Below the pieces are notes generated by a model. It worked only from the letters and a program-made list of their open reading frames with translations. It searched no databases and was not told the DNA's origin. Both the position numbers and the translations under genes were made by a program. A stretch of 64,000 nucleotides of DNA from NCBI RefSeq assembly GCF_000336775.1, contig NZ_AOLJ01000005.1, forward strand, positions 86,153 through 150,152. Direction: 5' to 3'. The number at the start of each line of letters is the position of its first letter. The first letter of the stretch is position 1. This stretch comes from Haloferax gibbonsii ATCC 33959. Its GTDB lineage: Archaea; Halobacteriota; Halobacteria; Halobacteriales; Haloferacaceae. Positions 1 to 64,000 of this stretch are shown piece by piece.

Positions 1-819
1 GTCCAGCTGCAGGGCATGCTCGAACGCATGCCCGACGAGATGTCCGGCGGCCAGCGACAACGCGTCGCCATCGCCCGCGCCATCGTCCGTGAGCCCGATG
101 TCTTTCTCATGGACGAGCCGTTAGCGAACCTCGACGCGAAGCTCAAGGTCCACATGCGAACCGAACTCCAGCGCCTCCACAAGGAACTGGACACGACCAT
201 CATCTACGTCACCCACGACCAAGAAGAGGCGATGACGCTCTCGGACCGTATCGCCGTCCTTGACGCTGGCCAACTCCAGCAGATCGACCCGCCGCTCGTC
301 TGTTACAACGAGCCCGCGAACCTGTTCGTCGCCGGCTTCATCGGCTCGCCCTCGATGAACTTCGCCGAGGCGACGGTCACAGAAGACGCGCTCTCGACAG
401 CAAACTTCTCGCTCGCGTTCGATCCGGCGTCTGTCGAGGCTGTGGACGTGGGTGACGAGGTAACCATCGGGATTCGTCCCGAAGACATCTATCCCAGCGG
501 AGCGCGCGTCGAAGTCGAAGACCCCTCTTCGCTCATCGCCACGCGCGTCGATATTCTCGAACCGATGGGCGACGAGATATTCGCGTACATGCTGTTGGGC
601 GAAGGCCGAACCTCGATGGACCAGTCAGGGGCTGATGACCAGTTGCTGATGAGCGTTGAGCCCGACTCGACGATTCGAGAAGACACGGACGTCGAAGTGG
701 TGATAGACCGGGGGAACGTCCACCTCTTCGATACGGCGTCAGGAAACGCACTCGCCCACGGCCTTCCCCCCGTTTCAGCCGAGTTAGAGACCGAGACGAC
801 GGCCGACGCAGACGACTGA
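1..819 (+). CDS. Sugar-type ABC transporter ATP-binding protein (MalK/UgpC family), 5' truncated by window
   Basis: Cytoplasmic ATPase subunit of a carbohydrate ABC importer. The frame is open from base 1, so the N-terminus with Walker A lies upstream; 272 residues are visible. The ABC signature MSGGQRQR, the Walker B stretch FLMDEPLANLDAKL and the switch histidine in YVTHDQEEAM are present. They are followed by a long C-terminal region typical of the MalK/UgpC TOBE regulatory domain, ending in an acidic tail. Any permeases and binding protein would be outside the window. Family assignment is secure; the substrate cannot be told from this fragment. Confidence 0.9.
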   Translation, partial: VQLQGMLERMPDEMSGGQRQRVAIARAIVREPDVFLMDEPLANLDAKLKVHMRTELQRLHKELDTTIIYVTHDQEEAMTLSDRIAVLDAGQLQQIDPPLVCYNEPANLFVAGFIGSPSMNFAEATVTEDALSTANFSLAFDPASVEAVDVGDEVTIGIRPEDIYPSGARVEVEDPSSLIATRVDILEPMGDEIFAYMLLGEGRTSMDQSGADDQLLMSVEPDSTIREDTDVEVVIDRGNVHLFDTASGNALAHGLPPVSAELETETTADADD

Positions 820-833
820 AGCGACCCGGCAAC

Positions 834-854
834 CTCGCCGTCGGCGACGGCGAG
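834..854. terminator. Stem-loop between convergent genes
   Basis: Perfect 9-bp inverted repeat (CTCGCCGTC / GACGGCGAG) with a 3-base loop, 15 bases after the ABC ATPase stop and before the end of the convergent HEAT-repeat gene. No strong T-run follows, so it may act as an mRNA 3' end or processing hairpin rather than a classical terminator. Confidence 0.45.
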
Positions 855-899
855 ACGCAGTAACTCCCGGAGGCTACCGGAAGTAACCGCGCGCTCGAC

Positions 900-1910
900 T
901 CAGTACGGAGCGCCACAGCTCGGACACATCGGCGGCGCGCCCTCGGGGAGGTCGACGCCGCAGTGGGGGCACTTCCCGTCGGCGTCTGGCGACGTCATCT
1001 CGTCGACCGCGTCGTCGGTCGTGCCCCGAACGCCGGCCAGCGACCCAACGCCTTCGGCCGGTGACTCCAGTGATTCTCCCTCCGACGCCGCCCGGAGAAA
1101 GCGGACCCGTTCGGCGACGAACTCGTCCGCCTCGTCGGATTCCGCGTCGAGCACCGAATCCGGTACCCGAACCGCCTCGCCGCCCCCGCGGACTGACAGT
1201 CCGAGCGCTTCGGCGGCGCGGCCCCGGACGAAGGCGTTCTCGTCGGCGAGCCGTGCCGAGAGCGCCGCCCGAGCCTCGGCGAGCGAATCCGGCGCGTCGC
1301 AGCCGACGACCGCCACCGCCGTACAGAGGTGATAGCGAACGAGTTCGTCCCGGTCGTCGAGGTGTTCGGCGAGCGCCGAGACGCGGTGGCGAAGTCGACC
1401 GGGGTCGCCGAGCGCCACGCATTCGAGCGCCTTCGCCAGCTTCTGTTTCACCTCGGGTTCGTCGAACGAGAGACCGACGCGGAGGTCCGCGAGCACCTCC
1501 GGCGAGGCGACCGCGTCGGGGTGTTCGAGCGCGACGTAGCCCAGCGCCTCGGCCGACCGGGCGCGGACGTAGTAGAACTCGTCCTCGTCGGCGAGTCGCT
1601 CGGCGAGCGACGGAACGGCGGGAGCGACCGCGTCGGGAGCGGCCTCCGCGACCGCGACGAGCGCCTTCGCGGTCAACAGCCGGACGGCGCGGTCGTCGTC
1701 GGTGAGAAAGGGCGTGACGGCGGGAAGGACCGACTCGAACGCGGTCGGCCGGTCGTCGGCGAGGCGCCGAAGCTCTCGGAGCGCCCGTTTTCGGTCCTCG
1801 GTCGACGCCGTTCGGAGCTCCCCGAGCGCCCCGCTCACCGCCTCGTAGGCGCGGTTTTCGGCTGATTCGACGAGGCGCTCCAGCGGGGGCGCGTGACGTG
1901 TGTCGTCCAT
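900..1910 (-). CDS. HEAT-repeat protein with C-terminal zinc ribbon
   Basis: About 336 residues. The body consists of repeated helical hairpins rich in LADE, VRxRAAEALG and AVRLLTAKALVAVAE-like stretches, typical of PBS-lyase/HEAT repeats that form a protein-binding solenoid. The C-terminus has two CxxC pairs (CPHCG and CPSCG about 20 residues apart), a double zinc ribbon common in haloarchaeal adaptor proteins. The ATG start at 1910 (MDDTRHAPP) is chosen because the open frame upstream does not look coding. No enzymatic motif is seen. The partner is unknown. Confidence 0.75.
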   Translation of the reverse strand: MDDTRHAPPLERLVESAENRAYEAVSGALGELRTASTEDRKRALRELRRLADDRPTAFESVLPAVTPFLTDDDRAVRLLTAKALVAVAEAAPDAVAPAVPSLAERLADEDEFYYVRARSAEALGYVALEHPDAVASPEVLADLRVGLSFDEPEVKQKLAKALECVALGDPGRLRHRVSALAEHLDDRDELVRYHLCTAVAVVGCDAPDSLAEARAALSARLADENAFVRGRAAEALGLSVRGGGEAVRVPDSVLDAESDEADEFVAERVRFLRAASEGESLESPAEGVGSLAGVRGTTDDAVDEMTSPDADGKCPHCGVDLPEGAPPMCPSCGAPY

Positions 1911-2034
1911 CGGTTCGTGTGCCTCGTTAGCGAAGTATCTCCTCGGTACGTCAATAAGTTGGTGGGAGACCGCGTCGTCGACACCGAACAGAACAGACAA
2001 AAAGACTACATTTTCGCGGAGCGACGACAGAACC

Positions 2035-2349
2035 GTGAGCCCGATTACGCTTGCCGCGGCGGCGCTCCTTGGGAGTGTGACCGCGGCCGCGACGTATCGA
2101 CACGCGAGACGCCGCGACCGAAACCCGACGAGGTGGAGCGCGGAGGTCGGAGCAACGTTCCTGCTCGCGCCACTTCTCGCGGCCGAAGTGGGGCTCGGCG
2201 CCGTCCGAACAACGCTGGTCGCCACGTCCTCGGCTGGGGTCGTCGAGGCGGTCCCTCCGGTGGCGTTCCACGGCGTGACTATCGCTGTTGGGCTGGTCGC
2301 CGGTGCGACGGCACTCATCCACTACCGGCGTGCCGCGGTGGCCGCGTAG
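2035..2349 (+). CDS. Small hypothetical membrane protein
   Basis: About 104 residues from a GTG start at 2035. Roughly three hydrophobic segments are seen (ITLAAAALLGSVTAAATY, a central ATFLLAPLLAAEVGLG stretch, and VTIAVGLVAGATALI), with basic residues at the ends of segments. A longer frame opens at 1900, but its extra N-terminus is Ser/Thr-rich and unlike a haloarchaeal protein, so the GTG is preferred. It lies between the HEAT protein and the lipoprotein cluster and runs opposite to both neighbours. No family is recognised. Confidence 0.5.
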   Translation: MSPITLAAAALLGSVTAAATYRHARRRDRNPTRWSAEVGATFLLAPLLAAEVGLGAVRTTLVATSSAGVVEAVPPVAFHGVTIAVGLVAGATALIHYRRAAVAA

Positions 2350-2394
2350 TCGAGTCGAAGCGACGCGAGGCAACGAGCCGCGTCGTCCTCGCGG

Positions 2395-3651
2395 TCACTC
2401 CAGCGGGAACCGCGCGACTGCGCCGTCGTCGACGTACGAGACGAACACCGACGACGGCTCGACGCGGAGAGAGAGTCGGCTGTGCGAGTCTGGTTCGTAC
2501 GACCACCGCGTCTGGCCCGACTCCCGGGAAAGCACCTCGAAGCCCCGGTCCCAGCCGGCGACGACGCGGGAGCCCGTGACGGCGAGCGAGTCCAGCGACG
2601 GGAGTCCGGTTACGGTCTGCCACCGCCGCGTGCCGTCGAGGTCGAAGCGGTCGATTCGGCCGAGCATCCCGCCGTCGGGGTCGTCGACGCGGCTTCCGAC
2701 GAACACCGCGTCGTCCGTGGCCTCGACCGACCGGATCTGATAGCCCACGGGATTCGCCCACCGCTTCTCGCCCGTCTTCCGGTCGAACGCGAGCAGTTCC
2801 GCGTGCCCGTCCGGTCGGTCGTGGGAAAGGTACAACTGCGACCCGAGGACCATCGTGCGCCCGGGGCTGCTGACAGAGGTTCGCCAGCGAACGCTCCCGT
2901 TCGACGGTTCGTAGGCCACCAGCGTCCCGTCCCACACGGCGACGGCGAGTCGGGAGTCCGCGACGACCGCGGGGTGCCGCGGCTGGGATTCGGTCCGCCA
3001 CCGGACGCTCCCGTCCGCCGGCGAGAGCGAGACGACGCGCGATTCGGTCTCGCTCACCGGCACGCGAACCACGACCGAGTCGTCGGCGACACCGTCGAGG
3101 GAGTACGACGAAACCGCCCGTTCGAAGCGTCGGTCGCCAGTCTGTGGGTCGTATCCGGTGAGCGTGTTCTCGGGGCCGGCGAAGTCGAGTTCGGCGACGA
3201 GCGACTCGGTGCGGACGAGTCTCGCTCGATGGGCCGTGCCCTCGTCGCGCCACAGTTCGTCGCCCGAGGAATCGACGGCGTAGAGGTCGCCGTCGGTGCT
3301 GTGGACGTGGTACGGGCCGCCGGACGGCGGGGCGACGGGTCGCGTCTCTATCGGGCCGCCGGTCTCGAACCGGACGGCGGTCGACCCGTCCTCGCGCCGC
3401 AGGCCGTACAACGCCTTGTCCTGCATCCCGGCGAGGACCAGTCCGTCGGTGACGGCGGGCGGGCCGGCCATGAACGCCCCGTCGATATCGCGTCGCCAGA
3501 CCGGTCGTCTCCCGCCGAATCCGGGAATCGAGCTACAGCCGGCGACGGAGAGCGAGCCGACGGCCGCGAGCGTCCCGAGCACCTCGCGGCGGGTGACGGT
3601 TTGCTCCCGGCTTCCGGCCGAACCCGTCCGCACCGGACGCTCACTCGGCAT
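2395..3651 (-). CDS. Tat lipoprotein with PQQ-like beta-propeller repeats
   Basis: 418 residues. The N-terminus has a twin-arginine signal (TRREVLGTLAAVGSLSVAGC) ending in a lipobox-like AGC, so export by Tat and lipid anchoring outside the cell is predicted. The rest is a series of PQQ-like repeats of the type G.V.WR....P and ALYGLRREDGS, forming a BamB-like propeller. No dehydrogenase catalytic domain is seen, so the role is probably binding or scaffolding. Its start overlaps the 3' end of the upstream paralogue (3641-4831) by 11 bases, indicating co-transcription and translational coupling. Confidence 0.85.
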   Translation of the reverse strand: MPSERPVRTGSAGSREQTVTRREVLGTLAAVGSLSVAGCSSIPGFGGRRPVWRRDIDGAFMAGPPAVTDGLVLAGMQDKALYGLRREDGSTAVRFETGGPIETRPVAPPSGGPYHVHSTDGDLYAVDSSGDELWRDEGTAHRARLVRTESLVAELDFAGPENTLTGYDPQTGDRRFERAVSSYSLDGVADDSVVVRVPVSETESRVVSLSPADGSVRWRTESQPRHPAVVADSRLAVAVWDGTLVAYEPSNGSVRWRTSVSSPGRTMVLGSQLYLSHDRPDGHAELLAFDRKTGEKRWANPVGYQIRSVEATDDAVFVGSRVDDPDGGMLGRIDRFDLDGTRRWQTVTGLPSLDSLAVTGSRVVAGWDRGFEVLSRESGQTRWSYEPDSHSRLSLRVEPSSVFVSYVDDGAVARFPLE

Positions 3652-4831
3652 CGAGCACCTCCGCGTCGAGGCGAGCGAGTTGCCACTCCTGTCCGACGTA
3701 GACGCCGTCGCCCGCGGCGACGACCCAGTTCACCGTGCCGCCGTCGAGGTAGCCCTCGAACCGGTACTCGCCGAGGAGGGTGCCGTCGGTCGCGTGGACG
3801 TACAGCGCGGTCGGTTCGAACGGGACGGTCCCGCTGTGCCCCCGGACGAGGAGGTCCGACCCCACGACGGTCACCAGTCGGTCGCCGACGCGGGTCGGTC
3901 CGCAGGTCACGGGGCCGGCCAGTTCGCGCCGCCACAGTCGGGTTCCCGTCTCGGCGTCGAAGGCGTACAGGAAGTAGTCCGCGCCGCCGACGTACACGCG
4001 GCCGTCGGAGACGAGCGGCCGGGCGAACACGGTGTTTCGGAGCGACCCGCGCCACCGAAGCTCGCCGGTCGCCGCGTCGAGCGCCAACAGTTCCTCGGTC
4101 GCGCTCCCGACGAAGACGGTGTCGCCGGCGACCGCCACCGACGACGGGGACGCCCCCACGTCGGCGCGCCACGATTCGGACTCATCCGTGGCGAACCGGC
4201 GGACTGTTCCGTCCAGAATGGGCGCAATGACGCCGGCTTGGGAGCCGTCGCCGGCGGGTGCGGACGCGGGCGCGCCGGCCAGCGACGCCGGAAGTTCGGC
4301 GCGAAAACGCCGCTCGCCGTCCTCGCGGGACAGCCCGAGCAGTCGGTCCACCACGTCGTTTTCCGTGCCCGAGATGGGGAAGACGACGGTGTCGTCGGCG
4401 ACGACCGGCGGGTACTGAACGACGCCCGGGTCGGCGCTACCGACGCCCGTCAGCCCGATGTTCCACGCTCGCTCGCCCGCCTCGTAATCGACCGCCGTAG
4501 CCCGTCCCGCCTTCGAGAACAGGTACGCATACTGGTCGTCGACGCCGAGCGGCGACCGGTAGCCCTTCCGGCCGGTCACCGCCCAGCGCTCCTCGCCGGT
4601 CTCGGGGTCGAGCGCGGACACCATCGGGTCGGCGTGAAACGGGCTCCCGGTTCCGACGAGCAGGGGGCCGGACGGCGGGCGCAGGGCGCGGGTCGGAGTC
4701 CGAACGCCCGCCGTCCACGCGGTCGGCATCGGGAGCGAGTCCTCGTGGCCCGTGAGACTCGCACAGCCGGCGAGGCCAGCGGCGAGCGCCGGGAGAGCCT
4801 TCAGCGCGTCGCGTCGCGAATAGGAGGGCAT
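3641..4831 (-). CDS. Tat lipoprotein with PQQ-like beta-propeller repeats (paralogue)
   Basis: 396 residues. Tat lipoprotein signal RRDALKALPALAAGLAGC, then repeated propeller blades with motifs such as ALDPETGEERWAV, AFDAETGTRLWRR and LDAATGELRW. First gene of a two-gene operon with the paralogue at 2395-3651. A TATA-like element centred about 28 bases before the ATG suggests a leaderless transcript. It is transcribed away from a third paralogue at 4961. The exact role is unknown; an extracytoplasmic scaffold or sensor is possible. Confidence 0.85.
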   Translation of the reverse strand: MPSYSRRDALKALPALAAGLAGCASLTGHEDSLPMPTAWTAGVRTPTRALRPPSGPLLVGTGSPFHADPMVSALDPETGEERWAVTGRKGYRSPLGVDDQYAYLFSKAGRATAVDYEAGERAWNIGLTGVGSADPGVVQYPPVVADDTVVFPISGTENDVVDRLLGLSREDGERRFRAELPASLAGAPASAPAGDGSQAGVIAPILDGTVRRFATDESESWRADVGASPSSVAVAGDTVFVGSATEELLALDAATGELRWRGSLRNTVFARPLVSDGRVYVGGADYFLYAFDAETGTRLWRRELAGPVTCGPTRVGDRLVTVVGSDLLVRGHSGTVPFEPTALYVHATDGTLLGEYRFEGYLDGGTVNWVVAAGDGVYVGQEWQLARLDAEVLDAE

Positions 4832-4854
4832 CAGCGAGGACGTGTGGGCCGGCT

Positions 4855-4940
4855 GATAATACTCCTGTTGGTTTCGACGGCGGCGCGACCGGCCGCGGCC
4901 GGCGAACCCTTCGAGCGGGGAGCCACGAAGGTTTTTATCC
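4855..4940. promoter_or_regulatory. Divergent TATA boxes for two lipoprotein operons
   Basis: Minus-strand TATA-like AGTATTATC (4855-4863) lies about 28 bases from the start at 4831. Plus-strand GTTTTTATCC (4931-4940) lies about 25 bases from the ATG at 4961. Both spacings fit leaderless archaeal promoters. Confidence 0.55.
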
Positions 4941-4960
4941 CGCGCCGAGACGGCGGTCGT

Positions 4961-6250
4961 ATGCTCTCCAGACGCGAGGTACTGGCCGCCGGCGGAGTCG
5001 CGCTCGCGGGCGGGGTCGCCGGGTGCGGTGGCTCACCACCGTCTCCGGACGCGACGTTCGACGCGCCGACGACGGCGTGGCCGACCACCGGCTACGACCC
5101 GCAGGCGACGGGCCACGCACCGGCCGGCCCGCCCGAGGGAACCGTCTCGTGGAGCGTCTCGCGGGGGAGCCTCGACCCGCCGCTCTACGGCGCGCTCGCC
5201 CCGCCGGTCGTCGCCGACGGGGCCGTCTACGTCACCGGAGTCGCTACCCACTATTACAGGCCGGACGACTTCACCAGCCCGCTGGCCGCGATTGACGCCG
5301 CGTCCGGGTCGGTCCGGTGGGTCGAAGGCTTCCCGGACGGGCTCAGCGGCGGCCCCGCGGTCGTCGGCGACGACCCGGGAATCGTCGTCGTCGGAGGCTA
5401 CGACGGAACCCTCCACGCCGTCGGAAGCGACGGGTCGAGCGAGTGGGCCGCGGACCTCGGCGGCCGGCTGGGAACCCCGACGGCGTACGGGAACAGACTG
5501 TACGTCGAAAGCGGGAACGGCCGCCTGCACGCCGTCGGAAGCGACGGGAACCGGCTGTGGACCGCCGACCGGCCGGGGGCGCTCGAACTCCTCGTCGGCC
5601 CGGACGAGCCGGTCGAGACGACGATGCCCGTCGCCGACGACCGCGGCGTCTACGCCGCCTTCACGCCGTTCGAGCGGGAGCGCGAGGCGGTCGTCGTCCT
5701 CGGCTACGACCACGGCGGCGGGCGGCGCTGGCGGACGGTGCTCGACGGCCGGTACGGCCGGTCGCCCAACGGCCTCGCCGTCACCGACGACGCGCTGTAC
5801 GCGACCGTCGGCGGAACCGTCTACGCGCTCGACGCCGACACCGGCAAGGAGCGCTGGCGGTTCGTGACCGGCTCGGAGGCCGCCGGCCCGCCGACGGTCG
5901 ACGGCGAGCGAGTCTACGTCGGCGCGAAGAACCTCTACGCGCTCTCCCGGACCGATGGCGGCGAGCGCTGGCGCGTGGTGAACGAAGCGCCACCGAGCCA
6001 CGACCGCGACCCGACGACCCTCCCGTATCTCGCTCGCCCGCCCGTCGCCGACGGGCGAGTCTACCTCCGAACCGGAGCCGTCGACGCCGCCGACGGGACG
6101 CGGCTGTGGGGCGGCGACGCCGACGAGTGGCTCCAGTCGGGGAACTACTTCGCCGAACCGTACTACAGGCGGCCGATGGCGTCGCCGGTCATCACCGAGG
6201 AAGCGATGTATCTGACCCACGCGCACCACGGGGTGGTGAAGGTCGCATGA
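4961..6250 (+). CDS. Tat lipoprotein with PQQ-like beta-propeller repeats (paralogue)
   Basis: 429 residues. MLSRREVLAAGGVALAGGVA followed by GCGG is a Tat signal with lipobox. Propeller repeats are clear (LAAIDAASGSVRWVEG, TLHAVGSDGSSEWAA, ALDADTGKERWRF, ALSRTDGGERWRV). The same frame is open far upstream, but the signal peptide and the TATA element at 4931 place the real start at 4961. It overlaps the next paralogue by the four-base ATGA at 6247-6250, so the two are translationally coupled. Confidence 0.85.
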   Translation: MLSRREVLAAGGVALAGGVAGCGGSPPSPDATFDAPTTAWPTTGYDPQATGHAPAGPPEGTVSWSVSRGSLDPPLYGALAPPVVADGAVYVTGVATHYYRPDDFTSPLAAIDAASGSVRWVEGFPDGLSGGPAVVGDDPGIVVVGGYDGTLHAVGSDGSSEWAADLGGRLGTPTAYGNRLYVESGNGRLHAVGSDGNRLWTADRPGALELLVGPDEPVETTMPVADDRGVYAAFTPFEREREAVVVLGYDHGGGRRWRTVLDGRYGRSPNGLAVTDDALYATVGGTVYALDADTGKERWRFVTGSEAAGPPTVDGERVYVGAKNLYALSRTDGGERWRVVNEAPPSHDRDPTTLPYLARPPVADGRVYLRTGAVDAADGTRLWGGDADEWLQSGNYFAEPYYRRPMASPVITEEAMYLTHAHHGVVKVA

Positions 6251-7470
6251 CCGACACCGGCCAGCGACCGACTCGGCGTCGACTCTTGGCGAGTCTCGGA
6301 AGCGCCGCCGCCGTCGGCGCGGCGGGCTGTCTCGGAACGCGGTCGGAGCACAACCCGACGAGCGGGGAGTGCCCCGAGTACGACCCCGTCGAGCCGGCGA
6401 CCGCGGACTGGCGCGGCGTGATGGGTCCGACGACGAACACCGGGGCCGTCGCGTCCGAGGCCGTCCCCGAGGGCGACCTCGCCGTCGATTGGACGGTGCC
6501 CGTGGAGACCTACGTGGGCCACCACGTCCCGGTCGTCGCCGACGGCACCGTCTACGTCCACGACATGGACGACGAACTCTCCGCGGTCGACGCCGACACG
6601 GGCGAGCGAACGTGGACCAGACCGCTCACCGACCCCGAGCCCGCGCCCGCAGTCGGCGACGGAACGCTCGTCGTCGTGACCCGCGAGGAGACCCACGCCT
6701 TCGACGCGGCGACGGGTGACCGACGCTGGAAGCGGGAGGGACTCGGCGGCGGCATCTTCGGCGCGAGCCCCATCGTCGCGGGCGACACCGTCTACGTCCA
6801 AGCGGGCGTCGCGACTCACGCGCTGTCGCGTTCGACCGGCGAGACCCGCTGGCGGGCCGCGACCGGGTTCCCCTCCGACTCGACGCCCGCCGTCGCCGGC
6901 GACACCGTCTACACCGCCGGCGACGACACCTACGTCCGGGCGCTGGCGACGGCCGACGGGACGGAGCGCTGGCGCGCGAAGACGAGCGCCCGAATCGCGT
7001 GCAACGTCTCGGTGGTCGAGGGAACCGTCCTCGTCGGGACCGGTGCCGGGAGCGTGCTCGGACTCGACGCCGAGACGGGCGCGGAGCGCTGGCGCTATCG
7101 ACTCGAACCGCAGCGGGCGGGCGGCGAGAGTCGACCGAGGCGGCCCGAGACCATCGCGACCGACGGCAGCCGGGTGTACGTCGCGACCGACGACCGGTTG
7201 GTCACGCTCGCGTTGGCCGACGGGACCCGCTGCTGGGACAACCGAAACTACGCCGGAAGCTACGCGAGCGGCATCGCCGTCGGCGCGGGGAAGGTGTTCG
7301 TCCCGACGCACGACGACAGCGGGGGTGCGATAACCGTCCTCGACGCCCCCACCGGAAACACGCGACAAGAGCTGGCGGCGGGCAAACGCCAGCGCTTCGA
7401 CATCGGCCCGAGCGTCGCCGAGGGCGGCGTCTACTTCGCCGGCCGGGGCGCCGTCGTCCGACTCAGTTAG
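6247..7470 (+). CDS. Tat lipoprotein with PQQ-like beta-propeller repeats (paralogue)
   Basis: 407 residues. The signal TRRRLLASLGSAAAVGAAGC predicts Tat export and lipid anchoring. Repeats such as SAVDADTGERTWTR, AFDAATGDRRWKR, ALSRSTGETRWRA and GLDAETGAERWRY mark a PQQ-like propeller. ATGA overlap with the upstream paralogue. A perfect hairpin follows the stop. With the genes at 2395, 3641, 4961 and 12725 it forms a local paralogue family, probably from tandem duplication. Confidence 0.85.
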   Translation: MTDTGQRPTRRRLLASLGSAAAVGAAGCLGTRSEHNPTSGECPEYDPVEPATADWRGVMGPTTNTGAVASEAVPEGDLAVDWTVPVETYVGHHVPVVADGTVYVHDMDDELSAVDADTGERTWTRPLTDPEPAPAVGDGTLVVVTREETHAFDAATGDRRWKREGLGGGIFGASPIVAGDTVYVQAGVATHALSRSTGETRWRAATGFPSDSTPAVAGDTVYTAGDDTYVRALATADGTERWRAKTSARIACNVSVVEGTVLVGTGAGSVLGLDAETGAERWRYRLEPQRAGGESRPRRPETIATDGSRVYVATDDRLVTLALADGTRCWDNRNYAGSYASGIAVGAGKVFVPTHDDSGGAITVLDAPTGNTRQELAAGKRQRFDIGPSVAEGGVYFAGRGAVVRLS

Positions 7471-7494
7471 GTCGGTCTTCGGACGCGACCGACC
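7470..7494. terminator. Hairpin between convergent genes
   Basis: Perfect 8-bp arms GGTCGGTC / GACCGACC with a 9-base loop. The first base overlaps the end of the lipoprotein gene and the hairpin precedes the 3' end of the convergent HTH gene. Likely a bidirectional 3'-end structure. Confidence 0.5.
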
Positions 7495-7513
7495 CGAGTG
7501 GTTCGTCGACCCG

Positions 7514-8200
7514 TCAGTTCGGAAGCGGCGGCCACGTCGTCGCCACCGTCTCGGCGATGAGCCGGGTCTGCGCCCGTCGGAGTCGCTCGGAGGTCGAAGA
7601 AGCGGTGATGCCGAGTTCGTCGGCGACCTCCCGCAGGGTGGCCCCGCGGGGGATGTCGAAGTAACCCAGTTCGTACGCCGTCCGGAGCGCCTCGTCCTGT
7701 CGGTCGGTGAGCCCCTCGCCCGGCGGTTCGGGGTCGCCGTCGCGGGCGAGGCGCCGGAGCCCGAAGCCGGCGTTCCGCCGCCAGAACGATGCGAACCGCC
7801 CGAACGCGTCGCGGTCCGCGAACCAACCAGTCTGTCGCCAACCACCCCGTCGGACCTCGATGCGCTCGATGATGGCGTCGGCGGTGGCGAGGGCCTCCAG
7901 CCCGGCGAGGTCGTCGAGGCTGTCACCGAGCTGTTCTTCGAAGCTCAGCGCCGGGACGGCCTGATACCGGCGGGTCTCGCCCGACTCGCCGATTCGCGTC
8001 CAGTCGGCCACGTCGACGGCGTCGTCGATGGCGGTTTCGAGTGCCCGGTGTGCCCCGCCGGTGACCGTCACGATGAACATCGGCCGCTCGCCGTGGTTGT
8101 ACTGGAGTTCCAACGCGAGCGTCGCCTCCGGAACCGCCGCCGCGACCCCGGTCAGCGGGAGCGCGTCGCAGTCGATGTCGAACTCGGCGATGAGACCCAT
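7514..8200 (-). CDS. HTH-10 (bacterioopsin-activator type) transcriptional regulator
   Basis: 228 residues from the ATG at 8200 (MGLIAEFDIDCDALPL), the usual N-terminus of haloarchaeal HTH-10 proteins. The N-terminal two thirds is the small ligand/sensor-like domain of this family. The C-terminal part, LTDRQDEALRTAYELGYFD then GATLREVADELGITASSTS, is the helix-turn-helix. Upstream in-frame starts (8227, 8287) exist but add an untypical Arg/Ser-rich extension. The target is unknown; the convergent lipoprotein genes and the divergent hydrolase are candidates only by position. Confidence 0.8.
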   Translation of the reverse strand: MGLIAEFDIDCDALPLTGVAAAVPEATLALELQYNHGERPMFIVTVTGGAHRALETAIDDAVDVADWTRIGESGETRRYQAVPALSFEEQLGDSLDDLAGLEALATADAIIERIEVRRGGWRQTGWFADRDAFGRFASFWRRNAGFGLRRLARDGDPEPPGEGLTDRQDEALRTAYELGYFDIPRGATLREVADELGITASSTSERLRRAQTRLIAETVATTWPPLPN

Positions 8201-8333
8201 ACGTCCGCTGTCTCGGCGGTCGGTCATGGACGTGTCGAAGCGGCCGAGGCGGTCGCCCGCCCTCGGAGGCCACTTAAACGACCGCACGGCTGAGAGTGCG
8301 ACTTAGTCGCCGCCGGCGACAAGCGAGGCCGCG

Positions 8334-9152
8334 ATGCAACCGATTCGATTCGAACGCGGAACAGAACTGTCCGACGAGCGATTCGGGAGCGGCGCGCCGC
8401 TTCTGTGCTGTCACGGCGGGATGGCACCGCCGGCGTACTGGGACGCGGTCGTCCCGCACCTCGACGGCTACGAGGTCGTCGTCCCGGAGCGACCCGGCTT
8501 CGGCACCTGTCTGGACGACGTCGAGACGACGCCCGCCGAGGCGGTGCTGGAGCGCGAGGTCGAGTACGTCCGGGAAGCCGTCGACGAGATTCGCGAGGCG
8601 ACCGGACGCGACCCGGCGCTGTTCGGTCACTCCTTCGGCGCGCTCACGGCTCTCGAAGCGGCGACCGACGCGCGGGTGGCCGCCGTCGCCGCCTACGAGC
8701 CGGCGGTGCTCCCGGAGGCGTACCGGAGAGAGGCGGACCTCTCGGAGCGCATGGCCGCGCTCGTCGAGGCGGGAGAGCGGCGCGAGGCGGTCAAACGCTA
8801 CGTCGAGCAGGTGCTCCACCCCGACGGCATCGACGACCTCGACGCGTGGCTCGACGAGTGGCCCGTCTGGCCCGACTGCGTGGCCCTCGCCGAGGAGGTC
8901 GTCCGGATGAACCGCGCCGTCGAACGCTACCGGCTTCCGGCCCGCCTGGACGTTGACGCACCCACCGTGGTCATGGCCGGCACCGGCGGCCCCGACTTCC
9001 TCCGCGAGAGCGCCCGAAACGTCCACGACTCCCTGCCGACCAGTCGGTTCGTCGAGTTCGACGCGCTCGGTCACGGCGGCCCCGGCGACGACCCCGAGCG
9101 GGTCGCGGCCGCGGTCGATTCGTTCCTCCGTGATCGGGCCAGTCACGCGTGA
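8334..9152 (+). CDS. Alpha/beta-fold hydrolase
   Basis: 272 residues. Oxyanion-hole motif HGG at residues 27-29 and nucleophile elbow GHSFG at 98-102 (Ser100). Residues of the form DAPTVVMAGTGGPDFL near the acid position and GHGG near the C-terminus supply the expected Asp/His of the triad. No signal peptide, so cytoplasmic. It resembles small-molecule esterases or proline-iminopeptidase-like enzymes; the substrate cannot be assigned. Confidence 0.8.
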   Translation: MQPIRFERGTELSDERFGSGAPLLCCHGGMAPPAYWDAVVPHLDGYEVVVPERPGFGTCLDDVETTPAEAVLEREVEYVREAVDEIREATGRDPALFGHSFGALTALEAATDARVAAVAAYEPAVLPEAYRREADLSERMAALVEAGERREAVKRYVEQVLHPDGIDDLDAWLDEWPVWPDCVALAEEVVRMNRAVERYRLPARLDVDAPTVVMAGTGGPDFLRESARNVHDSLPTSRFVEFDALGHGGPGDDPERVAAAVDSFLRDRASHA

Positions 9153-9158
9153 AAACGT

Positions 9159-9184
9159 CGATTACACGGGTACAGGTGTAATCG
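9159..9184. terminator. Stem-loop after hydrolase gene
   Basis: Perfect 9-bp arms CGATTACAC / GTGTAATCG with an 8-base loop, 7 bases after the hydrolase stop. A good candidate 3'-end hairpin, although an operator for the gene starting at 9305 is also possible. Confidence 0.5.
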
Positions 9185-9304
9185 CAATCTCAGAGACACG
9201 AGCCGTCTCGCGCTCGTTTGCGACCGAATCGAGGGTCGGAGACCGGACGCGCGAGACGACCTGTCAACCCAACATTCTTTGCTCGGTGCGGAGACGTGGT
9301 CGGT

Positions 9305-10171
9305 ATGGCAGCCCTCCAAGCCATCGGCACAGCCGCCGGCTCTCTCAGACGGAACCCGATACTGTTCGTCGTCGCCGCGGCGTTCAGCCTCATCCAACTC
9401 CCGTCGCTGTTCGCGCAGGCGGTCAGCCCGCTCATCGGAAGCATCGTCTCGCTGGGATTCAGCGGCCTCACCGTGTTCGTCGTCCCGTTCTTCCTCGGTG
9501 GCGTCCTCGGCATGGCCAACGAGGCCATCGACGGTCACACCTCGCTCGGGACGCTCGTCAACGAGGGGAAGTCGCACTACGTCTCGCTGCTCGCGGTCTA
9601 CTTCAGCCTGCTCGCGGTCAACCTCGTGTTGGCGTTCATCGGCGTCTTCGCCTCGCTGTTCTTTGGCCTCCTCCTCATCGGGAGCGGCAGCCAACCGGGG
9701 ACCGCCACGCTCGCGGTTCTGGCCGTCATCGTCCTCGCCGTGACCCTCACCTACCTCGCCGTGGTGTTCGTCATGCAGTTCTTCGGTCACGCCATCGTTA
9801 TCGACGACCTCGGCGCGGTCGACGGCGTCAAGCGCAGCATCTCATGCGTCAGGAACAACCTCGTGTCGGTCTTCGGCTACTCCGTCATCGTCGGACTCGG
9901 CGGCCTCCTCGCCGGCGTGGTCGGCGGCGTGGCCTCACTCCTACTCACCCCGTCGCTCCAGCATCAGGGGGCCGCGGTGGCCGGGTCGGAAACCGGCGCG
10001 ACCGCCGCGTCGGCGTTTTCGAGCCTTCCGACCGTCGGCGTCGTCGGCATGGTCGCCATCGCGGTCGGCCTCGTCCTCGTCAGCGGTCTCACCGGCGGCT
10101 TCTTCGCCGCCTACTCGACCGCGTTCTACCGGTCGATTCGACCGGCGAACTCCGAGGGAGTAAACGCCTGA
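9305..10171 (+). CDS. Polytopic membrane protein (haloarchaeal DUF7847-like)
   Basis: 288 residues from the ATG at 9305. About six hydrophobic segments, including ILFVVAAAFSLIQL, GLTVFVVPFFLGGVLG, VSLLAVYFSLLAVNLVL, a long VLAVIVLAVTLTYLAVVFVMQ and a C-terminal GMVAIAVGLVLVSGLTGGFF. It matches my memory of an uncharacterised haloarchaeal membrane family often found beside ABC-2 exporters, as here (ATPase at 10258). No catalytic motif is seen; function unknown. Confidence 0.65.
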   Translation: MAALQAIGTAAGSLRRNPILFVVAAAFSLIQLPSLFAQAVSPLIGSIVSLGFSGLTVFVVPFFLGGVLGMANEAIDGHTSLGTLVNEGKSHYVSLLAVYFSLLAVNLVLAFIGVFASLFFGLLLIGSGSQPGTATLAVLAVIVLAVTLTYLAVVFVMQFFGHAIVIDDLGAVDGVKRSISCVRNNLVSVFGYSVIVGLGGLLAGVVGGVASLLLTPSLQHQGAAVAGSETGATAASAFSSLPTVGVVGMVAIAVGLVLVSGLTGGFFAAYSTAFYRSIRPANSEGVNA

Positions 10172-10257
10172 CTACGCTGCGAACCGCCGCCATTTCTGTC
10201 GGTCGTGTATCAATTCGCAACCGTTAGGCGTCCGGGGGGCGAAACGCGGGCCGTCCC

Positions 10258-11034
10258 ATGCCCTCCACCAACGCGGACGTCGCCGTCGAAGCGACCGACC
10301 TCAGGAAGTCCTACGGCTCCGAGGTCGCGCTCGACGGCGTTTCGCTGTCGATTCCGAGCGGAACGGTGTACGGATTTCTCGGGCCGAACGGCGCGGGGAA
10401 GACGACGACGATGCGCATCCTGACGGGGCTCTCACAGCCCACCTCGGGCTCGGTCCGCATCTGCGGACTCGACGTGAGCGACCGCAGGAAACTCGCGCCG
10501 CACGTCGGCTACCTCCCGGAGACGCCGCCGCTGTACGACGAGTTCAGCGCCCGCGAGCAGCTCGATTACGTCGCCGATCTCCGCGACATCCCGTCGGAGA
10601 CCGCCGAGGCGCGCATCGACGACCTGCTCGACCGGTTCGGCCTCGTCGGCGACGCGAACAAGCGCATCGGCACGTACTCGAAGGGGATGAAACAGAAGAC
10701 CGCGTTCATCCAGAGCGTGCTCCACGAGCCGGACGTGCTGTTTCTCGACGAGCCGACCTCCGGGCTCGACCCCCGCGCGGCGAGACAGATTCGGACCTCC
10801 ATCGGCGACGTGGCCGACGCGGGGGCGACGGTCTTCCTCTCGACGCACATCCTCCCCGTGGTCGAGGCCGTCGCCGACGAGGTCGGCGTCCTGTTCGACG
10901 GTCGCGTCGTCGCCGAGGGGACGCCCGACGAGGTGAAATCGCGCGCCCAGACGGGCGGCGAGGGCTCGCTCGAAGACGCGTTCCTCGCGGTCACGAGCGA
11001 CGAGACGCAGCTGTCGGGTGTCGCCGACGAATGA
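10258..11034 (+). CDS. ABC-2 type transporter ATP-binding protein
   Basis: 258 residues. Walker A GPNGAGKT at 42-49, signature TYSKGMKQK, Walker B VLFLDEPTSGLDP and switch histidine in FLSTHILP. It is the energising subunit of an exporter-type (CcmA/DrrA-like) ABC system. Its stop overlaps the start of the permease gene in ATGA (11031-11034), so the two proteins are surely partners. Substrate unknown. Confidence 0.9.
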   Translation: MPSTNADVAVEATDLRKSYGSEVALDGVSLSIPSGTVYGFLGPNGAGKTTTMRILTGLSQPTSGSVRICGLDVSDRRKLAPHVGYLPETPPLYDEFSAREQLDYVADLRDIPSETAEARIDDLLDRFGLVGDANKRIGTYSKGMKQKTAFIQSVLHEPDVLFLDEPTSGLDPRAARQIRTSIGDVADAGATVFLSTHILPVVEAVADEVGVLFDGRVVAEGTPDEVKSRAQTGGEGSLEDAFLAVTSDETQLSGVADE

Positions 11035-12659
11035 GCCTCCGACGAGACGTTCGCCACGGCCTGCGAATCGGGCGCGCCGAGTTCGTGCGGAGCCTCCGGG
11101 GGTACGCCTCCGAGACGCGCCGAATCATCGGCCTGCTGCTGCTCTTGCTGTTTTTCGGCGGCAGCCTCCTGTTTTCGCTCCCGGCCGTCTACGTCGTCGG
11201 CCGGGGCGCGCAGTCCGTGACCGAGATTCCCTTCTTCGACCTCGTCGCCACCGCGATACCGGTGGGGCTCGCGCTCCTCGCGACGTTCCGAACGCTCGAA
11301 CGCATCGGCCGCGTCGAAAACGAGTCGCTCGTGCTCACGACGGTTCATCCGCGGGCCGTCGTCATCGGACTCATCACCGCCGAAATCTGTCGAATTGGAC
11401 TCTGGTTCGGGCTCCCGCTCGCGGTCGTCGCCGCGACGTTCACGGCCGGCCTCGGCGCGCCGTCGCTGTTGCTCACGACGGCCGTCGTCGCGGCCCCGCT
11501 GGCGTGCTGTACGACCGTCTGGGGCTACGCGGTCGGCGTCGCCGTACTCCGCGCGTTCAAGCGCCTGCCCGGCGTCCGACGCACGCTCAAGGTCGTCGGC
11601 TTCGTCGCGATGGTCGGGCTCGTCCTCGTCTCGCAGTCGTTCGGGCGGTTGCTGGCCGAGGGGTCGCTCCCGCTCGAGTGGCTGGCGGCGACGCTGACGG
11701 TCGGCCCGCTCGCAGACTACCTCGCGCTCGCATTCGTCGGGACTCCACTCGCCCGACCGTTCTCGGCGGCCGCCGTCGTCACCTTCGCGGCCATCGTCGC
11801 ACTCACGCCCGTTGGCCTCGTCGTCGCCACCCGACAGGCGAGCGCCCTCTGGTTCACCGACCGCGCGACGGGGGGCGACCGAGGCTCGTCGGCGGCAGGC
11901 GCGAAGGCGACCGATTCGACCGGCGGCTTCTCGACGCCGAAACCGCTCGCGGGGACGAACGGCGGCCACGTCGCGTGGGGACTACTCGTCCGCGGCGTCC
12001 GCCACCCCCAGAAGTTCACGCACCTCGTGATGCTGGTGTTCTTCCTCGGCCCGCTCGGTACGACCATCGTCCAGTCTTCGGCCGACGGCCTCGGCCCGCT
12101 GCTCGCCGCGAGCGGGGCCGGCCTGGGAACCTACCTCGCGGGCGCGACGTTCGGTCTCAACCCCATCGGCGACGACCGCCCGCAGTTCCCGATGTTGCTG
12201 TTGACTCCGACTGCGCCGCGGGAACTGGTTCGCGGTCGCGTGCTCGCCGGCGTGATTCTCGGGGTGCCGGTCGCCGCGGCGCTCCCGCTGGCGACCGTCG
12301 CCCTCGGCACGTCGCCGCTGTCGGCGGTCGGCTTCGCGCTCGTCGGCGTGTTCATGTGCGTCGCCGCCGCGGCCTTCGCGGTCGGCATCGGCGCGGCGTA
12401 CCCGATATACGAGGAACGCGAGTTCTGGGGCGCGACGACCGTCGTCCCCTCGACGCTCGTGCTGATGGCGTTCATGTTCGTCGTCGGCCCCGGCACCGTC
12501 ATCGGCCTCGTCGCCACGTGGTTCGGCGTCACCGGGCACCTCTCCGCGACGCCGCTTCTCGCCGCCGGGCTCGGGCTGTACCTCCTCGTGACCGTCGGCG
12601 TCTCCTACGGTTCGTACCGGTACGCGGTTCGACGGTACCGGACGTACACGTTCGAGTGA
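11031..12659 (+). CDS. ABC-2 type transporter permease
   Basis: 542 residues, highly hydrophobic, with many predicted membrane helices (for example IIGLLLLLLFFGGSLLFSL, LLLTTAVVAAPLACC and VPSTLVLMAFMFVVGPGTV) and an Arg-rich N-terminus facing the cytoplasm. Four-base overlap with the ATPase at 10258-11034. The length and layout fit a haloarchaeal two-block ABC-2 permease. Exported substrate unknown; the lipoprotein gene at 12725 is convergent with it. Confidence 0.85.
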   Translation: MSLRRDVRHGLRIGRAEFVRSLRGYASETRRIIGLLLLLLFFGGSLLFSLPAVYVVGRGAQSVTEIPFFDLVATAIPVGLALLATFRTLERIGRVENESLVLTTVHPRAVVIGLITAEICRIGLWFGLPLAVVAATFTAGLGAPSLLLTTAVVAAPLACCTTVWGYAVGVAVLRAFKRLPGVRRTLKVVGFVAMVGLVLVSQSFGRLLAEGSLPLEWLAATLTVGPLADYLALAFVGTPLARPFSAAAVVTFAAIVALTPVGLVVATRQASALWFTDRATGGDRGSSAAGAKATDSTGGFSTPKPLAGTNGGHVAWGLLVRGVRHPQKFTHLVMLVFFLGPLGTTIVQSSADGLGPLLAASGAGLGTYLAGATFGLNPIGDDRPQFPMLLLTPTAPRELVRGRVLAGVILGVPVAAALPLATVALGTSPLSAVGFALVGVFMCVAAAAFAVGIGAAYPIYEEREFWGATTVVPSTLVLMAFMFVVGPGTVIGLVATWFGVTGHLSATPLLAAGLGLYLLVTVGVSYGSYRYAVRRYRTYTFE

Positions 12660-12724
12660 CGGCGAGCGCGTCGTGAGGTGTGAACTCGGCGTCGCGCCGC
12701 AACCGCGGCGACGGCCCGCTGGCC

Positions 12725-13954
12725 TCAGTCCGCTACGCGGAACACGCCGGGGTTCCTGCCCGTCCCGGCGAAGTAGAGTTCCGACCCGCGGACCGACAGG
12801 CCGCCGGTGGGTCGGACGTCGAGCGCCTTCGACCACAGTACCTCGCTGGACGCCGCCGAGACGGCCGAGAGGCGGTCGTCGCTCGCCACGAACCGGGTGT
12901 CGCCGGCGACGACCGGCGGGCGGGCGAACGTATCCGCATCGAGCGACAGCGTCCACTTCGTCGCGCCGTCGCCGGCGTCGAACGCGGCGAGACTCCCCCG
13001 CGAGGACTGGACGTGAAGCGTGTCGTCCGCGACGGCTGTCTGCGGGCTTCCGTTCTCCGGGAGCGGGACCGACGCCCGCCACTGCGTCGACCCGTCTTCG
13101 AGGGCGAGGGCGAGCACGTTCCCGCGGTGAGCGCTGTAGTAGAGATGGGCGTCGTCCACCGTGAGCGGGACGGCGCTCTGCGGGAGATCCTCGCGCCGCC
13201 ACCGCTCCTCGCCGGTCGCGGCGTCGAGCGCGGCGACGCCGGTCTGCTCGTGGTCGACGCCGATTGGCGTGTAGACGACGCCGTCGCGGGCGGCGAGACC
13301 GGGCGAGGCCCTGCCGGCGTCATAGCTCCATCGCTCCTCTCCGGTCGCGGGGTCGCGCCCGAAGACGGTCGAACCGCCGCCGTCGACGAGCGTTTCCGCG
13401 GCGAGCACCGGCGCGTTCGCGGGAGTCCCGTACCCGCCCTCGCTCGTCCGCCAGCACCGCTCGCCGGTCCGGGCGTCGTAGGCCGCGACGAACTCCGCGG
13501 TCGAGACGAACATCGCGTCGCCGGCGAGCGTGGGCGTGGACTTCCCGTGGGCGTAGTCGACGGTCCACGCGTCGTCGGAGTCCGCGGGAGCGGTCTCGGC
13601 GTCGAGGTCGAGCGCGCGATACACGCCGTCCTCGCCGTCCCCGTCGCTGTAGCCGAGCACGCCGCGGGCGTCGGCGACCGCGACTGAGGTGGCGAGCGCC
13701 GCGTCGCCGGACGCGATTCGCTCGACGCCCGCGTCCGCCGAGGGGCCGGAGTCGGTCGTGTAACCGGTGTTGGCGAAGTCGCGCTGGTAGGTCGGCCACG
13801 CGCCCGTCACGTCGCCGACGGGCGCGTCGCGTCGGTAGTCGCGCTCGACGTCGAGGGTGCTGAACGCGCGGGCGACACAGCCTGAGAGCGACGCGAGGGC
13901 GGTCGCGCCGCCGGCCGCGAGGACGGCTCTGCGCGTGTGCATGTTGGAGGGCAT
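12725..13954 (-). CDS. Tat lipoprotein with PQQ-like beta-propeller repeats (fifth paralogue)
   Basis: 409 residues from the ATG at 13954; an alternative ATG at 13942 gives MHTRRAV. The signal TRRAVLAAGGATALASLSGC carries a Tat motif and lipobox. Repeats such as AYDARTGERCWRT, VFGRDPATGEERWSY and ALDAATGEERWRR show the propeller. It is separated from the other four paralogues by an HTH gene, a hydrolase and an ABC-2 exporter, suggesting rearrangement or insertion within an older array. Confidence 0.85.
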   Translation of the reverse strand: MPSNMHTRRAVLAAGGATALASLSGCVARAFSTLDVERDYRRDAPVGDVTGAWPTYQRDFANTGYTTDSGPSADAGVERIASGDAALATSVAVADARGVLGYSDGDGEDGVYRALDLDAETAPADSDDAWTVDYAHGKSTPTLAGDAMFVSTAEFVAAYDARTGERCWRTSEGGYGTPANAPVLAAETLVDGGGSTVFGRDPATGEERWSYDAGRASPGLAARDGVVYTPIGVDHEQTGVAALDAATGEERWRREDLPQSAVPLTVDDAHLYYSAHRGNVLALALEDGSTQWRASVPLPENGSPQTAVADDTLHVQSSRGSLAAFDAGDGATKWTLSLDADTFARPPVVAGDTRFVASDDRLSAVSAASSEVLWSKALDVRPTGGLSVRGSELYFAGTGRNPGVFRVAD

Positions 13955-14032
13955 ACATGTCTGTGTCCCGTCGCTACCGTACTAACAGTTGTCCCTGGGG
14001 CGACAGCGAAAAGGAGAGACTAACGACGCAGC

Positions 14033-14896
14033 TTACCGGCCCTCGACGAGCGCGTCGACCGGGTTGTCGAGGGCGAAATCGACGTTCTCGGACGGGTCGT
14101 CGGTCCGCGCTTCGAGGTCCGAGACGACCGATTCGGCGCGGTGTCGGAACGCGCGGAGCGTCTGTCTGCCCTCCTCCGTGAGTTCGAGGTAGCGGCGGGT
14201 GCCGCGCTGGGTGACGGTGACGTAGCCCTGATGTTCGAGCGTCGCGGTGACGCGGTTGTCGAGGACGTTGTAGTCGCCGGTGACGGGTTCGTAGTCGGCG
14301 GCCTCGCCGTCGACGCGGCCGCGCATGAACTCGAGGCCGTAGCGGGCCGCCTCGGTGATGAGCGTCTTCTTCTTCGCGTGTTTGGCGTCGGTGTCGTGGG
14401 CCTCGATGATGGCGAGCGCGGCGACCTGGTCGGGGGAGGGCGAGTCGATTTGGTAGGTCGTCAGGAGCGACGCCTGCGCGAAGCCCTCGGTGACCGGCGC
14501 GTCGAGGCCGTGCGGCCGGACCTCGGGGTCGACGACGTACGGTTCGGCGTCGGTGCGTTCGTCCATGCAGGCCATCGTCGCGCCGACGGCCGCGCGCTTT
14601 GTGCCGGCGGTGACGTTGACGCGGACGAAGTCGTCGGGGTGCCAGTCGGCGATGGTCGTAATCGCGCCCATCACCTCGTACATGTCGAAGAGGTCGAGGT
14701 ACTCGACGTCAGGCGGGGTGCCGACCACGTCGGCGATGCGGTCGACGACCGCGTCGTGGTAGGTCGGGCGCTCGACCGCGGGGTCCCCGTGTTCGAGGAG
14801 GTAGACCTTGTCCGGCCGGTCGTCCTCGATGGGGCCGACGATGCGGTCGTGTTCGCGCCACAGGGGGACGATGTGAACGCGGAGGTGTCGTTTCAT
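14033..14896 (-). CDS. DUF6293/HFX_2341-family regulator, CARF-like N-terminus plus winged helix
   Basis: 287 residues. The N-terminal half has a Rossmann-like pattern with conserved VNVTAGTKRAAVGATMA, reminiscent of the ligand-binding GGTK/AGTK motif of CARF domains. The C-terminal half (AIIEAHDTDAKHAKKKTLITE, then VTVTQRGTRRYLELTEEG) looks like a winged HTH. The family is annotated in haloarchaea as a transcriptional regulator. No CRISPR-cas genes are visible here. The CARF relationship is my inference from motif resemblance; ligand and targets are unknown. Confidence 0.65.
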   Translation of the reverse strand: MKRHLRVHIVPLWREHDRIVGPIEDDRPDKVYLLEHGDPAVERPTYHDAVVDRIADVVGTPPDVEYLDLFDMYEVMGAITTIADWHPDDFVRVNVTAGTKRAAVGATMACMDERTDAEPYVVDPEVRPHGLDAPVTEGFAQASLLTTYQIDSPSPDQVAALAIIEAHDTDAKHAKKKTLITEAARYGLEFMRGRVDGEAADYEPVTGDYNVLDNRVTATLEHQGYVTVTQRGTRRYLELTEEGRQTLRAFRHRAESVVSDLEARTDDPSENVDFALDNPVDALVEGR

Positions 14897-15443
14897 CTGT
14901 CACTCTCGGCCACGACTTCCCGCGTCGAAAGTCATTCGGTTGGGAGATTCTCGCGTGAGCGAACGGTAGAGGACCCATAAACTCCGAATCGAGATCTATA
15001 CACGCTATTCATGCTACTCACGTAACTTACGGTAGTTGCCGAGGAACCGCCAATGTGGGTTGTCGACTACGAATAGTTGCCGCCGGCCGCGCTCCAACGG
15101 ACCGGCGGTTGCGACCCGCCGACGGCGGCGCGACCACCGGTCCCCGGTCGCGTCCCCGCGGCGGACCCCGCGTCGGCGGACGACCCCCCGGAACCCTCGT
15201 TCGGTGCGCTCGGGGCGTCGGCCAGTCCGCCGACCACGCGCCCTCCAGCCCCCCTCGCTTCGGCCCTCCACCGCCGGCCGACGCCCCGACAGCACCGTCT
15301 TTTCTTTCTCCGAACTCACTCGTCGCCCGACGAGCGCGCCGCTCCCGACCCGCGACAGCCGCGCAGAAAAGGAACCGAGTGTCCGCACTGCGGCTCACTC
15401 GGGTCAGTCCGGTTCAGTTCGGCCCGCCCCGGTCCGGCCCGGT
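14897..15443. other. Gene-poor region with long inverted repeat
   Basis: No open frame here has haloarchaeal protein composition; translations are Arg/Pro-rich. The first 130 bases are AT-richer and include ATCTATACACG, a possible promoter element. A two-part inverted repeat spans 15202-15297: 12-bp perfect arms at 15212-15223 and 15276-15287, plus 6-bp arms at 15202-15207 and 15292-15297 separated from them by equal 4-base spacers. It could fold into a structured RNA. The last 40 bases before 15444 repeat short GGTTCAG/GGTCCGG-like words. Confidence 0.4.
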
Positions 15444-15851
15444 TCAGATGTCGAACACGTCGAGACCGGTCCGCTCGTCGAGGTGGTGGGTCAACGGCGT
15501 CTCGCCGAGGTGGATGACGACCTCGAACGTCCCGGAGACGCGCGCGCCGGAACAGTGGCCGCCGAGCGTCTCGAAGTCGCGCGTGCCGACCTGAATGTGC
15601 GTGTGAATCTTGTCGGGGCCGATGTTGCCGAGGAAGCTCGTCACCTCGAACTGGCCCGTGAACTCCTCTTCGAGGTACTCCTGGTCGCCCACGTCGTAGT
15701 GGCCGAGCGTGACGGAGTCGACCGCGCCGATACCCGTGAGAAAGCCGTGTTCGATGTCGAACTCGTCGCGCACCGTCGCGAGCGAGTCGAGGACCTGTTC
15801 GCCGGGGTCCAGCCTGACGACGACCGTGTCGTCTTCTTTGACGTAGTCCAT
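15444..15851 (-). CDS. PCC (DUF296) domain protein
   Basis: 135 residues. It matches the Plants and Prokaryotes Conserved domain: FDIEHGFLTGIGAVDSVTLGHYD, then HTHIQVG with conserved histidines, then a GGHCSGARV metal-site region. In archaea and bacteria these are stand-alone, often zinc-binding trimers of unclear function; in plants the domain is fused to AT-hooks. No AT-hook is seen here. It has its own upstream gap. Family secure, role unknown. Confidence 0.8.
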   Translation of the reverse strand: MDYVKEDDTVVVRLDPGEQVLDSLATVRDEFDIEHGFLTGIGAVDSVTLGHYDVGDQEYLEEEFTGQFEVTSFLGNIGPDKIHTHIQVGTRDFETLGGHCSGARVSGTFEVVIHLGETPLTHHLDERTGLDVFDI

Positions 15852-16457
15852 GGTTGTGCCCGAGCGTCCGGTACAGCGGCGGCGGCGTAATATGTTTTGA
15901 AAGGCTCAACGTTGCGGGACGAACGGGGTTCCAAATTGTTTGACTTCTAGATAGTCACAAGAACAGTCGATTCACACGTATGTTAGTCGGGTCTCGTTCT
16001 CGACTCCCCGCCCGCCCACTGTCACATCAAATCGATGACCGCGGGCCAATCTTCCCATTCGCCAGTATCCCCAGTTTCCGGCCCGTGATAGACGGCTTGT
16101 CCCTCTAATAGACGGATTCGGTCGGCGGGGTGGTCGTCGAAGTCACGGATGACCGCGGACACGACAACCAATCCGACCGCGCTCGTCCGGTCGTCATCTC
16201 GGACGCACAGAAAGTGGATGGAATCCGGCACAGAGGCGGAGTAGCGCGTTCTTTCGCCGGGCAGCGTTATCGCGACCGACGGGCGGGGCGTGTCGAACCG
16301 ACGGAGAGACCGACCGACGGCGAATCGCCCGAAGGTATTCGGACGAGCGACAGTAGTTCCGGTATTTGATATATGTTTGTTTTCGATATATTTGACGACC
16401 AACTCGGTTCGGCCCGGCGCAACTCGGAACTGTCCGTGACCGCGGTAGGCCGGCGAG
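15852..16457. other. AT-richer intergenic region with a doubtful reading frame
   Basis: 606 bases between the PCC protein and the SDR. The only extended frame with plausible composition is on the minus strand (16022-16402), listed separately. TATA-like runs occur near 16368-16392. I see no RNA gene or repeat here. Confidence 0.35.
16022..16402 (-). pseudogene. Doubtful or degenerate open frame
   Basis: A 126-codon frame beginning only at a TTG, with no in-frame ATG before the last codon. The middle and C-terminus have an acidic haloarchaeal look (HFLCVRDDDRTSAVGLVVV, then RDFDDHPADRI and GEWEDWPAVIDL). The first 20 codons are AT-rich and overlap TATA-like sequence. It may be a gene remnant that lost its start, or a real small gene using TTG or GTG. 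No family recognised. Confidence 0.3.
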
Positions 16458-17183
16458 TCACCGGAGCATCGACCCGCCGTCGACCGTCAGCACCGTGCCC
16501 GTCACGTAGCCCGCGCCGTCGCAGAGGAACGCGACCACGTCGGCGACCTCCTCGGGCGTCCCGATGCGTTCGAGCGGGAGGTCGGCGGCGTACTCGGCGA
16601 GCGCCTCCTCGGTCCAGAGGTTCGACTCGGTGAGAAGCGGCGTCTCGACGAGCCCCGGCGCGACGCAGTTGACGCGCACCTCGGGGCCGAGCTGTTTCGC
16701 CAGCCCCTTCGTGAGCCCGAAGACGCCCGCCTTCGATGAGGAGTAGTGGACGCCGCCGGTGGCGCTCCCGCGGAGGCCGGCGACGCTCGACACGTTGACG
16801 ATGGCACCCTCGCCGCGCTCGACCATGGCCGGCGCGACGGCGCGGGCGACGACGTACTGCCCCTTGAGGTTCACGTCGAGGACGCGGTCCCACTCGTCCG
16901 GGTCGAGGTCCGCGAGAGAGACGGCCCGCGAGATGCCCGCGTTGTTCACGAGCGCCGCCACGTCGGCGACCGATTCGACCGCCGCCACCGCGTCCGCGAC
17001 CGCGTCGGGGTCGCGAACGTCGACGGCGAACTCGTGGACGCGCTCGTCGTCCCAGTCGGTCTCGCCGGTCTCGATATCGAAGCAAGCGACGTAGTCGTAG
17101 TCCGCTCGGAGTCGCTCGACGACCGCCCGCCCGATACCGCTGGACGCGCCGGTCACGACTGCCGCGCGCTGATTGTCCGTCAT
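16458..17183 (-). CDS. SDR-family NAD(P)-dependent oxidoreductase
   Basis: 241 residues from the ATG at 17183. Classical short-chain dehydrogenase: TGASSGIG at 11-18, NNAG at 80-83, catalytic Tyr147 and Lys151 in YSSSK, and a C-terminal GTVLTVDGG. It oxidises or reduces a hydroxy/keto group of a small substrate in the cytoplasm. The frame continues upstream, but the added residues are not SDR-like. It is divergent from a luciferase-like oxidoreductase, with a direct repeat between them. Substrate unknown. Confidence 0.88.
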   Translation of the reverse strand: MTDNQRAAVVTGASSGIGRAVVERLRADYDYVACFDIETGETDWDDERVHEFAVDVRDPDAVADAVAAVESVADVAALVNNAGISRAVSLADLDPDEWDRVLDVNLKGQYVVARAVAPAMVERGEGAIVNVSSVAGLRGSATGGVHYSSSKAGVFGLTKGLAKQLGPEVRVNCVAPGLVETPLLTESNLWTEEALAEYAADLPLERIGTPEEVADVVAFLCDGAGYVTGTVLTVDGGSMLR

Positions 17184-17227
17184 GTGGTTCGGGAGGGCGC
17201 GAACCGTAGTACGTGTTGGGGTGGCGG

Positions 17228-17267
17228 CGAGCGGTACTGTCGGGGTGCCGACGAGCGGTACTGTCGG
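17228..17267. repeat. Two 16-bp direct repeats in divergent promoter
   Basis: CGAGCGGTACTGTCGG occurs at 17228-17243 and again at 17252-17267, a 24-base period, between the divergent SDR and luciferase-like genes. A candidate tandem regulator site. Confidence 0.5.
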
Positions 17268-17357
17268 AGCCGAGCGCGGTGCGAACGACGCGGTCGAGGC
17301 GAATAACGCGGTGAGTGGAGTGGTAACTGTTTTCGTGGTCGCGCGTGAGCCGTTCGT

Positions 17358-18311
17358 ATGCAGTTCGCAGTCAACGTTCCGACCAGCGCCGGCGACTCCG
17401 TTCACTCCCAGTTGGCGTTCTGCGACGAGATTTCGTGGGACGCGCAGGTCGAGTTCGCCGTGGCGATGGAGAACCTCGGCTTCGACGGCGTCGCCGTCCC
17501 CGACCACGTCATGACCGGCAGCGGCCCGACGACGGAGTGTTTCGTCACGCTGGCCGCCATCGCCCGCGAGACCGAGGACGTGTACCTCTACCCGAAGACG
17601 GTGAACAACCACTTCCGAAACCCCGCGCTCCTCGCCAAGCAGGCCGCGACGCTCGACGCCGTGAGCGACGGACGGCTGAAACTCGGCATGGGTGCCGGCT
17701 GGAAGGAGAGCGAGGCGCGGGCCTACGGCTACGACTGGCCGGACGCCCCGACTCGCCTCCGGATGCTCGAGGAGTCGATTCGGATGCTCAAGCGCCTGTG
17801 GACCGAGGAGACGGTCAGCTTCGACGGCGACTACTACACCCTCGACGAGGCGATGTGTCAGCCGCATCCCGTCCGAGACCCGCATCCGCCCATCATGGTC
17901 GGCGGCGGCGGCGAGTCGTTCACGCTCCGAATCACCGCCCAGTACGCCGATTCGTGGAACTTCTGGGGGCCGCCGGAGGTGATGCAACACAAACTGGACG
18001 TGCTGGAACGCCACTGCGAGGGCTACGGCCGTCCGTTCGAGGAGATAGAGCGCTCGTGGTTCGCACGGTGTCTGCTCCGCGAGGACGAGGCGGAACTCGA
18101 CGCCCTGCTCGACGAGCACTTCCCGCGGTTCAAACCCGAGAACGTCGCCGACAGCGAGTACCCGCTCGTCGGCACGCCGGAGCAGGTCCGCGAGCGACTG
18201 GAGACGTTCGACGAGATGGGCTTCGGCGAGGTCGTCGTGGAGTTCGTGGACTTCCCCGAGACCACGAGCGCCGAGCTGTTCGCCGAGCGCGTCGCGCCGG
18301 CGTTTCGGTAA
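17358..18311 (+). CDS. LLM-class (luciferase-like) flavin/F420-dependent oxidoreductase
   Basis: 317 residues. Typical bacterial-luciferase-like TIM barrel: MENLGFDGVAVPDHVM near the N-terminus, LAKQAATLDAVSDGRLKLGM then GAGW, and PPIMVGGGGESF. In archaea these enzymes commonly use F420 or FMN to oxidise or reduce small molecules. It is divergent from the SDR at 16458 and followed by a NodB-like hydrolase, suggesting a shared catabolic module. Substrate unknown. Confidence 0.85.
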   Translation: MQFAVNVPTSAGDSVHSQLAFCDEISWDAQVEFAVAMENLGFDGVAVPDHVMTGSGPTTECFVTLAAIARETEDVYLYPKTVNNHFRNPALLAKQAATLDAVSDGRLKLGMGAGWKESEARAYGYDWPDAPTRLRMLEESIRMLKRLWTEETVSFDGDYYTLDEAMCQPHPVRDPHPPIMVGGGGESFTLRITAQYADSWNFWGPPEVMQHKLDVLERHCEGYGRPFEEIERSWFARCLLREDEAELDALLDEHFPRFKPENVADSEYPLVGTPEQVRERLETFDEMGFGEVVVEFVDFPETTSAELFAERVAPAFR

Positions 18312-18408
18312 CCTGCGGGTCGGGAGTCCGCGAATCGACCCGGCGTGGGCCGCGTCCCGCGAGTGCGGCATGGAAACAGCTATCACATCTATTTTCGTAC
18401 GTCGAAGC

Positions 18409-19233
18409 GTGACTCACCACAGCGTCTGCCTCACCTTCGACTTCGACGGCGTCTCCTCGTGGATACACTCGTTCGAATCGCCGGACAGCCCGACGAAACT
18501 GTCGAGAGGACTCTTCGGCGTCGACGTGGGCGCGCCCCGCGTCCTCGACCTCTTGGACGAGTTCGGCGTGGAGACCACGTGGTTCACGCCGGGCCACACC
18601 ATCGATAGCTTCCCCGAGGCCGCCGAGGAGGTGTGGAGCCGCGGCCACGACGTCCAGCACCACGGCTGGTCCCACACCCGCCCGCGACAGTACGAGTCGC
18701 GAGCGGCGGAGTACGACGACGTGAAACGTGGCGTCGAGAGCATCGTCGACCTCACGGGTCGGCGGCCGACCGGCTACCGTTCGCCCTCGTGGGACTTTTC
18801 GACCCACACGCTCGGCATCCTCGACGAGCTCGGCTTCGAGTGGGACTCGAGCCAGATGGCGACCGACTTCGAGCCGTACCGCATCCGCGAGGGGTGGGCC
18901 GCGCCCGCCGACGCGCCGTTCGAACGCGGCACCGAGACCGACATCGTCGAGGTGCCTGTCTCGTGGCAACGCGACGACTTCCCGGCGTTCGCCTTCAACC
19001 GCGAGCGGGGCTACGCGAACGAGAAAGCGGTGTTCCGCCAGTGGCGCGAGCAGTTCGACTGGATGGTGGACAACGTCGACGGCGGCGTGTTCGTCCTCAC
19101 GATGCACCCGCAGGTCATCGGGCAGTCCCACCGGCTCGCCCGGCTCGAATCGTTCGTCGAACACGTCGCCGACGCGCCGGGCGTCGCCTTCGAAACCGTG
19201 GACGAAGTCGCCGACCGGTTCGGGTCGGCGTGA
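18409..19233 (+). CDS. Polysaccharide deacetylase (NodB)-fold hydrolase, possibly an imidase/PuuE-like amidase
   Basis: 274 residues from a GTG at 18409 (VTHHSVCLTFDFDG). An in-frame ATG at 18370 would add 13 residues. NodB motif 1 is TFDFDG (Asp11/Asp13), motif 2 is HHGWSH with metal histidines at about 85 and 89, then GYRSPSWDFS and TMHPQVIG. There is no signal peptide, so it is unlikely to act on a cell-wall polymer. Cytoplasmic NodB-fold proteins with this layout include cyclic-imide hydrolases and allantoinase-like PuuE. Context with creatininase and M20 genes supports an amide substrate (inference). Confidence 0.75.
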   Translation: MTHHSVCLTFDFDGVSSWIHSFESPDSPTKLSRGLFGVDVGAPRVLDLLDEFGVETTWFTPGHTIDSFPEAAEEVWSRGHDVQHHGWSHTRPRQYESRAAEYDDVKRGVESIVDLTGRRPTGYRSPSWDFSTHTLGILDELGFEWDSSQMATDFEPYRIREGWAAPADAPFERGTETDIVEVPVSWQRDDFPAFAFNRERGYANEKAVFRQWREQFDWMVDNVDGGVFVLTMHPQVIGQSHRLARLESFVEHVADAPGVAFETVDEVADRFGSA

Positions 19234-19242
19234 GGGCGAGGT

Positions 19243-19261
19243 AAAGCCGGCGGCGCTTTTT
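19243..19261. terminator. Weak terminator-like element
   Basis: Short inverted repeat AAAGC/GCTTT followed by a T-run at 19257-19261, between the converging deacetylase-fold and ABC ATPase genes. Confidence 0.3.
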
Positions 19262-21732
19262 CAGGAGTAGTGGTGACAGCTGACGATACGGTCGAGTTCG
19301 TCGGGCGAGTCCAGCGCCGGCACCTCGGAGGTACAGACGCTGGGTTCGACGAACGTCTCGGTCAGGAGCGACGCGGCGTCGCGCCACGCGCCGCCGGCCG
19401 CGAGCGAGAGCGCGCGCTCCACGGTCGTGCCGGCGTCGCCGGCGGGGAGGCCGTCTGGGAAGTAGGTCGCGCGAGCATCGTCGGCGACGACATCCGGGGA
19501 CTCGCGCTGGACGGCTCTGACGAACCGGCGCACGCGGTCCCAGTCCTCGTCGCCGAGGTCGAGGTCCTCCGGGGCGACGAGGCTCGGACACCGAGTGTGG
19601 AACCGGCAGCCGCTCGGCGGGTGAATCGGCGACGGCACGTCGCCGGACAGCGGGACGGTCTCGCGGGACACCCGCGGGTCGGGCACCGGAATCGACGAGA
19701 GGAGCGCCCGCGTGTAGGGGTGTTTCGGCGACTCGAACAGGTCGTCCTTGTCCGCGAGTTCGACCAGTTCGCCGAGGTACATCACGGCCACGCGGTCGCA
19801 GACGTGGCGGATGACGCTCAGGTCGTGGCTGATGAAGAGGTACGTCAGCCCGAACTCGTCCTGAAGTTCCTTCATCGTGTTGAGCACCTGCGCCTGCACC
19901 GACGCGTCGAGCGCCGAGGTCGGCTCGTCGCAGACGATGAAGTCGGGGTCGACCGAGAGCGCCCGCGCGAGGTTGACCCGCTGGCGCTGGCCGCCCGAGA
20001 ACTGGTGGGGGTAGCGGTTGTAGTGGTCGGCGTCGAGGCCGACCGTCTCCAGCAGTTCGCGCGCCCGCGCCTCGCGTTCGCCCTCGTAGAGCCCGTGGGC
20101 CTGCATCGGCTCCTCGACGATTTCGCCGACGGTCATCCGCGGGTCGAGCGACGCCTGCGGGTCCTGAAAGACGAACTGCATGCGTTTGCGGCGCTTGCGA
20201 AGCTCCTCTTTCGACAGTTCGGCGAGGTTCTCCCCGTCGAAGACGATGTCGCCGGAGGTCGGGTCGACCAACCGGAGGAGCGTCCGCGCGAGCGTGGACT
20301 TCCCGCAGCCGGACTCGCCGACGAGGCCGAGCGTCTCGCCGGGCAGGATGTCGAACGAGACGCCGTCGACCGCGCGAACGTACTCGCGGTCGACCGAGAA
20401 GGGAAGCAGTCCCGCGTCGCGGTCGAACCGGAGGCGGTCGAGGAAGCCGTCGCTCGCGTCGAAGTACTTCCGCAGGTCGCGGACGCTGAGGAGCGGGTCG
20501 GCGTCGGGGTCGAAGGTTGAACCGGTCCCAGTCTCGGCGGCGTCACCGGTCTCGGCGGAATCCGACTCTGTGGCGGCCGACCCGGAGGCGGACTCGGCGT
20601 CGTCGAGCGGGGCGCTCTCCCAGTAGCCCGCCTCGGCGAACGAGTCGTTGCGCAGGCACGCCGCCCGGTGCGGCGCGGCGGCGACTTCGGTGACGGCGGT
20701 TCCGTCACCGGCCTGTATCGCCACGTCGCCGTCTCCTTCGCCGCCCTCGTCGACGAGTCGGGCGTCGGGGTGGACGTGCAGACACGCCTCTCGGGCGTGC
20801 GGGCACCGCGTGTGGAAGCGACAGCCGCTCGGCGGGTTGATGGCCTCCGGCATGATGCCCTCGATGGGCGACAGGCCGTCCACGTCGCGGTCGGGCCGCG
20901 GAATCGACCCGAGAAGCGCCTCGGTGTAGGGGTGTTTCGTGTCGTGAAAGAGGTCGTCGACGGTCGCCTGCTCGACGATTTCGCCGAGGTACATCACGGC
21001 GACGCGGTCGCATATCTCGGCGACGACACCCATGTCGTGGGTGACCCAGACGAACGAGGTGTCGTAGCGGGCCGCGAGGTCCTTCACGAGGTCGAGAATC
21101 TGCGCCTCGACGGTCACGTCGAGCGCGGTGGTCGGCTCGTCGGCGACGACGAGGCTCGGTTCGCACGCGAACGCCATCGCGATGAGGACGCGCTGGCGCA
21201 TCCCGCCGGAGAACTCGTGGGGGTAGTCGTCCATCCGGCGTTCGGCCTCGGGGATGCCGACCTCGCGGAGGCGCTCGACGGCGATGGCCTCGGCCTCGAC
21301 CGCCGACACGTCGCGGTTGAGCCCGATAATCTCGCTCAACTGCTCGCCGACGGTGAACACCGGGTTGAGGCTCTCCGTGGGGTCCTGAAATATCATCGCG
21401 ATTTCGCGGCCCCGGATACGCTCGCGAATCTCGCGGCTCGACAGCATCTCGGGGTCCTGACGCGGTTCGTCGTCGGGGTCGTCGCCGCGCTCGACGCCGA
21501 CGAGCAGGTCGTCTTCGAAGCGGACCTCGCCGTTGACGATGACGCCCGGCGAGTCGATGAGGCGCATGATGCTCCGCGCCGCGACGCTCTTTCCGGCGCC
21601 GCTCTCGCCGACTAAGCCGAGCACTTCGCCGCGCTGTACCTCGAACGAGATACCGTCGACGGCCCGAACGGTCCCCGCGTCGGTGCGGAAGTGGGTGTGC
21701 AGGTCGCGGACGGTGAGTAGCGTATCAGACAT
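19261..21732 (-). CDS. Fused dipeptide/oligopeptide ABC transporter ATPase (DppD-DppF fusion)
   Basis: 823 residues carrying two complete ATPase modules. The first has Walker A GESGAGKS at 42-49, signature FSGGMRQR and Walker [12 protein letters not shown], then the oligopeptide C-terminal Cys motif [14 protein letters not shown]. After an acidic Ala/Ser/Glu linker (about 371-410) comes the second module: Walker A GESGCGKS at 472-479, [18 protein letters not shown] and CRFHTRCP. In most systems these are two proteins, as at 57327 and 58412 in this window. Last gene of the importer operon read from 25600. Confidence 0.92.
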
Positions 21733-21912
21733 TGGTCGTGGAGTGGTGGGGGGCGTCGGTGCGTGAGATGGGTGCCTCTGCAGAACCGCGAGAGCGAGTT
21801 CCGACGCCGTCCCGGGAAGGGAGCGATAGTTCGGCGAGCGAGCGACTGGCGGAGGCCGGGCGGCTCCCGGCCCCGCGGCGGACGGTCGGTGAGACGTGTG
21901 GTCCGTTCATCG

Positions 21913-22902
21913 TCAGTCGTTCGACCGCGGGTCGATTGCGTCGCGCAGGCCGTCGCCCAGCAGGTTGAAGCCGATGACCGTCGCGAGAATCGCGAGGCCG
22001 GGCCAGATACTGAACCACGGGTTGACGATCATGTACTGCCGCGAGTGGGCGAGCATCTGCCCCCACGACGGCGTCGGGGGTTGGACCCCGAACCCGAGGA
22101 ACGACAGCGACGCGACGATGAGGATGTTCACGCCGACCTGCAGCGTCGACTGGACGAGCACCGGCGCGAAGCTGTTCGGGATGATGTGGCGGAAGATGAT
22201 GTGGCGGTCGCGCACGCCGGCGGCCTTCGCGGCCTCGACGTACTCCATCTCCCGGACGCTCAGCACCTGTGAGCGAATCAGCCGCGTGAACACCGGAATC
22301 GTCGTGATGGAGACGCCGACGATGGCGATGCCGAGTTCACGGCCGAACGCGGACATGATGGCGATGACGAGGATGAGGAACGGAATCGCGTACAGCGATT
22401 CGACGAACCGCTGGAGCACGTCGTCCACCCAGCCGCCGTAGTAGCCGGAGACCGCGCCGACGACCGTCCCGATGGTCATCCCGATGCCCGTCGCGATGAG
22501 ACCCACCTGGACGGCGATGCGGGTGCCGTAGACCAGCCTGACGAGGATGTCGCGGCCGCGGTGGTCCGTCCCGAGCGGATGCGCCCACGACCCCGTCCCG
22601 AAGCTGTTTTCGATGCCGACCGGCGGAAGCAGGATGGTGCTTCCCGCCGGGTCGTTCTCCGGGTGGTACCAGAACGTCGCCGCGAACTGGTAGTCGAACA
22701 GGTCGGCGTCGATAGTCGTCAACAGCGCGACGAGCGTCACGAGCCCGATGACGTAGAGGCCGACGCGCGACGCCGAGTTGCGATTGAGCTGTCGGAGCAC
22801 CTGCGAGGAGCGCGAGACGGCGGAGCGCTCGTCGGCGTCCGCGACGCCGCCCGTGCGGGCCGAGTCGCCGACGGCGGCCGTCGAATCACTCACCGGAACC
22901 AC
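21913..22902 (-). CDS. Dipeptide/oligopeptide-type ABC transporter permease (DppC-like)
   Basis: 329 residues. N-terminal cytoplasmic stretch, first membrane helix VGLYVIGLVTLVALLTTI, a large loop with PLGTDHRGRDILVRLVYG (typical DppC), then about five more helices and the EAAKAAGVRDRHIIFRHI coupling motif that contacts the ATPase. It overlaps the DppB-like gene by 17 bases, showing coupling. Inner component of the importer encoded by 25600-19261. Confidence 0.92.
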   Translation of the reverse strand: MVPVSDSTAAVGDSARTGGVADADERSAVSRSSQVLRQLNRNSASRVGLYVIGLVTLVALLTTIDADLFDYQFAATFWYHPENDPAGSTILLPPVGIENSFGTGSWAHPLGTDHRGRDILVRLVYGTRIAVQVGLIATGIGMTIGTVVGAVSGYYGGWVDDVLQRFVESLYAIPFLILVIAIMSAFGRELGIAIVGVSITTIPVFTRLIRSQVLSVREMEYVEAAKAAGVRDRHIIFRHIIPNSFAPVLVQSTLQVGVNILIVASLSFLGFGVQPPTPSWGQMLAHSRQYMIVNPWFSIWPGLAILATVIGFNLLGDGLRDAIDPRSND

Positions 22903-23893
22903 CCCCGTAGGAGATGCGCGGGTCGATGACCGCGTACAGCACGTCCACGACGAGCACGCCGAGGACGAACACGATGGCGAAGAATATCGTCGTGCCCATG
23001 ATGAGCTGGTAGTCCTGCGCCCGGACCGCGGTGATGATGAGGTTCCCCATCCCGTTGATGTTGAAGACCGTCTCGGTCAGCACCGCGCCGCCGAGGGCGG
23101 TCGTCATCTGGATGCCGATGACGGTAAGCACCGGCAGTTGCGCGTTCTTGAACGCCTGCCGCCGGAGAATCGTCCGCTCCGAGACGCCGTAGGCGCGGGC
23201 GAGCTGGACGTAGTCCTTGTTGAGCACTTCGAGCATCGACGACCGCTCGATGCGCGTGATAGCCGCCATCTGAAGCGTCCCCAGCGTGATAGAGGGGAGT
23301 ATCAGATGCGACGCCGCAGTCACGAGCACGTCCAGTCTCGACGTCGCCCCGTCGACCGACGCGGGGTCGGCCCACGGCATGATGAGCCCGCTCGGCGGCA
23401 GGAGGTCGCCGTAGTACGCGAACACGATGATGAGCAGCAGGCCGACCCAGAAGCTCGGCGTGCTGACGCCGATGAGCGACGTGACGCGGGCGAGGTGGTC
23501 GTAGCCGTTGTTACGGTTCTTGGCGGCGAAGATGCCCAGCGGAATTGCGGTGCCGATTGCGAGGGTGAAACTCGACGCGAGGAGCAAGAGCGTCACCGGG
23601 AGCCGCTCGAAGATTTTCTCCGTCACCGCGACCCCACCGTAGTGGATGCTCGTCCCGAAGTCGCCCGTCGCGACCGCCGCGAGGTACCTGACGTACCGGA
23701 CGTACAGCGGTTGGTCGAGGCCGTACTTCGCGCGGGCGGCCTCGATAGCCGCCGCGTCGGCGGCCGGCCCGACGAGGATGCGAACCGGGTCGCCGGGTAT
23801 CGAGTTGATGAGGACGAACGTGACCGTAACGACGAACAGCATGACCGGAACGATTTGGAGTAATCGCCGTCCGATGTAACCGGTTGTCGTCAT
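22886..23893 (-). CDS. Dipeptide/oligopeptide-type ABC transporter permease (DppB-like)
   Basis: 335 residues. N-terminal helix IVPVMLFVVTVTFVLI, the DppB hallmark IPGDPVRILVG and YGLDQPLYVRYVRYL, and the coupling motif LARAYGVSERTILRRQAFKNA. About six membrane helices. It lies 60 bases after the binding-protein gene; that gap holds the inverted repeats described at 23929. Partners are the permease at 21913 and the fused ATPase. Confidence 0.92.
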   Translation of the reverse strand: MTTTGYIGRRLLQIVPVMLFVVTVTFVLINSIPGDPVRILVGPAADAAAIEAARAKYGLDQPLYVRYVRYLAAVATGDFGTSIHYGGVAVTEKIFERLPVTLLLLASSFTLAIGTAIPLGIFAAKNRNNGYDHLARVTSLIGVSTPSFWVGLLLIIVFAYYGDLLPPSGLIMPWADPASVDGATSRLDVLVTAASHLILPSITLGTLQMAAITRIERSSMLEVLNKDYVQLARAYGVSERTILRRQAFKNAQLPVLTVIGIQMTTALGGAVLTETVFNINGMGNLIITAVRAQDYQLIMGTTIFFAIVFVLGVLVVDVLYAVIDPRISYGGGSGE

Positions 23894-23928
23894 GGGTGGA
23901 GTGGATGGGGAGTGAGCATATAACGTTT

Positions 23929-23953
23929 GGTAACTGTTACCGACAAGGTAACG
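23929..23953. promoter_or_regulatory. Overlapping inverted repeats between binding-protein and permease genes
   Basis: GGTAACTGTTACC (23929-23941) is a perfect 6-bp inverted repeat around one base. The GTTACC half (23936-23941) can also pair with GGTAAC (23947-23952). Located just before the first permease gene, it may be an mRNA processing or attenuation hairpin, or an operator. Confidence 0.4.
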
Positions 23954-25600
23954 TCATCTGTCGACAGAGACGTTGTTGTAGCCGGTGAGGAGCCGCGGGT
24001 TCTGCGGCGAGACCGGGTGGACCTGGAAGTCGCTGACGGTGGACTTCACGCCGTAGGAGTTCTTGTAGTTGAACGCGGGGAGGTGGACTTTGTCCTCCAA
24101 GAGCGTCGAGATGGCGGACTGGTAGAGCTGTTGGCGCTCGTCGCGGTCGGTCGATTCGCGCGCGCCCTTAATCTGGTCCATGACCTCGTCGTTCTTGTAG
24201 TAGACGCCCTGGTTCACGCCCTCGGACTCCTCGTGGAACAGGTTGAACATGAAGTCGTCCGGGTCGGGGTAGCGGACCCACCCGAGGACGTAGATGTTGT
24301 AGTCCGAGGCGTTGCCGGTGTACGCGCGGCTGAGCATCGCGCCCCAGTCGAGCCGTTCGACGTGGGCCTCGTAGCCGGCCTCCTTGATGCCGTTGGCGAT
24401 GGAGAGGCCGATGTTCTCGCGGTTGTCGTCCGGCGGGACGATAATCTTCGCGTCCCAGTCGGCGGGGACGCCCGCCTCCTCGAACAGCGCCGTCGCCTGC
24501 TCGACGTCCTTGTCGTTCGGAATCTCCATCCACTCTTCGAGCGGCATGTCCCACTCTTCGACCATCGGCCCCGGAAGCGGGCCGTACTGACGGAGGCCGG
24601 CCGGGTCGATGTAGCGGTCGACCGCGTCGTCCATCGAGAAGCTGTAGTCGATGGCCTCGCGGACGCGCTTGTCGGCGGTCGGGCCCTCGTTGCAGTTGAA
24701 CGCGACGTAGAAGTACCCGACGCTCTCGATTTCGGAGATGCTCGTGTCTTCGGTGCTCTCGACGGTGTCCCAGAGTCGGGGCGGAATCGTCTCGATGACG
24801 TCCACGTCGCCCGTCCGGAGGTTGGTGACGCGCGTCGTCGACTCCGTGATGGGCGTGAACTCGACGCCCGCGACGTTGGGCAGTTCGTCGCCCCAGTAGT
24901 CGTCCCAGCGTTCGAGCGTGACGTAGTTGCTCTCTTCCCACTCGACGAACTTGAACGGCCCCGAACCGATGGGCTGTTGGGTGCTGAACGCCTCTTTGTC
25001 CTCCTCGCGGACGGCCTCCGGCACGACCTGATGGGTGAGGACGTGCTGGAACATCGCGTAGGGGTTCGAGAGGTCGAACTGGACCGTCGTCTCGTCGATG
25101 GCCTCGACCGAATCGATGACGCTGAAGATGCCCAAGAGGGGCGTCTCCTCTTCTATCGGCGCGCGGAACGAGTAGGCCACGTCCTCGGCGGTGACCGGGT
25201 CGCCGTTGTGGAACATCGCGTTGTCGACGATTTCGACGATATAACGGGTGTTGTCCCGTTCGATGGTCGGCATGCTCGTCGCGAGGTTCGGGACCACGTC
25301 CGTCCCCTCGCCGTAGGTGTACAGCTGGCTGAACACCCGGTTCGCGACGAGCGCGTCGGGGTTCGAAAGCTGCGTTATCGGGTCGAATCGGACGGGGTTC
25401 AGCGACTGTCCGATGTTTATCGTCGCGTCGGAGCTCCCGGTGGTCGTCTCCGTCCCGCCGCTCGTGGTCGTTCCGCCGCCGCCGTCGCCCTCGGTCGTCG
25501 TTTCGGAACCGGAGTCGGACGTACAGCCGGCGAGTAAGACGGGTATCGACGCACCCGTCGCTTTCAGTATGTTTCTACGTGAGACACTCTCTCTCATCAT
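23954..25600 (-). CDS. ABC transporter substrate-binding protein, family 5 (DppA/OppA-like), Tat lipoprotein
   Basis: 548 residues. Signal SRRNILKATGASIPVLLAGC has the Tat motif and lipobox, followed by a Ser/Thr/Gly-rich tether, so it is anchored outside the membrane. The body shows SBP-5 features: a YVVEIVDNAMFHNGDPVTAEDV-like block (here IVEIVDNAMFHNGDPVTAED), QFDLSNPYAMF and VREAIDYSFSMDD. First gene of the operon running to 19261, divergent from the creatininase-family gene. Ligand could be a peptide, amide or other small solute. Confidence 0.92.
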   Translation of the reverse strand: MMRESVSRRNILKATGASIPVLLAGCTSDSGSETTTEGDGGGGTTTSGGTETTTGSSDATINIGQSLNPVRFDPITQLSNPDALVANRVFSQLYTYGEGTDVVPNLATSMPTIERDNTRYIVEIVDNAMFHNGDPVTAEDVAYSFRAPIEEETPLLGIFSVIDSVEAIDETTVQFDLSNPYAMFQHVLTHQVVPEAVREEDKEAFSTQQPIGSGPFKFVEWEESNYVTLERWDDYWGDELPNVAGVEFTPITESTTRVTNLRTGDVDVIETIPPRLWDTVESTEDTSISEIESVGYFYVAFNCNEGPTADKRVREAIDYSFSMDDAVDRYIDPAGLRQYGPLPGPMVEEWDMPLEEWMEIPNDKDVEQATALFEEAGVPADWDAKIIVPPDDNRENIGLSIANGIKEAGYEAHVERLDWGAMLSRAYTGNASDYNIYVLGWVRYPDPDDFMFNLFHEESEGVNQGVYYKNDEVMDQIKGARESTDRDERQQLYQSAISTLLEDKVHLPAFNYKNSYGVKSTVSDFQVHPVSPQNPRLLTGYNNVSVDR

Positions 25601-25604
25601 TGAC

Positions 25605-25620
25605 GCCGAATCATTTCGGC
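25605..25620. promoter_or_regulatory. Inverted repeat in importer promoter
   Basis: GCCGAA/TTCGGC arms with a 4-base centre, 5 bases upstream of the binding-protein start (minus strand) in the divergent intergenic region. Candidate operator or 5' hairpin. Confidence 0.4.
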
Positions 25621-25691
25621 ATCACCACCATAAGCATTTGCATACTGTACATCCGTTTCCTCTTATTACCTCAGGCTGCCGCTTCGTGAAG

Positions 25692-25700
25692 TATTATATA
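25692..25700 (+). promoter_or_regulatory. TATA box of creatininase-family gene
   Basis: TATTATATA centred about 27 bases before the ATG at 25723, the expected spacing for a leaderless haloarchaeal transcript. Confidence 0.65.
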
Positions 25701-25722
25701 CGACAACTGTGCGTATCTCCGT

Positions 25723-26463
25723 ATGGACTCAACGGAGTCACAGTCACTCCTAGCGGAGATGACGTGGCAGGAAGCCGAAACCGCGTTCGACGAGGCGGAC
25801 TTCGTCGTGCTCCCCTGCGGAGCAACCGAACAGCACTCGACGCACCTCCCGACCTCGGTCGACTCCATCCGGGCGGAGAACCTGACCGCGGAACTCGCCG
25901 CGGCGGCCCCGGAACACGACCTGAACCTCCTCGTTCTGCCGGTTCTCCCGTACGGCTACTCGGAGCACCACATCAACTACGCGGGGACCGTCTCGCTCGG
26001 AGCCGACACGTACCAGGAGATAATCATCGACGTGGGCCGGTCGGTCCAGCGCCACGGCGCGACCCGGTTTCTCGTCGCCAACTTCCACGGTGGCAACATC
26101 GAACCGCACAAGCTCGCGCTCGACCGGCTCCAGCGCGACCACGGACTCGACTCGTACTACGCCCACTGGACCGACTTCGCCCGCGACCAGTTAGAAGAGC
26201 GGTTCGGCACCGAGTGGGGTCACGCCGGCGAGTACGAGACGAGCGTCATCGAGCACTACCGCCCCGAACTCGTCCACGGCGACCGCAAGACGCCGCAGAC
26301 GAAGAAGAACCGCTACGAAGTCCGCCAGTACGCCCACTTCGACGACCTGACCGTCGAAGGCGGCCTCGGCGACCCGACGCAGTCCGACCCCGAGTTCCTC
26401 GAAGAAGTCATCGAGGCGACGACCGAGCGCATCCTGACGCACCTCCGGTCGGAACTGGAGTAA
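25723..26463 (+). CDS. Creatininase-family amidohydrolase
   Basis: 246 residues. Metal-binding pattern of the family: Glu36 and His38 in GATEQHSTHLP, Asp47 in SVDSIRAE, and the NFHGGN block with His122. Family members hydrolyse cyclic or linear amides (creatinine, N-formyl or formamide derivatives) with two divalent metals. Start supported by the TATA box at -27. Divergent from a dipeptide-type importer and next to an M20 hydrolase, so it probably processes an imported amide. The exact substrate is unknown. Confidence 0.88.
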   Translation: MDSTESQSLLAEMTWQEAETAFDEADFVVLPCGATEQHSTHLPTSVDSIRAENLTAELAAAAPEHDLNLLVLPVLPYGYSEHHINYAGTVSLGADTYQEIIIDVGRSVQRHGATRFLVANFHGGNIEPHKLALDRLQRDHGLDSYYAHWTDFARDQLEERFGTEWGHAGEYETSVIEHYRPELVHGDRKTPQTKKNRYEVRQYAHFDDLTVEGGLGDPTQSDPEFLEEVIEATTERILTHLRSELE

Positions 26464-26540
26464 CGCGACGCTCGACGACCGAGAGACGAACTGTAGCGAC
26501 GAAACCCCGAACGAAACGAGATTTTACCGACGTCCACCGC

Positions 26541-27953
26541 CTACAGCGTGAGGTGGAACGGCGGTTCCGTCCCCTCCGGCAGCGCCGACTCGTACTCGCC
26601 GGGCACCGACGCCTCGAACTCCTCGCGGGCCGCCGCCACCAGCGCCTCGTCCGAGAGGAGGTCGAGCGTCGTCGCCGCGAGGACCTTCGCGGCGTACACG
26701 GCCGCCTTCGACCCGAAGCTCCCGTTTGCGGCGACCGCCTGCCACGTGTGCGACGGCGTCCCAACCGGCCACGACGCCGCCCAGAACTGCGCGGTCGGCG
26801 TAATCCAGCTCACGTCGCCGACGTCCGTGGAGCCGTTGAGCACTGTCCCCACGTCGTAGGAGGGTTGGGCGTCGGGATACAGCACCGACGAGCGCGCCGC
26901 CTCGCGTCGCTCTTCGGAGAGTTGCGCCGTCCGCGCCTCGATGGTCTCGGCCGAGAGCGTCTCCTGAAGCTCCGCCGCGAACTCGCGGTCCTCGTCGGTG
27001 TACGGGATGGGACCGGCGAGTCGCATGTTCTCCAACAGTTGGTCGGACAGCGCGTGATTCGCCACGTAGTCGTAACAGCCGGTGTGGAACCGCCGCGACA
27101 CCGTCGTCTGAGTCATGAGCGCCGCGCCCTCGGCCACGTCGTCGAGCCAGTCGGTGATGCGGTCGACCTCGTCGCGAGTCGGCGCGCGGACGTAGAACCA
27201 CGCCGTCGCCTCCGCGGGGACGACGTTCGGCGCGCCGCCGCCGTCGGGGATGGTGTAGTGGATGCGGGCGTCGTCGGAGACGTGCTCGCGCATGAACTCC
27301 GACCCGGTGTTCAGCAGTTCGACCGCGTCGAGCGCGCTCCGACCGGACTGGGGGCTGTCGGCGGCGTGGGCCGACTCGCCGTAGAACGTGTACTCGACGG
27401 AGTTCATCGCGAGCGTCTGGGCCATGAACGGCGCGCTGAGGTGGCTCGGATGCCACGTGAGCGCGGCGTCGAGGTCGTCGAACGCCCCGTCGCGGGCCAT
27501 GAACACCTTGCCGACGAGTATCTCCTCAGCGGGACAGCCGAAGAACGTGACCGTCCCCTCGGCCCGCCCGTCGTCGATGGCGCGCTTCGCGGCGAGCGCG
27601 GCCCCGACACCGGCGACTCCGAAGAGGTTGTGCCCGCAGCCGTGGCCCGGCGCGCCGGCCTCGACCGGCTCTCTGCTCGACGACACCGTCTGCGACAGTC
27701 CGGGAAGAGCGTCGTACTCGCCGAGGATGCCGACGTGCGGTTCGCCCTCGCCGTAGGTCGCGCTGAACGCCGTCGGCATCCCGCCGAGACCCTCGGTGAC
27801 GTCGAACCCGGCGTCGCGGAGAACCGACGAGAGCAACTCGGCTGACTCGGTCTCGTGAAGCCCGAGCTCGGGCGTCTCCCAGAGCGACTCGGTGAGCGAG
27901 ACGAGTTCCGCCTCCAGCGACTCGACCGTCTCGAACGTCTCGTTGTGATTCAT
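26541..27953 (-). CDS. M20-family amidohydrolase, AbgB-like
   Basis: 470 residues from the ATG at 27953 (MNHNETFETVESLEAEL). Features: GEYDALPGLSQ (Asp81), metal motif GHGCGHNLFG (about 103-112), CPAEE, dimerisation-domain ESAHAADSPQSGRSALDAVEL, and SWITPTAQ near the C-terminus. These match the p-aminobenzoyl-glutamate hydrolase subunit B/IAA-amino acid hydrolase group, which cleaves N-acyl amino acids. The upstream in-frame extension to 28022 is not conserved-looking. Convergent with the creatininase gene. Confidence 0.88.
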   Translation of the reverse strand: MNHNETFETVESLEAELVSLTESLWETPELGLHETESAELLSSVLRDAGFDVTEGLGGMPTAFSATYGEGEPHVGILGEYDALPGLSQTVSSSREPVEAGAPGHGCGHNLFGVAGVGAALAAKRAIDDGRAEGTVTFFGCPAEEILVGKVFMARDGAFDDLDAALTWHPSHLSAPFMAQTLAMNSVEYTFYGESAHAADSPQSGRSALDAVELLNTGSEFMREHVSDDARIHYTIPDGGGAPNVVPAEATAWFYVRAPTRDEVDRITDWLDDVAEGAALMTQTTVSRRFHTGCYDYVANHALSDQLLENMRLAGPIPYTDEDREFAAELQETLSAETIEARTAQLSEERREAARSSVLYPDAQPSYDVGTVLNGSTDVGDVSWITPTAQFWAASWPVGTPSHTWQAVAANGSFGSKAAVYAAKVLAATTLDLLSDEALVAAAREEFEASVPGEYESALPEGTEPPFHLTL

Positions 27954-28241
27954 TGCGTCTCGTGTGCTTCGACTGGAGAAACCATAATAACACTTCCGGA
28001 GCGGTGGACGTTCAGGCGCCATATTCGGGTTAGAGATTGTGATTCACGAGGGGCGAATGTGAGCGGTGGGAGACGCCGAAACCGAGAAAGCGGCGTAGCA
28101 CCGGATACCCGGGGCGTTCGAGCCGCTATCTCCCGGTTTCGATTGTCTCGCTCGCCGAATCAGGGACGGGGTGGTATCCTCCGAATCGGGCACGTATCGT
28201 GCGTATCGTTCACAAACGACTCGTTTCGGCGTCGGTACGCC

Positions 28242-28258
28242 CTAGATTCATCATCTAG
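28242..28258. promoter_or_regulatory. Inverted repeat upstream of IclR gene
   Basis: Perfect arms CTAGAT/ATCTAG with a 5-base centre, about 23 bases before the TATA-like element of the IclR gene. Candidate autoregulatory or divergent operator. Confidence 0.45.
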
Positions 28259-28280
28259 CAATCATCATTCGGGAGAGCCG

Positions 28281-28289
28281 AAAATACTA
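28281..28289 (+). promoter_or_regulatory. TATA box of IclR gene at 28316
   Basis: AAAATACTA about 31 bases before the ATG at 28316. It argues against the in-frame GTG start at 28289. Confidence 0.5.
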
Positions 28290-28315
28290 TGTGTCGTGGT
28301 GACGACCCGCAGGTA

Positions 28316-29080
28316 ATGACCACAAACGCGAACGACCGCTCGCTCAAAACGACGGTCACAACCCTCAGAATCGTCGAATTACTCCGGGAACGCGACGGTG
28401 CCGGCGTGACCGAAATCGCCCGCGAACTCGACATCGCTCCGAGTACCGCGCACACCCACGTGACGACCCTCGAAGCGCAGGAATACGTGGTCAAAGAGGG
28501 CGATACCTACCATCTCGGGCTTCGCTTCCTCGGCCTCGGGAACTTCGTCCGGACGCGGAAACGCCGTTTCGGGAAAGCCGAACACTACACCAACGTGCTC
28601 GCCGAGGAGTCCGAGCGGCGCTCCATCTTCACCGTCGAAGAGCACGGCCGAGGAGTGTACGTCCACACCTCGCCCGGAAAACACGGCGTCTGGACGCAGT
28701 CGACCGTGGGAAAGCGCGTCTACCTCCACTCGACGGCGAGCGGGAAGGCCATCCTCGCCCACATGCCGACAGAGCGGGTCCACGAAATCATCGACCGGGT
28801 CGGTCTCCCGCAGGAGACGGAGCAGACGATTCACGACGAGGAGGCGCTGTTCGACGAACTCGCCGAAATCAGAGAGCGCGGCTACGCGCTGAACGTCGAA
28901 GAACAGATCAGCGGCGTCCGCGCGGTCGGGGCTCCCGTCATGGGACCGGACGGCGACGTGTTCGGCGCGCTGAGCGTCGCCGGCCCGTCCAATCGGATGA
29001 AAGGCGAGCAGTTCGACCGACTCACCGAGGTCCTCCTCGGCATCGCCGAGGAACTCGAACTGAGCATCGCGCTCTCTTGA
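28316..29080 (+). CDS. IclR-family transcriptional regulator
   Basis: 254 residues. N-terminal winged helix (VTEIARELDIAPSTAHTHVTTL, then YVVKEGDTYHLGLRFLGLG) and C-terminal IclR effector domain (RVYLHSTASGKAILAHMP, a GYALNVEEQISGVRAVGAPV-like block, SVAGPSNRM). The ATG at 28316 is chosen from the TATA spacing. Divergent from the M20 hydrolase, so likely control of the amide/dipeptide module. Unlike the IclR proteins at 34496 and 43362 it is outside the sugar locus. Confidence 0.9.
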   Translation: MTTNANDRSLKTTVTTLRIVELLRERDGAGVTEIARELDIAPSTAHTHVTTLEAQEYVVKEGDTYHLGLRFLGLGNFVRTRKRRFGKAEHYTNVLAEESERRSIFTVEEHGRGVYVHTSPGKHGVWTQSTVGKRVYLHSTASGKAILAHMPTERVHEIIDRVGLPQETEQTIHDEEALFDELAEIRERGYALNVEEQISGVRAVGAPVMGPDGDVFGALSVAGPSNRMKGEQFDRLTEVLLGIAEELELSIALS

Positions 29081-29213
29081 GCGCGGTTCGCGGCCGTCGG
29101 ATTCACTCGACTCGTGACACACCTAATAGTGTAACTCGAAACGGGGCGCTCAGCCCGGAGTGCGTCTCGACGCGGGTGCGAAAAAACGAGAGATGAACCC
29201 GTCGGCGGCGGCG

Positions 29214-31163
29214 TTACGCCGGCGAGTAGCGCGGGTAGTCGCTGTCGACGGCCTGCGCGTCCTCTTCGAGGAGGGCGACGGCGAGGTAGTCGGCGTAGTC
29301 CGCGAAGTAGTCGACGAGCCGCGAGATGCGGTTCGAGTCGATGGCCTCCAGCGAGTCGAGGACCATGAACGGAACCGTCTCGTAGACGTCGTGGATGAGG
29401 TAGCCCGCGAGCGCGAACACGAGGCCGGTCACCTCGCGCTCGGACTCCGAAAGGTGGGCGACGGAGTCCTCGTAGCTCACGCCGTCTTCGTTCGTCCGGA
29501 TGACGTGGAGGTCGAACACCGACTTCGTGACCTTCTTTCGGCCCTCCCGAACCCGCTTTTCGGTGCGTTCGATCCAGATGCGGTCGAGGTTGTCGTATTC
29601 GAGCACGTCGAGCACGTCGTCCATGTGGGTGTTGAACTCCTCGACGGCCTCGGATTCGAGGCGCTTGATGCGCGTCCGAAGCTCCGCGAGTTCGTCTTCG
29701 ATGTCCTCGCGGGCCGCTTCGAGTTCGTCGCGCTCGTCGAGTTTGCGCTCGATGTCGGCGATTTCGTCTTCGACGTCCTCGAGGTCGCTGCGGAGGCGGC
29801 CGAGGTCGTATTCGAGCTGGTTCGCCTCGCGGTGGAGGTCGAGCAGGTCGCCGTGTTCCTCGCTTTCGAGTTCGTCGACGGTCTGTTCGAGCGAGTCGAT
29901 TTCGTCTTCGAGGTCCGAGCGGTCGGATTTGAGCTCCTCGATGCGCTCTTGGCGCGTCTCGCGCTCGCTTTCGATTTCGGACAGGCGGCGCTCGATGCGG
30001 TCGCGCTCGCGCTGGCGGCGCTCGTAGGTGGACTTCTCGTCTTCGAGTTCGGAGAGCTGTTCCCGGTGTGCGCGGTTGTCCTCGAGCTTGTCCTCGCGGA
30101 GCGTCCGGAGGCGTTCGAGCGTGCCCTCGATTTCGGACTTATCGACCTCGGAACCGCACGTCCAGCAGACGACCTGGTCGTCGCCGAGCAGTTGGTCGGT
30201 GACGCTGCCGCCGGAGTCGTCGGCGTCCCGGAGCGCGTCCACGACGTCAGAGGAGGTGCCAGAGAGCATCTCCTCGTTGAACTGAATCACGGACTGGAGC
30301 TCGTTGACGGTCGACTGAATCTGCTGGCGTCGCGTCCGGAGCCGGCTGATTTCGGACTCGATTTCGTCGATTCTGCCGCCCGCGACTTCGGGGAGGTCCT
30401 CGGCGTCGTCCTCGAGTTCGTCCTCCTCGGATTCGAGGGCGTCGAGGCTCTGTTTCTCCGTCTCGATGCGGCGGTCCACGTCGTTGATGTCGCGGCGCTT
30501 GCTCCGGAGGTCGCCGAGCTTGGATTCGAGCTCGCTTTCGACTTCCTGCCGCTCGCTCACGCTGGCGTCGTACTCTTCGACTTCCTGTTCTTTCTCGGCG
30601 AGTTCGTCTTCCTTCTCCTCGATTTGGTCTTCGAGTTTCGTCCGCCGGCGTTCGAGCTGCGGCAGGCGGTCCGAGAGGTTGCTGAGCGTCGAGAGCTCGT
30701 CGGCGATGTCGCGTTTCTCCTGCTGGAGCGACTCGATCTGCTCGTTGATGGACTCGACGTCCACCGGACGCATGATGAGGTCGCGGAGGTCGTCACCGCG
30801 TGCGACCGCCTGTCGGGCGTCGTTCGTCTCGAGCAGGAACGCGAAGAGGTCCGCGAGGTCCGGGTCGTCGAGGACGGGGTTTCCGCCGGAGATGACCGTG
30901 TCGCCCTGTCGCTCGAACGTCCGGGTGTACGTCTCGTCGCCGATGGTGAGCTCGACCGAACCCTCGTCGGCGTCGCCCTTGAGCGCCACGTCGTCGCTCC
31001 CGTGGGCGGCCATGATGGACCGCAAAAGCGACGTTCGGTTCGTGGCGTTCCGTCCCGCCAAAACCGTCACGCCCGGCTCGAACGACGTTGACAGGTTGTC
31101 GATGCCACCAATGTTTTCGACCGAAAGGTGGACTTTGGATTTCGACACTTGTTCTGAACTCAT
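29214..31163 (-). CDS. Archaea-specific SMC-related protein with zinc hook and degenerate Walker motifs
   Basis: 649 residues from the ATG at 31163. Rad50/SMC layout: N-terminal ATPase lobe, long acidic coiled coil (about 140-300 and 345-530) with the hook CWTC at Cys333/Cys336, and a C-terminal lobe. The P-loop position reads AGRNATNRTS (36-45), lacking the GK[S/T] lysine. The signature reads LSESEREV and the Walker B region reads MVLDSLEAID, without the usual DE pair. The frame matches what I recall of haloarchaeal SMC-related proteins. A structural rather than energy-driven role is possible. Confidence 0.8.
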   Translation of the reverse strand: MSSEQVSKSKVHLSVENIGGIDNLSTSFEPGVTVLAGRNATNRTSLLRSIMAAHGSDDVALKGDADEGSVELTIGDETYTRTFERQGDTVISGGNPVLDDPDLADLFAFLLETNDARQAVARGDDLRDLIMRPVDVESINEQIESLQQEKRDIADELSTLSNLSDRLPQLERRRTKLEDQIEEKEDELAEKEQEVEEYDASVSERQEVESELESKLGDLRSKRRDINDVDRRIETEKQSLDALESEEDELEDDAEDLPEVAGGRIDEIESEISRLRTRRQQIQSTVNELQSVIQFNEEMLSGTSSDVVDALRDADDSGGSVTDQLLGDDQVVCWTCGSEVDKSEIEGTLERLRTLREDKLEDNRAHREQLSELEDEKSTYERRQRERDRIERRLSEIESERETRQERIEELKSDRSDLEDEIDSLEQTVDELESEEHGDLLDLHREANQLEYDLGRLRSDLEDVEDEIADIERKLDERDELEAAREDIEDELAELRTRIKRLESEAVEEFNTHMDDVLDVLEYDNLDRIWIERTEKRVREGRKKVTKSVFDLHVIRTNEDGVSYEDSVAHLSESEREVTGLVFALAGYLIHDVYETVPFMVLDSLEAIDSNRISRLVDYFADYADYLAVALLEEDAQAVDSDYPRYSPA

Positions 31164-31242
31164 ACCATGACCCAATAGGTACACCAATATAAAATCATCC
31201 GTTGAATCGAACAGAATGTGACAGAACTAATTATGTAAGCCG

Positions 31243-31866
31243 CTAGTTCGACACGTCCTCGTCGCAGTCGCAACCGCCCCGCCGGAGCAGTTCGATGACC
31301 TCGTACTGCGTCCCGCAGTCGCGGCAGTACACCTGCGTGTCCACGAGGACGTCGAAGTCGCCGAGCCGGAGTTTGCTCGTGTTGCGGAGCGAACTCAGAC
31401 TCTGTTCGATGACCGCGACCAGTCGACCGCGGAGTCGCTGGATGGACTCGACGACGTTGTCGATTCTGTTCCCGGAGGAGGACTCTTTCGAGACGCCGCG
31501 AATCTCCGTCAGATAGGTGTAGACCGCCTGGTGAGAGACGAAATCGGAGAGCAGTTGGTCGACGTCGACGCCGCGAGATTGGAGTGTGTTCTTCGCCTGA
31601 ACGCGCATCCCCTCGGTGGTCTCGTCTCCGGTGAGGAGCGTGTAGAGGTTCTCTACTTCGCCTTCGAGAACGTCCTCGCCCGCCTCGCGGAGCGCGGCGT
31701 CGAGCACCTTCTCGTTCATCAGGTCCGCGAGGTCACGGAGGCTGTCGCTGTCCTCGGGAGCCGTCCAGCGGTCGGCGAGCTGCTCGCCGAATCCGTCCAA
31801 GTCGTACGTCTCGATGACCCGTTCTACCTTGCTTAGGCGACGGTTCGTGCTTTGGTCGGTACCCAT
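31243..31866 (-). CDS. RdfA-like protein (rod-determining factor family)
   Basis: 207 residues. Conserved features recalled for this haloarchaeal family: KVERVIETYDLDGFGEQLAD at the N-terminus, NLYTLLTGDE then GVDVDQLLSDFVSHQAVYTY, LRLGDFDVLVDTQVYCRDCG, and a C-terminal CxC (GGCDCDED). The cysteines probably bind zinc. RdfA was described in Haloferax as affecting rod cell shape; whether this copy does so is not shown. It lies 79 bases upstream of the SMC-related gene on the same strand, so an operon is likely. Confidence 0.7.
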   Translation of the reverse strand: MGTDQSTNRRLSKVERVIETYDLDGFGEQLADRWTAPEDSDSLRDLADLMNEKVLDAALREAGEDVLEGEVENLYTLLTGDETTEGMRVQAKNTLQSRGVDVDQLLSDFVSHQAVYTYLTEIRGVSKESSSGNRIDNVVESIQRLRGRLVAVIEQSLSSLRNTSKLRLGDFDVLVDTQVYCRDCGTQYEVIELLRRGGCDCDEDVSN

Positions 31867-32710
31867 TACCCGTGATTCACACGGTAACGTAAAATATCTT
31901 CAGGTTTGGAGAGCGATTCGTCACACCCGGCGAGGCGCGTTCGTCAGAATTGAGCCGGCCATGTCCGGTAATATCGGATGAGATGGAATCGGATTGGGCG
32001 GCTCACGCGAGACCGAGCAGTAGCGCGAAACGTGAGTCGAGAACGCAGATGCTACGTAGCGGACGGGAAACAGCCGAAAAATGGAGCATCAATGGGACGT
32101 TGTGCTCGATGAGGTAGTCACCCCACGCGTTCATGAGTACCAGTTGGGCAGGCGTACTCGGTGGGGGCTACCACGCGTACAGTATGACTGACGTACTGAT
32201 GGCTATCGTGCTGGTCGCACGGGATGCTGATCACACATGGGTCAGATTGCTCCGACCATGTGCTACTATGAATCACACCTATATAATAATTATGTACTTG
32301 GCAACCGTTGTGAGTCGGGTGCGAATCCCCGCCCGAATCCGCAGGTTCGACGCCGATACCCGAAGGCGACCGGGAGACACCGCGGCGTCGGCGACGTTCC
32401 GCGGGCGGGTCGATACTGCTCGGCACCGATATCTCGAGCACTCCGGCTCCGCGCCGTCGCGTCAGTTCGCGTCGAGCCTCCGGACCGACTGACTCCCGGG
32501 GTACTACGCAAAAATATGTCCGACGATGCCGGATGAGAATCGTCCGCAGTGAGCGTCGATGCGAAACCGACGTATTGAAAGCTAAAGCACCGATTTCGGC
32601 CGTATCAGTGTCGGACAGCAGTCGACGAGGGGGACGTACCGACGCGAGGAAAACGGGACGCGGGCGATGGTGGTGGCGGTAAAACGTCTGGAAGCCCGTC
32701 GAAATGCGGG
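31867..32710. other. 844-base gap separating the RdfA/SMC pair from the rhamnose cluster
   Basis: No frame has convincing haloarchaeal composition; the longest translations are Arg/Ser-rich. An AT-rich patch at 32270-32300 (CCTATATAATAATTATG) looks promoter-like but precedes no gene. A T-arm-like stretch near 32318-32340 lacks the rest of a tRNA. It may hold remnants of an older insertion, but I cannot identify them. Confidence 0.4.
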
Positions 32711-33508
32711 CTATTGCTTGAGGTAGCCGCCGTCGACGGCGATTGACTCGCCGGTTATCCAGTCACCCTCCTCGGAGAGCAGGAGGACCGCGACGTGACC
32801 AACTTCCTCGGGTTGGCCGATTCGGTCGAGAATGTGCGCGTCGAGCGTCTCCGCGAGGATTTCGTCCGGCGACTTGCCCGACTGTTCGGCGTGTTCGTCG
32901 AGCCACGCCTCGACCATCGGCGTCTCGACGGTTCCGGGCTTGAGCGCGTTGACGGTGATGCCGTGGTCGCTCAGTTCCTTCGCCAGCACGGTCGTGAAGG
33001 CGAGGACGGCCGCCTTGGACGCGCCGTACGCCCCCTGTCCGGCGAACGGCCGCTCCGCGCCGACCGACGAGATGTTGACGATGCTCCCCTCGATTTCGCG
33101 GTCGACCATCCGAGCGGCGACGGCCTTGGAGACGAGGAACGTCCCCTTGGCGTTCACCTCGAAGTGGAGGTCCCAGTCGTCTTCGGTCGTTTCGAGAAGC
33201 GGGATGGCCTGCTGAACGCCCGCGTTGTTCACGAGGCCGTGGATGTCGCCGAGCGACTCCACCGCGGCGTCGACGGCGGTTTCGACGCCCTCGGCGTCGG
33301 TCACGTCGACCTCGTACACCTCGGCCTCGCCGCCCTCCTCGCGGACGAGTTCGGCCGTCTCCGCGGCCACCTCGGGCTTCGTGTCGAAAATCGATACGTC
33401 GGCTCCCGCGCGGGCGCAGCGGACCGCGATGCCGCGGCCGATGCCGCGCGCGCCGCCGGTGACGACGATATGCCTGTCTCTCAATCGGGTGTCTGTGTGC
33501 GTGCTCAT
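32711..33508 (-). CDS. SDR dehydrogenase, probable 2-keto-3-deoxy-L-rhamnonate 4-dehydrogenase
   Basis: 265 residues. TGGARGIG at 17-24, NNAG at 94-97, Ser148, Tyr161 and Lys165 (YGASK), and a GESIAVDGG C-terminus. In the non-phosphorylative diketo-hydrolase route for L-rhamnose, an SDR oxidises KDR to 2,4-diketo-3-deoxy-L-rhamnonate, the substrate of the FAH-family enzyme encoded just upstream (33560). It has its own TATA box at -27. Alternatives are the rhamnose 1-dehydrogenase itself or a KduD-type uronate enzyme. Family certain, substrate inferred from neighbours. Confidence 0.85.
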   Translation of the reverse strand: MSTHTDTRLRDRHIVVTGGARGIGRGIAVRCARAGADVSIFDTKPEVAAETAELVREEGGEAEVYEVDVTDAEGVETAVDAAVESLGDIHGLVNNAGVQQAIPLLETTEDDWDLHFEVNAKGTFLVSKAVAARMVDREIEGSIVNISSVGAERPFAGQGAYGASKAAVLAFTTVLAKELSDHGITVNALKPGTVETPMVEAWLDEHAEQSGKSPDEILAETLDAHILDRIGQPEEVGHVAVLLLSEEGDWITGESIAVDGGYLKQ

Positions 33509-33530
33509 AGTCGGTAGTACCGGGATATCG

Positions 33531-33540
33531 TATAAATAAT
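33531..33540 (-). promoter_or_regulatory. TATA box of the SDR gene
   Basis: Minus-strand ATTATTTATA centred about 27 bases before the start at 33508. The SDR therefore has its own leaderless promoter, not only read-through from the FAH gene. Confidence 0.6.
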
Positions 33541-33559
33541 TGCGCTGTACGGCGGCCGG

Positions 33560-34411
33560 TTACTCGTCGCGCTCGGCGACGACCGGGTTGGTGAGCGTGC
33601 CGATGCCCTCGATTTCCACGTCGACGCTGTCGCCCGGCGCGAGCAGTTCCGGCGGGTCGCGGAAGATGCCGACGCCGCCGGGCGTGCCGGTGGAGATGAC
33701 GTCGCCGGGTCGGAGCGTGGTGATGTTGCTGATATACTCGACGACCTCGTCGACGCCGAAGATGAACTCGGAGGTGTTGGACTCCTGTTTCGTCTCGCCG
33801 TTGACGCGGCAGGCGACGTCGAGGTTGTGCGGGTCGAGGTCTGCCTCGGGGACGAACGTCGGCCCCATCGGGGCGAACGTGTCGTAGCTCTTGCCGCGGA
33901 AGAACTGGCCGTCGTCGAACTGGGCGTCGCGGCCGCTCACGTCGTTGATGGCGGTGTAGCCCGCGACGTAGTCGAAGGCGTCCTCGGCGTCCACGTTCTT
34001 GGCCGTCTGGCCGATGACGACGCCGAGTTCGACCTCGTAGTCGACCTCGTCGATGGCCGCCGGGTGAACGATGGGGTCGCCGGGGTTCGTGACGGACGTG
34101 CCGGCCTTACCGAACAGAAGCGGACGTTCGGGCACCTCTTCGTCCTGTTCTTCGGCGTGGTCGTGATAGTTGAGCCCGACGCAGACGATTTTGCCGGGGC
34201 GCGGGACGGGCGCGAGGAGCTTCACGTCCTCGACGGGGACCGACTGGTCCTCGGCGGCGTCCGCGGCGTCCTCGACGACGGTGAGGAAGCCGGGGCTGTT
34301 CAGGTTCTGGACGGTGACGTCTTCGCGGAGGCCGGAAAGCGGGACGACCTCGCCGTCGCGATGGGCACCCCACTCCGGGGCGCCGCCTGCGGTGTATCGA
34401 ACGAGTTGCAT
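33560..34411 (-). CDS. FAH-family hydrolase, probable 2,4-diketo-3-deoxy-L-rhamnonate hydrolase
   Basis: 283 residues from the ATG at 34411 (MQLVRYTAGGAPEWGAHRDG). Fumarylacetoacetase C-terminal fold: CVGLNYHDHAEE, DEVDYEVELGVVIGQTAKNV (metal Glu residues), a GYTAINDVSGRDAQF block, then GKSYDTFAPMGP and GDVISTGTPGGVG. In the diketo-hydrolase pathway this enzyme splits the diketo acid to pyruvate plus L-lactate. The upstream extension to 34462 is not family-like. Its neighbours (SDR, IclR, rhamnonate dehydratase) fit this role. Confidence 0.85.
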   Translation of the reverse strand: MQLVRYTAGGAPEWGAHRDGEVVPLSGLREDVTVQNLNSPGFLTVVEDAADAAEDQSVPVEDVKLLAPVPRPGKIVCVGLNYHDHAEEQDEEVPERPLLFGKAGTSVTNPGDPIVHPAAIDEVDYEVELGVVIGQTAKNVDAEDAFDYVAGYTAINDVSGRDAQFDDGQFFRGKSYDTFAPMGPTFVPEADLDPHNLDVACRVNGETKQESNTSEFIFGVDEVVEYISNITTLRPGDVISTGTPGGVGIFRDPPELLAPGDSVDVEIEGIGTLTNPVVAERDE

Positions 34412-34495
34412 CGTTACACGATGCCACACCGTGATACGTAACTGTTGCGCTCTACGCAGCATTGCGACGGCGGGGATAGGTCCGCGGCCCGCCGA

Positions 34496-35254
34496 CTACG
34501 AGTACGTCAGGTTCACCTCGATGACGTTCGCGCTCTTGAGAATCTGGTTCGGCAGTTCCTCGGTGAACCGCTCCTCGCGCATCCGGCTTTTCGGCCCCGA
34601 GACGCTCACGGCGGCGATGGCGTAGTCGTCCTCGTTGAGTATCGGCGCGGCCACACAGCGCATGCCCTTGACGCGCTCTTCGTCGTCGTACGAGTAGCCG
34701 CGCTCGCGGACCTGCTCCAGCACGTCGAACAGCTCCTCGCGGTCCGTGATGGAGCGGTCCGTCACCGCCTCTAACCCGTGGCGGTCGAGGATTCGCTCGA
34801 CTTCCTCTCGCGGCCGGTTCGCCATGATAGACTTTCCGAGGGCCGTCGTCTGCAGAGGAACACGCATCCCCGAATGGGTGTCCAGCCGGACGGCGTCGGG
34901 CCCCCGAGACCGGTACAGGAAGACGCCGACGCCGTGTTCCTCTATCATCAGGTTCGCGTGCTCGCCGGTCACCTGCGCGAGCTCGTTTATCTCGGGACGG
35001 GCGATTTTGAACACCTTCTGGCGGGACCGCGCGTGAGCGCCCAACTGGAGGAACCGCGTGCTGACGTAGTACGTGTCGCCCTCCTTGACGAGGTACTCCT
35101 GTTGCTCCAGCGTCCGCAGGTGGTCGTGAATCGTGCTGGTCGGCTTATCGAGCCGCTTGGCTACCTCCGAGACGCCCGCCCCGTCGAGTTCCCGCAGGAG
35201 GTCGACGAGTTCGAGCGAGATTTTGACCGCGTTGACCGGAACGTCCTTCGCCAT
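34496..35254 (-). CDS. IclR-family regulator of the rhamnose cluster
   Basis: 252 residues. Winged helix (VSEVAKRLDKPTSTIHDHL, then EYLVKEGDTYYVSTRFLQLG) and effector domain (PLQTTALGKSIMANRP, GYSYDDEERVKGMRCVAAPI, SVSGPKSRM). It sits between the FAH gene and the luciferase-like/dehydratase pair, in the same orientation. From position it is the likely regulator of L-rhamnose catabolism, with a sugar acid as effector (inference). The 218-base AT-rich upstream region (35255-35472) probably holds its promoter. Confidence 0.9.
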   Translation of the reverse strand: MAKDVPVNAVKISLELVDLLRELDGAGVSEVAKRLDKPTSTIHDHLRTLEQQEYLVKEGDTYYVSTRFLQLGAHARSRQKVFKIARPEINELAQVTGEHANLMIEEHGVGVFLYRSRGPDAVRLDTHSGMRVPLQTTALGKSIMANRPREEVERILDRHGLEAVTDRSITDREELFDVLEQVRERGYSYDDEERVKGMRCVAAPILNEDDYAIAAVSVSGPKSRMREERFTEELPNQILKSANVIEVNLTYS

Positions 35255-35472
35255 AGTTGGTTATGAATCCTCATCCCTCAAATGTCTTTCCGCTATGGCC
35301 GGAAATGATGGAGGTGTCACGAGCGACGAGCCGGGTTTGAGAGTACCTAAATAATTCAAATAATCCAGATAGTTTGGGGTATTCAAGTAGACGTATGACG
35401 CGAGGGTGGCAAAAAAGAAAACGAGTGCCCGGGGGAGACGCGAGCGCGACGCGCTCGACCCGCGGGGGCGTC

Positions 35473-36501
35473 TCAGCTGAACTGCGGGATGACTTCGTCC
35501 GCGAACAGTTCCATCCCGTCGGTGTCGGGGAAGTCGATGAACCAGCCTTGGAACTTCGTCACGCCCGCGTCGATGCGGCGCTCGATGGCCTCCGCGCACT
35601 CCTCGGGCGTCCCCATGATGAAGTACTCCCGGGCGTCTTCCTCGGTCACGATGGGCGCTTGGTCCTGATACTCCTCTTCGAACTGGATGGGCGTCATCAG
35701 GTCGAGCAGGCGGTCGAACTTCTCCTCGTCGCGCGTGCAGATGACGTGGCCGTCCCACGAGTACTCGATTTCGTCGGGGTCGCGGCCGACGGTCTCGCAG
35801 TGGTCTTCGATGACGCCGATTTTGTGTTCGAGCGTCTCCACGTCGCCGTTGAACACGTCGGTGTTCCACACGTCGGCGTGCTTGGCGACGAGTTTGAGCG
35901 TGACCTCCTCGCCCTGCCCGCCGACGAGGATGGGCGGGTGGGGGTCCTGTACGGGCCCGGGGACGCAGTAAGCGTCCTCTATCTGGTAGTGCTTCCCGTC
36001 GAAGCTCGCACCGTCGGTCCCGGCGGCCCACATGCGCTTCATGAGGCGGATGGACTCGTCGAGGCGCATCAGGCGCTCGAAGCCGTCGCGGTACTCCCAG
36101 CCGTAGGCGTCGTACTCCGGCTCGTGCCAGCCCGCGCCGAGGCCGAGTTCCAGCCGCCCGTCGGAAATCACGTCGAGCGTGGCCGCCATCTTGGCGACGA
36201 GCGCCGGGTTGCGGTAGTCGTTACAGAGGACGAGCGAGCCGAGGTTGATGTCCTCGGTGAAACCGGCGATGGCCGACAGCAGCGTCCAGCACTCGTACTC
36301 GGCGTGGTCGCGGCCCAACAGCAGGTGGTCGGGTGCCCACACCGCGTCGAAGCCGAGTTCCTCCGCCTTCTGGACGCCCATCTTGGTCGTCTCCCAGTCG
36401 AGCGCCTCGTACTCCGGGGTGTCGCGGTGCGTCGGCTCGGTCCCCTCGTCGGGCGCGCCGGCGAAGACGGGGACGTTGTACTCGAAGCTGATGTCAGACA
36501 T
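35473..36501 (-). CDS. LLM-class (luciferase-like) flavin/F420-dependent oxidoreductase in the rhamnose cluster
   Basis: 342 residues. KAEELGFDAVWAPDHLLLG, the barrel block VAKMAATLDVISDGRLELGL then GAGW, and HPPILVGGQGEEV mark the luciferase-like family. Its start lies 2 bases after the stop of the rhamnonate-dehydratase-like gene, so the pair is co-transcribed. No LLM enzyme is part of the known rhamnose pathway, so this partner is unexplained: perhaps an F420-dependent sugar or hydroxy-acid dehydrogenase, or a detoxifying enzyme. It resembles the paralogue at 17358. Confidence 0.85.
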   Translation of the reverse strand: MSDISFEYNVPVFAGAPDEGTEPTHRDTPEYEALDWETTKMGVQKAEELGFDAVWAPDHLLLGRDHAEYECWTLLSAIAGFTEDINLGSLVLCNDYRNPALVAKMAATLDVISDGRLELGLGAGWHEPEYDAYGWEYRDGFERLMRLDESIRLMKRMWAAGTDGASFDGKHYQIEDAYCVPGPVQDPHPPILVGGQGEEVTLKLVAKHADVWNTDVFNGDVETLEHKIGVIEDHCETVGRDPDEIEYSWDGHVICTRDEEKFDRLLDLMTPIQFEEEYQDQAPIVTEEDAREYFIMGTPEECAEAIERRIDAGVTKFQGWFIDFPDTDGMELFADEVIPQFS

Positions 36502-36503
36502 CG

Positions 36504-37709
36504 TTACTCGATGGCGAAGTGTTCGAGCGCCTCGCGGTTCAGTTGGGTGCTGACACCGGGTTCGTCAGGGAGCGGAATCGACCCGTTTTCGGGCGACGGC
36601 GGGTTCTGGAAGATGGCGTCGGCGTAGGTCGACTCGCGTTTCTCCTGGCGCTCCTCGAACCACTCGGGGGTCGGGAAGTACTCCGCCATCGGCATGTTCG
36701 TGTGCCCGGCGATGGCGTGAAGCGTCGGGTTCGTGCCGGCGTGCGGGATGACGGGCACGTCGTGGACTTCGGCCATGTCGGCGACTTTCTGCAGCTCCGT
36801 GATACCGCCGACGCGACCCACGTCGGGCTGGAGGATGTCGACCGCGCCCTCCTCGAGGAGGTCCTCGTGGCCCCAGCGGGTGAACTCGTGTTCGCCGCCC
36901 GAAATCGGCATCGGCGCGGCCTCGCGGACCTCGGCGTAGCCGGAGATGTCGTCGGCGATGACCGGCTCCTCGACCCACGCCATGTCGTACTTGCCGAGGC
37001 GCTGGGTCATCTCCTTGGCGTACTTGACCGACCAGCCCATGTAGGCGTCGCCCGCGATTTCGATTTCGTCGCCGACGGCGTCGCGGACCGTCGCGACGAT
37101 TTCCTCGTTCTTCTTCATGCCCGCGCGGCCGTCCTCGGGGCCGTGGAGGAAGCGGAGCTTCATCGCGTCGAAGCCCTCCTCGACGTACTGGATGGCCTCG
37201 CGCTCGAGTTTCTCCATGTCGACGGGGTGGAGGTTCGACGCGTAGGCGGGAATCTCGTCTTTAGTGGGGCCGCCGAGCAGTTCGTACACCGGCTTGCCGG
37301 CGTCCTTCCCGGCGATGTCCCACAGCGCCTGGTCGACCGCGCTGATGGCCATGACGGCGACGCCCTTCCGACCGAACGGGAGCGTGGCGCGGTACATCTG
37401 TTCCCAGAGCAGTTCGCGCTGCATCGGGTCCTCGCCGACGACGATTTTCGAGAGCGTCTCCTCGACGACGGTGGCGATGGCACCGGTTCCCCAGTTGCCG
37501 ACGCCGACGCCGGTGATGCCCGCGTCCGTCTCGACCTCGACGACCACGTCGCCCACGGGGCCCATCCACTTGCGGCGGGCCTGCGGGTTCTCGCCGTCGA
37601 CGTTGCGGTACTCGTCGTACTTCGACATGATGGTGACGAGCGGGAATTCGATGAACTCGCCCCACGACTCGTTACTGATTTTCGTCGCTGAGATGTCTGT
37701 AATCTCCAT
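36504..37709 (-). CDS. Enolase-superfamily dehydratase, probable L-rhamnonate dehydratase
   Basis: 401 residues. Mandelate-racemase subgroup: predicted metal ligands Asp221, Glu247 and Glu273, catalytic His323 (IPHAG) paired with Asp296, and a MKLRFLHGPEDG stretch (Lys184) in place of a plain KxK. The blocks PLVTIMSKYDEY, GPEDGRAGMKK, DILQPDVGRVGG and NMPMAEYFPTPEW resemble bacterial L-rhamnonate dehydratase as I recall it. It would convert L-rhamnonate to 2-keto-3-deoxy-L-rhamnonate. Operon with the LLM enzyme downstream. Confidence 0.85.
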   Translation of the reverse strand: MEITDISATKISNESWGEFIEFPLVTIMSKYDEYRNVDGENPQARRKWMGPVGDVVVEVETDAGITGVGVGNWGTGAIATVVEETLSKIVVGEDPMQRELLWEQMYRATLPFGRKGVAVMAISAVDQALWDIAGKDAGKPVYELLGGPTKDEIPAYASNLHPVDMEKLEREAIQYVEEGFDAMKLRFLHGPEDGRAGMKKNEEIVATVRDAVGDEIEIAGDAYMGWSVKYAKEMTQRLGKYDMAWVEEPVIADDISGYAEVREAAPMPISGGEHEFTRWGHEDLLEEGAVDILQPDVGRVGGITELQKVADMAEVHDVPVIPHAGTNPTLHAIAGHTNMPMAEYFPTPEWFEERQEKRESTYADAIFQNPPSPENGSIPLPDEPGVSTQLNREALEHFAIE

Positions 37710-37894
37710 GATTTGTTTGGTACGACCTCACATCCAATCGGCACGGGTAAAATAGTTTCTGTCGTTGGGCGACCTGTGGCCCGGAGAGGTCGCTGGTTCG
37801 TCGGTCGGTCGGCCCGCCGTCAGTCGGTCAGAGACTCGAATCAGTCGGTGACGCGGCGGCGCCGCCTCGGTGGGGTGCCTGTTGTCGTGTCGCT

Positions 37895-38929
37895 TCAGCC
37901 GTCGAACTGGAAGACCGGCTTGCAGGTCTCCGAGTCGAGGAACGCCTCGAACGCCTCGGCCGGGTCGTCGACGCTGTAGGAGGTGTCGAGAATCTTGTCG
38001 ACCGCGATTTCGCCGCGCTCCATCAGGCGAAGCGCCTGCTCGAAGTTGGTCCACGTCGAGCCGTAGGAGGTGTTGATGTCGACTTCGCCGCGCACGGTCG
38101 ACGTGAGGCTGAGTTCGCTCGGGGAGTTCGGGATGCCGACGACGACGATTTGGCCGCCCTTGCGGACCACGTCGTTCCCGGAGACGACGCCGCTGTGGTG
38201 GCCCGTCGCGTCGAAGACCACGTCGAAACCGATGCCGTCGGTCTGGCTCTCGACCCGCTCGTCGAGGCCGTCTTCCTCCTGGAGGTTCACCGTGTCGATA
38301 CCGAGGTCTTCGAGCAGCGGGAGGCGATACGCCGCGTCCTGTCCGAGCCCGGAGACGACGACGTTCGCGCCGAGGGAGTCGGCGACGGCGGCGACGAGCA
38401 TGCCGATGGGGCCCGGCCCCTCGACGAGGACGTTGTCGCCGGGGGTCGTCACCGACTGGTCGAGGACCGCGCGCGTGGCGATGCTCGTCGGCTCGGTGAT
38501 GGCGGCGTGCCGGAGGGGAACGCCCTCGGGCACCGCGTGGACGTGCTCGGGCGCGACGGTGACGTACTCCGTGTACGCGCCGTCGCGGTGCATGCCCGTG
38601 ATGGAGAAGTTCTGGCAGACGTTGGGCTGGCCGTTCTGACACTGGAAGCAGTGACCGCAGTCGTGAATCGGCTCCTCGACGACCTTGTCGCCGACCTCGA
38701 ACGTCTCGACGTTCCCGCCGACCTCGGCGACCGTCCCGGAGTACTCGTGGCCCATGATACGCGGGATGGGAATCCACTCGTAGCCGCCGTCGTACTTGTA
38801 GGCGTGGGCGTCGCTGCCGCAGAGGCCCGCCGTGTGGACCTTGATGAGCAGTTCGTCTGCACTGGGGGTGGGGACCTCTCGCTCCTGTGTCTCTACCGAG
38901 CGCGGCCCGGTCTGAATAATGGCTTTCAT
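37895..38929 (-). CDS. Zinc-dependent medium-chain alcohol dehydrogenase, candidate L-rhamnose/L-fucose dehydrogenase
   Basis: 344 residues from the ATG at 38929 (MKAIIQTGPRSVETQ). Catalytic zinc site in GLCGSDAH and GHEYSGTV; structural-zinc-type region DCGHCFQCQNGQPNVCQ; nucleotide fold VLVEGPGPIGMLVAAVA. In the cluster it is the best candidate for the first oxidation, sugar to lactone, although known rhamnose dehydrogenases are often SDRs. It could also act on another sugar or polyol. The frame upstream to 39094 is not dehydrogenase-like. Confidence 0.82.
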   Translation of the reverse strand: MKAIIQTGPRSVETQEREVPTPSADELLIKVHTAGLCGSDAHAYKYDGGYEWIPIPRIMGHEYSGTVAEVGGNVETFEVGDKVVEEPIHDCGHCFQCQNGQPNVCQNFSITGMHRDGAYTEYVTVAPEHVHAVPEGVPLRHAAITEPTSIATRAVLDQSVTTPGDNVLVEGPGPIGMLVAAVADSLGANVVVSGLGQDAAYRLPLLEDLGIDTVNLQEEDGLDERVESQTDGIGFDVVFDATGHHSGVVSGNDVVRKGGQIVVVGIPNSPSELSLTSTVRGEVDINTSYGSTWTNFEQALRLMERGEIAVDKILDTSYSVDDPAEAFEAFLDSETCKPVFQFDG

Positions 38930-39112
38930 AGTTGCGAATAACCGTGTGGGTTCGTCTCGTTTACACCATGTGAACACACCGATTAATATGTTTGGGTGCG
39001 GGCGGAGAATTTCGGTGATAGCGCGGCTGAAGCCGCGGCTACACGGGGCGAGCTGTCGGCTATATCCGGCGACACGCCCCGCGTCCGCCAGCACGAACCA
39101 TAAGACGGCGGC

Positions 39113-39982
39113 TCACCCGAGGTCGACGTGCCGCCGGAACGACTTCCCGGTCAGCCACGACCGGTCGGCCTCCGACAGCGAGTCGACCTGCTTGAGCCAG
39201 TTGCACGCCTCGGCGTAGCTGGCGACGTCGCTGACGTTGGGGTAGTCCGAGCCCCAGACGACCCGCTCGCGCCCGAAGGTGTCGAGGAGCCACCGGACGT
39301 GGTCGTGCATGTCGACGTAGGGGAACGCCGAGTCCGACATGTGGACGATTTCCGAGACCTTCACCGCGACCGAGTCGTGTTCCGCGAGGTCGGCGAACCG
39401 GCTGAACGTGCCCTCGTCGGTGGGCGTCTCGGGGCCGGCGTGAGCGAAGTGGTCGAACAGGTAGGTGAGTTCGGGATACGCCTCGACGAGGTCGAGCGCC
39501 TGGTCGAGTTGGCCGTGGTCGCAGAGAATCTGGACGGCGGCGTCGTGTTCGACCGCGGCCTCCCAGAAGGCGGTCTCCTCGATGCTCTCTCGGAGCCACG
39601 TCACGCTCGGGTCGAACGTCTCCCACATCCGGTCGTACGGGCAGGCAGCGCCGAGTCGGAAGCCGAGGACGCCGTCGGTCTCCATGCAGCGGTCGAGGCG
39701 CTCGACGGCGTCGTCGGCGAACGGGTCGAGCATCACGATGCCGTGGAGCCGGTCGTACTTGGCGGCGACCCGTCGGGTGTACCAGTTGTCCGTCCAGTCG
39801 CAGATCGGGTAGCCCACGACGACCGCCTCGTCCACGCCGTTTCGGTCCATGTCGGCGAGCAGGCGCTCGGCGGTGTAGACGGTGTGCACGTCGAAGCTGT
39901 CCACGAGGTCCAAGATGGGGCCGTTGGTCCACGGATGCTCCGGGCTCGCGGCTCCCCACGCGTGGGTGTGGGTATCTATCAT
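39113..39982 (-). CDS. Amidohydrolase-2 family protein, probable L-rhamnono-lactonase
   Basis: 289 residues. N-terminal metal motif IDTHTHAWG, later FDHFAHAG and VWGSDYPN, typical of the amidohydrolase-2/COG3618-type lactonases. It would open L-rhamnono-1,4-lactone to L-rhamnonate. The same family includes D-galactarolactone isomerase, which would instead fit the uronate pathway encoded near 49 kb. Divergent from the rhamnose mutarotase gene across only 79 bases, favouring the rhamnose role. A TATA-like GATTTAGT lies about 29 bases upstream. Confidence 0.8.
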   Translation of the reverse strand: MIDTHTHAWGAASPEHPWTNGPILDLVDSFDVHTVYTAERLLADMDRNGVDEAVVVGYPICDWTDNWYTRRVAAKYDRLHGIVMLDPFADDAVERLDRCMETDGVLGFRLGAACPYDRMWETFDPSVTWLRESIEETAFWEAAVEHDAAVQILCDHGQLDQALDLVEAYPELTYLFDHFAHAGPETPTDEGTFSRFADLAEHDSVAVKVSEIVHMSDSAFPYVDMHDHVRWLLDTFGRERVVWGSDYPNVSDVASYAEACNWLKQVDSLSEADRSWLTGKSFRRHVDLG

Positions 39983-40061
39983 TACAGTCGATGACGGGCG
40001 ACCACGTACTAAATCTTACCCGCCGAAGAGCTAAGACGGGTGCCGTCGAATCGGGGGTCGT

Positions 40062-40364
40062 ATGGCGCGAATCGCGTTCCACCTTGAGATAAAGGACGGC
40101 AAGCGAGAGGAGTACCGAACGAAACACGAGAACGTCCCCGAGGCGCTCGAATCCGCCTACCTGGACTCCGACGCCGGGCTACAGACCTACAGCGTCTTCG
40201 AGAAGGACGGCCACGTCTTCGGCTTCATGGAAGTCGACGACCCGGAGGCCATCCAAGAGGTGATGGACAACAGCGAGGCGCAAGCCGACTGGGCGGAGCT
40301 CATGAGCGGCATCACCGTCGAGACCGACGACAGTTGGATGGACGAAGTCTATCGGATGATCTGA
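40062..40364 (+). CDS. rhaM: L-rhamnose mutarotase
   Basis: 100 residues, the usual size of RhaM (DUF718). MARIAFHLEIKDGKREEYRT then KHENVPEALE aligns by eye with bacterial RhaM, including His22, the known catalytic histidine, and the later FGFMEVDD and DWAELM blocks. It interconverts alpha- and beta-L-rhamnopyranose. This is the most rhamnose-specific protein in the window and anchors the interpretation of the cluster. Divergent from the lactonase gene. Confidence 0.85.
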   Translation: MARIAFHLEIKDGKREEYRTKHENVPEALESAYLDSDAGLQTYSVFEKDGHVFGFMEVDDPEAIQEVMDNSEAQADWAELMSGITVETDDSWMDEVYRMI

Positions 40365-40905
40365 CGCTCGAAGGGGACAGTTGTCCGGCCATGGCGGAGC
40401 GTCCGCCATCAGCGATGAATTTCTCACCGGGAACAGTACTGGACGAATTACCCCAAAGTCGCATTTACCGCGGAGTAGCGGCGCACAAATAGCCGTTTCC
40501 CGGGATAACCGTTCGCTCCGGTCCTTCCGGATACGTATCCGCCACTGGCGGAAAATCGGCGCGGCTCGAATCGACCGTGGAGCGTCACCCGCTAACCGAG
40601 TGGTACGACGGCTCGATGTACGCGATTGCCGTCCAAACGGGTTGTACGCCCCTAATCATTACTACCATAGAATTGTAATTTGGTATTGTTTCTACGCGGA
40701 GTGACGCGGATATATCCCGAAGCGCAGATTCGACCGGCCGGACGAGAAGACCAACGCGGGAGAGAGCAATGGAAAACGCGATACTTCACTATGTGGGCCT
40801 CTATCCGCAATATACGCCCGGTTCAGTTCGAGAACCGGTGTCAAGAAACCATCCGGCCATACCGGAAGTCATTCCGGCGTGAGCGACTGACCGACCGACC
40901 GCGCC
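40365..40905. other. Gap between convergent mutarotase and Gfo/Idh genes
   Basis: 541 bases, unusually long for a convergent gap. Frames present give Arg/Ser-rich translations. An AT-rich patch at 40655-40695 (TAATTTGGTATTG) resembles a promoter but leads nowhere. A CCGGAA/TTCCGG-type inverted repeat lies near 40860-40878. No gene supported. Confidence 0.4.
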
Positions 40906-42003
40906 TCACCACGACGTGATTGGGACCTCCCGGAGCGGCCCTGGAAGCGGGATATCGACCGTCGAATCGGTGTAGTGCGAGAGGTAGAACCCGACGATGA
41001 TTTCGAGCGAGCGGGTCGCCGCGACGCCGGGCGAGTAGTTCTCCGCCGTCCCGTCGAGGAGGTCCTGCACGTGGGCCGCCGCGTTGGCGAACGACCCCTT
41101 GTAGTCCGATTCCCACGTCCACGCGCCCTCGATGCCGGGGAGCGGTCGCTCGACGTGTTCGCCGTCTTCGAGCGACCAGTAGCGCCACTCGCCGTCGTCG
41201 TTGTTCATGTAGAGCTTGCCCTCGGTGCCGATGAAGCTCAGCGTCATCGACGAGATATCGCGCGGAATCGTGCAGTCTACCGTGACGAACGTGCCGTCGT
41301 CCATGACGACGTGTCCGCCGCCGCCGGCGTCGACGACCGACTCCGTGGCGTCCAGCGCGTCGAGCGCCTCGTTCTCGCCGGTGATGTGGCCGCTCACCCG
41401 CGACGCCCGCGCGTCGAGGAGGTAGACGAGCGTGTCGAGGACGTGCGTGGAGTTCCGCATGAGTTCCATGCGGTACTGCGCGCTCACGGACTTCACCTCG
41501 CCGAGGATGCCCTCCTCGCGGACGAGGTCGCGGAGTCGGCGAAGCTTGTCCGTGAACCGGAAGGAGTGGTTGATGACGAGTTCCGTGTCGGCCTCCTCGC
41601 AGACGGCGACCATCTCCTCGGCGTCGCTGACGGACGACGCGATGGGCTTCTCGCACCAGATGACCGAGGGGTCGGCCGCGGAGCGCGCGGCGTCGACGAC
41701 GTGGTCGCGGTGGAGGAACGACGGCGTGCAGACCGACACGGCGTCGAGGTCCTCGGCCTCGAGCATCGCCTCGTGGCCGACGTACCGGCGGTCCGCGGGG
41801 ATGTCCCACGCCTCGCCGAAGGTGTCCAGTTTCGCCTCGTCCACGTCGGCGACGGCGACGAGTTCGATGTCGTCGGTCGCGGCGTACCCGCCCGCGTGGC
41901 TCGCGTCGATTTTCTCTCTGCCGATGGCCTCCTCGTCGTGCATGCCGAGGATGCCCATCCCTGCGATGCCGCCCGTGCCGATGATGCCTGCGTGGTAGGT
42001 CAT
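40906..42003 (-). CDS. Gfo/Idh/MocA-family oxidoreductase
   Basis: 365 residues. N-terminal Rossmann fold GIIGTGGIAGMGILGM, the DVDEAKL turn, and the EKPIASSVSDAEEMV block with the family lysine. The C-terminal beta-sheet domain contains SFIGTEGKLYMNNDDGEW. Such enzymes oxidise, reduce or hydrolyse sugars and sugar acids using tightly or loosely bound NAD(P). It sits between the rhamnose genes and the GH105 gene in the same orientation as the latter, so a sugar released by GH105 or GH28 is a plausible substrate (inference). Confidence 0.88.
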   Translation of the reverse strand: MTYHAGIIGTGGIAGMGILGMHDEEAIGREKIDASHAGGYAATDDIELVAVADVDEAKLDTFGEAWDIPADRRYVGHEAMLEAEDLDAVSVCTPSFLHRDHVVDAARSAADPSVIWCEKPIASSVSDAEEMVAVCEEADTELVINHSFRFTDKLRRLRDLVREEGILGEVKSVSAQYRMELMRNSTHVLDTLVYLLDARASRVSGHITGENEALDALDATESVVDAGGGGHVVMDDGTFVTVDCTIPRDISSMTLSFIGTEGKLYMNNDDGEWRYWSLEDGEHVERPLPGIEGAWTWESDYKGSFANAAAHVQDLLDGTAENYSPGVAATRSLEIIVGFYLSHYTDSTVDIPLPGPLREVPITSW

Positions 42004-42105
42004 GGTGTCTTCTGTCGCTCGCGTTCGTTCGTCAATGTTCGCCGGAGCGCATAACTGTGGTGCCGGCTCCGAAAGCGCCGAGAAGGATACCGGGGGTCGA
42101 GAGGT

Positions 42106-43173
42106 TCAGTCGAGCGCGGCCGCGGCCATGAGGAACCAGCCCTGCCCGTAAGGCGTGTCCGTCAGGGGTGCTTCGGGACCGCCCGGCGGCCCTGCGACGC
42201 GGTTGACCGCGCCCGCTTCGCCGACGACGCGGGAGACGGCCGCAAGCCCGTCTTCGGCGGGTTGGCGGTAGGTCTCCTCGTCGAGGATGCCGAGGTCGAT
42301 GCCGCGGGCGAAGGCGTAGGCGAACATGAGCGTCCCCGACGACTCCAGCGGCGTGTGGGGGTCGTCGACGAGGTTGTGCCAGAAGCCGCTGCCGTCCTGC
42401 AGCGGGAGGAGCGCCTCGCAGTGCGACCGGAACAGGTCGAGGAGGTCGTCGCGCTTCGGGTGGTCCTCGGGGAGCCGTTCGAGCACGTCAGCCGACGCGG
42501 AGGCGGCCCAGCCGTTGCCGCGCGCCCAGAACGCGCCCTGCGGGTAGTGGTTCGGCTGTTCGACCCAGATGTGTCGGAACAGGCCCGTGTGACTGTCGCG
42601 GAGGTGCGCCGCGTGAATCAGAATCTGCTCGACCGCCTCGTCGAAGGCGTCGTCGTCGCCCGCGGCCGCGCCGTAGCGCGCGAGGAACGGGCACATCATG
42701 TAGACGGAGTCGATCCACAGCGACTTGATGCCCGCGAGTTCGGGGTCGTGGTGGGGGATGCCGCCGTCTTCGGTCCGCTCGAAGGAGAGCAGCGATTCGT
42801 AGGCGCGCTCGGCCGCGTCGAGGTAGCGGTCCTCGCCCGTGCGGTCGTAGAAGTCGAGGACGCCGTGGCCGATGGCGGTGCTGTTGTTCGTGTTCATGCA
42901 CTTCTTGACGGTCAGCTCCCAGCTCGCCTCGTACTCGCGGCCGTGGCTGAAGACCTCGATCGGGTAGCTCGGGCCGTAGCTCAACTGCCCGGCGTCGTTC
43001 TGGGTCGCCACCGCGGTGTCGACGAAGTGCTTCGCGCGCTCGACCGACTCGTCTCCGCCCTCGGCGAGCAGGCCGTTGATGGCGACGCCGGTGATCCACG
43101 ATTGACCGTCGATGTCCAACGACCGGAGATACGACGCGGCGCGCTGGACTGGTGTAAGCTCGTCTGCTGGCAT
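42106..43173 (-). CDS. GH105-type unsaturated uronyl hydrolase (YteR/RhiN-like)
   Basis: 355 residues from the ATG at 43173. The (alpha/alpha)6-barrel family pattern includes NNSTAIGHGVLDFYDRTGE, GIKSLWIDSVYMMCPFLARY (Asp155, position of the general acid) and WARGNGW at 216-222. GH105 enzymes remove the 4,5-unsaturated uronic acid left by polysaccharide lyases from rhamnogalacturonan or ulvan oligomers. No signal peptide, so cytoplasmic action on imported oligosaccharides is predicted. Divergent from the IclR gene at 43362. Confidence 0.85.
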   Translation of the reverse strand: MPADELTPVQRAASYLRSLDIDGQSWITGVAINGLLAEGGDESVERAKHFVDTAVATQNDAGQLSYGPSYPIEVFSHGREYEASWELTVKKCMNTNNSTAIGHGVLDFYDRTGEDRYLDAAERAYESLLSFERTEDGGIPHHDPELAGIKSLWIDSVYMMCPFLARYGAAAGDDDAFDEAVEQILIHAAHLRDSHTGLFRHIWVEQPNHYPQGAFWARGNGWAASASADVLERLPEDHPKRDDLLDLFRSHCEALLPLQDGSGFWHNLVDDPHTPLESSGTLMFAYAFARGIDLGILDEETYRQPAEDGLAAVSRVVGEAGAVNRVAGPPGGPEAPLTDTPYGQGWFLMAAAALD

Positions 43174-43186
43174 GGGTACAGTACCC
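43174..43186. promoter_or_regulatory. Palindrome at GH105 start
   Basis: GGGTACAGTACCC, a perfect 6-bp inverted repeat about one base, directly abutting the GH105 start codon (minus strand). If the gene is leaderless, the palindrome covers the transcription start: a candidate operator. Confidence 0.4.
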
Positions 43187-43311
43187 ACACGAATACGTGC
43201 GAGGATGAAAAATGTATCCCATGGCGTCGCGCCACCACCGGACGGCGGCCGTGCGCGCCGGTCGGTCAGCCAGTCCGAAACCGAGAAGCGCTCGTTCGTC
43301 ACAACAGACAC

Positions 43312-43337
43312 GTTCCCCAGGCGGGAACAGATATATA
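43312..43337 (+). promoter_or_regulatory. Inverted-repeat operator plus TATA box of IclR gene
   Basis: GTTCCC-CAGGC-GGGAAC (43312-43328) lies just before ATATATA (43331-43337), which is centred 28 bases before the ATG at 43362. A near-identical inverted repeat occurs at 47896-47912, so this is probably a specific regulator site, perhaps for the IclR protein itself. Confidence 0.6.
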
Positions 43338-43361
43338 CGGCTCGGGTTCGACTGTCACACC

Positions 43362-44135
43362 ATGAGCCCCCAACCGAACAAACGCCCCGGCCGAACAATC
43401 CGCTCGGTCCAGATAGCGTTCAATATCATCGACCTCCTGCAGGAGGAGGCGGGCATCGGGGTGACACGAATCGCCGACGAACTCGGCCACTCGAAGAGCA
43501 CGGTCCACAGCCACCTCCGAACGCTCGAAGAGCGGCGCATCATCGTGCGCGAGGGCGACGGTTACCGCCTCGGCCTGCGCTTCCTCGACGTCGCCTCGCA
43601 CGTCCGCGACCAGATAGGCAACTTCGACATCGTCCAGAAGGAGGTCGACTCGCTGGCCGAGGAGACGGGTGAAATCGTCCAGTTCGGCGTCGAGGAGTAC
43701 GGAATGGTCTCGTACCTCCACAAGGCGCAGGGCGAACACGCCGTCGAGACGCTGTCGCGGGTGGGAACCCAACAGCCGATGTACTCCACGTCGCTCGGCA
43801 AGACGATTCTCGCGTACCTTCCCCCCGAGCGCATCGAGGAGATCGCGGCGGCGATGGAGTACGAGCCCAAGACGGCGAACACCATCACCGGGCCCGAGGA
43901 GCTGTTCGAGGAACTCGAAACCATCCGCGAGCAGGGGTACGGCATCGACGACGAGGAGAACATCAACGGCCTGCGTTGTGTCTCCGCGCCGGTCAAGAAC
44001 GACGAGACAATCCTCGGCGCGATTAGCATCACCGGCCCGTCGAGCCGGTTCACCGAGGACCGCCTGCACGGCGAACTCGCAGACTACGTCCGGAGCGCCG
44101 CGAACGTCATCGAACTGAACACGAAGTTCTCCTGA
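43362..44135 (+). CDS. IclR-family regulator of the polyuronide cluster
   Basis: 257 residues from the ATG at 43362, supported by the TATA box 28 bases upstream. Winged helix (VTRIADELGHSKSTVHSHL, then IIVREGDGYRLGLRFLDVA) and effector domain (PMYSTSLGKTILAYLP, GYGIDDEENINGLRCVSAPV, SITGPSSRF). Divergent from GH105 and convergent with the aldehyde dehydrogenase. The matching inverted repeat near the SGNH hydrolase gene suggests it controls a dispersed regulon here (inference). Confidence 0.9.
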   Translation: MSPQPNKRPGRTIRSVQIAFNIIDLLQEEAGIGVTRIADELGHSKSTVHSHLRTLEERRIIVREGDGYRLGLRFLDVASHVRDQIGNFDIVQKEVDSLAEETGEIVQFGVEEYGMVSYLHKAQGEHAVETLSRVGTQQPMYSTSLGKTILAYLPPERIEEIAAAMEYEPKTANTITGPEELFEELETIREQGYGIDDEENINGLRCVSAPVKNDETILGAISITGPSSRFTEDRLHGELADYVRSAANVIELNTKFS

Positions 44136-44156
44136 GCGCGCGGGGGCCCGCGGCTC
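44134..44156. terminator. GC-rich hairpin between convergent genes
   Basis: Arms CGCGGG/CCCGCG (44139-44144, 44147-44152) extended by GAGC/GCTC across one bulged base, at the abutting 3' ends of the IclR and aldehyde dehydrogenase genes. Confidence 0.45.
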
Positions 44157-45606
44157 AGTAGTTCTCGTAGATGGTCTTCACCGACGAGAAGAAGTCGAGG
44201 CCGGCGTCGCCCTGCTCGCGGTACGTGTTGGTCGAGGAGTCCTTGTAGCCGCCGAAGGGGACGTGGAGTTCGAGACCGGTCGTCTTCTCGTTGATTTTCG
44301 CGACGCCCGCTTCGACCTCGTTGACGAAGCGCTTGCCCTCGCTGAGGTCCTGCGTGACGATGCTGGCCGACAGGCCGTAGTCAACGTCGTTGGCGAGGTC
44401 GAGCGCGTTCTCGAACGAGTCGGCCTCGACGACCGCCAGCACGGGGCCGAAAATCTCCTCTTGGGCGATGCGGGCGTCGTTTCCGACGCCGGAGAACACG
44501 GTCGGCTCGACGAAGTAGCCGTCGTCGTAGTCGTCGCCGGAGAGCCGGCTTCCGCCGGCTTCGAGCGTCGCGCCCTCCGAGGAGCCGATGTCGATGTATT
44601 CGAGCGTCGAGGACAGTTCGTTCTCGGAGACGTGCGGGCCCATGTCGGGGTCGTCGAGCCCGTCGCCGACGACGAGCGACTCGGCGTAGTCGGCGATGGC
44701 CGCGACGAACTCGTCGTACACGTCCTCGTGGACGATGGCGCGCGAGGTGGCCGTACACGACTGGCCGGTCGTGCCGAACGCGCCGACGCCGACGGTCTCG
44801 GCGGCCGCCTCGATGTCCGCGCTGGGCATCACGACGGTCGGGTTCTTGCCGCCCATCTCACACTGGACGCGCTTGAGGTCGACCGCGGCCGTCTCGGCGA
44901 CCATCGTCCCCACGGCGGTGCTGCCGGTGAAGGAGACGCCGTCGATGCGTTCGCTCTCGATGAGCGGACCGCCGACCTCGCTGCCGGAGCCGGTGATGGT
45001 GTTCGCCACGCCGGCCGGGAGTCCCGCGTCGTCGAGGCATTCGAGGACGATGGAGACGACGGCCGGAGCTTCGGACGCCGGCTTGAGGACGACGGTGTTA
45101 CCGGCGGCGAGCGCCGGGGCGAGCTTCCAGACCGGGATGGCGATGGGGTAGTTCCACGGCGTGATGAGCGCGACCGTCCCGAGGGGTTCGTGCTTCGTGT
45201 AGAGGTCCTTTCCGGGGGCGCTTGCGGACTTGACGGTGCCGCCGAAGTCCCGCGCCTTCGCGCCGTAGTAGTGGAAGATGTCGATGGCGCGCTGTACCTC
45301 GCCGCCCGCCTCGGAGCGCGTCTTGCCCTCCTCGCGGACGAGCACCTCGGTCGCCTCTTCCTTGCGCGCTTCGAGGTTGTTGCCGGCCTCGCGGAGAATC
45401 GCGCCGCGGGACGGGCCGGGCGTCGACGCCCACTCGTCCTGTGCGGCGACGGCCGCGTCGAGCGCCGCCTCGACGTCCGCTTCGGAGGACGCCGGGTGGA
45501 CGCTGACGACTTCGCCGGCCGCCGCGGGGTTCGTGACTTCGAACGTCTCTCCCGACTGGGAGTCTGTCCATTCGCCGTCGATGAAGTTACCGTAAGTTCT
45601 CGACAT
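44155..45606 (-). CDS. Aldehyde dehydrogenase, probable 2-oxoglutarate-semialdehyde (or lactaldehyde) dehydrogenase
   Basis: 483 residues from the ATG at 45606. NAD(P) aldehyde dehydrogenase with Asn152 (PWNYP), Glu250 (QCEMGGKN), FTGST at 227-231 and nucleophile Cys284 (TGQSCTATS). Length and motifs fit the 2-oxoglutarate-semialdehyde dehydrogenases of oxidative pentose and uronate pathways. The KdgD-like and uronate dehydrogenase genes at 48-50 kb support that role. Oxidation of lactaldehyde from rhamnose is the main alternative. TATA element about 29 bases upstream. Confidence 0.85.
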   Translation of the reverse strand: MSRTYGNFIDGEWTDSQSGETFEVTNPAAAGEVVSVHPASSEADVEAALDAAVAAQDEWASTPGPSRGAILREAGNNLEARKEEATEVLVREEGKTRSEAGGEVQRAIDIFHYYGAKARDFGGTVKSASAPGKDLYTKHEPLGTVALITPWNYPIAIPVWKLAPALAAGNTVVLKPASEAPAVVSIVLECLDDAGLPAGVANTITGSGSEVGGPLIESERIDGVSFTGSTAVGTMVAETAAVDLKRVQCEMGGKNPTVVMPSADIEAAAETVGVGAFGTTGQSCTATSRAIVHEDVYDEFVAAIADYAESLVVGDGLDDPDMGPHVSENELSSTLEYIDIGSSEGATLEAGGSRLSGDDYDDGYFVEPTVFSGVGNDARIAQEEIFGPVLAVVEADSFENALDLANDVDYGLSASIVTQDLSEGKRFVNEVEAGVAKINEKTTGLELHVPFGGYKDSSTNTYREQGDAGLDFFSSVKTIYENY

Positions 45607-45630
45607 TCGACCTAGCCATGCACACCCATC

Positions 45631-45640
45631 ACTAAGTAAG
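45631..45640 (-). promoter_or_regulatory. TATA box of aldehyde dehydrogenase
   Basis: Minus-strand CTTACTTAGT centred about 29 bases before the start at 45606, consistent with a leaderless transcript. Confidence 0.5.
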
Positions 45641-45741
45641 CTTCTCATGCCGGCGGCGGTGGCCGCCACGCGTTCGTGACCGTCACAAGGCGCGAGAGAA
45701 TCGAATTCGGGCGTTGGGAGAACTGCCGACGAGCCGCCGCC

Positions 45742-46650
45742 TCAGAGAAGGAACTGGAGGACGACGAAGAGCGTCACGACCGAGACGGCGGTGGTGGCGA
45801 ACACGTTTATCGACGCGAGGTCGGCGTCGCCGCCGAGTTCGTTCGCGTAGATGAACGACGAGACGGCGGTCGGCGTCGCGAGCATCGTCACGCCGGCTTG
45901 GACCGTCGTCCAACTCGACGCGAGCGTCGAGAACACCGCGAAGGCGACGAGCGGCATCAAGATGACCTTGCTACCGACGACGGCCCCGACGGTGCGGAGG
46001 TCGAGCGACTCGGCGGAGACGGTGAGCGACGCGCCGATGGAGAGCAGCGCCACGGGGAGCGCGAGCGAGGCGAGCGCGTCGAGGCCCGTCACGAGAACCC
46101 CGGGGACGCCGAGGCCGAGCCCGGAAAAGGAGAGCCCCAACACGAGCGCCGGGATGACCGGCGTCTTGAGCACGCCGATGAACTCCTCTTTGAACGACAC
46201 GTCAGCGCCGTTGACGAGGACGAGAACGGTGATGGTGAGCGGGACGTGGGTGAGCGCGCCGACGCCGAGGATGACGCTCGCCTTCGCCGTCGTGAGCGAG
46301 CCGAACGTCGAAGCGACGAGCGGGAGGCCGAGGAAACCGAGGTTGGAGTAGTACGACTGGACGATGGCGACGCTCCGAACCGAGTCCGGCGACACCCGGC
46401 GGTGGACGACCCAGCCGACGGCGAGCATGGTGAAGAGGACGAGCCAGAAGCCCAGAAGGAGCGTCGGCTCGATGACCTCGCGAATCGGTTGGTCGTACGT
46501 CGAGGTGAACACGAGCGCGGGGAGCGCGAAGGCGAACGCGAAGAACGTGAGCTTGTCGCGGCGGCTACTGTCGAGGAGGCCGAGACGCTTCGCTAGCGCC
46601 CCGAGGCAGAGCACCCCGAGCATGTAGCCCAGATTTGCGGCGACGGTCAT
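45742..46650 (-). CDS. AEC (auxin efflux carrier) family transporter
   Basis: 302 residues with about ten membrane helices in the AEC arrangement: two five-helix halves, a YYSNLGFLGLPLV motif in the middle and SLALPVALLSIGASL followed by TPTAVSSFIYA in the second half. Family members move small carboxylates or amino acids. In this setting it could export or import an organic acid such as lactate or a sugar acid, but that is only positional inference. Confidence 0.82.
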   Translation of the reverse strand: MTVAANLGYMLGVLCLGALAKRLGLLDSSRRDKLTFFAFAFALPALVFTSTYDQPIREVIEPTLLLGFWLVLFTMLAVGWVVHRRVSPDSVRSVAIVQSYYSNLGFLGLPLVASTFGSLTTAKASVILGVGALTHVPLTITVLVLVNGADVSFKEEFIGVLKTPVIPALVLGLSFSGLGLGVPGVLVTGLDALASLALPVALLSIGASLTVSAESLDLRTVGAVVGSKVILMPLVAFAVFSTLASSWTTVQAGVTMLATPTAVSSFIYANELGGDADLASINVFATTAVSVVTLFVVLQFLL

Positions 46651-46748
46651 ACCCTCCCATCGAACAGGGGGGTCCTTCCGTGTTACGCTCGCGGAGATTT
46701 CGTTCGGAAAATTCGACTACGAGAGCGTCTGAGTCGCGCACATCCCGG

Positions 46749-47783
46749 TCAATCGTCCATGAGAGATTCGAGCTCGCGCGCGAGGCGCTCGCCGATGCGA
46801 ACCATCGCGTCGTCGCCGGGGTGAACGAGGTCGGTCGTCATCCCGCTGGCGGTCGGCAGGAGGTCGGGACCCTCCACGAGGTGGACGTTGTCGTAGCCGC
46901 ACTCGGCGACCACGTCGCGGAGGTGCTGGCGGAACGTCTCGGAGAGCGTCGCTTCCTCGTGGTCTCGTTTGTATTCGCGCACGTGCGGGAACAGCGTGAT
47001 GCAGGCGACGGGTTTCGTCGGGTTCGCCGCGGCGACGGTCTCGACCATGTCCGCGGCCCGGTCGCGGAACTCGTCGGGCGAGAACCGACCGACCATGTTC
47101 ACCGAAAGCGAGAGCGTCGCCACGTCCCAGTCGTCGCGGGCGGCGATGTGCTCGGCCATCGCGGGGTCGCAGTAGGCGGTCCCGCAGGAGCCGAGGTTTA
47201 TCGGGTCCGCGCCGAGTCGCCGCGCCGTCTGGTTGACGTACGTGAGCATCTCCGCCGACGGGGCCTCGCCCTCGGTAATCGACGTGCCGTACGCGAGGTA
47301 TCGGAGGCTCGGCACCTCGTCGGCGGTCGGCGGCCGCCGCGCGCCCTCGACGTCGTGGTAGTAGATGTGGCCGCCGCGGTGGTCGCCGGGGAAGACGAGT
47401 CGACACACGTCGGGCGCGTAGCGCATCTCGCCGGTCGCTTCGGGGTCGAGGTCGGAAAGCGACTCCGGGGGAGATAGTTCGACCGTCTTCGGTTCCGGCC
47501 CGAGCGTGAACTCCTCGCCTGTCGCCTGAAAGTCCCCCCAGAACGGACGAACGAGGCTGTTTCGCTCCTCGGAGGAGAGCGTGATACGAACCGTCTCCTC
47601 CGGGACGAACCGTATCTCGGTCCCCGCCGGGTGAGACATCCGCGTCTGCGCGCCGGTGTTCAGGCCGCTCCTGACCGCCTCCGGAACGCGGAGCAATCGA
47701 AGTCCCTCGCGGGGCCGAACCCGTTGGAGCGCCCTGACGTTGTGGAACTGAATGTCGTCGTGCTGGATATCGTCGTGCTGCAT
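46749..47783 (-). CDS. SGNH/GDSL-type hydrolase, candidate carbohydrate esterase
   Basis: 344 residues from the ATG at 47783 (MQHDDIQHDDIQFHN, a short duplicated start). SGNH blocks: nucleophile Ser168 in YGTSITEG, Gly201 (NLGSCG), Asn229 (SLSVNM), Asp318 and His321 (DLVHPGD). The N-terminal ~155 residues form a separate, probably beta-rich, domain. No signal peptide. Members deacetylate sugars and pectic oligomers, which fits the neighbours. The extended region upstream carries two palindromes (47896-47936). Confidence 0.8.
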   Translation of the reverse strand: MQHDDIQHDDIQFHNVRALQRVRPREGLRLLRVPEAVRSGLNTGAQTRMSHPAGTEIRFVPEETVRITLSSEERNSLVRPFWGDFQATGEEFTLGPEPKTVELSPPESLSDLDPEATGEMRYAPDVCRLVFPGDHRGGHIYYHDVEGARRPPTADEVPSLRYLAYGTSITEGEAPSAEMLTYVNQTARRLGADPINLGSCGTAYCDPAMAEHIAARDDWDVATLSLSVNMVGRFSPDEFRDRAADMVETVAAANPTKPVACITLFPHVREYKRDHEEATLSETFRQHLRDVVAECGYDNVHLVEGPDLLPTASGMTTDLVHPGDDAMVRIGERLARELESLMDD

Positions 47784-48422
47784 ACCGTGTGAGTCTCGCA
47801 CACGCCGCACCTACTTATCGCTACCTCCAGCGACCGACGCGCGGCGGCGAGCGCGGCGAGATTCGGCGCGAGACGAGCCCTCGTCCGGCAGTCGGGTTCC
47901 CGAGGCGGGAAAATTACAGACATATGTTTGTAATTTGTCGGCGGCTATAGCGCCGAATTCGCGCGTTCGCCGTTCGGAGCGGCGAGCCAAAAAGAACCTC
48001 AAACCAGCTAAACCCCCGATTCAACGCAGTTAGAGGCTCGAAACGACCCGTTCGCAAGCAGGGAACGGGAAACCCATCGAGAGTGAACAATGAGGCACAA
48101 TTCGGCGATTGTTCGTTCGCTAGTGGCGAACAAAATCGGGTGGTACGCGGACCGCGCGGCGCTCAGTCTCCGGAGGGCTGTCCGCTCGGCTGCCCGAAGT
48201 GAGGAGTAACGCAGTTGTCACGGGTCGAGAGCCGATGGGTTACAAACGGACCGATGAGACAACGGCTCGGCAACGGAGTGAGGACGGCGAGACGACGAAA
48301 AGCGGTGGTGGGGCGCGTCCGACCGATGCGGCCGGGTGGCGTCAGACAGGTGTGGTGAGCGTGGTCAGTCGGTGTCGCTGCGGTCGGAGCCGTCGGTTCG
48401 CGCTCCGGTCGCAGTCGTCGGT
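47784..48422. other. 639-base regulatory or non-coding region
   Basis: Between two minus-strand genes. Near the SGNH start is a minus-strand TATA-like GCGATAAGTA (about 47811-47820). The palindromes at 47896-47936 follow. From 47940 to 48422 no frame looks haloarchaeal; short GAACAA/TTGTTC words near 48086-48132 could pair. A small RNA is possible but not demonstrable by eye. Confidence 0.4.
47896..47936. promoter_or_regulatory. Paired palindromes: IclR-like site and 26-bp AT-rich palindrome
   Basis: GTTCCC-GAGGC-GGGAAA (47896-47912) matches 15 of 17 bases of the site at 43312-43328. It adjoins a 26-base near-perfect palindrome (47911-47936) centred on ACATATGT, with outer arms AAATTACA/TGTAATTT and one mismatched pair. 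Likely operator cluster about 110-150 bases upstream of the SGNH hydrolase gene. Confidence 0.55.
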
Positions 48423-49361
48423 TCAGTCGATGACGCGGGCGATGCCGTCGTCGAGTTCCTCGTACAGTTCCTCGGCGCGGCGCTCGTCGGCGGCCGACAG
48501 CGACCGAATCGGCTCGCGGACGTTCCCGCCGTGCAGGCCGGCCAGTTCGAGGCCTTTCTTCACCGCGGAGACGCTGATCGCGCCGGGCAGGTCGTTGTCC
48601 TCGCCCGTCTCGCCGCGGAAGTCCTGGAAGGGAAGCGTCAGGTCGCGAATCTCGCGGGCGTGCTCCCAGTTCTCCTCGGTGAGCGCCTCGAACAGCGCGA
48701 GGCCGATTTCCGGGCGGAAGTTACTGACGCCCGCGGAGAATCCCTCGATACCCTCGTTCCAGAACGAGACGGCGAAGGGTTCGGCGAGGCCGTCCACCCA
48801 GACCACGTCGTCGTCCGCGGCGGCGACGGCGGAGCCGAGTTTGACCGGGTCCTCGATGGCGTACTTGACGCCGACGACGCCCTCGATGCGCGAGAGGTCG
48901 CGGAGGAAGGAGACCGAGGGGTCGAAGCCGCGGACGTAGGGAACGAGCGGCGTGTCGGTCGCGGCGTCGAGCTTCTCGTAGTAGCGGAGCAGTCCGCGCT
49001 CGTGGACGTAGGTGTGGTCCGGCGGCATGACCATCATCGCGTCCACGCCGATGCGGTCGTAGGCTTCCATCAGGTCGGTCGCGGCCTTCGTCGACCCGCC
49101 GACGCCGGCGAGGACGCAGGCGCTGTCGGGGAGCGCTTCGACGCTCGTCTCCGTCACGTCGACGCGCTCCTGTTGGGTCAGCGAGTGATATTCGCTGATG
49201 TTCGCGGCCGCGAGGAACGACGAGATACCGTCGCCGGAAAGCGACTTCGCGTTAGCTTCGAGTTTGTCGTGTTCGATCTCCAGGTCGTCGTCGAACGGCG
49301 TGAGCAAGCCGACGGCGACGCCACGGAGACGACTACGTACACGGTCGTCTGCGAGTGGCAT
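48423..49361 (-). CDS. DHDPS-family lyase, probable 5-dehydro-4-deoxyglucarate dehydratase (KdgD-like)
   Basis: 312 residues from the ATG at 49361. Class I aldolase fold of the dihydrodipicolinate synthase family: ISEYHSLTQQER, PLVPYVRG (Tyr142) and Schiff-base Lys166 in GVVGVKYAIED. The C-terminal AISVSAVKKGLELAG then GNVREPIRSL resembles KdgD rather than DapA. KdgD dehydrates and decarboxylates 5-keto-4-deoxyglucarate to 2-oxoglutarate semialdehyde. Divergent from uronate dehydrogenase, the first enzyme of the same pathway. KDG aldolase is the alternative. Confidence 0.82.
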   Translation of the reverse strand: MPLADDRVRSRLRGVAVGLLTPFDDDLEIEHDKLEANAKSLSGDGISSFLAAANISEYHSLTQQERVDVTETSVEALPDSACVLAGVGGSTKAATDLMEAYDRIGVDAMMVMPPDHTYVHERGLLRYYEKLDAATDTPLVPYVRGFDPSVSFLRDLSRIEGVVGVKYAIEDPVKLGSAVAAADDDVVWVDGLAEPFAVSFWNEGIEGFSAGVSNFRPEIGLALFEALTEENWEHAREIRDLTLPFQDFRGETGEDNDLPGAISVSAVKKGLELAGLHGGNVREPIRSLSAADERRAEELYEELDDGIARVID

Positions 49362-49386
49362 GGTACAGTCAATCTGAGTCAACCGT

Positions 49387-49564
49387 GATAAAGGCATCGT
49401 CAACCCCTGAATCCGGTGTTCGCGCGCGAGAGCGCCCGCGAGTGGCCCATCCGCGAATCAACAGTCAGGCTTTGTGAACTATCGAAACGGTCGGGGGGTC
49501 GATTCCCGGCCGACGAGCGACGCCGGCGCGAAGTCGGATTTCGCGGTCACCCATCAATTTATTA
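49387..49564. promoter_or_regulatory. Divergent promoters of kdgD-like and uronate dehydrogenase genes
   Basis: Minus-strand CCTTTATC (49387-49394) is about 29 bases from the start at 49361. Plus-strand TTTATTA (49558-49564) is about 27 bases from the ATG at 49588. Both fit leaderless transcripts. The ~150 bases between presumably hold shared control sites. Confidence 0.55.
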
Positions 49565-49587
49565 CGATTTGGTCAGAGTGGATTCGT

Positions 49588-50427
49588 ATGGACGTCTTGA
49601 TGACCGGCGTCTATGGCCGGTGCGGCACCGCAGTCATAGACCACCTGCACGACGACGACGACTACGACTTCACGTACTTCAACCGCTCCGACCGTCCCGA
49701 CGACCACCCCTACGGTGGCTACGACACCGTCGTCGGCGACGTGTCCGACTACGACGCCCTCAACGACGCCGCGGAGGGACAGGACGCCATGATCCACATG
49801 GCGGCGTACCCCTACACCGACGGCACGTGGGAGGACATCTTCGAGCCCAACATCATCGGGATGTACAACGCGCTCGAAGTCGCCCGCGAGAACGAAATCG
49901 AGTCGTTCGTCTTCCTCTCGACCAACCACGTCATGGGCGGCTACGAGGACGAGTTCTCCCCCGAGATTTACGAGCCGGGTCACGGCCTCGTCGTCGGCCA
50001 CGACGACCCCGTCCGCCCCGACTCGTTCTACGGCGCGTCGAAGGCCTACGGCGAGGACATGGGCCGATACTACGTCGAGAACTACGAATACCCCAAGCAG
50101 TTCTACGCCCTCCGGGTATGCAGCGTCCGGATGCCGGAGTACGACCACCCCTACGGCGACGCCGAGCAGGCCGTCGAGAACGGCGAGTTCGAGCGCGGGA
50201 GCGCCGAGTACGAAGAGACCGTCGGGCGCATGAAGGCGATGTGGCAGTCCCGCCGCGACTTCGCCCACGAAATCGACTGCTGTCTGCAGGACGACAACGT
50301 CGAGTTCGGTATCTTCAGCGGCGTGAGCGACAACCAGCGCCGGTGGTACGACCTCGAACACGCCCGCTCGCAGATCGGGTACCACCCGCAGGACGACGGC
50401 GAGGAGTGGGATAGCCCGCCGGAGTAG
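49588..50427 (+). CDS. udh: NAD-dependent epimerase-fold protein, probable uronate dehydrogenase
   Basis: 279 residues from the ATG at 49588. Extended-SDR fold with GVYGRCG at 7-13, Ser111 in LSTNHVMGGY, Tyr148 and Lys152 (RPDSFYGASK). The blocks NIIGMYNALEVARE, STNHVMG, RPDSFYGASKAYGEDM and DNQRRWYDLEHARSQIGY align by eye with bacterial uronate dehydrogenases. It oxidises galacturonate or glucuronate to the aldarolactone. TATA box at about -27. Divergent from the KdgD-like gene. Confidence 0.8.
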   Translation: MDVLMTGVYGRCGTAVIDHLHDDDDYDFTYFNRSDRPDDHPYGGYDTVVGDVSDYDALNDAAEGQDAMIHMAAYPYTDGTWEDIFEPNIIGMYNALEVARENEIESFVFLSTNHVMGGYEDEFSPEIYEPGHGLVVGHDDPVRPDSFYGASKAYGEDMGRYYVENYEYPKQFYALRVCSVRMPEYDHPYGDAEQAVENGEFERGSAEYEETVGRMKAMWQSRRDFAHEIDCCLQDDNVEFGIFSGVSDNQRRWYDLEHARSQIGYHPQDDGEEWDSPPE

Positions 50428-50568
50428 TCCCGAACGTCCGAGCCACGTCCCGCTGTCTGTCCCGTCTGTCCCATTTTCGATTCTTCTGCCGACGCGTCGT
50501 CGCTGACGCAAGCCGACCTGATTCTGCAATTAACTTTATGTGTATTTGTTAAAAACGGGTTCGTGGGT

Positions 50569-52221
50569 ATGAAAGACACACCCACAGCCAGCGATTCGAA
50601 CCGAGCCTCGCTCACCAGACGAACCGCGCTCGCGCTCCTCGGGGGCACGGGTGTCGCGGCGCTGTCCGGCACCGCGGCCGCCCAGTCCGACGACGAACGC
50701 GAGGGCGACGAGAGTCGCGGGAACGGTCGCGGAACCGACGGAAAGCCGTGGAATCGAGACGTCGACGCGAACGGGAACAGCCTGTATAACCTCGCGTCGC
50801 TCGACGTGGACCACCTCTACACCTCGGCGCGCGACGCCGACGTCATCGTCTGGAAGGACGACGACGGGACGTTCCACGCGGACGGCGCGGACGGCGAAGT
50901 CGCGTCGGGCGACGGCGTCGTACCGGTCGCGCAGGCGGCCGTCGACAGCCTCACCGAGGGGCGGACGTGGAACGAGAAGGTGCTCATCGCCTCGCCCGGC
51001 GAGATTACCGGCGCGGACGGCAACCTCGAACTCCCGAGTTACACGACTCTCGACGCGCCGGTGACGCTCTCGATTCCGGACGGGGAGTCGGTGCCGCCGG
51101 TCGTCCGGGCCGTCGGCGCGGAACACGTCGAGGTAGAGTCCCTCGTCGTCGACGGGCCCGCGGCGATGGGTGTCCGGCTCACCAGTTGTTCGAACGTCCG
51201 TCTCGGCGACATCCGCATCACGGGCGTGACGAGCGACGGCATCCGCATCGACGGGCGGGGCGACGCGCCCCGGTCGACCGACATCCAGATGGGACAGATA
51301 TACATCGAGGGGAACGGCCACCACGGCGTCGAGACCTACGGCGTCGACCGCATCCAAATCGAGCAGGTCGTCGGCAACGACCCCGCGAGCTGCGTCGTCC
51401 TCCTCAACGACACCGTCGACGCGACGGTGAACAGCGTCGTCGGCCTCGAACCCGGCGGCCCCGCGGGCTACGCGACGTTCCGCGTCGCCAACGGCGCGCA
51501 CGACGTGACGGTCGGCGAGGTCGTCAGCCGCGGCGGCAATCGAGGCGTCTTCGGCGTCTCCGAGTGTTACGACATCACCATCGGCCACGTCAACATCGAG
51601 GGCGCGGAGGACCAGGGTATTCTCATCCAGAACTGCCGGGACTTCACCGTGCAGGGCGGCGTCGTCAAGAACACGAACGGCGACGGCGTCCGCATCGACT
51701 CGCGGAACGACGGCGAACAGCTTCCCGCGGAGGGCATCTCCATCAGCAACCTCCGGGTCTACGACGACCGCGACGAGCCGAAACAGACGTGGGGAATCCT
51801 CGAAACCGGCCCGGCGTGCAACCACAACCGCATCGTCAACAACGACGTGCGGGGCGGCGGAACGACCCGGAACATCGGGATTTTCTCGAACACCACGGTC
51901 GTGCGGGACAACGTCGGCGGCGGCTTCGCCGACGGCGAGGTGACGCTCTCGGCCGGCGAGTCGCCCGCGGCCCGCGTCGAGGGAATCAGCGAGTTCCCCG
52001 ACGTGACCATCCCGGGGAGCGTCGACGAACCGGAGGACTTCGAGGCGTCGGCGCTCTCGGTCCGCGCGAAGCCCGCGACCACGGGGTCGTCGGAGACGTA
52101 CGCGTGGGAGAGCTACGTGGAATGGAACGGCTCCGCCGGGAGTTGGGACCTCGTCTTCGAGTGGCGCACCGACCCCGGCGTCGACGTGCCGCTCGACTAC
52201 GTCGTGGACAAGACGCGCTGA
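50569..52221 (+). CDS. Tat-exported right-handed beta-helix protein, candidate polysaccharide lyase or hydrolase
   Basis: 550 residues from the ATG at 50569; a GTG at 50563 is also in frame. Tat signal TRRTALALLGGTGVAALSG then TAAAQ, probably cleaved and secreted. After an acidic spacer come many repeats of the parallel beta-helix kind (SNVRLGDIRITGVTSDGIRI, RDFTVQGGVVKNTNGDGVRI, GISISNLRVYDD). The C-terminal ~60 residues look like a separate beta domain. No catalytic signature of a named PL or GH family is evident. As the only clearly exported, non-transporter protein in the locus it could make the first cut of the polymer or bind it. Confidence 0.7.
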   Translation: MKDTPTASDSNRASLTRRTALALLGGTGVAALSGTAAAQSDDEREGDESRGNGRGTDGKPWNRDVDANGNSLYNLASLDVDHLYTSARDADVIVWKDDDGTFHADGADGEVASGDGVVPVAQAAVDSLTEGRTWNEKVLIASPGEITGADGNLELPSYTTLDAPVTLSIPDGESVPPVVRAVGAEHVEVESLVVDGPAAMGVRLTSCSNVRLGDIRITGVTSDGIRIDGRGDAPRSTDIQMGQIYIEGNGHHGVETYGVDRIQIEQVVGNDPASCVVLLNDTVDATVNSVVGLEPGGPAGYATFRVANGAHDVTVGEVVSRGGNRGVFGVSECYDITIGHVNIEGAEDQGILIQNCRDFTVQGGVVKNTNGDGVRIDSRNDGEQLPAEGISISNLRVYDDRDEPKQTWGILETGPACNHNRIVNNDVRGGGTTRNIGIFSNTTVVRDNVGGGFADGEVTLSAGESPAARVEGISEFPDVTIPGSVDEPEDFEASALSVRAKPATTGSSETYAWESYVEWNGSAGSWDLVFEWRTDPGVDVPLDYVVDKTR

Positions 52222-52249
52222 AGCGGCCGTCGCACCCGGCGGCTGACGG

Positions 52250-52281
52250 CCGACGTGGACGACTGCCGACGTGGACGATTG
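52250..52281. repeat. Short tandem repeat
   Basis: Two adjacent 16-base units (CCGACGTGGACGACTG and the same with one C to T change), followed by a degenerate third, just after the beta-helix gene. Confidence 0.5.
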
Positions 52282-52358
52282 CCGACGGCTGATGACGAAC
52301 GACTGCGCGGTCGATGAGTCCGAAAAACAGGTGACGGTTCAGACCGCCGCGGCGACGC

Positions 52359-52820
52359 TCACTCGGTGTGAAGCGTCACGTAGCCGTCGAAGTTGAGAAT
52401 CACGAACTGCGCGAGGTCGCCGAACAGCGCCTTCCCGGTCGGCGAGCGGTTCCGACCGAGGATGAACACGTGGTCTGCGCCCTCCTCTTCTGCGACTTCG
52501 ATGACCGTCTCGGCGCGCTCTTTCTCACTGGCGATTCGCGGGACGATTTCGTAGGACACCTCGTCGTCGGTCCCGAAGACCTCTCGGGCGACTTCCTCGG
52601 CGTCGTTCATCGCGCCCTTGAACGCGTCCTGTTCCGTGTACGACGTGTGCTCGACGTCGCCGATGGTGTCGAGGACCTCCTGAGTCTCCTCGAACTCGTC
52701 TTCGGTGAGCGTGACGAGGAGGACGAGGTCGGCGTCCGCGCCGAGCGCGTGTTCTCTGGCCTCCCGGAGGAGGTCCGCGTGTAAGTCGGTGTTCTCGATG
52801 AGTACTAATCCTCTGTCCAT
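52359..52820 (-). CDS. Universal stress protein (UspA family)
   Basis: 153 residues. UspA fold with the C-terminal nucleotide-binding pattern GRNRSPTGKALFGDLAQFVI, a variant of G-2x-G-9x-G-[S/T], and an acidic haloarchaeal surface. Stand-alone USP. Not obviously connected to the sugar locus; convergent with the beta-helix gene. Confidence 0.82.
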   Translation of the reverse strand: MDRGLVLIENTDLHADLLREAREHALGADADLVLLVTLTEDEFEETQEVLDTIGDVEHTSYTEQDAFKGAMNDAEEVAREVFGTDDEVSYEIVPRIASEKERAETVIEVAEEEGADHVFILGRNRSPTGKALFGDLAQFVILNFDGYVTLHTE

Positions 52821-52991
52821 GCACCTGCATTTCGTCTCGTCTTATCTAAGTCTACCGCAGGAACGGACGGCGCGGGCGGGGTCGGCGGGAGTGCGAGCCA
52901 CCGGACCGCGCTCTTCTCACTCGCGTGCGACGCGCGACTCGTCGCCCGGCGGGGCAGTATACTGAAATACACCGCGGTACTCTACGTAGGC

Positions 52992-53213
52992 ATGCCCGAA
53001 ACGAGTCTCGCCGACGTGCTCCGCGACTACGAGACCCGGATGAAGTTCGTCCTCGTCATCTCGCTGGCCTCTATCGTCCTGCTACTCATCTCGCTCCCGT
53101 CTATCGAGCCGGGAACGACGACCCACGCGCTCGTCTACCTCCAGCTGACGACGTTCGGCGGGTTGGCGGTCCTGATGCTCGGACTCCTCCTGTGGACGGC
53201 CAGAAGCGCGTGA
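52992..53213 (+). CDS. Small two-helix membrane protein
   Basis: 73 residues. Two hydrophobic helices (FVLVISLASIVLLLISL and GLAVLMLGLLLWTA) joined by a short polar loop, with an amphipathic acidic N-terminus. No family recognised. A perfect inverted repeat at 53231-53243 follows the stop. Its place before the ABC operon may be incidental. Confidence 0.55.
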   Translation: MPETSLADVLRDYETRMKFVLVISLASIVLLLISLPSIEPGTTTHALVYLQLTTFGGLAVLMLGLLLWTARSA

Positions 53214-53230
53214 GAGACGTTCATCGAACC

Positions 53231-53243
53231 CTGACAGTCAGGA
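53231..53243. terminator. Hairpin after small membrane protein gene
   Basis: CCTGACAGTCAGG, perfect 6-bp arms about one base, 17 bases after the stop codon. The minimal loop makes an operator equally possible. Confidence 0.3.
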
Positions 53244-53249
53244 ATCACA

Positions 53250-53333
53250 ACTATGATAGTTATTTTCTCTGGCACGGCCAGTATGGACAAATCCAGTATC
53301 TATATTAACCGGGAGTATCATGATAGATGATAC
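53250..53333 (+). promoter_or_regulatory. Promoter with two inverted repeats upstream of oligosaccharide importer
   Basis: AACTATGATAGTT (53250-53262) is a perfect inverted repeat. TATATTA (53301-53307) is about 33 bases before the ATG. GTATCAT-GATAG-ATGATAC (53315-53333) sits between TATA box and start codon, over the likely transcription start, the classical place for a repressor site. Confidence 0.55.
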
Positions 53334-53336
53334 CGC

Positions 53337-55193
53337 ATGGCTGGAAAGCGTTCAACCAACTGGAGTAGACGAGACCTTATCAAATACGGGGCAGTCGCTG
53401 GCACAGCGGGTCTGGCAGGCTGTTTCGATAGCTCGGGGCAGACGACGACGGAAGAGGGCACCGAAGGCGGCACGGACGGCGGTACGAGCACCGAGGGCGG
53501 CGCGACCATCGCCGACGACACCCTCGACTACCCCGCGGGCCGACCCGCGACGGACGTGCAGTTCAACCGTTACAGTCTCGGCAACTACGCGCACACCCTG
53601 CAGGACCAACTGTTCGAGGAAGTCGCGCGCGGCTACGCCGACGGGACGGTCCGACCCGACCTGCTCGAAGACATGACCGTCGACGGGCGGACCCTCACGC
53701 TGACGTTCCCCGAGGGGTTCAAGTGGTGGAACGGCGACGACCTGACGGCCGAGGACTACTACATCGGCCTCGAAATCGACCGCCTGCAGTCGCCCGAGCA
53801 GTCGCCCATCGAGAGCAACACGCTCGTGGACGACTACACCATCGAGCGGACGTTCAAGACGGCCGTCTCGCCCAACCTCATGAAGGCGAACGTCGCCGAG
53901 ACGTTCGTCAACACCCCGCGGTCGGTCTACCGCGAATACCTCACGCGCTACGAGGAAGCATCGAGTGACAGCGAGCGCGAGAGCGTGACGAGCGACCTCC
54001 TCGACATGAGCATCACGACCCAACAGCTCATCGACGAGGGACTCGGCAACGCGCTGTACCGCGTCACCGGCTTCAACTCCTCGGAGACCATCCTCGAGAA
54101 GTTCGAAGACCACCCGTACGCGAGTCGCACGGACATCCCGAACGTCCGCATCATCCCCGAGACGACCTCCGACGTGGAGTCGCTGTCGGTGAACGACCAA
54201 CTCGACATGAACCCCGACGTGCTCATGTCGGAGTCCCAGCAGTCCCGGTACCCGGACAACATCGAGAACGTCTACCGGCTCAACTGGTTCCGCACCCAGA
54301 AGTTCACGTTCAACTTCAAGAACGAGCACATCGCGAGGCTCCCCGTCCGACGCGCCATCGTCAACGCGGTGGACTTCGAATCGATGGTCGCCGCGATGCG
54401 GCAGGCCGGAACCGTCGGCGCGCCCGCCGAGAACCAGACGGCGCTGCGCTCGACGATTCACGAGGAGTACCTCGGTTCGGACTTCGTCGACCAGCTCATC
54501 GACTACCCGGTCGGCAAGGACCTCGAAACCGCGACGCAGCTGCTCGAAGACGCCGGCTACACCAAGGAGAACGGGACGTGGGTCGACCCCGACGGCGAGT
54601 CCTTCACGTTCACCGTCCTCACGCAGAACAACAACACCCAGGTGCAGGCGACGAAGGTCTTCAACGACCAGCTCAACGCGTTCGGCATCCAGACGAAGAT
54701 TAGCACGGTCAGCTCGACCGACTACTACCAGCGCCTCCAAACGTACGAGGCGGACATCTTCTGGATATGGCACGTCGCGAAGGCGCTTTGGCACCCGACG
54801 GCGTACTTCTCGAACAACTTCTACGGCATCGAGGTCGGCGACCCGTCCAGCGGGAACGAGACCGGCCCGACGGGCAAGCCCTTCACGACGACCATCCCGA
54901 GCGAGGTCGGCGCGACCGAGGTTTCGGGCAGCGGCAAGGAGATCCAGCCCGCACAGCTCATGAACGACCTGCCGAACTCCGAGTCGGCAGAACAGGTCAA
55001 AGAGCGGACCCGCGACCTCGTCCAGTGGTTCAACTACGCGCTTCCGGACTTCGTCTTCGTCGAGGAAGACTCCGGCTACTGGGGCGACACGCAGGACTTC
55101 TCCATGCCGACGGGCGACGACTACGAACTCAACACGAACCGGCCGGGCGAGTTCTCGTTCAAGAACGGATGGATTAGCTCGAACTCGGAGTAA
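53337..55193 (+). CDS. ABC transporter substrate-binding protein, family 5, Tat lipoprotein
   Basis: 618 residues. Signal SRRDLIKYGAVAGTAGLAGC carries the Tat motif and lipobox, then a Thr/Glu/Gly tether, so it is membrane-anchored outside. SBP-5 features include TLTFPEGFKWWNGDDLTAED, RRAIVNAVDFESMVAAM and the C-terminal YWGDTQDF region. Longer than the paralogue at 23954. Opp-type systems import oligosaccharides as well as peptides; the flanking GH28, GH105 and sulfatase genes favour an oligouronide ligand (inference). Confidence 0.9.
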   Translation: MAGKRSTNWSRRDLIKYGAVAGTAGLAGCFDSSGQTTTEEGTEGGTDGGTSTEGGATIADDTLDYPAGRPATDVQFNRYSLGNYAHTLQDQLFEEVARGYADGTVRPDLLEDMTVDGRTLTLTFPEGFKWWNGDDLTAEDYYIGLEIDRLQSPEQSPIESNTLVDDYTIERTFKTAVSPNLMKANVAETFVNTPRSVYREYLTRYEEASSDSERESVTSDLLDMSITTQQLIDEGLGNALYRVTGFNSSETILEKFEDHPYASRTDIPNVRIIPETTSDVESLSVNDQLDMNPDVLMSESQQSRYPDNIENVYRLNWFRTQKFTFNFKNEHIARLPVRRAIVNAVDFESMVAAMRQAGTVGAPAENQTALRSTIHEEYLGSDFVDQLIDYPVGKDLETATQLLEDAGYTKENGTWVDPDGESFTFTVLTQNNNTQVQATKVFNDQLNAFGIQTKISTVSSTDYYQRLQTYEADIFWIWHVAKALWHPTAYFSNNFYGIEVGDPSSGNETGPTGKPFTTTIPSEVGATEVSGSGKEIQPAQLMNDLPNSESAEQVKERTRDLVQWFNYALPDFVFVEEDSGYWGDTQDFSMPTGDDYELNTNRPGEFSFKNGWISSNSE

Positions 55194-55213
55194 GGTCAGA
55201 CGGCACCCCCAAC

Positions 55214-55238
55214 GGGCTTAACCACCACAATTAAGCCC
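55214..55238 (+). promoter_or_regulatory. Intercistronic stem-loop between binding protein and permease
   Basis: Perfect 8-bp arms GGGCTTAA/TTAAGCCC with a 9-base loop, 20 bases after the binding-protein stop. Probably allows more binding protein than permease by transcript ending or 3' protection. Confidence 0.6.
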
Positions 55239-55266
55239 TCTCACGCTAGAAGCCAAACTATTAATA

Positions 55267-56271
55267 ATGACACCAAAGTATTTGTTGAAACGTCTCGGGC
55301 AAGCGATACTGACGTTTCTCGTCACGATGACGGTCTCGTTTCTGCTGTACCAAGCCATGCCGGGTGGTCCGACGGAGGCGATGCGGAGCGTGATTCTCTC
55401 GCAGAGCGGCGGGAGCGTCGACATCGACCGACTGAACAGGATGATACAGCTCTACACGAACGTGAATCCGGACCAGCCGATGCACGTACAGTACTTCAAC
55501 TACGCGTCTGACGTGATTCTCCGGCAGGACCTGGGCACTTCGTTCTTCAAGAACGAGAAGGTCACGACGCTCATCATGCAGCGCATCCCGTGGTCGATGT
55601 TCATCAGCGTCTACGCGCTCGCGCTGGGCTACTCGCTGAGTATCTTCCTCGGCGTGATGACGGCCTACCGCGAGAAGTCGCGGTTCGACTCCACGGTGTC
55701 ATCTCTCATCATCGGACTCAACTCGATTCCGTACTACATCGTCGGTGTCGTGCTCATCTACTTCCTCGCCATCCAGAACAACTACTTCCCGACGGGCGGC
55801 CGCATCGGCTCGGGAATCGTGGCGGGGTACAACCCCGAGTTCATGCTCAGCCTCGTGAAGCACGCGGCGCTCCCGGCGATTTCGATGGGCGCGCTCGCGA
55901 CCTCCGGGGCGCTCGCCATGCGCGGCAACGCGATTCGCGTCCTCGGCGAGGACTACATCCGCGTGGCGCAGCTCCGCGGGCTCCGCGAGACCCGCATCGC
56001 CACGCAGTACCTCGGGCACAACTCCATCCTCCCGATGTACACGCAGTTCATGATCGGCATCGCCGGCGTCTTCAGCAGCGCCGTCATCGTCGAGGAGGTC
56101 TTCGCGTACCCGGGCATGGGTCTCCTGATGTTCGAGGCGGTCAAGACGCAAGACTACCCGCTGTTGATGGGCACGCTCATCGTGTTCACGGCGATTTCGC
56201 TGACCGCCATCTTCATCGCCGACCTCACGTACACGCTCATCGACCCGCGCATCTCGGTGGGTGAGGAGTAA
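55267..56271 (+). CDS. Oligopeptide/oligosaccharide-type ABC permease (DppB-like)
   Basis: 334 residues. N-terminal helix AILTFLVTMTVSFLLYQAM followed by PGGPTEAM, the loop VNPDQPMHVQYFNY and the coupling motif YIRVAQLRGLRETRIATQY. About six membrane helices. Followed 2 bases later by the second permease. Forms the channel with the gene at 56274. Confidence 0.92.
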   Translation: MTPKYLLKRLGQAILTFLVTMTVSFLLYQAMPGGPTEAMRSVILSQSGGSVDIDRLNRMIQLYTNVNPDQPMHVQYFNYASDVILRQDLGTSFFKNEKVTTLIMQRIPWSMFISVYALALGYSLSIFLGVMTAYREKSRFDSTVSSLIIGLNSIPYYIVGVVLIYFLAIQNNYFPTGGRIGSGIVAGYNPEFMLSLVKHAALPAISMGALATSGALAMRGNAIRVLGEDYIRVAQLRGLRETRIATQYLGHNSILPMYTQFMIGIAGVFSSAVIVEEVFAYPGMGLLMFEAVKTQDYPLLMGTLIVFTAISLTAIFIADLTYTLIDPRISVGEE

Positions 56272-56273
56272 CT

Positions 56274-57299
56274 ATGAGCGAAGCACATTCCGACTCGTTC
56301 GACCTGAAGGACCTCTACGACGAAGACATCGACCCGGACCCGGAATCGCGGGCCGACCGCGCAAAGCGATTCCTCGAAATGAATATCGTCGCCCCCGCGC
56401 GCATCGCGGTCGACGACTGGCGCGCGCTCGTCGGCGGCGCGATTCTCGCGTTCTTCCTCCTCATGGGAACCGTCGGCGTCTGGCTCGTCGAGCGGCCGAC
56501 AAGCGGTGACGCCCCCGTCCTCGCCGCGCCGTTCGAATCGCTCGCGTACCCGCTCGGCACCGACGTGTTCGGCCAGCCGATTCACGCCCAACTCATCCAC
56601 GCGACGCCGGGCATGTTCAAGATGATCTTCGCGGGCGCGGTCGTGAGCGTCGGCTTCGCCGCCCTCGTGGGCGTCGTCGCCGGCTTCGAACACGGCACTC
56701 GCATCGACTCGTTCCTGATGACCATCACCGACGTCGTCATCACGATTCCGGGGCTGCCGCTCATCATCGTCATCACGGCTATCTTCCAGCCCGAGAACCC
56801 CTACATCGTCGGGGTGTTCCTCGGCATCGACAACTGGCCGGGACTGGCGCGGACCGTCCGCTCGCAGGTGCTGAGCATCCGCGAGGAGTCCTACGTCGAG
56901 GCGTCCGAAATCATGGGCATCCCGCTGTCGTCGATTCTCCGGCGGGACATCCTCTCGCAGCTCATGCCGTACGTGATGATTAACGGGGCGCTCACCTCTC
57001 GACGCATCATCTTCGAGTCCGTGGGTCTGTACTTCCTCGGCATCCTGCCCTTCACCACGTTCAACTGGGGCGTGATGATGAACCTCGCGTACGAGGGCAA
57101 CGCACTCACCCGACCGGACATGCTCCCGTGGATGGTCGCGCCCATGGTCTGTATCTTCCTGCTGTCGTTCGGACTCGTCCTGCTATCGCAGGGGCTCGAC
57201 AGCCTGTTCAACGTCCGTCTCCGGGCACGCCACGCGAAAACCTCGAAGAAGAAAGGCACCTCGAAGAACAACCAATCGCAGGCGACCGGCGGGGACTGA
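56274..57299 (+). CDS. Oligopeptide/oligosaccharide-type ABC permease (DppC-like)
   Basis: 341 residues. Long acidic cytoplasmic N-terminus, first helix GGAILAFFLLMGTVGVWLV, the loop YPLGTDVFGQPIHAQLIHA, the coupling motif YVEASEIMGIPLSSILRRDI and a Lys-rich C-terminal tail. Begins 2 bases after the stop of the DppB-like gene. The PLGTDVFGQP loop differs from the usual GTDxxGRD, a possible sign of a substrate other than peptides. Confidence 0.92.
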   Translation: MSEAHSDSFDLKDLYDEDIDPDPESRADRAKRFLEMNIVAPARIAVDDWRALVGGAILAFFLLMGTVGVWLVERPTSGDAPVLAAPFESLAYPLGTDVFGQPIHAQLIHATPGMFKMIFAGAVVSVGFAALVGVVAGFEHGTRIDSFLMTITDVVITIPGLPLIIVITAIFQPENPYIVGVFLGIDNWPGLARTVRSQVLSIREESYVEASEIMGIPLSSILRRDILSQLMPYVMINGALTSRRIIFESVGLYFLGILPFTTFNWGVMMNLAYEGNALTRPDMLPWMVAPMVCIFLLSFGLVLLSQGLDSLFNVRLRARHAKTSKKKGTSKNNQSQATGGD

Positions 57300-57326
57300 C
57301 CCCGTGCCAACACCTATTACCAGACG

Positions 57327-58415
57327 ATGACTACCAACCAAACAATGCGAACGTCGAATCAGAACGACTCGAACCCGGACCAAGACGTCGTGTTCGAAGT
57401 CCGCGACCTGGAGGTCACCTTCGGGACCAACCGAGGCGAATCGAGAGTCGTCCGCAACGTCGACTTCGACATCTACCGCAACGAGACGCTCGGCATGGTC
57501 GGCGAAAGCGGCAGCGGGAAGTCGATGACCTCGTCCGCGTTGATGAACGCGGTCGTCAGCCCGGGCGAGACCTCTGGTGAGGTCACCTACTACCCGCCCG
57601 ACGGCGGCGAGCCGATTTCCGTGCTCGAACTCGACGAAGAGGAGCTTCGGAAGTTCCGCTGGGGCGAAGTCGCCATGGTGTTCCAGGGCGCGATGAGTTC
57701 GTTCAACCCCGTCAAGAAGGTCCGCGGCCACTTCAAGGAGACCCTCGAAGACCACAACCGCGACGTCGAGGCGGGGCTCGAACGGGCTCACCAGATTCTG
57801 GGCGACCTCTACTTGGACCCCGACCGCGTCCTCGACTCGTATCCCTACGAGCTGTCCGGCGGGATGAAACAGCGCGCGCTCGTCGCGCTCGCGCTCATCC
57901 TCGAACCGGAGGTGCTCGTGATGGACGAGCCGACCGCCGCGCTCGACCTCCTGATGCAGCGCTCTATCGTGTCGCTGCTCAAGGACCTCAAAGAGGAGTA
58001 CGACCTGACCATCATCTTCATCACGCACGACCTGCCGCTTCTCACTAAGCTCGCGGACCGGCTCGTCGTGATGTACGCGTTCGACATCGTCGAGGTCGGC
58101 TCGACCGAAGAGATTCTCTACGACGCGGCGCACCCGTACACGCGGTCGCTCCTCAACGCGACCCCGGACCTGAACGCGCCCATCGAGGAGATGCAGTCGA
58201 TTTCGGGCTCGAAGCCCGACCCGGTGACCAACATCCCCGGCTGTTCGTACCGGCCGCGGTGCCCGATGGCCGACGAGTCCTGCGCGGAGGCGGAACCGCC
58301 GATGGCGGACCGCGGCAACGGCCACCGAACCGCGTGTTTCTACCACGACGACGTGTCCGACGAAATCCCGATTCCCGCGATGGAAGCGGCCGAAGAGGGC
58401 GGTGAGGGCGAATGA
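57327..58415 (+). CDS. ABC transporter ATP-binding protein (DppD-like)
   Basis: 362 residues; a second in-frame ATG at 57345 is possible. Walker A GESGSGKS, signature LSGGMKQR, Walker B LVMDEPTAALD, switch histidine ITHDLPLL and the oligopeptide C-terminal Cys motif CSYRPRCPMADESC. Overlaps the DppF-like gene by ATGA (58412-58415). Partner ATPases are separate here, unlike the fusion at 19261. Confidence 0.92.
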   Translation: MTTNQTMRTSNQNDSNPDQDVVFEVRDLEVTFGTNRGESRVVRNVDFDIYRNETLGMVGESGSGKSMTSSALMNAVVSPGETSGEVTYYPPDGGEPISVLELDEEELRKFRWGEVAMVFQGAMSSFNPVKKVRGHFKETLEDHNRDVEAGLERAHQILGDLYLDPDRVLDSYPYELSGGMKQRALVALALILEPEVLVMDEPTAALDLLMQRSIVSLLKDLKEEYDLTIIFITHDLPLLTKLADRLVVMYAFDIVEVGSTEEILYDAAHPYTRSLLNATPDLNAPIEEMQSISGSKPDPVTNIPGCSYRPRCPMADESCAEAEPPMADRGNGHRTACFYHDDVSDEIPIPAMEAAEEGGEGE

Positions 58416-59473
58416 GCGTCGATAACTCCATCCTCTCGGTGGACGACGTGTCGGTCCACTTCACCGACAGCAGCGGCTTCCTCGGCCTGTTCGGCGAGCG
58501 GCAGACGGTCCGCGCCGTCGACGGCATCTCGCTCGACATCGGCGAGAACGACGTGGTCACGCTCATCGGCGAGTCCGGCTGCGGCAAGTCGACGCTCGGA
58601 AAGACCATCATCGGCGCACAAGAGCCGACTCACGGGTCGATTACCTTCCGAGGACAGGACATCTGGGAGGCGAAAAACAGCCGCGACCCGGACATCCCGT
58701 TCTCGGAGATTCGGCGGTCCCTCCAGATTATTCACCAGGACCCCGGCAGCGCGCTGAACCCGAACCAGCGCATCCTCACCTCGCTGATGCTCCCGCTGAA
58801 GAAGTGGAACCCGAACCTCGGCGAGGAAGAGCGCAGAAAGCGCGTCTACGCGCTCCTCGAACGCGTCGGGCTCACGCCCGCCGAGGACTTCGTCGAGCGG
58901 TTCCCCCACCAGCTCTCGGGCGGCGAGAAACAGCGCGTCGTACTCGTTCGGTCGCTGCTCTTGAACCCGGACGTCATCCTCGCCGACGAGGCCATCAGCG
59001 CCCTCGACGTGAGCCTCCGGGTGGAGATGATGGACCTGATGCTCGAACTGCAGGACCTGTTCAACACCTCCTACGTCTTCATCAGCCACGACCTCTCGAA
59101 CGCCCGGTACATCGCCGAGAAGTCCGGCGGCCGCATCGCCGTCATGTACCTCGGCCGCATCGTCGAAGTCGGGCCGATAGAGCAGGTCATCGGCAACCCC
59201 CAGCACCCCTACACGCAGGCGCTGAAGTGGGCGACGCCGAACCTCTACGAGGGAGAGGGAGACGACGACCTCCCGATTCGGAAAATCGACATCCCCGACC
59301 CGACGAACCGGCCGAGCGGCTGTCACTTCCACCCGCGCTGTCCGAAGGCGCGTGAGGTCTGTGAGACCGACGACCCGGGCGCGTTCGAAGACGAGGACGG
59401 CCACGCCGCGCGGTGCTTCCGCGCCGACGACACCCACGAGTACTGGGACAGTCCGAGCATCGTCGACGACTGA
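58412..59473 (+). CDS. ABC transporter ATP-binding protein (DppF-like)
   Basis: 353 residues. Walker A GESGCGKS, signature LSGGEKQR, Walker B ILADEAISALD (Ala in place of the usual Pro after DE), switch histidine ISHDLSNA and C-terminal CHFHPRCPKAREVC. Last gene of the importer operon that begins at 53337. Confidence 0.92.
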   Translation: MSVDNSILSVDDVSVHFTDSSGFLGLFGERQTVRAVDGISLDIGENDVVTLIGESGCGKSTLGKTIIGAQEPTHGSITFRGQDIWEAKNSRDPDIPFSEIRRSLQIIHQDPGSALNPNQRILTSLMLPLKKWNPNLGEEERRKRVYALLERVGLTPAEDFVERFPHQLSGGEKQRVVLVRSLLLNPDVILADEAISALDVSLRVEMMDLMLELQDLFNTSYVFISHDLSNARYIAEKSGGRIAVMYLGRIVEVGPIEQVIGNPQHPYTQALKWATPNLYEGEGDDDLPIRKIDIPDPTNRPSGCHFHPRCPKAREVCETDDPGAFEDEDGHAARCFRADDTHEYWDSPSIVDD

Positions 59474-59611
59474 GCCAGCCGCTCGGGACGCCGCGACCCA
59501 GACCCAGTTTTCAACTATCCGTTTTCGACCCGCAGAGCCGTTCGAGCCGGTCGAACGACGTGCCCGCGAACAGTATCTATTTGTGTGCGGAGAGCTACCG
59601 TGTGAGTACGT

Positions 59612-59830
59612 ATGTCAGTCAACGCATCGCGCGTGCCTTCGCTCCGGAAGGCCGCGTCGTCGAACCGGAACTTCATCATGACCGTGCTCTCCGGCGTCTT
59701 CATGATTCTGCTCGCGCGCTTCGTCCTCGGCGGGACGCTCGCGGGCATGTTCGGCGTCTGGGGCATCTCGCTCGTCGGCGTCGGCATCGGCGGCTACCTG
59801 CTGCTCCGACTCTGGGGCTCGTACAATTGA
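59612..59830 (+). CDS. Small membrane protein
   Basis: 72 residues. Basic N-terminus, then two hydrophobic helices (FIMTVLSGVFMILLARFVL and GVWGISLVGVGIGGYLLL). A TATA-like TATCTATTTG about 34 bases upstream suggests its own promoter. No family recognised; it lies between the importer operon and the enolase-superfamily gene. Confidence 0.55.
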   Translation: MSVNASRVPSLRKAASSNRNFIMTVLSGVFMILLARFVLGGTLAGMFGVWGISLVGVGIGGYLLLRLWGSYN

Positions 59831-59983
59831 CCGCGGAGCTCAGTCACCGGCACCGAACGTCGAACTAACACACCGAACCGAAAAGCAGCGCGCAACGCCG
59901 CGCCAGCGACCGCAGTCGATTCTGTTTCGTAGCGGCCCTCGTCAGTTGTTCCGTACTCCGTTTCGCCGCGCGTTCTCGCGCGG

Positions 59984-61114
59984 TTACTCGACGCGGTTGG
60001 CGTCGATGTAGTCCCAGTCGAACGCGTAGCCGAGGCCGGGCGTCTGCGGGAGTTCGACCACGCCGTTCTCGTCGATTTCGTCCGGCGGGTGTTCGAGGCC
60101 GGGGAAGTACGTCTCGTAGTCGTGTTTCGGGTGCAGGAGGCCGCGCTCGTAGTACCGGCCGGGGAACGCCATCGTCCCGAGCAGTTGGAGGTTGGGCGCG
60201 TCGCGGCCGTGAATCTCGCACTCGATGTTGAACGACTCGCAGAGGCCGACCGCCTTCAGCGCCGGCGTGATGCCGCCCACGTCGTAGACGCCGACGCGGA
60301 TGATGTCGGCGATGTCCCGCTTTATCCACTCGGCGCGGGTGTGCATCCGACCCTCGGCGGTCTCGGGGCCGACGACGGCGATGTCGAGTTCGTTCGAGAG
60401 CCACTCGTAGGAGGACATCGAGTGTTCGTCCATCGGCTCCTCAATCCAGCGGAAGTCGAGGTCTTCGAGCGCCTTCCCGATTTTCTTGGCCTCGCTTCGG
60501 CTGTAGAAGTGGTGGGCGTCGAGCATGAGGTCGATGTCGTCGCCGACGCGCTCGCGGACCGCCCGGCAGGCGGCGATGTCCTGTTCGGGGTCGTCGCCGA
60601 ACGGCGGCATCCACGTGTGGAGCTTGACGGCCTGATAGCCCTCCTCGACGAGTTCCTCGGCGAAATCGGCGTACGCCTCGGGCGAGCCGAGTCCGTCGGG
60701 GTCGTCGTCGCCGACCATCGTGCTGCCGTAGGCCGGGACCGAGTCCCGGGCCGCGCCGATGAGTTGGTAGACCGGGAGGCCGGCGTCCTTGCCGGCGACG
60801 TCCCAGAGCGCGCAGTCGATGGGGGCGACGCGCTTGTCTGTGAGCGTTCCCTTGTTCAGTCGCTCGGCCCGACAGAGCAGTTGCCAGAGCTTCTCGCGGT
60901 ACAGCGGGTTCTCGCCGACGAGGTGCTTTTTCGCGAACTCGTTGGCCGCCTCGTGACCGCCGCGGCAGTAGCCGTCGGGGCCGCCGTCGACGACGACGTG
61001 CGTGATGGTCCGCGTCGACTCCCTCGGCTCGCCGGGGTGGCCGTGGCCCTTCTCGTCGGGGTCGATGTGGGACTCACAGCTGAACCGGATGGTACGGATG
61101 TCGCTGATCTCCAT
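59984..61114 (-). CDS. Enolase-superfamily (mandelate racemase group) dehydratase or cycloisomerase with unusual Lys-x-His
   Basis: 376 residues from the ATG at 61114. Predicted metal ligands Asp199 (LMLDAHH), Glu225 (WIEEP) and Glu251 (GPETAEG); His302 with Asp278 as the His-Asp pair. At the usual KxK position it reads VKLHTW, so Lys164 and His166. Family members dehydrate sugar acids (galactarate, galactonate, rhamnonate) or isomerise aldarolactones. Next to uronate genes it may supply the missing aldarate dehydratase or lactone cycloisomerase step. The long upstream frame is non-coding by composition. Confidence 0.8.
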   Translation of the reverse strand: MEISDIRTIRFSCESHIDPDEKGHGHPGEPRESTRTITHVVVDGGPDGYCRGGHEAANEFAKKHLVGENPLYREKLWQLLCRAERLNKGTLTDKRVAPIDCALWDVAGKDAGLPVYQLIGAARDSVPAYGSTMVGDDDPDGLGSPEAYADFAEELVEEGYQAVKLHTWMPPFGDDPEQDIAACRAVRERVGDDIDLMLDAHHFYSRSEAKKIGKALEDLDFRWIEEPMDEHSMSSYEWLSNELDIAVVGPETAEGRMHTRAEWIKRDIADIIRVGVYDVGGITPALKAVGLCESFNIECEIHGRDAPNLQLLGTMAFPGRYYERGLLHPKHDYETYFPGLEHPPDEIDENGVVELPQTPGLGYAFDWDYIDANRVE

Positions 61115-61245
61115 TCGTGGTAGTCGGTTACGCGGAACGCTCATAAAAGTACGGCGGGACCGGCGATTTCGGGGACCGGACGGCGAGGAGTGCGGGGGAG
61201 AGAACCCGGGGAGAGCGGGGGAAAGAACCCGGTGACGCCGGTCGG

Positions 61246-62673
61246 TCAGTCCAGCACGTCGGCCGGCTCCTCGGGGTACGGCTCGCGGACGAGCCGACCC
61301 ATGTCGATTTCCTGGTACGGCGCGCGCCGGAGCGTCCCGTTCTCGACGAACTCGTCCGCTCCCGCGTCGGTCAGCTTCTCCGCCAGCGCGTCGCGGAGTT
61401 CGGCGACGACCTCGGGGTTGTCGGCGGCGCACTCGTCGAGTTCGTTCGGGTCGGCCGCGAGGTCGAACAGCTGTTCGCGGCCGCTGTTGCGCATGAACAC
61501 GTACTTCCAGCGGCCCTCGCGGACCATCCCGGTGAAGTTCGGCGGGAGCCGCGGCGTCCGGTGGTAGCCGAACAGCCGCTCGCGGGGCTCCGCGTCGCCC
61601 CGAATCGTCCCGAGCACGTCGACGCCGTCGCGGAGCTCCTGGTCGCCCGCGGCGGTCGTCGCGATGCCGAACAGGTCGGTCAGCGCCACGAGGTCGTCGC
61701 GGCGGTCGCCCTCCGGAAGCTCCGCGGGCCAGCTCACGAGGAACGGGACGCGACACGACGACTCGAAGAACGACGACTTCTCCCAGCCTCGGTGGTCGCC
61801 GAGGAGTTCGCCGTGGTCCGAAAAGAAACAGATGAGGGTGTTGTCGGCGTCGTCGCGGGCCTCGACCGCGTCGAGCAGGCGACCGATGCGCCGGTCGACC
61901 TCCGAAATCATCCCGTAGTAGTACGCCTTGATGACCCGGACGGTGGTGTCGTCGATTCCGCCCTCGCGGGTCGTCCAGAAGTGGTGGTTCTGGGCGGGTA
62001 TCTTCTCGTCCATGTGGTCGGTTTCGATGTCGCCTTTCACCGGGTTTCCGAGCCGCTCGGGGTCGTACATCCGGTCGAAGGGCGGTGACGGCGCGAACGG
62101 CGGGTGCGGCGGTTCGTACGAGACGAGGCCGAAAAACGGCTCGTCGGTGTCGCGGCCGACGAGGTCGACCGCGCGGTCGGTCATCCACGCCTCGTAGTTG
62201 TCGTCCGGCGGGAGTCGGTTCTGTTGGGGGAGGTGGACCATCGCGCCCTGCCGGGCGGTCGTCTTGACCTCGTGGCCGGTCTCCTCGCGGAACGCCTCGA
62301 AGCTCAGGTGGTGGTCGTAGCCGAGGTCGATGTCGCGGGGGTGGGCGTGATACTTCCCGACGAGGAACGTCCGGTAGCCACGCTCGCGCATGCTCCGAGC
62401 GAGGAAGGGGCCGCACCGGTCTTCGAGATGTCGCGCGTCGCGCTTTTCGTTCCCGAGGTAGCCCGTCGAGACGGCCTCGCAGCCGGTTCGGATGGTGTGT
62501 CGCGCCGGAATGCAGATTGGGTCGGGCGAGTAGGCGTTGGTGAAGGAGACGCCGCGGTCGACGAGTCGGTCGATGTTCGGGGTGTGGATTCGACTGTTTC
62601 CGAGCGCCTGAATCGTGTCCGACCGTTGCTGGTCAGTCATCACGAACAGGACGTTTGGGCGAGCATCACTCAC
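61246..62673 (-). CDS. Type I sulfatase (arylsulfatase/polysaccharide sulfatase family)
   Basis: 475 residues from a GTG at 62673 (VSDARPNVLFVMTDQQRSD), supported by a TATA box about 25 bases upstream. Metal-binding PNVLFVMTDQ and the sulfatase signature CIPAR followed by HTIRTG: Cys54 would be converted to formylglycine. Also SDHGELLGDH later. No signal peptide, so desulfation of imported oligosaccharides in the cytoplasm is predicted. Phosphatase-like relatives exist, but the full CxPxR favours a sulfatase. No maturation enzyme is encoded in the window. Confidence 0.88.
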   Translation of the reverse strand: MSDARPNVLFVMTDQQRSDTIQALGNSRIHTPNIDRLVDRGVSFTNAYSPDPICIPARHTIRTGCEAVSTGYLGNEKRDARHLEDRCGPFLARSMRERGYRTFLVGKYHAHPRDIDLGYDHHLSFEAFREETGHEVKTTARQGAMVHLPQQNRLPPDDNYEAWMTDRAVDLVGRDTDEPFFGLVSYEPPHPPFAPSPPFDRMYDPERLGNPVKGDIETDHMDEKIPAQNHHFWTTREGGIDDTTVRVIKAYYYGMISEVDRRIGRLLDAVEARDDADNTLICFFSDHGELLGDHRGWEKSSFFESSCRVPFLVSWPAELPEGDRRDDLVALTDLFGIATTAAGDQELRDGVDVLGTIRGDAEPRERLFGYHRTPRLPPNFTGMVREGRWKYVFMRNSGREQLFDLAADPNELDECAADNPEVVAELRDALAEKLTDAGADEFVENGTLRRAPYQEIDMGRLVREPYPEEPADVLD

Positions 62674-62694
62674 GGCCGAACTCCGACCACCAGT

Positions 62695-62703
62695 AGTATA
62701 AAG
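62695..62703. promoter_or_regulatory. Shared bidirectional TATA element between sulfatase and GH28 genes
   Basis: AGTATAAAG reads as TATAAAG on the plus strand (about 30 bases before the GH28 ATG) and as TTTATACT on the minus strand (about 25 bases before the sulfatase GTG). The whole divergent gap is only 56 bases. Confidence 0.6.
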
Positions 62704-62729
62704 ATAGGCCACCGCGACGGTACGGGTAC

Positions 62730-64000
62730 ATGCCACCCGCAGCGAGTGCCTTCGACGTGACAGCCTACGCCGACTCGACCGACGACCTCCAGACCGAGGC
62801 GTTCCAGACGGCCATCGACGACTGCTCGGAGTCCGGCGGCGGAACCGTCACCGTCCCCAGCGGGACGTACACCGTCGGAACCGTCCATCTCCGAAGTAAC
62901 GTGACGCTCTATCTGGAGGCCGGCGCGGTCGTCAGCCCCGCGAAGGACGAAGCCGAGTACACGGACAAGTTCATCGGCCCCGACAACGAGCGCATCTTCT
63001 TCCTCGCCGAGGACGTCGAGAACGTCACCATCGCCGGCGAGGGCGAGTTCGACGGCCTCGGAACCGAGTTCATGCGGATGGACACGCCCATTCAGGGCCA
63101 CTCCAACGAGAGCGCGTCGCACCCGCTCATCTCGAACGGCCCCCACGAGGCGCGACAGGGCGACGCCTACCTCTCGCGGACGAAGGGGACCGAGGGCTGG
63201 CCCGTCGCGAAGCCCGACTTCCGCCCCGGTCCGATGTTCCGGTTCAACAACTGTACGAACGTCCGCATCCGCGACGTGACCATCCGCGACATGCCCGCGT
63301 GGACGCTGTCGTTCCACGGGACCGAGGAGGTCGACATCCGCGGGGTCGACATCCTCAACCACCTGCTCATCCCGAACTGCGACGGCATCGCGCTCGGCGA
63401 CACGAAGAACGTCCACATCTCCGACTGCACCATCCAGTCGTGCGACGACAGCATCACCTTCGGCGCGCGACCCGACGAGCCGGTGACCTGCGAGGGCATC
63501 GTCGTGACGAACTGCACGCTCCGGTCGAGCGCCTGCGCAATCAAGTTCGGCTCGGGCACCGACGACACGATTCGCGACTGCCTGTTCCAGAATATCGTCG
63601 TCCAGGAGTCGAACCGCGGCCTCGGCATCCAGCACCGCGACTCGGGCGTCGTCGAGAACGTGCTTTTCACCGACATCGTCGTCAACTCCAACATGCTCCC
63701 CGGCCCGTGGTGGGGCAAGGGCGAACCCATCTACGTCACGTCGGTCCCGCGGGACGACGACACCGACCTCGGCGGGATTCGGAACGTGCGCTTTTCGAAC
63801 ATCGTCGCGCGCAGCGAGAACGGGGCGCTCGTCTACGGCTCCGAGGACTCCGACATCGAGACCGTGGAGTTCGACAACGTCCGCATCGAACTCACCGGGA
63901 GCGAGCACGCCGACGAGGTGGGCGGCAACTTCGACCTCCAGCCGAGTTCGGTCGTCACGCCCATCTTCGCCAACGACATCGCCGGCGTCCACGTCGAGAA
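62730..64000 (+). CDS. GH28-family glycoside hydrolase (polygalacturonase/rhamnogalacturonase type), 3' truncated by window
   Basis: 423 residues visible, continuing past the window end. Starts MPPAASAFDVTAYADSTDDL, then TEAFQTAIDDC and GGGTVTVPSGTY, the usual GH28 opening. Parallel beta-helix with catalytic-region motifs NCDGI (216-220) and CDDSI (Asp239/Asp240), then SACAIKFGSGT where classical enzymes have GHG, and PWWGKGEPIYVTS. No signal peptide: probably an intracellular exo-acting enzyme on imported oligomers. Divergent from the sulfatase across one shared TATA element. Confidence 0.85.
   Translation, partial: MPPAASAFDVTAYADSTDDLQTEAFQTAIDDCSESGGGTVTVPSGTYTVGTVHLRSNVTLYLEAGAVVSPAKDEAEYTDKFIGPDNERIFFLAEDVENVTIAGEGEFDGLGTEFMRMDTPIQGHSNESASHPLISNGPHEARQGDAYLSRTKGTEGWPVAKPDFRPGPMFRFNNCTNVRIRDVTIRDMPAWTLSFHGTEEVDIRGVDILNHLLIPNCDGIALGDTKNVHISDCTIQSCDDSITFGARPDEPVTCEGIVVTNCTLRSSACAIKFGSGTDDTIRDCLFQNIVVQESNRGLGIQHRDSGVVENVLFTDIVVNSNMLPGPWWGKGEPIYVTSVPRDDDTDLGGIRNVRFSNIVARSENGALVYGSEDSDIETVEFDNVRIELTGSEHADEVGGNFDLQPSSVVTPIFANDIAGVHVE

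Follow-up and report, generated by a model that had tools for sequence, protein, structure and literature searches.

A Tat-exported beta-helix protein of Haloferax gibbonsii as a probable extracellular depolymerase of a rhamnose-galacturonate polysaccharide

Several families of right-handed parallel beta-helix proteins act on uronate polymers. The AlgE A-modules are secreted and bind an anionic uronate polymer in a cleft of the helix; the catalytic residues of AlgE4 are Tyr149, Asp152, His154 and Asp178 (PMC7385640). The PL6 and PL9 lyases act on alginate or chondroitin and on pectate and rhamnogalacturonan I (RG-I), respectively. Both families use a catalytic Lys. GH28 enzymes are right-handed beta-helices with an Asp triad, whereas the rhamnogalacturonan lyases PL11 and PL26 have other folds, a beta-propeller and a toroid plus sandwich. 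Rhamnose and galacturonate make up the repeat of RG-I. Growth of haloarchaea on pectin has had no reproducible demonstration, despite the lyase genes in their genomes (PMC9726719, PMC12343721). A secreted haloarchaeal enzyme that opens the rhamnogalacturonan backbone would be the missing first step of pectin use and would allow a direct test of it. Here we describe a candidate, encoded in a 64,000-nucleotide stretch of the Haloferax gibbonsii ATCC 33959 genome (the window).

Architecture and fold of the beta-helix protein

The gene product had originally been predicted to consist of a Tat signal, an acidic spacer, a parallel beta-helix and a distinct C-terminal beta domain. The open reading frame, the twin arginines R17 and R18 and an AlphaFold model confirmed this layout:

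50569..52221, plus strand: Tat-exported right-handed parallel beta-helix protein, 550 amino acids, read from ATG
50569..50682, plus strand: Tat signal region, residues 1-38, RR at 17-18
50683..50832, plus strand: acidic, Gly-rich linker and WNRDVDANGNSLYNL-type segment, residues 39-88, pLDDT below 50 and disordered in the model
50833..51936, plus strand: right-handed parallel beta-helix, residues 89-456
51937..52218, plus strand: C-terminal beta domain, residues ~457-550

An alternative start (GTG at 50563) gives 552 amino acids. The Tat motif is LTRRTALALLGG, whose two arginines, R17 and R18, are conserved in over 90% of a set of 26 relatives; the Tat route would imply, in our best explanation, that the protein is folded before export. 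The acidic, Gly-rich linker covers residues 39-58. In the AlphaFold model, made with 26 sequences (mean pLDDT 82), residues 89-470 are mostly above 90 and residues 1-88 are disordered. The C-terminal beta domain gave no PDB match at E <= 0.001 and, when searched alone, no structural match below E 1. Among the loci fetched, this domain is confined to the haloarchaeal branch, and no copy outside the beta-helix family was present in the fetched neighbourhoods. A different exported beta-helix-like protein (L043:2788-4890, minus strand) shares a QPWYDWSADVDAN-type N-terminal segment with the family but lacks its catalytic domain, and the segment therefore looks like a reused linker.

The protein had been thought to belong to no recognised catalytic family, which proved right at the level of sequence. 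Pfam at E <= 1 listed only Beta_helix (25.7 bits, 0.2 bits short of the 25.9 cut-off) and NosD (18.3 bits, cut-off 23.6), with no match to PF00544 (PL1, Pectate_lyase_4) or PF00295 (GH28). An NCBIfam search and a phmmer search of PDB sequences with the single window protein returned no match. Several relatives exceed the cut-off of Beta_helix, a repeat family to which no function is attached. Alignment to GH28 with hhalign gave only a generic 92-column repeat match, and in a profile search of the PDB the matches to AlgE were limited to the C-terminal rungs. The top two matches of that search, designed beta-propellers, were rejected as matched by a short repeat. A phage tailspike origin was also rejected: PHROGs tail matches were weak and partial, and 2.9 million viral contigs contained no relative. 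As judged by the tests run here, the protein is outside AlgE, GH28, PL1, PL6 and PL9. The family has no functional name in Pfam or NCBIfam, though it may already have a CAZy number, and our literature searches found no paper describing it.

Structure prediction and comparison with known beta-helix enzymes, as proposed in the original prediction, gave a confident beta-helix. Folds were ranked by Foldseek and VIA-align on the AlphaFold model, over the structural families that VIA-align lists. The A-modules of AlgE4 (2pyg) and AlgE6 (5lw3) came first, with Z 38.8-39.0 and rmsd 2.0-2.4 over 326-333 residues, and the window protein has the AlgE A-module fold. Phage phi29 gp12 was next (Z ~36), followed by a broad tie at Z ~30 of PL6, GH28, AlgG, inulin fructotransferases and tailspikes. 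The likeness to AlgE extends over nearly the full helix, to a cleft on the same rungs, to the anionic uronate polymer and to secretion, but identity is ~15-17%, no C-terminal R-modules are seen and the family lies in catabolic pectin loci. The common fold is no proof of function. GH28 shares the right-handed helix, the loci and probably the substrate class, but the window protein lacks a conserved Asp triad and a separate GH28 gene is present in the same locus. The PL6 and PL9 lyases are also beta-helices; in contrast to them, the family has no Lys conserved at 93% or above among 58 relatives and no Pfam match. PL11 and PL26, which are co-located with the family in several loci, presumably act on the same polymer.

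Conserved residues of the cleft

The candidate active site lies in one part of the helix:

51244..51543, plus strand: codons 226-325, with the invariant cleft residues R226, H252, E255, T256, Y257, N280, T282, Y301, R305 and N308

A set of 58 relatives, archaeal as well as bacterial, was retrieved by the pattern H[AG][VFI]ETY, so that conservation of H252, E255, T256 and Y257 in it is partly built in. In this set R226, H252, E255, T256, Y257, N280, Y301, R305 and N308 are invariant. R325 is conserved in 97% and D228 in 91% of these sequences, D228 being replaced by Gln in four. The bias of the pattern spares the residues outside it and also a set of 26 haloarchaeal sequences from a whole-protein search, in which R226, H252, E255, T256, N280 and several further residues are invariant and Y257 is conserved in more than 90%. 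By secondary structure, R226, E255 and R305 line up in a single outward column, and the adjacent column holds D228, Y257 and N280. Among the 58 relatives no Asp is invariant, which leaves E255 as their one invariant acid; this speaks more for elimination than for a hydrolase with two carboxylates, without deciding between them.

We compared the cleft with that of AlgE by a hand-made rung register. Its two fixed points were the HMM match in the C-terminal rungs and the structural alignment, which has almost no gaps, and the rungs were counted back by hand along the AlgE4 stretch 195-253. AlgE Tyr149, Asp152, His154 and Asp178 pair in this register with position 223 (not conserved), R226, D228 and Y257. 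As modelled, and with the register made by hand, the AlgE catalytic machinery is not kept, and the same cleft positions hold other strictly conserved residues. The protein thus has the acidic and Arg-bearing cleft expected in the original prediction: an invariant cluster of Arg, Glu, His, Tyr and Asn that this register places at the rung positions of AlgE Asp152, His154 and Asp178.

The window locus and the neighbourhoods of relatives

The window locus joins candidate pathways for L-rhamnose and galacturonate, as assigned from sequence matches:

32711..33508, minus strand: SDR dehydrogenase of the rhamnose cluster
33560..34462, minus strand: FAH-family protein, 2,4-didehydro-3-deoxy-L-rhamnonate hydrolase-like (best match NF053535, 222 bits, cut-off 500)
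36504..37709, minus strand: L-rhamnonate dehydratase-like (best match NF011968, 265 bits, cut-off 393)
37895..39094, minus strand: zinc alcohol dehydrogenase
39113..39982, minus strand: amidohydrolase, sugar lactonase-like (sub-threshold L-fuconolactonase)
40062..40364, plus strand: L-rhamnose mutarotase, rhaM (PF05336, 57 bits, above cut-off)
40906..42003, minus strand: Gfo/Idh/MocA oxidoreductase
42106..43176, minus strand: GH88/GH105 hydrolase, no signal peptide (PF07470, 207 bits)
43362..44135, plus strand: IclR-type regulator
44155..45603, minus strand: 2,5-dioxovalerate dehydrogenase (NF052305, 815 bits, above cut-off 750)
46749..47636, minus strand: GDSL esterase without signal peptide, rhamnogalacturonan acetylesterase-like by context (PF14606/PF13472)
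48423..49331, minus strand: DHDPS family, 5-dehydro-4-deoxyglucarate dehydratase-like, KdgD (NCBIfam below cut-off)
49591..50427, plus strand: NAD-dependent SDR, uronate dehydrogenase-like, Azf/UDH family (NF041293, 173 bits, cut-off 400)
53337..59473, plus strand: peptide/oligosaccharide-type ABC transporter (SBP5, DppB, C, D, F)
59984..61114, minus strand: enolase-superfamily sugar-acid dehydratase, galactarate dehydratase-like
61246..62736, minus strand: sulfatase family protein, no signal peptide (below cut-off)
62730..64000, plus strand: GH28, polygalacturonase/rhamnogalacturonidase-like, no signal peptide, running past the window end (L110:997-2613)

The rhamnose stretch (32.7-40.4 kb) also contains an IclR regulator. 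Most of its NCBIfam scores are below cut-off; the same gene set recurs in Halopiger, where the counterpart of the gene at 36504..37709 is annotated rhcD. In NCBIfam the GH88/105 protein scores best, though below threshold, against BglB, a model for beta-galactosidase. As originally described, the beta-helix gene lies directly after the uronate dehydrogenase-like gene, which ends 141 bp upstream, and the N-termini agree with its product being the only exported non-transporter protein of the locus, the other exported product being the binding protein of the transporter. The GH28 gene, which had escaped the original prediction, overlaps the start of the sulfatase gene and belongs to the same locus. 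Past the window end, a second Dpp-type transporter lies downstream of it (L111:10443-15451), followed by several similar proteins of ~360-420 amino acids and one hydantoinase-like protein.

One scan of 84,980 genomes yielded 385 relatives, so that one characterised member would name several hundred genes. Haloarchaeal relatives are found in Haloferax, Halorubrum, Halobonum, Halogeometricum, many Natrialbaceae, Haloarcula and Halosimplex, and others in Belliella, Salinivenus, Bacillota, Verrucomicrobiota, Sorangium and many Actinomycetota. In an order-wide sample the family has a scattered distribution, with members in 26 of 293 genomes and in 15 of 87 genera; a locus often has several copies, and in the tree the window protein falls within a well-supported haloarchaeal clade of 13. 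The names given to the relatives by NCBI go no further than 'RICIN domain-containing' or 'right-handed parallel beta-helix repeat-containing' protein. Some carry extra modules, namely ricin-B lectin repeats, LamG, dockerin or AGA-YXIM galactose-binding; secreted polysaccharide-active enzymes also carry added modules of this sort. One protein of 1962 amino acids from an Opitutales MAG (L067:9983-15868) has several tandem copies of the beta-helix domain in a single chain.

The relatives in haloarchaea lie in pectin and rhamnogalacturonan loci, which runs counter to the refuting case of orthologues always away from carbohydrate genes. Recurrent neighbours are GH78 rhamnosidase, PL22 oligogalacturonate lyase, PL11 rhamnogalacturonan lyase, GH28, GH88/105, GH106, GH43, GH42, GH2, GH4, GDSL esterase and a Dpp-type transporter. 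On Halopiger xanaduensis pHALXA01 the family gene sits between GH28 and oligogalacturonate lyase, in a stretch that also encodes rhamnose mutarotase, rhcD and a rhamnogalacturonan lyase. On Haloterrigena turkmenica pHTUR01, several genes of the beta-helix/RICIN type lie close to two rhamnogalacturonan lyases; pectin genes of this species were discussed earlier, in passages that do not mention the beta-helix family (PMC3102087). Strong PL22 matches occur in 11 of 293 genomes, 10 of which carry the family (Fisher p 2e-11, relatedness ignored), and all 11 strong PL22 genes in those 10 genomes are within 25 kb of a family gene. A divergent GH28 is present in 12 of the 293 genomes, 11 of them with the family, and 11 of the 12 genes there are within the same distance. 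Taken together, all but one of these 23 genes (22 of 23) are at most 25 kb from the family, in counts that ignore genome relatedness. A strong-scoring GH28 group serves as an internal control: it co-occurs with the family, yet none of its 11 genes is within 25 kb. Among bacteria, PL11 copies and PL26 surround the family gene in Belliella, rhamnulokinase is near it in Actinopolyspora, and the nearest genes are otherwise mostly unrelated or mixed, with some GH10, GH3 and CBM2. Gfo/Idh oxidoreductases recur beside the family (L038, L039, L116 in Halopiger, and window 40906-42003), in several loci with a TIM-barrel partner; they could provide an oxidative (3-keto) glycoside-cleaving route in place of the missing rhamnosidases.

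Proposed function and alternatives

The export motif, the predicted fold, the invariant cleft residues, the spread of the family and its co-location with pectin genes make it probable that the beta-helix protein is an extracellular depolymerase of a pectic rhamnose-galacturonate polymer of RG-I type. Its catalysis, substrate, endo action and place in the pathway would be as follows. The Tat-exported enzyme would depolymerise the polysaccharide outside the cell by endo cleavage, binding the anionic chain in the beta-helix cleft. R226, R305 and R325 together with N280 would hold the uronate, and Y257 or H252 with E255 would act as base and acid, as in beta-helix lyases and epimerases. The Dpp-type ABC transporter encoded next to it would take up the oligosaccharides, the GDSL protein would remove their acetyl groups and the cytoplasmic GH28 and GH88/105 enzymes would trim them, and the released sugars would enter the oxidative pathways for L-rhamnose and galacturonate encoded on both sides. 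The broader proposal falls a little short of even chances: an unclassified family of secreted beta-helix RG-I depolymerases, in which the AlgE fold bears a distinct active site of Arg/Glu/His/Tyr/Asn, would be common to haloarchaea, Actinomycetota, Bacteroidota, Bacillota and Myxococcota and would provide the extracellular step of an archaeal pectin pathway.

Searches of the H. gibbonsii genome itself gave no PL1, PL11 or PL22, which leaves the beta-helix protein as the only exported candidate seen. The genome also lacks GH78 and GH106 rhamnosidases and KduI, so that full use of unsaturated RG-I oligosaccharides is not accounted for. A KduI-family isomerase was absent from all 14 haloarchaeal genomes searched, several of which have PL22 and PL11, and hence KduI cannot tell a lyase from a hydrolase here. 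The genome does have a clear route for saturated galacturonate, which with the GH28 gene would suit saturated products. We lean slightly towards elimination rather than hydrolysis. The original prediction of a missing extracellular lyase or hydrolase, possibly of a new family, is thus well supported by the cleft and the loci as to extracellular depolymerase and possible new family, and its substrate is narrowed to a rhamnose-galacturonate polymer; the part in which unsaturated products feed GH105 is a conjecture. What chiefly speaks against a functioning pectin system is the absence of growth on pectin, on polygalacturonate and on rhamnogalacturonan in AArc-m2/3/4 and HArc-gm2 (PMC9726719), described haloarchaeal strains that have members of the family (loci L045, L054, L056, L060).

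An action on homogalacturonan (polygalacturonate) instead of the rhamnogalacturonan backbone, with the rhamnose genes serving other substrates, would fit the strongest neighbour links in Natrialbales, to PL22 and GH28. We regard it as unlikely, since PL11, PL26, GH78, GH106 and rhamnose-pathway genes recur beside the family and the window locus pairs rhamnose with galacturonate genes. A sulfated algal rhamnose-uronate polymer such as ulvan or rhamnan sulfate is a still less likely substrate. Genes of the sulfatase family point to it, both in the window (61246-62736) and close to the Halosimplex relatives, the window gene fitting plant RG-I poorly; rhamnose plus glucuronate could likewise be handled by the rhamnose pathway and UDH, and some loci contain GH115 alpha-glucuronidases. 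Against it stand the galacturonate-type neighbours (PL22, GH28, PL11, PL26), the GDSL gene and the fact that the window protein matches no lyase family in Pfam or NCBIfam.

It is highly improbable that the protein is an AlgE-fold enzyme that leaves the chain uncut, whether C-5 epimerase-like or of another kind. AlgE4 and AlgE6 are the best structural matches, at Z 39 some 3 Z above the next fold, and the C-terminal rungs have a weak sequence match to AlgE, but the AlgE catalytic residues fall on non-conserved 223, R226, D228 and Y257, and the family loci are catabolic. We give as little weight to a non-catalytic surface polysaccharide-binding protein or adhesin: relatives have lectin-type modules and beta-helix adhesins such as PfbA are in the fold list, but a polar cleft so strictly conserved in archaea, Bacteroidota, Actinomycetota, Bacillota and Myxococcota alike is what one expects of an enzyme. 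Degradation of glycosaminoglycans (GH88 plus sulfatase, PMC13260240), which the GH88 match had suggested, was set aside, the neighbours being pectic and rhamnose genes.

A related genome bears on the extracellular RG-I depolymerase proposed here. In G275, of the same genus, the locus (contig C8, L113) matches window 42816-64000 with 93-97% identity, except that precisely 50443-52299, which contains the beta-helix gene, is missing, with a junction of ~6 bases. Loss of the gene in G275 is a simpler reading than gain; G245, of another genus, retains it in place. Absence of the beta-helix gene with the intracellular pathway retained is as expected for an extracellular step. The near-identical Haloferax locus without this gene alone offers a ready-made natural comparison.
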